From NCBI GenBank assembly GCA_021795795.1, contig JAJYPA010000089.1, forward strand, positions 1-20,842: a DNA stretch of 20,842 bases, given 5' to 3'. This DNA is from Pseudomonadota bacterium. GTDB lineage: Bacteria > Pseudomonadota > Gammaproteobacteria > Halothiobacillales > Halothiobacillaceae. The position numbers and the translations under genes were made by a program. Under the pieces are notes generated by a model. The model had not been told where the DNA came from. It saw nothing but the letters and a program-made list of their open reading frames with translations, and searched no databases. Shown here in pieces: positions 1 to 20,842 of the stretch. Position 1 is the stretch's first letter; every line of letters starts with the position of its first letter.

Positions 1-967
<967 letters not shown>

Positions 968-973
968 TTCTCC

Positions 974-1927
974 TTATTTCGGGCCGTAATCCAGAAACCA
1001 GCGATAGGTGTCCGCCACACCATCCCGCAGGTTAATGCTGGCTCGCCAGTTCTGAGCATGCAGTCGGCTCACGTCCAACAGTTTACGCGGCGTACCATCG
1101 GGCTTACTGGTGTCGTAAACGATCTCTCCGGAAAAACCGACGACCTCGGCCATCAGTATCGCTAATTCAGCGATGCTGATATCCTTGCCGACACCCACGT
1201 TGATAATGTCTTCATCACTATAATGCTGCATGAGATGCACGGCGGCATCGGCCAGATCATCGACGTGGAGAAACTCGCGCCGCGGCGTGCCCGTGCCCCA
1301 TACCACCACCTCTTGGGCGCCGGACATTTTGGCCTCGTGAAATTTGCGCATCATGGCCGGCATGACATGGGAGCTTTCCAGGTCAAAATTATCCCCTGGC
1401 CCATACAGATTGGTCGGCATGAGGCTGATGGCATCAAAAGCATATTGGCGTCGATAGGCCTGACAGGTCTTGATGCCGGCAATCTTGGCGATGGCATACC
1501 ACTCGTTGGTCGGCTCCAGCGATCCGGTGAGCAGGTATTCTTCCTTGATGGGTTGCGGTGCCAGCTTGGGGTAAATGCAGGATGAGCCCAGAAACACCAG
1601 CTTGCGCACATCATGCCGTCGCGCCGCATCGATCACGTTGTCCTGAATCACCAAGTTGCTGCGGATGAAGTCTGCCGGATAGGTGTTATTCGCGAGGATT
1701 CCGCCCACCTTAGCCGCCGCCAGAAAGACATGGCTCGGCTGCTGCGTGCGAAAATAGGCCTCCACGGCCGACTGGTCAGCTAAATCCACTTCGCTGCGGC
1801 TCGGCAGGAGCAGATTGCTAAATCCCGCCGTCCGTAAGTGCCGTGCAATGGCTGAACCCACCAGCCCGTGGGCGCCGGCCACGAAGATAGGGTCATCCAC
1901 GTTCATCGCATTGTTCGTACTATTCAT
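974..1927 (-). CDS. fcl: GDP-L-fucose synthase (3,5-epimerase/4-reductase)
   Basis: A 317-residue epimerase/reductase that turns GDP-4-keto-6-deoxymannose into GDP-L-fucose using NADPH. With the chosen start, the nucleotide motif GAHGLVG is at residues 18-24, GSSCIYP at about 114-120 carries the conserved Ser and Cys of the family, and YAIAK gives Tyr144 and Lys148. The stretch LEPTNEWYAIAKIAG closely resembles E. coli Fcl/WcaG. The frame stays open to a GTG at 1954, but the ATG at 1927 is preceded by AGGAG four bases away and gives the usual N-terminal length, so it is preferred. It sits 34 bases downstream of the WcaI-like gene and 6 bases before rmd. Also named wcaG in colanic acid clusters. 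Confidence 0.93.
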   Translation of the reverse strand: MNSTNNAMNVDDPIFVAGAHGLVGSAIARHLRTAGFSNLLLPSRSEVDLADQSAVEAYFRTQQPSHVFLAAAKVGGILANNTYPADFIRSNLVIQDNVIDAARRHDVRKLVFLGSSCIYPKLAPQPIKEEYLLTGSLEPTNEWYAIAKIAGIKTCQAYRRQYAFDAISLMPTNLYGPGDNFDLESSHVMPAMMRKFHEAKMSGAQEVVVWGTGTPRREFLHVDDLADAAVHLMQHYSDEDIINVGVGKDISIAELAILMAEVVGFSGEIVYDTSKPDGTPRKLLDVSRLHAQNWRASINLRDGVADTYRWFLDYGPK

Positions 1928-1931
1928 GACG

Positions 1932-1936
1932 CTCCT
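1932..1936 (-). promoter_or_regulatory. Ribosome binding site that decides the fcl start
   Basis: AGGAG on the minus strand ends four bases before the ATG at 1927. It lies inside the longer reading frame that begins with GTG at 1954. It therefore argues that the first nine codons of that longer frame are leader sequence and not protein. Confidence 0.55.
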
Positions 1937-1961
1937 CTCTTTTCCAATATTCACATTAATT

Positions 1962-3233
1962 TCAACAGTCGTCCGGCTGCCATTGAAGGCCCCTCAGCAG
2001 GACGCCTAAATCCTCTTCAAATCGTGCCAGAATATGATTTTTATCCAGAATGCGTTCCGCATAGGCGCGCGCATTGTGTCCGCAGGCCTCCCGCTGTCCG
2101 GGGTCCCGGGCCAGGCGCAGGATGGCCTCCGCGAGCGCAGCGGAATCGCCCGGCGGGGTTGCCAAACCTGTATTGGCGCCGGCCACCGCATCATGCAGCG
2201 CGGTACCCGGATCGACCGTCGCCACACAGGGCCGACCGGCCGCGAGAATATTGGTCAGCTTGGACGGCATGACCAGATCCGCCGCGTCCTGCCGCTGCAC
2301 CACTAAATGGATGTCACCGGCGGCGAGCATCTCCGCCAGGCGTTCCACCGGCTGCACCGGCACGAAGCGCAGATTTTGCAGGCCCATCGCCGCCGCCTGC
2401 CGCTCCAGCCGGAACCGCGCCCCCCCGGCACCGGCCATCAGGAATTGCAGGCGCGGCTCGTCGGCACATAGCCGCGCCGCCTCCAGCACCAGTTCCAACC
2501 CCTGCTTCTCCCCCATACCTCCGGCATAGAGGACCAGCACCGTCTCGTGGTCAATGCCGAACTCTTTGCGAAAATCGTTCGCACGTGGAGCCGGTCGCAC
2601 CGCCTCGATGTCCGCCCAGTTCGGAAACAACCAGGCGCGCTCCGGCTGTGTGCCCTTCTCGATCACGCGTTTGCGCATCGCCTCGGTAATGGTAGACACC
2701 CGCGTGGCATGGCTCAGCAGAAAGGCTTCTATACGATACAGCACTTGCCCCAGCATGCCGCCCGGTAGCATACCCAGGCGCAGCGCGGCATCGAGCTGCA
2801 AATCCTGAACATGCAGCACCCACGGCACGCCTCTGACCCAAGCATACAGGAGGGGCCATATTCCGATTTGCATCGGCGGCAGCACGGCGATCACCACATC
2901 CGGCTTTTGGCGCGAAAAAAAACGCGGTAGCCAGAATCGCGCCGCGCCCCAGGTGAAGTTCGTCTCCAGAACAATGCGCGTTCGCGCCCTGAGCTGGTCC
3001 GCGGTCGGTACATAATGCCGGGCGCGATGCACCCGCACGCCCGCCCGCGTCTCGCTACGGAAGCGGAACCCGTCATAGCCCGCCGCCACATGCCATTGCG
3101 GATAATGGGGCAGGCCGCAGATCACCTCCACGGTATGTCCCCGTGCGGCCAGCCATTCCGACATCTCGCCGGTGTACTTGCCAATGCCGGTGGGCTCGGG
3201 CGCGTAGTTGAGGCCGTAGATGAGGATATTCAT
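1962..3233 (-). CDS. wcaI: WcaI-like GT4 glycosyltransferase
   Basis: A 423-residue GT-B glycosyltransferase. The N-terminus MNILIYGLNYAPEPTGIGKY and the internal HVQDLQLDAALRLGML are typical of WcaI, the putative fucosyltransferase of colanic acid synthesis. The C-terminal donor domain starts near VLVLYAGGMGEKQGLELV. It carries PSKLTNILAAGRP in place of the classical EX7E motif, as is usual for this family. It acts on the cytoplasmic face of the inner membrane, adding a sugar to the lipid-linked repeat unit. The ATG overlaps the end of the WcaF-like gene by 4 bases (ATGA), with GGGAGG seven bases upstream. Nearby fcl and gmd suggest GDP-fucose as donor, but donor and acceptor are inferred. 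Confidence 0.85.
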   Translation of the reverse strand: MNILIYGLNYAPEPTGIGKYTGEMSEWLAARGHTVEVICGLPHYPQWHVAAGYDGFRFRSETRAGVRVHRARHYVPTADQLRARTRIVLETNFTWGAARFWLPRFFSRQKPDVVIAVLPPMQIGIWPLLYAWVRGVPWVLHVQDLQLDAALRLGMLPGGMLGQVLYRIEAFLLSHATRVSTITEAMRKRVIEKGTQPERAWLFPNWADIEAVRPAPRANDFRKEFGIDHETVLVLYAGGMGEKQGLELVLEAARLCADEPRLQFLMAGAGGARFRLERQAAAMGLQNLRFVPVQPVERLAEMLAAGDIHLVVQRQDAADLVMPSKLTNILAAGRPCVATVDPGTALHDAVAGANTGLATPPGDSAALAEAILRLARDPGQREACGHNARAYAERILDKNHILARFEEDLGVLLRGLQWQPDDC

Positions 3234-3829
3234 ACGTGCGCCTCCCGCATATTATTATTATTATTATCCTGTTCCCCGGTGAGCAACCGCTTTTTGAATG
3301 GTTTTGCCGGTGTACCCTTGGCCAACATCAACTCAGGAATATCCTCGAACACGGAACTGCGAGCGCCCACCACCGCGCCTCGTCCGATCCGGATACCCGG
3401 TGCGACGAACACATCGGTCGCAAGCCATGCCTCAGCACCGACCAGAATGGGTTTTGCATAGATATCAAAGGTAGGCTGGGTATAATCGTGGCTGCCGGTA
3501 CACAAATAGCAGCGCTGCGACACTACGGCATTGGCGCCAATATCAATCTCGCCCAGGCTGTACAGCACTACGTCATCACCAACCCAAGCGAAATCCCCAA
3601 TAGAGACTTTCCACGGATAGGTAATGCGTGCGCTGGGGCGAATGATAACGCCTTTCCCGATCTTCGCGCCGAAGAGTCTTAACAAGAAGCGGCGCCAGCC
3701 GTAAAGAAACTGCGGTGACCACGTAAACAGGCTGGACTGGACCAACCACCAAAGCTGCACGTACCACCCAGACCGACCGCGGAAAGTGGCGGGTACTCGA
3801 AAGCTCGACAGATTCTGAGCAAGTATCAT
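3230..3829 (-). CDS. wcaF: WcaF-like polysaccharide O-acetyltransferase
   Basis: A 199-residue left-handed beta-helix (hexapeptide repeat) acyltransferase, expected to acetylate a sugar of the repeat unit using acetyl-CoA. Diagnostic stretches are LFGAKIGKGVIIRPSARITY, GDDVVLYSLGEIDIG, CTGSHDYTQPTF (probable catalytic His near residue 114) and WLATDVFVAPGIRIG, all closely matching the colanic acid WcaF family. Start: the frame is open to ATGs at 3868 and 3862, but the ATG at 3829 has GGAAGAG six bases upstream and matches the E. coli WcaF N-terminus (LSSFRVP versus LSGFSVP). The C-terminus has a run of five Asn encoded by an AAT trinucleotide tract just before the overlap with wcaI. Confidence 0.87.
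   Translation of the reverse strand: MILAQNLSSFRVPATFRGRSGWYVQLWWLVQSSLFTWSPQFLYGWRRFLLRLFGAKIGKGVIIRPSARITYPWKVSIGDFAWVGDDVVLYSLGEIDIGANAVVSQRCYLCTGSHDYTQPTFDIYAKPILVGAEAWLATDVFVAPGIRIGRGAVVGARSSVFEDIPELMLAKGTPAKPFKKRLLTGEQDNNNNNMREAHV
3251..3267. repeat. Trinucleotide (ATT/AAT)5 tract near the end of the wcaF-like gene
   Basis: Five uninterrupted ATT units plus a partial unit on the plus strand encode a run of five Asn in the acetyltransferase tail, about 20 bases upstream of the wcaI start codon. Copy-number changes would keep the frame. The tract lies just upstream of the wcaI ribosome binding site. Confidence 0.8.
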
Positions 3830-3931
3830 CGTCGTCTCTTCCGCCTGATTCTGTTCACTCATACGCATCCAATGTACACAGCATCCAGTAAGCCAGTTAA
3901 TAAGTCAACTTCCAATCATACAATTTTATTA

Positions 3932-4042
3932 TTAGGTGGCCTGCTTTCTTTTGCCAATGACGGACGCATATTCCCGCGACAGCGCATCCACAATGTGGGG
4001 TTTGCCCCATGACGTCCATATGACTTGGGTATCATGGCTCAT
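3932..4042 (-). pseudogene. 36-codon ORF, possible remnant of a glycosyltransferase gene
   Basis: ATG at 4042 to TAA at 3932, starting 5 bases after the stop of the GT4 gene at 4047. GAGG lies directly upstream, only two bases from the ATG. The peptide begins MSHDTQVIWTSWGKPHIVDA, continues LSREYASVIG and ends KRKQAT. A hydrophobic strand followed by a Gly-rich turn and an amphipathic helix looks like the first beta-alpha unit of a GT-B glycosyltransferase, but the reading frame then stops. No continuation is visible in other frames before wcaF. I read it as the 5' end of a gene lost by deletion. A genuine small protein is the alternative. I do not recognise a specific family. Confidence 0.35.
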
Positions 4043-4046
4043 GGCC

Positions 4047-5249
4047 TCATGATTCACCTTTGGCACGGTGCGTATGTCGCTTAATGACGGCCTCGTACTC
4101 ATGCACTAGGCCACATGCTACCACATCCCAAGCCCATTTTTGCCGCACCAGTTCACGTCCAGCAATGCCCATGGCCTGTCGGCGTGGTGCGTCGCACAAC
4201 AACTCATCCAGTGCGTCGGCCACCTCGGCGACATCGCAACGCGTCACCAGTCCCGCGCCCGCAGTTGCGACTTCGCGATGAATGTTCACCTGATCGGAAA
4301 TGACTACTGGTGTTCCACAAGCAAGGGACTCGACCACCGTCATGCCAAAATTTTCGGTATACGACGGCAATGCAAACACGTCGGCGTCCACATATGCTTG
4401 CTTCACCTCTGCCCCTTGTAGAGACTCAACAAAGTGTACCGCGTCATTTAGTCCCTGTTCGGCCACCCAGCCGCGCACTTTTGCGCCGTATCCTTCATTG
4501 TCCGGCCCAGCGATGACCATACGCGCCTTCGGATGGCGTTCACGTACCCGAGCAAAAGCAGGGACGAGAAGGTCTAGACCTTTCTTAAAATTTATGCGCC
4601 CCAAAAACAATACCAAAGGAGCGTCACCCAATTTCCACTTTGACCGCAGAATGCCACGATTTGGAATAGACTGATATTGAGCCCAATCAATGGCGCTTGG
4701 AATAACAAATGATGGAGCTTTCAATTCCAAGTGGCTAGCTCGGTCCTTTTCGTCAAGAGTGATATAATGAATGGCGCCCGCATTATGTAAGTTTGGTAGA
4801 TCGAACCATTTTTCATACATTCTTTTTAAAAAAAGACTACGCGAACTTTTACCATGCACATATGGATCGAGCGATCCATGTGGCTTAATAATGTACGGCA
4901 CAGACTGCTTCCGCGCCTGATAAGCTGCCCAAGTTGGTGGAAAGCGATAAAGGCCATGGACATTAACCAAGTCGTAGTTTTTAACCTGTTTACGCAACCA
5001 AAGCGCCATTGACCGAGAATAAAGGATCTGATGAAGCCCAGACGGAAACACACAAAAAGTAACTTCTGAGCTAAAGTTATTACGGATGGTTTCATCATCG
5101 AGTTGCTCTGACGTCGGGTTGCCCCGGTTTGTCGTGCAAATGGTAACCGAATGTCCAGCTTTCACCTGCTCCGCAGTCAAAGAAGCAATGACGCTTGTCG
5201 TTCCGCCAGATGATGGCGCTACAGTAGAAATAACATGTAAGATACGCAT
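4047..5249 (-). CDS. GT4 family glycosyltransferase
   Basis: A 400-residue GT-B enzyme. The N-terminus MRILHVISTVAPSSGGTTSV is the usual acceptor-domain start with a Gly-rich turn. The donor domain begins near PLVLFLGRINFKKGLDLLVP, and ENFGMTVVE is a clear EX7E motif followed by SLACGTPVV. It should transfer a hexose or deoxyhexose from a nucleotide sugar to the growing lipid-linked oligosaccharide; donor and linkage cannot be read from sequence. The preferred start is the ATG at 5249, which overlaps the TGA of the GT2 gene by one base (TGATG). A GTG one codon earlier is possible. Its A+T content appears somewhat higher than that of the flanking fcl/rmd genes. Confidence 0.88.
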   Translation of the reverse strand: MRILHVISTVAPSSGGTTSVIASLTAEQVKAGHSVTICTTNRGNPTSEQLDDETIRNNFSSEVTFCVFPSGLHQILYSRSMALWLRKQVKNYDLVNVHGLYRFPPTWAAYQARKQSVPYIIKPHGSLDPYVHGKSSRSLFLKRMYEKWFDLPNLHNAGAIHYITLDEKDRASHLELKAPSFVIPSAIDWAQYQSIPNRGILRSKWKLGDAPLVLFLGRINFKKGLDLLVPAFARVRERHPKARMVIAGPDNEGYGAKVRGWVAEQGLNDAVHFVESLQGAEVKQAYVDADVFALPSYTENFGMTVVESLACGTPVVISDQVNIHREVATAGAGLVTRCDVAEVADALDELLCDAPRRQAMGIAGRELVRQKWAWDVVACGLVHEYEAVIKRHTHRAKGES

Positions 5250-6196
5250 CACTCCACCTTTATTTCTGCCGTGTGATCTGCGCTCATTGCAGATAGATTG
5301 ATATCAAGAACTGATTGTACTGCGACGTGCAGCGCTATGCCATCACGCTGCATCGTATGCTCAACTTCCATGACCTTCGCATCGACCAGAAGCCGGTACC
5401 ACAACCCTTGCATCGTATGGAACATCAGCCCTCTATAGCCATCCAGAAAGCCTGCACGAATCACTATCCGGTAAAAAAAATATAACCAAGGCCGTAGTCC
5501 CAGTGGCAGCCGTGCATAGACGCGCTCCTTCAACCACCGCTTGCGTGATGCCTGCCCCTTGAGTCCCTGGCTTGAATGCACTGTACTGTTACCTTGATGG
5601 CGCATCAGCAACAACTCTACAGCTTCACGGCTTGCGTAACGGTTATGCTTGTCAACCCACCAGGACCGATGGTTGAGGTTGTCGTCCACGATATTGCCGG
5701 CAATACGCTGGATTCGCCCATTGGGGACAACCATATGTTCGTCCATCCAACGCTGCTCGCATGATGCGACATCTTTTCGCCACACGCGGAGTAGCCACAT
5801 CGGCATCATGCCACCGTGCAAAATGCGGCGTCCCAAGAACGTAGTCGGTCTGCTTATTTCCAGTCCGGAAAGATCCGTGGCGGCGGCCTTCAGTGCTTGC
5901 GACAGCGTCAAAACCAGCTCATCGTCCAGATATTCATCTGCGTCCAGCCGCATCACCCAGTCAGTGCGGATTAAAACATGCTTCAACGCCCAATTTAATT
6001 GGGTTGCATGATTTGTCCATGGATTTTGCACAATCACTGCTCCCAAGGATCTCGCCATTTCCTCCGTGCCATCCGTTGAAAAGGAGTCGATCACCACCAC
6101 TTCGCACGCCACGCGCTGGGCACTCTTGATGCTGCGCTCAATGTGCAGCTTTTCATTATAGGTCATGATGATGACCGTCAGACTTGACTTAGGCAT
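5249..6196 (-). CDS. GT2 family glycosyltransferase
   Basis: A 315-residue GT-A enzyme. The N-terminus has SLTVIIMTYNEKLHIERSI, then VVVIDSFSTDGTEE, and the metal and nucleotide-sugar site LDADEYLDD near residues 83-91. This arrangement resembles the WaaE/KdtX-like branch of GT2, which often adds glucose or a similar hexose. Length is normal for that branch. The C-terminal part has a hydrophobic Tyr/Phe-rich stretch (near residue 235) that may contact the membrane. AGGTGG precedes the ATG by four bases. It opens a short coupled pair with the GT4 gene at 4047 and is preceded by a 145-base gap after the sulfoquinovose synthase gene. The specific sugar is unknown. Confidence 0.88.
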   Translation of the reverse strand: MPKSSLTVIIMTYNEKLHIERSIKSAQRVACEVVVIDSFSTDGTEEMARSLGAVIVQNPWTNHATQLNWALKHVLIRTDWVMRLDADEYLDDELVLTLSQALKAAATDLSGLEISRPTTFLGRRILHGGMMPMWLLRVWRKDVASCEQRWMDEHMVVPNGRIQRIAGNIVDDNLNHRSWWVDKHNRYASREAVELLLMRHQGNSTVHSSQGLKGQASRKRWLKERVYARLPLGLRPWLYFFYRIVIRAGFLDGYRGLMFHTMQGLWYRLLVDAKVMEVEHTMQRDGIALHVAVQSVLDINLSAMSADHTAEIKVE

Positions 6197-6341
6197 GGCA
6201 CCACCTGATTAGCATCTATGGTTTAGCCTTGAAAAGACTGCTGGCTATTATGGCTTGTGGAGTGTGTTTGATCGGGATAAACACGCAAAACAACTTTATA
6301 CACGTCTTGTCATACGCGTGCCCCATCTTCAGCTTACACGG
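6197..6341. other. Gap between sqdB-like gene and GT2 gene
   Basis: 145 bases with no convincing ORF. One AT-rich inverted repeat, GTGTTT/AAACAC, spans 6264-6284 but lacks a GC-rich stem or a U-tract, so I do not call a terminator. No clear -35/-10 pair is visible. Confidence 0.4.
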
Positions 6342-7523
6342 CTAACATGTCATCTCTATCGTGTGGTTCCACAACGACACGCAAGGAATCTTGCTGCGGT
6401 CGCAACGGTAGGCGTACTTACGGGCAATTTCTGTCACTTCTTCCATCAGGCCAAGTTCCAGGGTAATCGGATTCAACCCCAGGTGCAGGAAACGATCGTT
6501 AGCGACATAAAGCTCGTTTTCATCCGCTTCTTTTCTCGGGTTTTTCAAGTAATCGATCTTCGCTTCGGTCTTGTCTGCGATCATCTTGGCCAGGTCACGT
6601 ACCCGGTGGGTTTCGGTCATCTGATTATAGATGTGCACGCGGTCACCCAACTTTGGTGGGTTTTCCAGTGCGAGTTGAACGCACTTGACGCTGTCCTGGA
6701 TGTGAATGAAGGCTCGGGTCTGTCCGCCGGTTCCATGGACCGTAAGTGGGTAGTCTACGGCAGCCTGCATCAAAAAACGGTTAAGCACGGTGCCATAATC
6801 ACCATCGTAGTCGAAGCGATTGATCAACCGATCATCGAGTCGTGTCTGCTCGGTCTGGGTGCCCCAGACGATACCCTGGTGCAGATCGGTTACCCGAAGT
6901 CCGTCGTTCTTGTTGTAGAACGCAAACAGCAACTGATCCTGCGTCTTGGTCATGTGGTAGATGCTGCCGGGGTTGGCCGGATACAGAATCTCGTTTTCGA
7001 TGAGTACACCGTCGTCGGTTTCGACCTTGACGGTCAAATATCCCTCGGGAATTTTCATCCCTGCCGTGCCGTAGCCGTAAACCCCCATAGTGCCGAGATG
7101 CGCGACATGGATATCCTGGCCGCTTTCGATAATCGCCGCCAGGAGATTGTTGGTGGCGTTGAGGTTATTATCTACGGTATAGCGCTTGTGGTAGCTGGAT
7201 TTCATGGAGTAGGGGGCAGAACGTTGCTCGGCAAAATGCACGATGGCATCTGGATGCCAAGCATTGATCAGATCGAGGAACTGCCGGTAGTTTTCCGCCA
7301 CGTTGATATTGTGGAAGGCTATATCCCGTCCGGAGGCGTCTTTCCAGGCTTGCAGGCGTTCGCCCATAGGCCGGATGGGGGTAAGTGAATCGCACTCCAG
7401 TTCAATGTCGATCTTGCGACGGGAGAGATTGTCCACAATGGCCACTTCGTGACCAAGTGCCGAGAGATGCAAGCTCGTCGGCCATCCACAAAACCCATCG
7501 CCGCCCAGTACCAATACTTTCAT
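6342..7523 (-). CDS. sqdB: UDP-sulfoquinovose synthase (SQD1/SqdB/Agl3 type)
   Basis: A 393-residue extended SDR protein that makes UDP-sulfoquinovose from UDP-glucose and sulfite. It has LGGDGFCGWP at residues 6-15, VHFAEQRSAPYSM at 95-107, LGTMGVYGYG with Thr145, and YHMTK giving Tyr189 and Lys193. The stretches TDLHQGIVWG, LNRFLMQAAV and PLTVHGTGGQTR follow plant SQD1 closely, and the length matches. These are family-specific, so the call is firm. AAAGGAG lies 7-8 bases before the ATG. It is flanked by gaps of 145 and 219 bases, unlike the tightly packed neighbours. The surrounding glycosyltransferase, flippase and polymerase genes suggest the sugar goes into an extracellular glycan and not into the lipid SQDG. 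No SqdX/SQD2-like lipid transferase is recognisable nearby. Confidence 0.93.
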   Translation of the reverse strand: MKVLVLGGDGFCGWPTSLHLSALGHEVAIVDNLSRRKIDIELECDSLTPIRPMGERLQAWKDASGRDIAFHNINVAENYRQFLDLINAWHPDAIVHFAEQRSAPYSMKSSYHKRYTVDNNLNATNNLLAAIIESGQDIHVAHLGTMGVYGYGTAGMKIPEGYLTVKVETDDGVLIENEILYPANPGSIYHMTKTQDQLLFAFYNKNDGLRVTDLHQGIVWGTQTEQTRLDDRLINRFDYDGDYGTVLNRFLMQAAVDYPLTVHGTGGQTRAFIHIQDSVKCVQLALENPPKLGDRVHIYNQMTETHRVRDLAKMIADKTEAKIDYLKNPRKEADENELYVANDRFLHLGLNPITLELGLMEEVTEIARKYAYRCDRSKIPCVSLWNHTIEMTC

Positions 7524-7742
7524 GATGCATCTCCTTTGTCTCGAAACTTTATGTGATTTTTCAGCTACCGTTCAACCAGTATCATGCGATACCGAAGGCA
7601 ATCAATCTCGCGCACCAAGTACAAGCACATGATAAACTACCCCAGACAGGGAATGCTACACCCCAGAAATACGGTTTCAGGTCAGCGTCATCGGCGATAT
7701 ACGCCACGACGCTTTATAACCGTTGGCTCGAAGTACAAATCT
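7524..7742. other. Gap upstream of the sqdB-like gene
   Basis: 219 bases without a recognisable gene. The minus strand holds a 41-codon frame, GTG at 7707 to TGA at 7582, rich in Trp, Cys and hydrophobic residues, with no good ribosome binding site. A weak TTGATT/GATACT pair with a 16-base spacer sits about 60-90 bases upstream of the sqdB-like start. The gap is long enough for a private promoter, but neither element is convincing. Confidence 0.35.
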
Positions 7743-8879
7743 TCATGCAGATTCCGAACGGTCGTTGCCGCTGCGAACGGTACGATAGGCGTTCATATAG
7801 CCAGCGATCATTGACTCTGTCGTATACTGTTTGGCATTTTCAAATCCGTTACTAATCAACAGGTTCCGATCGCCCCATGCCCCGACAATGGTAGCAGCAG
7901 CGCCCCGTGCGTCAGACACATCAAAGTAAATGGCGCCTTGCCCGCCCACCTCTGTCATCGGTGCCCGGTTGGTGGTGGCGACCAGACAACCGCAGGCTTG
8001 CGCCTCCACAATCGGCCAACCGAAGCCCTCCTGCAGTGACGGAAATAACAGTAGTCCAGCCCCGGAATATAGCGCCCGCAGGTCTTCATTATCGACCGGG
8101 CCGGTTTGGATAAGCCGAGCATCATGCCCCTGAGCCTGAAGCCAATTTACCACCTCTGCTTCGAGCGTCTTGCCGGCGATAACCAGTTGAAAGGCGCGAA
8201 ATGTGTCATGCTGAGTCAGGGCATCGAAGATCCGCGCCAATCCGGGGCGATTCTTATACCAATTATTGCTGCCCACATGCAGGACATACGGCGCGCCTCC
8301 CACACCCAATCGATCCAAGCGCACCCTCCTTTCGGCTTGATCCATAAAGCGATATGGGTAGTTCAACGCAATGGGCACAACGGATGTGCCGCCCTCGGCA
8401 GGAGAGCCTATCCGCAACCAATCTTGCTGGGTTTGCTCCGAATCGCAGACCACATGGGCCGCGCGTTTGAGGCCGCGCAATATCCAACGTTGAAGAAAAC
8501 GTCCGGTGAGCCGCAAAGGATTTTCAGACACCTCCCCCAAAGCGCTGCGTATAGCCAACATATCGTGGCAGGTCACGACACTCGGCTTATTGCCGAGCAT
8601 CGACGCATACATTCCGTTTCCCTGATCAGCAATATGGATCACATCAAAGCCCTTCGCCCGCCACCTCAATAAAGGTGGGAAAAGTAGGAAACGGTCAATA
8701 TATCCCAACCATTTATTGATCCCGCCATCGCCGCGTTTCAAGCGACCAAAGACGGGTGTTGGCCTTATCAATCGTGCATCCACGCTGGCCATTTCCAAAA
8801 CATGAACGAGCAGTTCGGCATAACGGTGCATGCTTTGCTGATAACTGAGTGGATAATTTCCCACAACCAGAATTTTCAT
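7743..8879 (-). CDS. GT4 family glycosyltransferase
   Basis: A 378-residue GT-B enzyme. It begins MKILVVGNYPLSYQQSMHRY; the donor domain begins at YVLHVGSNNWYKNRPGLARI, and EGFGWPIVE gives the EX7E motif, followed by AQACGCLVATT. The frame is open to an ATG at 8900, but that codon has no ribosome binding site. The ATG at 8879 has AGG nine bases upstream and gives the standard family start. It is the gene immediately upstream of the sulfoquinovose synthase gene, making it one candidate for a sulfoquinovosyl transferase, though it does not resemble SqdX. Donor and acceptor are not determinable. It ends 219 bases before the sqdB-like gene. Confidence 0.88.
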   Translation of the reverse strand: MKILVVGNYPLSYQQSMHRYAELLVHVLEMASVDARLIRPTPVFGRLKRGDGGINKWLGYIDRFLLFPPLLRWRAKGFDVIHIADQGNGMYASMLGNKPSVVTCHDMLAIRSALGEVSENPLRLTGRFLQRWILRGLKRAAHVVCDSEQTQQDWLRIGSPAEGGTSVVPIALNYPYRFMDQAERRVRLDRLGVGGAPYVLHVGSNNWYKNRPGLARIFDALTQHDTFRAFQLVIAGKTLEAEVVNWLQAQGHDARLIQTGPVDNEDLRALYSGAGLLLFPSLQEGFGWPIVEAQACGCLVATTNRAPMTEVGGQGAIYFDVSDARGAAATIVGAWGDRNLLISNGFENAKQYTTESMIAGYMNAYRTVRSGNDRSESA

Positions 8880-9064
8880 TGTATTCAACCTGAATATCAT
8901 GTTTCGAAAATTTTAATTTAGTCAGAGTTTCTAGCCTAATATTTCTATAATATCCGGTTTCGTTGGCGTCCCTACCATTATAAAATTGGGTCAATATTAC
9001 TTTGCAACATTTATGTTTGTTACTCAGAAAGTAGATTTATATGTGACATATTTGTCTCAAGCTT
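8880..9064. other. AT-rich gap between two GT4 genes
   Basis: About 185 strongly AT-rich bases with stops in all frames and no gene. It continues the AT-rich composition of the GT4 gene that ends at 9065. It contains a candidate promoter, listed separately. Confidence 0.5.
8977..9007 (-). promoter_or_regulatory. Candidate sigma-70 promoter upstream of the GT4 gene at 7743
   Basis: A perfect -10 hexamer TATAAT (8982 to 8977) has TTGCAA 19 bases upstream (9007 to 9002). The spacer is longer than the optimal 17 and the -35 is imperfect. In such AT-rich DNA chance matches are common. If real, it would start transcription about 90 bases before the GT4 ATG at 8879. Confidence 0.22.
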
Positions 9065-10276
9065 TTATTGTTGAGGCGCCAATTCTAATAGGGCGCGCGC
9101 ATCGACATCGAAACTATATTCTTTCTGTACCAAGTCATGTAACGCCTCCCCCATCCTTGATAATCGTTGTTTGTCGCTCGATATTTCATCCATAACGCGA
9201 GCTAGATCTTCCACATCTCCAGTTTTAAAAACGAAACCAGTGACGCCATTTACTACCAAATCAGGCCAGCACCCTACAGCATCAGAGACAATCACGGGTT
9301 TGCTAGTAATTCCCGCCTCATTAACAACTAAACCCCATGTTTCTCTATTGTTGCTAGGTAAAACCAATACATCTATACAAGCATACCATAGTGCTAACTC
9401 AACCTGGTCTTTGAACCCCATATAATGAATTTTCATATTATTGGAGACAGCGTGTTCGACAATCCAACGCAATTCGCCATCGCCCACAAATGCAAGATGG
9501 GTATCACTATTGACACTATCACACAGATTATTAAATGCCTTTATGAGTGTTTCAACACCCTTTCTATGAGATAATTTTCCAACAAAAGAAAAAAGTATTG
9601 AGTCATTGCTAAGGCCTAATCCTGCACGCATTTTATGCCGTTCTGCCGAATGTGCGGTCATCATGAAATAGTCGTTATCAATTGCCCACGGCATAGATTT
9701 AATTTTATCACGGGGGACGCCATGACTTGAATAATAGTCAGTATTTGCGCTGCCGACCGACAGGAAGCCATTTGCGATCATCAGCACTAAGCGAAAGTAT
9801 AGTTTTTTCAATTTTATATTTCTGGCAGTGCGTACCACGGATATCAGATTCGCGTCATCACGAAAATACACCTTAACACCCAGAAGACGAGCGATAATTG
9901 CTGACCATAAATGAAATGGACGGCTATAACCAACAATAATGAGAATCTCGGGTTTGATTTTTCTTATAGCCTTCAATAAACCATAATTAAATGGTGAAAA
10001 AAAGGATACTTTAGCCACGGAGCCAATCGCGGGGAGAAAAATATGGTTATAACCTTCCAATAGTGGTCTTCCCCAGTTTACAGGTCGACCGAATTCTTTA
10101 TCGATTGCGTTTACTATTGAGCAATTACTTTGATAAATTGCTGATACTTCGGTATTATAATTTTTGTTCATGAAAGAAAATAGCGGCGATAAATATTGTA
10201 TTGGATGTGTTACCAAGAAACAAATCTTTATTTTCCCAGTTCTTGATGTTGATCCGTTGTATGCAGTCTTTAACAC
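9065..10276 (-). CDS. GT4 family glycosyltransferase, AT-rich
   Basis: A 403-residue GT-B enzyme with the chosen start. The body begins KIKICFLVTHPIQYLSPLF, a common opening in GT4 enzymes of O-antigen and capsule clusters. The donor domain begins near ILFSFVGKLSHRKGVETL, and ETWGLVVNE is the EX7E motif. The frame is open to a GTG at 10354 that overlaps the upstream stop, but nothing like a ribosome binding site precedes it. GTG at 10276 has GGAG seven bases upstream and trims an unusual Arg-rich leader, so it is preferred. Codon use is visibly AT-rich compared with the flanking genes, suggesting separate acquisition. Sugar specificity is unknown. Confidence 0.85.
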   Translation of the reverse strand: MLKTAYNGSTSRTGKIKICFLVTHPIQYLSPLFSFMNKNYNTEVSAIYQSNCSIVNAIDKEFGRPVNWGRPLLEGYNHIFLPAIGSVAKVSFFSPFNYGLLKAIRKIKPEILIIVGYSRPFHLWSAIIARLLGVKVYFRDDANLISVVRTARNIKLKKLYFRLVLMIANGFLSVGSANTDYYSSHGVPRDKIKSMPWAIDNDYFMMTAHSAERHKMRAGLGLSNDSILFSFVGKLSHRKGVETLIKAFNNLCDSVNSDTHLAFVGDGELRWIVEHAVSNNMKIHYMGFKDQVELALWYACIDVLVLPSNNRETWGLVVNEAGITSKPVIVSDAVGCWPDLVVNGVTGFVFKTGDVEDLARVMDEISSDKQRLSRMGEALHDLVQKEYSFDVDARALLELAPQQ

Positions 10277-10283
10277 GTCATAT

Positions 10284-10287
10284 CTCC
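10284..10287 (-). promoter_or_regulatory. Ribosome binding site supporting an internal GTG start
   Basis: GGAG on the minus strand lies seven bases before GTG at 10276, within the longer open frame of the AT-rich GT4 gene. It supports starting the protein 26 codons after the most upstream GTG at 10354. Confidence 0.45.
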
Positions 10288-10350
10288 ATCTGCAATAAAT
10301 TAATAACAGCCTTCTGTTTGTATGCCTGTTAGCAAAACCAACGATGTCTA

Positions 10351-11589
10351 TCACAAAGCACGGATAAACTCAGTCACCTTCTCTTTATAACGCCCCCAAG
10401 TGAACCCTTTAGCGCGCTCCCGAGCGTTTTGGCCCATGCGCAAACGATCTTCCGGGTGCGTACGCAAGAATTCCAGCTTCTCGACAATGGCATCCACATC
10501 GCGGATCGGTACGACGAAACCATCCACCCCATCGCGCACCAGATCACCCGGGCCATTGGGAGTTGTGATCACGGGCAGCCCAGACGCCATGGCTTCCAAG
10601 ACGACCAGGCCCATGCCTTCCAACAGACTAGGGAATACAAAGACGTCCGCATTCTGGTATATCTTCGGAAGGTCTGCCTGTGGTACGTGGGGAATATGCT
10701 TGAAGTCATCGCGGAAAGGGATAAATGGACGCATATCATCGGGGTAATTTCCGACGAGCACAAGCTCCGTATTGGCATTTTTAAAACGCCGATAGGCTCG
10801 CAGCAGGTAGGAAACACCCTTACGCTGCACGATGCTCCCAACAAACAATGCTCTAAAAGTTTCTCCCCGTTCTGCTCTTGATGACCGTTGGGAAAACCGC
10901 GTAAGATCCGCACCGTAAGGAATGACGATCATCTTCTCTGCTGGAAATCCTTCTTCCATGAATGCGTTACGGGCAAATTGCGATCCGACTAGTATCCGGT
11001 CTGCTTGTTCACATTCCATATCCAACTCTGCCTCCTGCCAAGTCACCGATGAACGGCTCCAGTCGGGGAGTGTCGAGGCGAAAGATGGCTCCAGTTCACT
11101 TTCCTCTGCCACAAATCGCTGTATATAACGATGATGAGCAATGGGATAGTTCAGTACCTTTAGGCCAGACGCACGCGCAAACATCTTATAACTGACCTGC
11201 GCATTACCAACAACCAAGTCGGCATCTTCCGCATAGCGGCTCGCCACGGTAGCTAACCGTTTTTGGATGGTCAAATTGAGGCGATTTGTTACCGCCTTAC
11301 CTCCGGAACCAACAAAGTGTAAAATGCCCGCCCGCATTAGATCTTGCCACACGGCAGTTTCTTTGATATGACCTTTTAATTCAGGAGGCATCTCCCGTCG
11401 GCCGAAAGTCCTCGCGTAAATACGCCCCAGTGCTGGTAACGCATTGATAGCGCGTTCCCAATCTCGATGCTGGTTTGCATACGGTCGGATATAGGCTTGC
11501 AATAGGCCCTGCGTCGCAAGGGCAGTAGCAAAATGATTCAACTCCGGTGCACTGTAGCTAACAACAAGAACACCGTTATTTTTATTCAT
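10351..11589 (-). CDS. GT4 family glycosyltransferase
   Basis: A 412-residue GT-B enzyme. The N-terminal domain starts NNGVLVVSYSAPELNHFATA. An internal AHHRYIQRFV and ADRILVGSQFARNAF with VIPYGADLTRF mark the interdomain region. The donor domain begins RALFVGSIVQRKGVSYLL, and EGMGLVVLE is a perfect EX7E motif followed by AMASGLPVITTPNGPGDLV. GGAG lies eight bases before the ATG at 11589. The protein is expected at the cytoplasmic membrane face, extending the repeat unit. It follows the Wzy-like polymerase gene by 39 bases. The sugar is unknown. The acceptor domain is longer than in minimal GT4 proteins, suggesting a distinct acceptor. Confidence 0.89.
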   Translation of the reverse strand: MNKNNGVLVVSYSAPELNHFATALATQGLLQAYIRPYANQHRDWERAINALPALGRIYARTFGRREMPPELKGHIKETAVWQDLMRAGILHFVGSGGKAVTNRLNLTIQKRLATVASRYAEDADLVVGNAQVSYKMFARASGLKVLNYPIAHHRYIQRFVAEESELEPSFASTLPDWSRSSVTWQEAELDMECEQADRILVGSQFARNAFMEEGFPAEKMIVIPYGADLTRFSQRSSRAERGETFRALFVGSIVQRKGVSYLLRAYRRFKNANTELVLVGNYPDDMRPFIPFRDDFKHIPHVPQADLPKIYQNADVFVFPSLLEGMGLVVLEAMASGLPVITTPNGPGDLVRDGVDGFVVPIRDVDAIVEKLEFLRTHPEDRLRMGQNARERAKGFTWGRYKEKVTEFIRAL

Positions 11590-11628
11590 AACCGCTTCTC
11601 CAAATTATGCCACTGAGTAATTGTGGCT

Positions 11629-13038
11629 TCAATTATTTTCGTGATTTAACTTGGTCGCAGCCAAGGTAACCCCCAAGAAAAACCATGTATACCCATTCAT
11701 CGTTCCCTGAACGGTGATTTGCCCCATTAAAATAAGTTCCCCAGAAAAGCTGAATAACATAAGCGCCAACGGATCGTGATTCTTCTTGGTAGACCGCCAC
11801 ACTTTCATTAGCAACCAGAAAGTAAACCATATTCTGAAAAAGGTGTAAGCAAAACCAAGCACCAGACCCAGATCGATAAGGTGCACCGCCCATCCACTTT
11901 CTTTCGCCCATACTCCATAACCGGTCCACAGATGGGCGGCAGATGGTTCTTGAACCCAAGTCACGCGCGCTGCAGCATTGGTACCCAGACCTAATAGGTA
12001 TCCTGTGAAGGGCGTATTCAGGTAGTATATCCACCCATACAAGGGGTATAGGGCGCGACCGAAAATCCCGAGAGCAAAATGGGATCTTTCCCAAGCCCCG
12101 GTCCATCGCGTGATAAACGCAAGAAAAGCCTCCGGAAATGTGATAGGCCACAAAATTATTAGTAATACAGTAGCGAGTAATGGCCACAGACCGGACCGTA
12201 TAGCAAGTTGCCGCCTGTTGGAAATAATACCGGCGATAGATGTTGCTACGAGAACCAAACCAACCTGTAGCATCGCACCACGGCCTTGACTAAAAGCCAT
12301 CATTGATAACAGTGCTAATGTTGCCGCGAGCAACACGGGCTTTCGTACTACAGTGTTTTGTTTGGAGGTAATCCATCCATACAACACCGCAATCGCGAGT
12401 GTGGCAAGGAACATCTGCAAGCCAAGCGAACTGGAGAAAAAGCCGGCTGGCCGGATATGCCCCAGTCCCGAACTCAACTCATGAAACTGGTTGACAGCAC
12501 TGACTGCATCTCCGGCATTAATGACTGAATTTGATGGTGACATAAACTGGAGTGCAACCAACGGCGCAGATACAATACCTATCCACACCGTATACCGCAA
12601 AAGTCGCCGAATATCATCCTGCCGGAACTCTTTGGCGATAATAAAGATGAGAGGAATATAAAAAAAATAGGTTAGCCAACCATAGCCGGCGATAATACCG
12701 TAGCGCAGGGCATAGTGACCAATAAGCATTTGCACTGGTATTAAAAGTAGGGCACTAGCCGCCATGAGATAGGCAAAATTAAGCAACGCCCCCGCTCTTG
12801 GCCACATATTCTTCATCAAACTTATGCCATACAGCCACAAGGTGAAGGGCACCGCTATAAAAAACAATGGCTTTTGCAGTTGCGGTAGACCCCACTTGCG
12901 TAACGAACCAGAGAAGATCAACAGCCAGTACAGTATAAAGATGATCCGTACTATCCAGACCCGAGCCGCTTCACGTTTGCGCGCCGCACGGCCCGCATCC
13001 AAATTACTAATCATCTGCTGCTGTAATAACACGGCCAT
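11629..13038 (-). CDS. Wzy-like polysaccharide polymerase (O-antigen ligase/polymerase-like membrane protein)
   Basis: A 469-residue integral membrane protein. About ten or more hydrophobic segments are visible, for example VWIVRIIFILYWLLIFSG near residue 27, LLNFAYLMAASALLLIPVQM near 85, YFFYIPLIFIIA and LLATVLLIILWPITF. A large hydrophilic loop near residues 310-380 (from WTGAWERS to EPSAAHLWTGYG) fits the periplasmic catalytic loop of polymerases. Wzy proteins are poorly conserved, so the call rests on topology, size and position between the flippase and glycosyltransferases. It would polymerise repeat units at the periplasmic face. GGTGA precedes the ATG at 13038. A ligase or an unrelated transporter is less likely but possible. 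Confidence 0.7.
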   Translation of the reverse strand: MAVLLQQQMISNLDAGRAARKREAARVWIVRIIFILYWLLIFSGSLRKWGLPQLQKPLFFIAVPFTLWLYGISLMKNMWPRAGALLNFAYLMAASALLLIPVQMLIGHYALRYGIIAGYGWLTYFFYIPLIFIIAKEFRQDDIRRLLRYTVWIGIVSAPLVALQFMSPSNSVINAGDAVSAVNQFHELSSGLGHIRPAGFFSSSLGLQMFLATLAIAVLYGWITSKQNTVVRKPVLLAATLALLSMMAFSQGRGAMLQVGLVLVATSIAGIISNRRQLAIRSGLWPLLATVLLIILWPITFPEAFLAFITRWTGAWERSHFALGIFGRALYPLYGWIYYLNTPFTGYLLGLGTNAAARVTWVQEPSAAHLWTGYGVWAKESGWAVHLIDLGLVLGFAYTFFRIWFTFWLLMKVWRSTKKNHDPLALMLFSFSGELILMGQITVQGTMNGYTWFFLGVTLAATKLNHENN

Positions 13039-13077
13039 GCTTAAGTCACCGTTAACATGCGAAGATTATAATGAAAG

Positions 13078-13689
13078 TTATGGCAATATCCGTGGAGTTG
13101 GCCCAACCCATGCCTCTAGGGGCGCGTTCCATAGTACAGGTGAATATCGCAAATCCGTATTCCGCTGGATGGGGTGAGTTGTGGCGGGATTGCCCGACAC
13201 TATCGTGTAATTAGGGACATCGTGACGGATGACAGCTCCTGCTCCAACTACAGCACCGCGACCGATTGTCACACCCGGTAATACGATTGCGTTCGTCGCA
13301 ACCCATGCGTAATCATCGATCACAATGGGGGCTTTCTTGTGTGACCAGCTTGGGTCTTGAAGTGAATGTGATGCCGTCAGCAAAACAACGCCGTCATTGA
13401 TCACCACCCGCCGCCCAATGGTTACACGATCATGCAAAGCGATTTTACAGCGCCCCAATGAAGCCTCTTCACCGATGGAAAGGAGCGTAATCTTCCCCTC
13501 GATTCTGGACTTGCCGAGAACGACTAAACGGCTTATCGATGCACCTCGCCATCTGAACAGCATCGAACGTACCAAGAGTCGATACAGCTTGAAGAGATGA
13601 TAGCAACGCTTCACCCAAACTTTGGCCCACCGGCGCGGGTTTGTTGGTTTTTCCCGGTTTCGCCACAGATAGAGGACATCGCTCAACAT
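13078..13689 (-). CDS. Hexapeptide-repeat acyltransferase (probable sugar O-acetyltransferase)
   Basis: A 203-residue left-handed beta-helix acyltransferase. It begins MLSDVLYLWRNREKPTNPRR, has a basic helix, and then hexapeptide turns from SISRLVVLGKSRIEG onwards. TASHSLQDP holds the likely catalytic His near residue 108. VIDDYAWVATNAIVLPGVTIG, GRGAVVGAGAVI and SGNPA complete the coenzyme A fold. It is the second such enzyme in the locus, so the polymer may carry two acylated positions. The frame is open to 13776, but the ATG at 13689 overlaps the upstream gene by 7 bases and has GGGAG seven bases before it, so it is preferred. Substrate is inferred from context; acetyl is the usual group. 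Confidence 0.85.
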   Translation of the reverse strand: MLSDVLYLWRNREKPTNPRRWAKVWVKRCYHLFKLYRLLVRSMLFRWRGASISRLVVLGKSRIEGKITLLSIGEEASLGRCKIALHDRVTIGRRVVINDGVVLLTASHSLQDPSWSHKKAPIVIDDYAWVATNAIVLPGVTIGRGAVVGAGAVIRHDVPNYTIVSGNPATTHPIQRNTDLRYSPVLWNAPLEAWVGPTPRILP

Positions 13690-14684
13690 TTGCCTTCTCC
13701 CAGATTTTGGATACCTAGGAATTCCCGAAGCGTGGCAACGTGACATGCAATCCCATGCGACTGATACCACCTCCACGCGTCTTCGCCTATCCGTTGCGTC
13801 TTGTCGATATCGACAAGACCGGTCGGCACCCCCGGCAGATAATGCTGCCCGGCCAGCAAGTCATCTGATGGTGCATATTTCTCGGAAAGAATGACAGAGC
13901 AAAGACCATGGGCACAATAGGCCGCAAAGACACTACTTTTTGCTATATAGCTGATAGGATAGGTAATGATCCCAAACAGTGCAATCCGCATCAGATTTGA
14001 GATGTTGCCCGCCTCAAGCCGTCCATGCTGGATCACATTGTTGGCCGTTTGGGCGTCTATAACCTCTGTATCCGTGACTGGTGATCCAACGTCGTGTATC
14101 TCCAGCGATTGGAGTTTGGCCCATTGGAAAAGCTCGCTACCGGCGGTCCGATAAATTTTTGTTCGTAGCCCGGCGCTACCAAACACCACGAGACGGTTCT
14201 TACGGACGGTAGGCAACAATAGGGGTTCACCCACGGTGGAAAAAACCGGTAGGACAGCATGCGGCTTGTGCTTCGTATGCTGACACAGCCATTGTGCCGA
14301 CTCCTCACGATTGGTCATCCAGAAGTCCGACATTTCAGCCATACGGCGCACCACGTGGCGCTGCACGGGCGACAGCCAAAATGCGGATTTCCAGGGCGGC
14401 CCAAAGGCATAAAGCTCGTGGAAGAAGACACCAAACTTTTTGATTTTATGCCGTTGCCCCTCCATCGCACGCAAAAGCCACAGCGCGGTCCCTCGTTTAC
14501 TGTATTCGTAACCAGTCATCATGAGCACGACAGAGTCACCCGCCTGGATTTTGATATGTCCAATAGTAATAGTACCTATGGAAAGCGGCACAAGATTGAC
14601 AATGTCAGCCCCCATTTCCGCTTGTACAATGCGCGCAAAATCATATACGCCCCCTGGCCTTCCAGATATAACAAAATGAATCAT
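13683..14684 (-). CDS. Divergent GT-B-like glycosyltransferase candidate
   Basis: A 333-residue soluble protein. It opens MIHFVISGRPGGVYDFARIV, like the glycine-loop start of a GT-B enzyme; a middle RLVVFGSAGLRTKIY resembles the donor-domain entry. Near the C-terminus, SSVFAAYCAHGLCSVIL aligns by pattern with the EAMACGLPVI region of GT4 proteins, but the acidic EX7E residues are missing. It may use a different active-site arrangement or be a non-classical transferase. The ATG at 14684 has GGGG five bases upstream; an ATG seven codons earlier (14705) is possible. It sits between wzx and the acyltransferase and overlaps the latter by 7 bases. Function is inferred from fold-like pattern and context only. 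Confidence 0.5.
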   Translation of the reverse strand: MIHFVISGRPGGVYDFARIVQAEMGADIVNLVPLSIGTITIGHIKIQAGDSVVLMMTGYEYSKRGTALWLLRAMEGQRHKIKKFGVFFHELYAFGPPWKSAFWLSPVQRHVVRRMAEMSDFWMTNREESAQWLCQHTKHKPHAVLPVFSTVGEPLLLPTVRKNRLVVFGSAGLRTKIYRTAGSELFQWAKLQSLEIHDVGSPVTDTEVIDAQTANNVIQHGRLEAGNISNLMRIALFGIITYPISYIAKSSVFAAYCAHGLCSVILSEKYAPSDDLLAGQHYLPGVPTGLVDIDKTQRIGEDAWRWYQSHGIACHVATLREFLGIQNLGEGKC

Positions 14685-14752
14685 TAAGTCCCCGTTTATC
14701 TGCATTATCTACCACAATTTACCACTGCCTGGTTACTCAACGCACAGATATG

Positions 14753-16213
14753 TCAACCAGTGCGTGTCAGACAGAATCGGCGCAAGCGAAGCGTTGCCGT
14801 AACGAGGAAATGCCGCAGTTCCGGCGCAATCCATAACGCCCAGATAACGCTGAATGACACAAAGATGGTAATAACCAATATGCTTTGCGCAGAGATAATG
14901 CCTTGAGGCGCCACCACCGCCGCCAAGCCGATCAGTGCCGTGGCGGGGAGAGCATGCCTCATGCTGAAGGGAAGCCGGGCTAAATAGAAGAGCACTAATG
15001 CTTCGATCGCGCCTCTCAAGCTCCATGCCAGCGCTGCCCCTGCCAGTCCCAGCCAGTGAATCCCACCCCAAAGCAGCAGCAGGAAAAACGGGAGCTGAAC
15101 GAGATGCAGCTTGGCGGTAATGTCAGGACGGCCCTGTCCCTGAAGCAAGCTATAGGGGATATACGCGAGCCCGTTAATCCAAACACCGGCGAGCAGAATC
15201 ATGCCCGCCGCCGCGGCATGCCGGGCAAACCCCGGGCTGATCCAGTGGCTCAGGAACAGAGGAAGGCTCACCATGCCGACGATGATTACCAACGTCATGA
15301 CGGCGAGAAGCAGGTTCAAACTGCGTTCCGCCAAAAGTCTGCCTTCTTCGCTTTCGCTACGCGAAAAGCGGGGAAACAGGCTGGTGACGAGGGCACCGGG
15401 AAGGATGGATACGCGGGTGACCAGATTGTAAGGCACGGTGTAATACGTCACGGCCTGAACGTTGAGCAGAGCGCCGATCAGCATGCGATCGAAGGTGGCA
15501 AGCACGGGCACGATGATGTTGCTGATGGAAATCCAGCCACCGTAGGTGAACAGGGCACGGGCGCGCGTACGGTCGAACAGCGCGGAAGGCACGATGGGCA
15601 AATAGCGCCAGACACCAGCGAACAGGGGCACCAATCCCGATGCGCGGGCAAGGACGATGGCGGGTATCAGCCAGGTGAGTTCAGGGCTGATGGAAATGGC
15701 CACGATGAGCGGGATGATTTGCGTCAGCGCGCTGTTCAACACACCATTGAGATTCACGTAGCCGAAACGTTCGCGGGCCTGAAGCGCACCGACAAGTACG
15801 CCACTCAGGGTACTCAGCGGTAGGGCTGCGACAATCCAGGGCAGACTGATGAGTACATTGCGGCGCAGGGCTTCGGACATGTGAAAAAAATGGGCGAAAA
15901 CGGGTTGAGCGACGGCGTAGAGCACGGCGGCGCCTAACAGACCAAAGCCCAGATTGAGCCAGAACGCGGTCCAGAAGGTCGTACTGCGCACCGCCGGCGC
16001 TTCGGCATGCTGACGAGCTATATGGTAAGCCGTAGCCCGGGCGAGTCCCATATCGAAAACGCCAAAATAGCCGGTAAACAGCCAGACGATCGCCAGCACG
16101 CCATAGCGGGCCTCACCGATGGCGTGCAGGTAGATCGGTACGGTGACGAGCGCAACGCCCAGAGGTGCCATCTGCCCGAGGAGGTTGTAGAGGGTATGAC
16201 GGCGGATACTCAT
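14753..16213 (-). CDS. wzx: Wzx-type lipid-linked oligosaccharide flippase
   Basis: A 486-residue membrane protein of the MOP/PST exporter type. It opens MSIRRHTLYNLLGQMAPLGV, with about twelve to fourteen hydrophobic helices spread over the whole length. Typical stretches are YGVLAIVWLFTGYFGVFDMG, FDRMLIGALLNVQAVTYYTV and GALVTSLFPRFSR. It would flip the undecaprenyl-linked repeat unit to the periplasm for Wzy. The ATG overlaps the TGA of the phosphatase gene by four bases (ATGA at 16213 to 16210), with AGGAG five bases before it. Close coupling to the kinase/phosphatase genes and distance from the glycosyltransferases follow the usual arrangement of Wzx/Wzy loci. Confidence 0.9.
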   Translation of the reverse strand: MSIRRHTLYNLLGQMAPLGVALVTVPIYLHAIGEARYGVLAIVWLFTGYFGVFDMGLARATAYHIARQHAEAPAVRSTTFWTAFWLNLGFGLLGAAVLYAVAQPVFAHFFHMSEALRRNVLISLPWIVAALPLSTLSGVLVGALQARERFGYVNLNGVLNSALTQIIPLIVAISISPELTWLIPAIVLARASGLVPLFAGVWRYLPIVPSALFDRTRARALFTYGGWISISNIIVPVLATFDRMLIGALLNVQAVTYYTVPYNLVTRVSILPGALVTSLFPRFSRSESEEGRLLAERSLNLLLAVMTLVIIVGMVSLPLFLSHWISPGFARHAAAAGMILLAGVWINGLAYIPYSLLQGQGRPDITAKLHLVQLPFFLLLLWGGIHWLGLAGAALAWSLRGAIEALVLFYLARLPFSMRHALPATALIGLAAVVAPQGIISAQSILVITIFVSFSVIWALWIAPELRHFLVTATLRLRRFCLTRTG

Positions 16214-17031
16214 CGGCGCTCCTGAAGGGCTTGCAAAGCCGCCGCCAACTCCCCCAGCACCATATTGATCTTTTGCTCACTTTTCGCCAACCAAGCCAGT
16301 CCCGGTGTTATGTAGCGCTCCAACTGCGTCGTGCGATGCAGATCCGTACCCCAGAGTGTGGGGAGTTCGCGGTCCAGCAGCCCACGGGCGAAGGCCTGCG
16401 GCTGTGTCCCGTATTGCCCGGCCAGGCTCCCGATATCGCACTGCATCCAGGCACCGGATTGTTCGATTTGCGGCAACCATGCGGATGGATCCTGCTCCAC
16501 GTAGCGATAGCGTTCCACATGGGCCAGCACCGGTTGATATCCCGCCCGACGCAGCGCCCTGAGGACATCCATACCGCAGGGCGCGGGCATGAGGGCCGGG
16601 AATTCCACCAGGACGATTTTTTGCTTTCCCACGGGCAGATAGAGCACATCCCCCCGGTCGATGGCGGCGAACATCGTTTCATCGGCAAAATATTCGGCGG
16701 CGAGATGCAGGCCGAAACCACTGTCGATGCTTTGCCGCAGGGTATGGAAGGCTTCGCGCAGCCGATCGGGGGTATTGTCATAGACACCCGGATAAATATG
16801 TGGGGTAAGCACGGCCCCCAGATAACCGAGGGCGCGCATGCCGGCGATGGCGGTTTGCGTTTCTTCCAGGCTGCGCAGACCGTCATCCACCGCCGGGAGC
16901 AAATGGCAATGGAAATCCCAGGCGGCTGCCGCGGGTTCCCGTGCCGGAGCTTCCGGAGCCGCGGCTGGCCAGAGGCGGCGCAGTGCCTGTATCACCGTTT
17001 TTTGCCCAGGCGCTTCAGCAGCCGCCGCCAT
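16210..17031 (-). CDS. CpsB/YwqE-type PHP-domain tyrosine phosphatase
   Basis: A 273-residue metal-dependent phosphatase. DFHCHLLPAVDDG at residues 39-51, TPHIYPGV near 76, AEYF at 112-115, HVERY at 171-175 and GTDLH at 228-232 together give the PHP metal-binding set. It should dephosphorylate the tyrosine tail of the adjacent Wzc kinase in the cytoplasm. This enzyme class replaces the low-molecular-weight Wzb phosphatase common in enterobacteria. The N-terminal 38 residues are Ala/Pro-rich and precede the usual family start. The ATG at 17031 overlaps wzc by 40 bases and has its AAAGG too close; a GTG at 16995 overlaps the wzc stop in a GTGA junction like other junctions here and may be the true start. 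Confidence 0.9.
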   Translation of the reverse strand: MAAAAEAPGQKTVIQALRRLWPAAAPEAPAREPAAAAWDFHCHLLPAVDDGLRSLEETQTAIAGMRALGYLGAVLTPHIYPGVYDNTPDRLREAFHTLRQSIDSGFGLHLAAEYFADETMFAAIDRGDVLYLPVGKQKIVLVEFPALMPAPCGMDVLRALRRAGYQPVLAHVERYRYVEQDPSAWLPQIEQSGAWMQCDIGSLAGQYGTQPQAFARGLLDRELPTLWGTDLHRTTQLERYITPGLAWLAKSEQKINMVLGELAAALQALQERR

Positions 17032-19526
17032 CCTTTAGCGGCGGGCTGTAATGACTGGCCATCGGCATCGACGCCGTAGCCGTAGCCGTAGCCGTAGCCG
17101 TAGCCGTAGCCGTAGCTCCCCTGGACGCGGATGCCGTTGATGATTAAACCCAGCGGTCGGCCCAGATTGAGAATTCCTTGCAAATGCTCCTGGTAGGCAC
17201 GGCGCGGGGTATGGTCGATCTTGACAATCGTCAGCAGGCGGTCGACGAGCGGGCCGATGATCAATACATCGCCCACCATGGGGAAGGGCGGCGTGTCCAT
17301 CAGGATGTAGTCGTAATGGGGACGCAGCTCGGCCAGTAATTGCGCCATTTTTCCCGATCCCAGATGTTCGCTGGGATTTGGCGGGACATTACCCGCGGTG
17401 ATCAGGTCGACCCCCGTCTTTTCGTCGTGATGCAGCGCTTCCTGACTGGTAGAGCGACCGGCGGCGAGAATCCCCGCCAGACCGGGTTCCTGGGTGACAC
17501 CAAACGCGCTGTGGGCATGCGGGTTACGCAAGTCGGCGTCGATCAGGAGGACCTTTTTACCATCTTGCGCCAAGGCCGTGGCGAGTTGAAAGGTCAGGGT
17601 GCTTTTGCCGTCACCGGGGGTGGCCGAGGTCAATGCGACGACTTGGCCGCCACCTTCTTTACCTGCCGCCAGATAAAAATTGCTGCGGAGTAGGCGCAGT
17701 GCCTCACCGTAGCCGGAGCGTGGATCCGGCATTTCGAATAACGTCTCTTTGCTTCGGGAGGCGGTCGGCGCCAGGGGCAGCAGTCCATACACCGGGAGAA
17801 AGGGATAGCGCTGCCGTAGCTCTTCGTCGCTGCGAAAGCCGGGGTGCAGGAGGTAACGGACGATAACGACGCTCAAGCCCAGCAGGACACCTAAAAGGCC
17901 GTAGAGCAGGACATCCCGTTTGGCATTCGGCGCTACCGGCAGATGCGCCACCAGGGCCGTATCCAGTATCCGGTTTTTGGTGAGGTTGCTGGCTTTTCGG
18001 ATGGCGGCGCCTTCCTGCTTTTGCAGGAGGAACATATAGAGCTTGCCCAGCACTTCGCTGGAGCGCGTCAGGGAGATGACTTCCAGTTCAGAGCGGGGGT
18101 ATTTGCCCATCTTGGCCTGATGCTCGCTGATGATGGTGTTTATGGACTGCAGTTGTTGCGTGGCGATTTTTTCCTGGTTCTGAACCAGCGTGCTGATGGC
18201 GGAGCGGATGGAGGCGATCTCGGCCTGGGCCTGCACCACCTGTGGAGCGGCGCTGGTGTACTGCTTTTGCAGGGAGAAGAGTTTGCTCTGCGCCGTGGCC
18301 AGCTTGGCACTGAGGCCGTTCAGGACGGGGTCCTGAACACTACTGAACAGGTAGGGATTTAACTTGGCACCGGGTTGTGCCAGGGCCTTGCGGATTTGCG
18401 CCAGACCGTAGAGGGTGATCTTGGCCTGGGAACGCTGGGTTTCGTAGTTGGCCAACAGACCGATCATCTCTTTGGCGCCGGCGGAAACTGAAATCACCCC
18501 GCTCTTGCTTTGGTAGCTCGCCAGGCGGGCGTCGGCAGTGGCCAGCGCGCTACGGATTTTTTCCAGTTGTCGGCTCAAATAATCATAGGTGGCCCCGGCC
18601 TGGTCGGTGCTCCAGGACCGGGTTTGATTCAGGTAGGTTTGCATCAGTGCGTTGGCGAAATCCTCGGCGATAAAGGGGTTCCTGTTTTTGACTGAAACAT
18701 GGACCAGGTAACTCGACTTGGCGTCCACGCTTCCAGGCCCGCTGCCCCGCAGTACCGAGATCGCGTCTGAGTGGGCTATGGAGTTATACACCGCCAATGC
18801 ATTTTTGATACGAATGCGGTATTGCGTATTGGCGGGCGGTACGTACTGTGCTTTTACCGCGTGCAACATCAGGCGCAATCCCGGCCCGACGGCGGGCTGG
18901 TTGAGTTGGCCGCTGAGCAATATCTGCCGGTCATGGAGTATTCGGTAATGGCCTCCCTGGCCAAATGCTACGGTGAGGACCCGGCCTTGCAGGCTGGGGT
19001 CGGTCACGTGGGCGTAGAGTGCGTGCAGGGCATCCGGGGCAGGGGCATAGAGGGACAACGTCTTGCCGCCCAGTCGCCAGCCCGCATCGGTCAGCCCTGA
19101 AGGGCGGTGTCCGGCCTTCCAGATCTGGGCATTGATGCCGGAAGCGAGGATGGCGCGCTGCACGATATCCCTGCTCTGGAGAATTTCGATCTGGGTGACC
19201 ATGCTGGAACCCTGGGCGATGCCCGTCAGCAGCGACAGACCGTCTGCACTCGCAGACGTCGACTGATCTTTTTCGGCTTGCCCCAGATAAAGGGTGCCAC
19301 TGGCATTAAATACCGGTCGGGTACTCAACACCACGATCATGGCAAGGAAGGCAAAGGCGCCGCCCAGGATGACAGGCCATTTCCAGCCGGTTTTGATGGC
19401 TTGGAGCACCGGCCCCAGATTGATCTCGTCACTGGCCTGCGCATCATGGCCACCAAGCATCCCCGCATGACTGGTCACTGCAGATCCGCCGTTTGAGGTA
19501 TTTTGTGCTGTGCCGTTATCGATCAC
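16992..19526 (-). CDS. wzc: Wzc-type polysaccharide co-polymerase and tyrosine autokinase
   Basis: An 844-residue inner-membrane protein. A Wzz-like region has a first membrane helix near residues 50-68, followed by a long periplasmic coiled-coil-rich region and a second helix near LLYGLLGVLLGLSVVIVRYLL. The cytoplasmic kinase has Walker A ATPGDGKST near 635-643, the BY-kinase Walker A' LLIDADLRNP near 661, and Walker B YILMDTPP near 740-747. The C-terminal tail holds seven Tyr-Gly pairs at about 805-818, the expected autophosphorylation cluster. It sets chain length and drives export with Wza. The frame is open to 19628, but that overlaps wza by 94 bases; GTG at 19526, with AGGA six bases upstream and just after the wza stop, is preferred. 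Confidence 0.93.
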   Translation of the reverse strand: MIDNGTAQNTSNGGSAVTSHAGMLGGHDAQASDEINLGPVLQAIKTGWKWPVILGGAFAFLAMIVVLSTRPVFNASGTLYLGQAEKDQSTSASADGLSLLTGIAQGSSMVTQIEILQSRDIVQRAILASGINAQIWKAGHRPSGLTDAGWRLGGKTLSLYAPAPDALHALYAHVTDPSLQGRVLTVAFGQGGHYRILHDRQILLSGQLNQPAVGPGLRLMLHAVKAQYVPPANTQYRIRIKNALAVYNSIAHSDAISVLRGSGPGSVDAKSSYLVHVSVKNRNPFIAEDFANALMQTYLNQTRSWSTDQAGATYDYLSRQLEKIRSALATADARLASYQSKSGVISVSAGAKEMIGLLANYETQRSQAKITLYGLAQIRKALAQPGAKLNPYLFSSVQDPVLNGLSAKLATAQSKLFSLQKQYTSAAPQVVQAQAEIASIRSAISTLVQNQEKIATQQLQSINTIISEHQAKMGKYPRSELEVISLTRSSEVLGKLYMFLLQKQEGAAIRKASNLTKNRILDTALVAHLPVAPNAKRDVLLYGLLGVLLGLSVVIVRYLLHPGFRSDEELRQRYPFLPVYGLLPLAPTASRSKETLFEMPDPRSGYGEALRLLRSNFYLAAGKEGGGQVVALTSATPGDGKSTLTFQLATALAQDGKKVLLIDADLRNPHAHSAFGVTQEPGLAGILAAGRSTSQEALHHDEKTGVDLITAGNVPPNPSEHLGSGKMAQLLAELRPHYDYILMDTPPFPMVGDVLIIGPLVDRLLTIVKIDHTPRRAYQEHLQGILNLGRPLGLIINGIRVQGSYGYGYGYGYGYGYGVDADGQSLQPAAKGWRRLLKRLGKKR
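17073..17114. repeat. Seven perfect tandem copies of a 6-bp repeat encoding (Tyr-Gly)7
   Basis: The plus strand carries GCCGTA seven times without a single mismatch (42 bases). Read on the minus strand this is TAC GGC, encoding the tyrosine tail of Wzc. Perfect synonymous identity across seven units points to recent slippage and not just selection for the peptide. Gain or loss of units would keep the frame and change the number of phosphorylatable tyrosines. Confidence 0.95.
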
Positions 19527-19532
19527 GATATA

Positions 19533-19536
19533 TCCT
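19533..19536 (-). promoter_or_regulatory. Ribosome binding site that decides the wzc start
   Basis: AGGA on the minus strand overlaps the TAG stop of wza (19537 to 19535) and lies six bases before the GTG at 19526. It supports tight translational coupling of wza and wzc, and a start 34 codons inside the longest open frame. Confidence 0.5.
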
Positions 19537-20671
19537 AGTGCGTCAAATACTTTATAGAAACGAAGGGGTTCAGCACTGCGCTGATGGTCTGCAGCGACGG
19601 CAATATCAACTGCAGTGTCTGGTTCCAACTGCTGATGTCCGTCTGCGGCACGAAGACGATATCTCCGGACTTGAGGAAGAACGGCGCCGCTTTGCCTTCC
19701 AGAATGCGCCGGGCATTCACTACATAAAACTGCCCGGTGGCGCCTTCTGAGCGGATGATGCGAATTTCACTCAGGCGCGCAATTGTGAGGTTGTTCACGT
19801 TCATGCCCGCATCAGACAAAGCCTGCAACAAACTCAGACGACCATTGACAAAGGGGACCGCGCCCGGCTTCACTACCGCGCCAAACACGTAGGCGCGCAT
19901 GGTGGACACGCTGGGGACCACCACCGTGTCGCCGCTTTGCAAGGGGATATTCTGTTGTAAATCACCGGCCATGATCAGTTGATGAAAGTTCACCGGCAGT
20001 TTTTGGCCGTCTTGCACCACATAAGCACCGCGCAGATTGGCCTGGGCCAGATTGACGGAGCCGCCCAACGCCATGGCCTCCAGGACATTCAGGGGCCGGT
20101 CGGAATACACCAGCCCCGGCGCGGTAAATTCGCCCAGCAGGTAGTAACGAATGCTATGTGCCACCTGTAGCTGTATGGTTACCTTCGGATCGATAACATA
20201 ACGGGCGTAAAGTCGGGTGAGCCGGACTTGCAGTTGCATCGTGGTCATCCCCGCCACATGCACCACGCCCAGCAGCGGCAACTGAAGGTTGCCGTCATTG
20301 CTGACGAGGGCACCAGCCAGTCCGATAGCAGTAGAACCGGTGCCGGGTATGGAGAGATCCGGATGCATATAGACCGACACCGAAACCACATCCCCTGCCC
20401 CCAGATGATAGGTGATGCTCCGGTGCAGGAGACGATCCATGGTCGCCGGGGAAAGATGATCTTCGTGCTGGGAAAGTACCGCGGAGGGCAATGCCTGTTG
20501 TTGCTGTGGAGAGGTCGGCGCCGGTGACCCGGTCATGATCGCACAGCCGGTGAGGGCGCTGCTCATCAGCCCCAGCCATAAGCAACTGCGCCACCAGTGC
20601 AGGCCCCGGAGGGCTTTCGATAAGGACGCTTTGATTTGGGTATTAAAATTTGCCGTAGAAGCCAACGCCAT
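19535..20671 (-). CDS. wza: Wza-type outer-membrane polysaccharide export lipoprotein
   Basis: A 378-residue secreted lipoprotein. Basic residues, a hydrophobic LWLGLMSS stretch and the lipobox ALTGC near residues 39-43 form a signal peptidase II site. The poly-export domain follows with YHLGAGDVVSVSVYMHPDL and GNLQLPLLGVVHVAG, then SLBB-type repeats near YYLLGEFTAPGLVYSDRPLN and YVFGAVVKPGAVPF. It forms the outer-membrane channel working with Wzc. The start is uncertain. The ATG at 20671 directly abuts GGAG; TTG at 20665 has GGAG at six bases; TTG at 20677 is the frame limit. All leave the signal peptide intact. The start region overlaps the end of the PAP2 gene by about 29 bases, so the two are probably coupled. 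Confidence 0.93.
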   Translation of the reverse strand: MALASTANFNTQIKASLSKALRGLHWWRSCLWLGLMSSALTGCAIMTGSPAPTSPQQQQALPSAVLSQHEDHLSPATMDRLLHRSITYHLGAGDVVSVSVYMHPDLSIPGTGSTAIGLAGALVSNDGNLQLPLLGVVHVAGMTTMQLQVRLTRLYARYVIDPKVTIQLQVAHSIRYYLLGEFTAPGLVYSDRPLNVLEAMALGGSVNLAQANLRGAYVVQDGQKLPVNFHQLIMAGDLQQNIPLQSGDTVVVPSVSTMRAYVFGAVVKPGAVPFVNGRLSLLQALSDAGMNVNNLTIARLSEIRIIRSEGATGQFYVVNARRILEGKAAPFFLKSGDIVFVPQTDISSWNQTLQLILPSLQTISAVLNPFVSIKYLTH

Positions 20672-20842
20672 CTCCAAATATCATGAAACCATAGTCGCTC
20701 TTGGCAAAATAGCGGTTCGTGAGGTCGGCGGTGAGCCAACCGATGAATCCACCCGCAACGACATCCGATGCCCAGTGGCCGTCCTGCGCCAGAATACGGC
20801 TGATCCCCACCGCAAAAGGGATCGTATACAGCCAGGGCTGAT
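20643..20842 (-). CDS. PAP2-family membrane phosphatase, C-terminal 65 codons (cut by window edge)
   Basis: This frame is open from the right edge to TAA at 20643. It reads PWLYTIPFAVGISRILAQDG, then HWASDVVAGGFIGWLTADL and a hydrophilic tail. SRILAQDGHWASDVVAG is the third PAP2 signature (Ser-Arg, His, Asp), although the Ser-Arg to His spacing is six residues where five is usual. PAP2 enzymes remove phosphate from lipid phosphates; next to wza it could recycle undecaprenyl pyrophosphate or act on another lipid carrier. That role is inferred. The N-terminal part with the first two signatures is outside the window. It overlaps wza by about 29 bases. Confidence 0.8.
   Translation of the reverse strand, partial: QPWLYTIPFAVGISRILAQDGHWASDVVAGGFIGWLTADLTNRYFAKSDYGFMIFGDGVGFYGKF

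Follow-up and report, generated by a model that had tools for sequence, protein, structure and literature searches.

The best explanation for the sqdB homologue in the window (the whole stretch of 20,842 nt analysed here) includes a product that would function as a UDP-sulfoquinovose synthase, and, judging from the genes around it, sulfoquinovose is likely to be a component of an exported polysaccharide. Sulfoquinovose is familiar mainly as the head group of a lipid and makes up a very large pool of organic sulfur. If the prediction is true, this sugar has a source outside photosynthetic membranes, and cells may coat themselves with a polymer that is negatively charged even in strong acid.

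The sqdB gene and its product

The gene (6342..7523, minus strand) is an uninterrupted ORF of 393 codons. The best match of its product among solved structures, by sequence search, is SQD1 (1qrr, 1i24; E ~1e-90, residues 2–385), with 41.6% identity over 375 aligned residues, which bears out the assignment to UDP-sulfoquinovose synthase in an earlier note on this DNA, where no strand was given; the homologue is full-length. The NCBIfam model for this enzyme, NF041015, scores 344 bits, with the runner-up model at 49.8. The score is below the NF041015 equivalog cut-off of 575, which is a threshold for naming and not a property of the enzyme; none of 20 genomes with relatives and just one of 14 control genomes attain it, so it appears to be set more narrowly than the family itself. 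The lower score, although one of the points against the main reading, is not taken to place the protein outside the family.

The family signature, [ST]MG-xn-Y-x3-K as given in Table 1 of PMC8987622, is found as T145-M146-G147 and Y189-x3-K193, and the catalytic Thr145, Tyr189, and Lys193 that the earlier note had listed are present in the alignment with SQD1. The archaeal enzyme Agl3 is described as inactivated by alanine at H95, R101, M145, Y182, or K186 (PMC4388408); the equivalents here, placed through the SQD1 alignment without Agl3 itself, are H96, R101, M146, Y189, and K193. A decayed or chance ORF was rejected in view of the full length and the conserved residues. The protein shares its sequence family, the TMG-Y-x3-K signature, H96, and R101 with the SQD1/SqdB enzymes of the SQDG pathway (EC 3.13.1.1), and is 64–66% identical to SqdB of three SQDG-type operons. 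The setting is different: the gene lies in a polysaccharide export locus, and its immediate neighbours include no recognised GT8, lipid-type GT4, or SqdC-like SDR. No match to SqdB turned up among phage records at a threshold of E 1e-40.

The surrounding locus

All 17 genes called in the window are on the minus strand, sqdB being co-directional with the 16 others:

80..967, minus: nucleotide-sugar SDR, dehydratase/reductase type (PF16363, PF01370; no equivalog above cut-off)
974..1954, minus: GDP-L-fucose synthase, Fcl (NF047922, 507.7 bits, cut-off 500)
1962..3233, minus: WcaI-family GT4 glycosyltransferase (NF007640, 441 bits, cut-off 276)
3230..3868, minus: WcaF-family acetyltransferase (NF007797, 278 bits, cut-off 192)
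4047..5252, minus: GT4 glycosyltransferase (PF00534; HpsP-like at 239.8 bits, below cut-off)
5249..6196, minus: GT2 glycosyltransferase, directly downstream of sqdB (PF00535)
6342..7523, minus: sqdB homologue, UDP-sulfoquinovose synthase, 393 aa (SQD1 match, NF041015 344 bits, catalytic residues)
7743..8900, minus: GT4 glycosyltransferase, directly upstream of sqdB (PF00534/PF13692; no NCBIfam model above cut-off)
9065..10354, minus: GT4 glycosyltransferase (PF00534)
10351..11589, minus: GT4 glycosyltransferase (PF00534)
11629..13038, minus: putative polymerase, Wzy (8 membrane-like segments, Wzy_C touched by a homologue, locus position)
13078..13776, minus: hexapeptide-repeat acetyltransferase (PF00132)
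13683..14705, minus: protein, perhaps a glycosyltransferase (no Pfam or NCBIfam match)
14753..16213, minus: Wzx flippase (PF01943, PF13440)
16210..17031, minus: CpsB/CapC-type tyrosine phosphatase (PF19567)
16992..19628, minus: Wzc-type chain-length determinant and tyrosine kinase (PF02706, PF13807, PF13614; TIGR01007, 127.1 bits, cut-off 108.05)
19535..20677, minus: Wza-type outer-membrane export protein (PF02563, PF22461)

Read along the coding strand, the order is Wza, Wzc, CpsB/CapC, Wzx, the 13683..14705 protein, an acetyltransferase, the putative Wzy, three GT4 genes, and sqdB, then GT2, GT4, the WcaF-type acetyltransferase, the WcaI-type GT4, GDP-fucose synthase, and the SDR. The sugar genes include the five GT4 genes and the single GT2, the two for hexapeptide acetyltransferases, that for GDP-fucose synthase, and, besides sqdB, another SDR gene. 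sqdB is separated from its neighbours by 219 bases upstream and 145 downstream. Between positions 4000 and 9200 no terminator-like sites were found on the coding strand, and two on the non-coding strand, with 4.9 expected over both strands. G+C content is 40–53% at 4 to 15 kb, the centre of the locus, and 55–64% at the ends; a G+C-poor centre would fit a variable polysaccharide locus.

The earlier note had described a Wzx/Wzy exopolysaccharide locus with glycosyltransferases, a flippase, and a polymerase. The glycosyltransferases and the markers Wza (PF02563), Wzc (PF02706, PF13807, and PF13614), and Wzx (PF01943) are all present, while the polymerase is only probable: the 11629..13038 protein has no Pfam match itself, a simple hydropathy count gives it eight membrane-like segments, and one of 15 homologues matches Wzy_C (E 0.0033). 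The locus resembles colanic-acid-like Wzx/Wzy loci in its Wza, Wzc, Wzx, WcaI- and WcaF-family proteins, and GDP-fucose synthase. It differs from them in its CpsB/CapC-type phosphatase, in having sqdB as a sugar-precursor gene, and in having no initiating sugar-phosphate transferase (PF02397) among the 17 window genes; the locus may extend past either end of the window. Plasmid records searched with the Wzc DNA gave no match.

Host and strain variability

The window Wza is 91–92% identical to three Acidithiobacillus ferrivorans proteins, 94% to one further protein, and 77% to that of A. ferrooxidans ATCC 23270; for the putative Wzy, identity to proteins of A. ferrooxidans and A. ferrivorans is 74%. 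Sequence similarity makes an Acidithiobacillus close to A. ferrivorans the most likely host, and the Wza identities make this host likely to be an acidophile, as the earlier note had considered. Wza is matched in three of 369 genomes of the class (best 60% identity), in G287 alone of the two genomes of its family, and in none of 398 genomes of the phylum, in a survey that had no positive control.

The window proteins have homologues at 97% identity in P0001 (SqdB) and P0241 (Wzy), each of which occurs on three contigs, the longest of length 25,667; for SqdB homologue P0004 (96%) and Wzy homologue P0253 (75%) the longest contig is 25,904 in both cases. These values suggest that homologues of the two window genes are linked on the same contigs. 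The A. ferrooxidans and A. ferrivorans contigs with Wzy (lengths 73,589 and 70,009) or Wza (3,409,655) homologues are absent among the best 120 of 7,998 SqdB matches, so sqdB looks strain-variable.

Predicted pathway and product

In the mechanism proposed for Agl3, UDP-glucose is oxidised and dehydrated, and sulfite is then added (PMC4388408; PMC8987622). The window SqdB would make UDP-sulfoquinovose from UDP-glucose and sulfite, and one of the glycosyltransferases of the locus would transfer sulfoquinovose to an undecaprenyl-linked repeat unit in the cytoplasm. Going by the genes present, Wzx would flip this unit, the putative Wzy would polymerise it, and Wzc and Wza would export the polymer. 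No window glycosyltransferase is common to the polysaccharide-type sqdB loci compared, which could have marked a shared sulfoquinovosyltransferase. This would yield a surface polysaccharide that contains fucose and sulfoquinovose, bears O-acetyl groups, and keeps its sulfonate charged at pH 1–2.

A carboxylate is largely protonated at pH 1–2, a sulfonate is not, and sqdB therefore offers a direct genetic test of the role of permanent charge in mineral attachment. Attachment of Acidithiobacillus to minerals has been ascribed mainly to EPS, and added glucuronate raised it (PMC9592645). In the composition given by the same source, At. ferriphilus R1 EPS contains glucose, rhamnose, fucose, xylose, mannose, glucuronic acid, and Fe(III), and At. 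ferrivorans CF27 is listed as carrying fcl, so the predicted fucose matches published EPS.

Neighbourhoods of related sqdB genes

UDP-sulfoquinovose might instead be used to make SQDG, a membrane lipid, by a glycosyltransferase whose gene lies elsewhere in the genome, the position of sqdB in a polysaccharide locus being incidental; this is judged unlikely. The absence of a lipid-type transferase nearby, pointed out in the earlier note, was borne out, in that no lipid-type partner was recognised among the 17 window genes: none is a GT8 of the SqdD type (Pfam), and the best window GT4 reaches 70 bits (30% identity over 255 residues) in comparisons made with SqdB-linked lipid-type GT4s. Short pieces reach 46% over 56, and the lipid-type GT4s are 55–69% identical to each other. 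The apparent strain variability of sqdB in Acidithiobacillus, seen among the best 120 of 7,998 SqdB matches, also speaks against a lipid role, and among the listed papers that mention both Acidithiobacillus and sulfoquinovose, none looks from its listing to be about SQDG of an Acidithiobacillus. On the side of the lipid, SQDG is reported from acidic pit-lake lipids (PMC7565709), and related SqdB proteins (64–74% identity) lie with genes of lipid type: in Sinorhizobium, Loktanella, and Palleronia these are a GT8 and an SDR gene, and in seven of the 17 gammaproteobacterial places described next a lipid-type GT4.

Other relatives divide between the two kinds of neighbourhood, and taken together the comparisons lean towards a role in surface glycans. 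Of 369 gammaproteobacterial genomes drawn evenly, 29 have an SqdB match at E ≤1e-60, 15 of them with relatives at 62–82% identity (17 places in all) and 14 with relatives at 36–43% only. The 17 places were sorted three ways by the analysts' own scheme. Seven are lipid-type, i.e., near a lipid-type GT4, and four of these (L123, L125, L128, and L134, but not L130, L132, or L136) have a metallophosphoesterase as well; the label is based on arrangement and family. Six have polysaccharide or sulfur-activation genes (L012, L122, L124, L126, L127, and L131), with an export or initiator label in only L012 and L131. The other four (L129, L133, L135, and L137) have no class; L137 has Wza and Wzc 7–9 kb away. 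A plcP–glycosyltransferase pair is known from work on lipid remodelling (PMC8231724).

Two genomes hold one copy of each kind. In Salinisphaera hydrothermalis (G004), a copy at 82% identity (L012) is found with an APS kinase in the arrangement Wzb-Wza-Wzc-SqdB-Wzx-GT4, and a 72% copy near a metallophosphoesterase and lipid-type GT4. G158 has an 82% copy that is a PAPS-reductase fusion and lies close to a NusG-family gene on a contig of 5.7 kb; its other copy (68%) is with a lipid-type pair. In both, the non-lipid copy (82%) is thus nearer to the window SqdB than the lipid-type one (68–72%). Other arrangements of the polysaccharide kind are Wzb-Wzc-sugar transferase-(PAPS reductase-SqdB) in L003, SqdB with PGT, GT4s, and Wzy_C in L131, and Wzy_C-APS kinase-Ugd-SqdB in L124. 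Two window glycosyltransferases have relatives in such loci: the WcaI-family GT4 (1962..3233) is 65% identical over 414 residues to one in L003, and the GT4 at 10351..11589 is 42% identical over 420 residues (BLASTP) to one in L012.

The closest relatives, taken as the best 80 of at least 553 on genome contigs (76–83% identity), give a more mixed picture. Genes were called by our own ORF scoring and families labelled by profile searches with few seeds, so absences among them are lower bounds. A Wza, Wzc, Wzb, Wzx, CpsB, or PGT gene lies within ~10 kb in six of these 80 of at least 553 loci, a figure that is itself a minimum; in the window, Wzc and Wza are farther from sqdB than this. RmlA is labelled in 16, and 28 bear none of the labels used, most Maricaulis loci among them. 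The only lipid-type pair is that of L016 (79% identity), a GT4 and a metallophosphoesterase ~5–6 kb from sqdB, mid to mid. The earlier note had proposed surveying SqdB homologues for co-occurrence with wza, wzc, and wzx; as a general rule such co-occurrence is not supported, since with six of 80 near an export or PGT gene and 28 of 80 unlabelled, membership of the clade alone implies no exopolysaccharide. The idea that the whole clade is exopolysaccharide-linked is likewise contradicted by this survey. The exopolysaccharide destination rests on the window's own locus together with parallel loci elsewhere.

In a 72-row tree (57 loci and 10 listed proteins chosen by hand, four further loci, and the window), the three SqdD-type operons and five lipid-type GT4 loci have SqdB proteins that fall outside a group of 57 rows containing the window (SH-aLRT 82; outer fork 95). 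The separation is incomplete: polysaccharide-type L131 is outside the group, and lipid-type L125 and L128 (72–74%) and L016 are inside. The tree was built quickly and not bootstrapped; 27 of its 68 inner branches are open, and long branches come together at the outgroup. PAPS reductase (19 loci) and lipid transferase (11 loci) occur together in none of 102 loci, i.e., every called locus of at least 60% identity (80 + 6 + 16), leaving out short-flank duplicates, Wza loci, and L087/L088. This shows little, because chance would give about two (19 × 11 / 102), and in a sign test on the tree there were too few differing pairs to tell.

Other surface glycans

It is also improbable, to much the same degree, that sulfoquinovose goes to some other surface glycan, an LPS O-chain or a glycoprotein, and not to a free exopolysaccharide. 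Wzx/Wzy machinery also makes O-antigens. Non-lipid sulfoquinovose is described in archaea, where Agl3 serves N-glycans (PMC8987622) and the Haloferax volcanii S-layer carries a glycan of sulfoquinovose-hexose repeats (PMC4343526). The latter is like the predicted product in being a repeating surface glycan with sulfoquinovose, and unlike it in being archaeal and protein-linked, the bacterial Wzx/Wzy-type polymer being deduced from genes. Where a paper on S. acidocaldarius exopolysaccharides mentions sulfoquinovose, it names the sugar for glycoproteins (PMC9549778). Among the matches listed in a literature search that mostly did not reach subscription journals, no paper was apparently about sulfoquinovose in bacterial exopolysaccharide.

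Some relatives of the window sqdB also have a partner that could belong to another glycan pathway. Near 19 of the best 80 of at least 553 loci is a GT2 that resembles the C-terminal domain of L006:6513-8789, with a strong match in 14 (358–385 bits) and a weak one in five. The strong set comprises eight Pseudonocardiaceae and six Rubrobacteraceae or other Actinobacteria. In the eight Pseudonocardiaceae, the GT2 is preceded by a large fused N-terminal region, and beyond the GT2 domain there is nothing that Pfam matches. The L006 GT2 domain scores 75–87 bits, below cut-off, with polyprenyl-/dolichyl-phosphate hexose transferase and AglJ models. A candidate "membrane glycosyltransferase" partner in 19 of the 80 was dropped, as the label is the GT2 domain in all 19 and the L006 N-terminal region is found in eight only. 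For the window itself, Wza, Wzc, and the CpsB-type phosphatase in the same gene run point to capsule or exopolysaccharide export.

A broader reading, tentative and doubted slightly more than believed, is that a widespread SqdB branch serves surface glycans and not lipids, often with its own PAPS reductase and by phylum-specific assembly routes, the window representing an acid-proof case, in which a mineral-oxidising Acidithiobacillus makes an exopolysaccharide with permanent charge. The routes would be Wzx/Wzy in Gammaproteobacteria and, it seems, the polyprenyl-phosphate hexose transferase-like GT2 in Actinobacteria. If bacteria do put sulfoquinovose into surface polysaccharides, many uncharacterised SqdB genes acquire a function.

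Sulfite supply and residue 148

Sulfur-compound oxidation in the acidithiobacilli passes through sulfite. No sulfite-supplying gene of the PAPS reductase or APS kinase type is present in the window. Among the best 120 of 7,998 SqdB homologues, seven are fused to a PAPS-reductase domain (661–688 residues), which is N-terminal in the three fusion proteins read; a sulfite source fused to SqdB fits UDP-sulfoquinovose synthesis. PAPS reductase is fused or within ~10 kb in 16 of the best 80 of at least 553 loci, spanning Gammaproteobacteria, Alphaproteobacteria, Nocardioidaceae, and Rubrobacter, and none was recognised in the other 64. Four of the 16 are fusions (L001, L003, L021, and L036), the match in L036 being weak and partial. 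A tree of 103 sequences requires 15 or more changes of this PAPS-reductase state. On the Rhodobacterales plasmids L082 and L083, PAPS reductase adjoins or is near sqdB, with glycosyltransferase genes around or near, and an APS kinase is near sqdB in L012 and L124.

One change near the active site was overlooked in the earlier note: Glu147 of Agl3 and SQD1 is Val148 in the window SqdB. In Agl3, E147A and Y148A are reported to retain 12–15% of 5,6-ene-forming activity (PMC4388408), so this residue is important and inessential there, and it was not counted as family-defining, SqdB of SQDG-type operons also being without it. The same valine is found in SqdB of three SQDG-type sqdB-GT8 operons, from Sinorhizobium (L081), Loktanella (L084), and Palleronia (L085), so Val148 seems typical of the clade and no defect. 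In S. meliloti, sqdB is required for SQDG. A pseudo-enzyme arising from the change was rejected in view of the valine shared with these operons. The window SqdB would be expected to carry out the same reaction as Agl3 of Sulfolobus acidocaldarius, which makes sulfoquinovose for N-glycans, and has all five of its alanine-inactivated residues; it differs in the valine and in belonging to a bacterial Wza/Wzc/Wzx locus and not an archaeal N-glycosylation pathway. That the enzyme no longer adds sulfite and yields another nucleotide sugar, such as the 5,6-ene, is very unlikely: the replacement of a glutamate whose alanine mutant in Agl3 is given as retaining 12.4% of 5,6-ene-forming activity (PMC4388408) speaks for it, and the valine in SQDG-type operons, the close homologues with PAPS-reductase fusions, and the intact H96, R101, M146, Y189, and K193 speak against.

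On the plus strand, a 377-codon ORF with a TTG start (6255..7388) overlaps sqdB and is taken for a shadow of the conserved gene.

A second SQD1-like family

Sequence comparison separates a second SQD1-like family from the UDP-sulfoquinovose synthase homologue (SqdB) of the window. It is represented at loci L104–L117, L126 (16548–17726), L138 and L139 of other genomes, and the seven members compared are 41–51% identical to the plant enzyme SQD1. The TMGEYG motif is retained in this family, and the arginine essential in the archaeal enzyme Agl3 (Arg101) is replaced by proline. Among the 14 survey hits of low identity, the proline-bearing motif reads EQPSAP in 12 and ELPSAP in two. The Rhodanobacter member (L138) lies within a Wzb-Wzc locus that also includes a PAPS reductase; at L126 there is one copy from each family, about 10 kb apart.

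Gene neighborhoods of sqdB

GT2 glycosyltransferases resembling polyprenyl-phosphate hexose transferases are encoded near SqdB in Prauserella, in Rubrobacteraceae and in two MAGs from proteobacteria:

L006, 6513–8789: GT2, fused to a large region without a Pfam match
L020, 11197–12249: GT2, fused to DUF2304
L002, 5077–6030: GT2
L061, 12508–13464: GT2

Their presence might mean that sulfoquinovose is used in the periplasm or the cell wall.

In several Gammaproteobacteria (L123, L125, L128, L134, L016), sqdB has both a lipid-type GT4 gene and a metallophosphoesterase gene in its vicinity, an arrangement resembling the plcP-glycosyltransferase pair of lipid remodelling and possibly an SQDG module other than the sqdB-GT8 type. 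On a Rhodobacterales plasmid (L083), a gene annotated as a sulfotransferase (13340–14929) is located between sqdB and a PAPS reductase, so this single polysaccharide locus may yield both sulfonated and sulfated sugars.

Other genes of the window

Toward the middle of the locus, a 340-residue protein (13683–14705) had no match in Pfam and NCBIfam profile searches; its ORF overlaps that of an acetyltransferase by 94 bases. With its listed TTG start, the Wzc ORF (16992–19628) has a 94-base overlap with Wza; translation probably begins at a more downstream codon. The putative polymerase (11629–13038) seems to belong to a narrow family: of 7,998 candidates scored, 57 proteins reached an E value of 1e-10 or better, among them named members from Acidithiobacillus, Methylococcus and a Sulfobacillus MAG.
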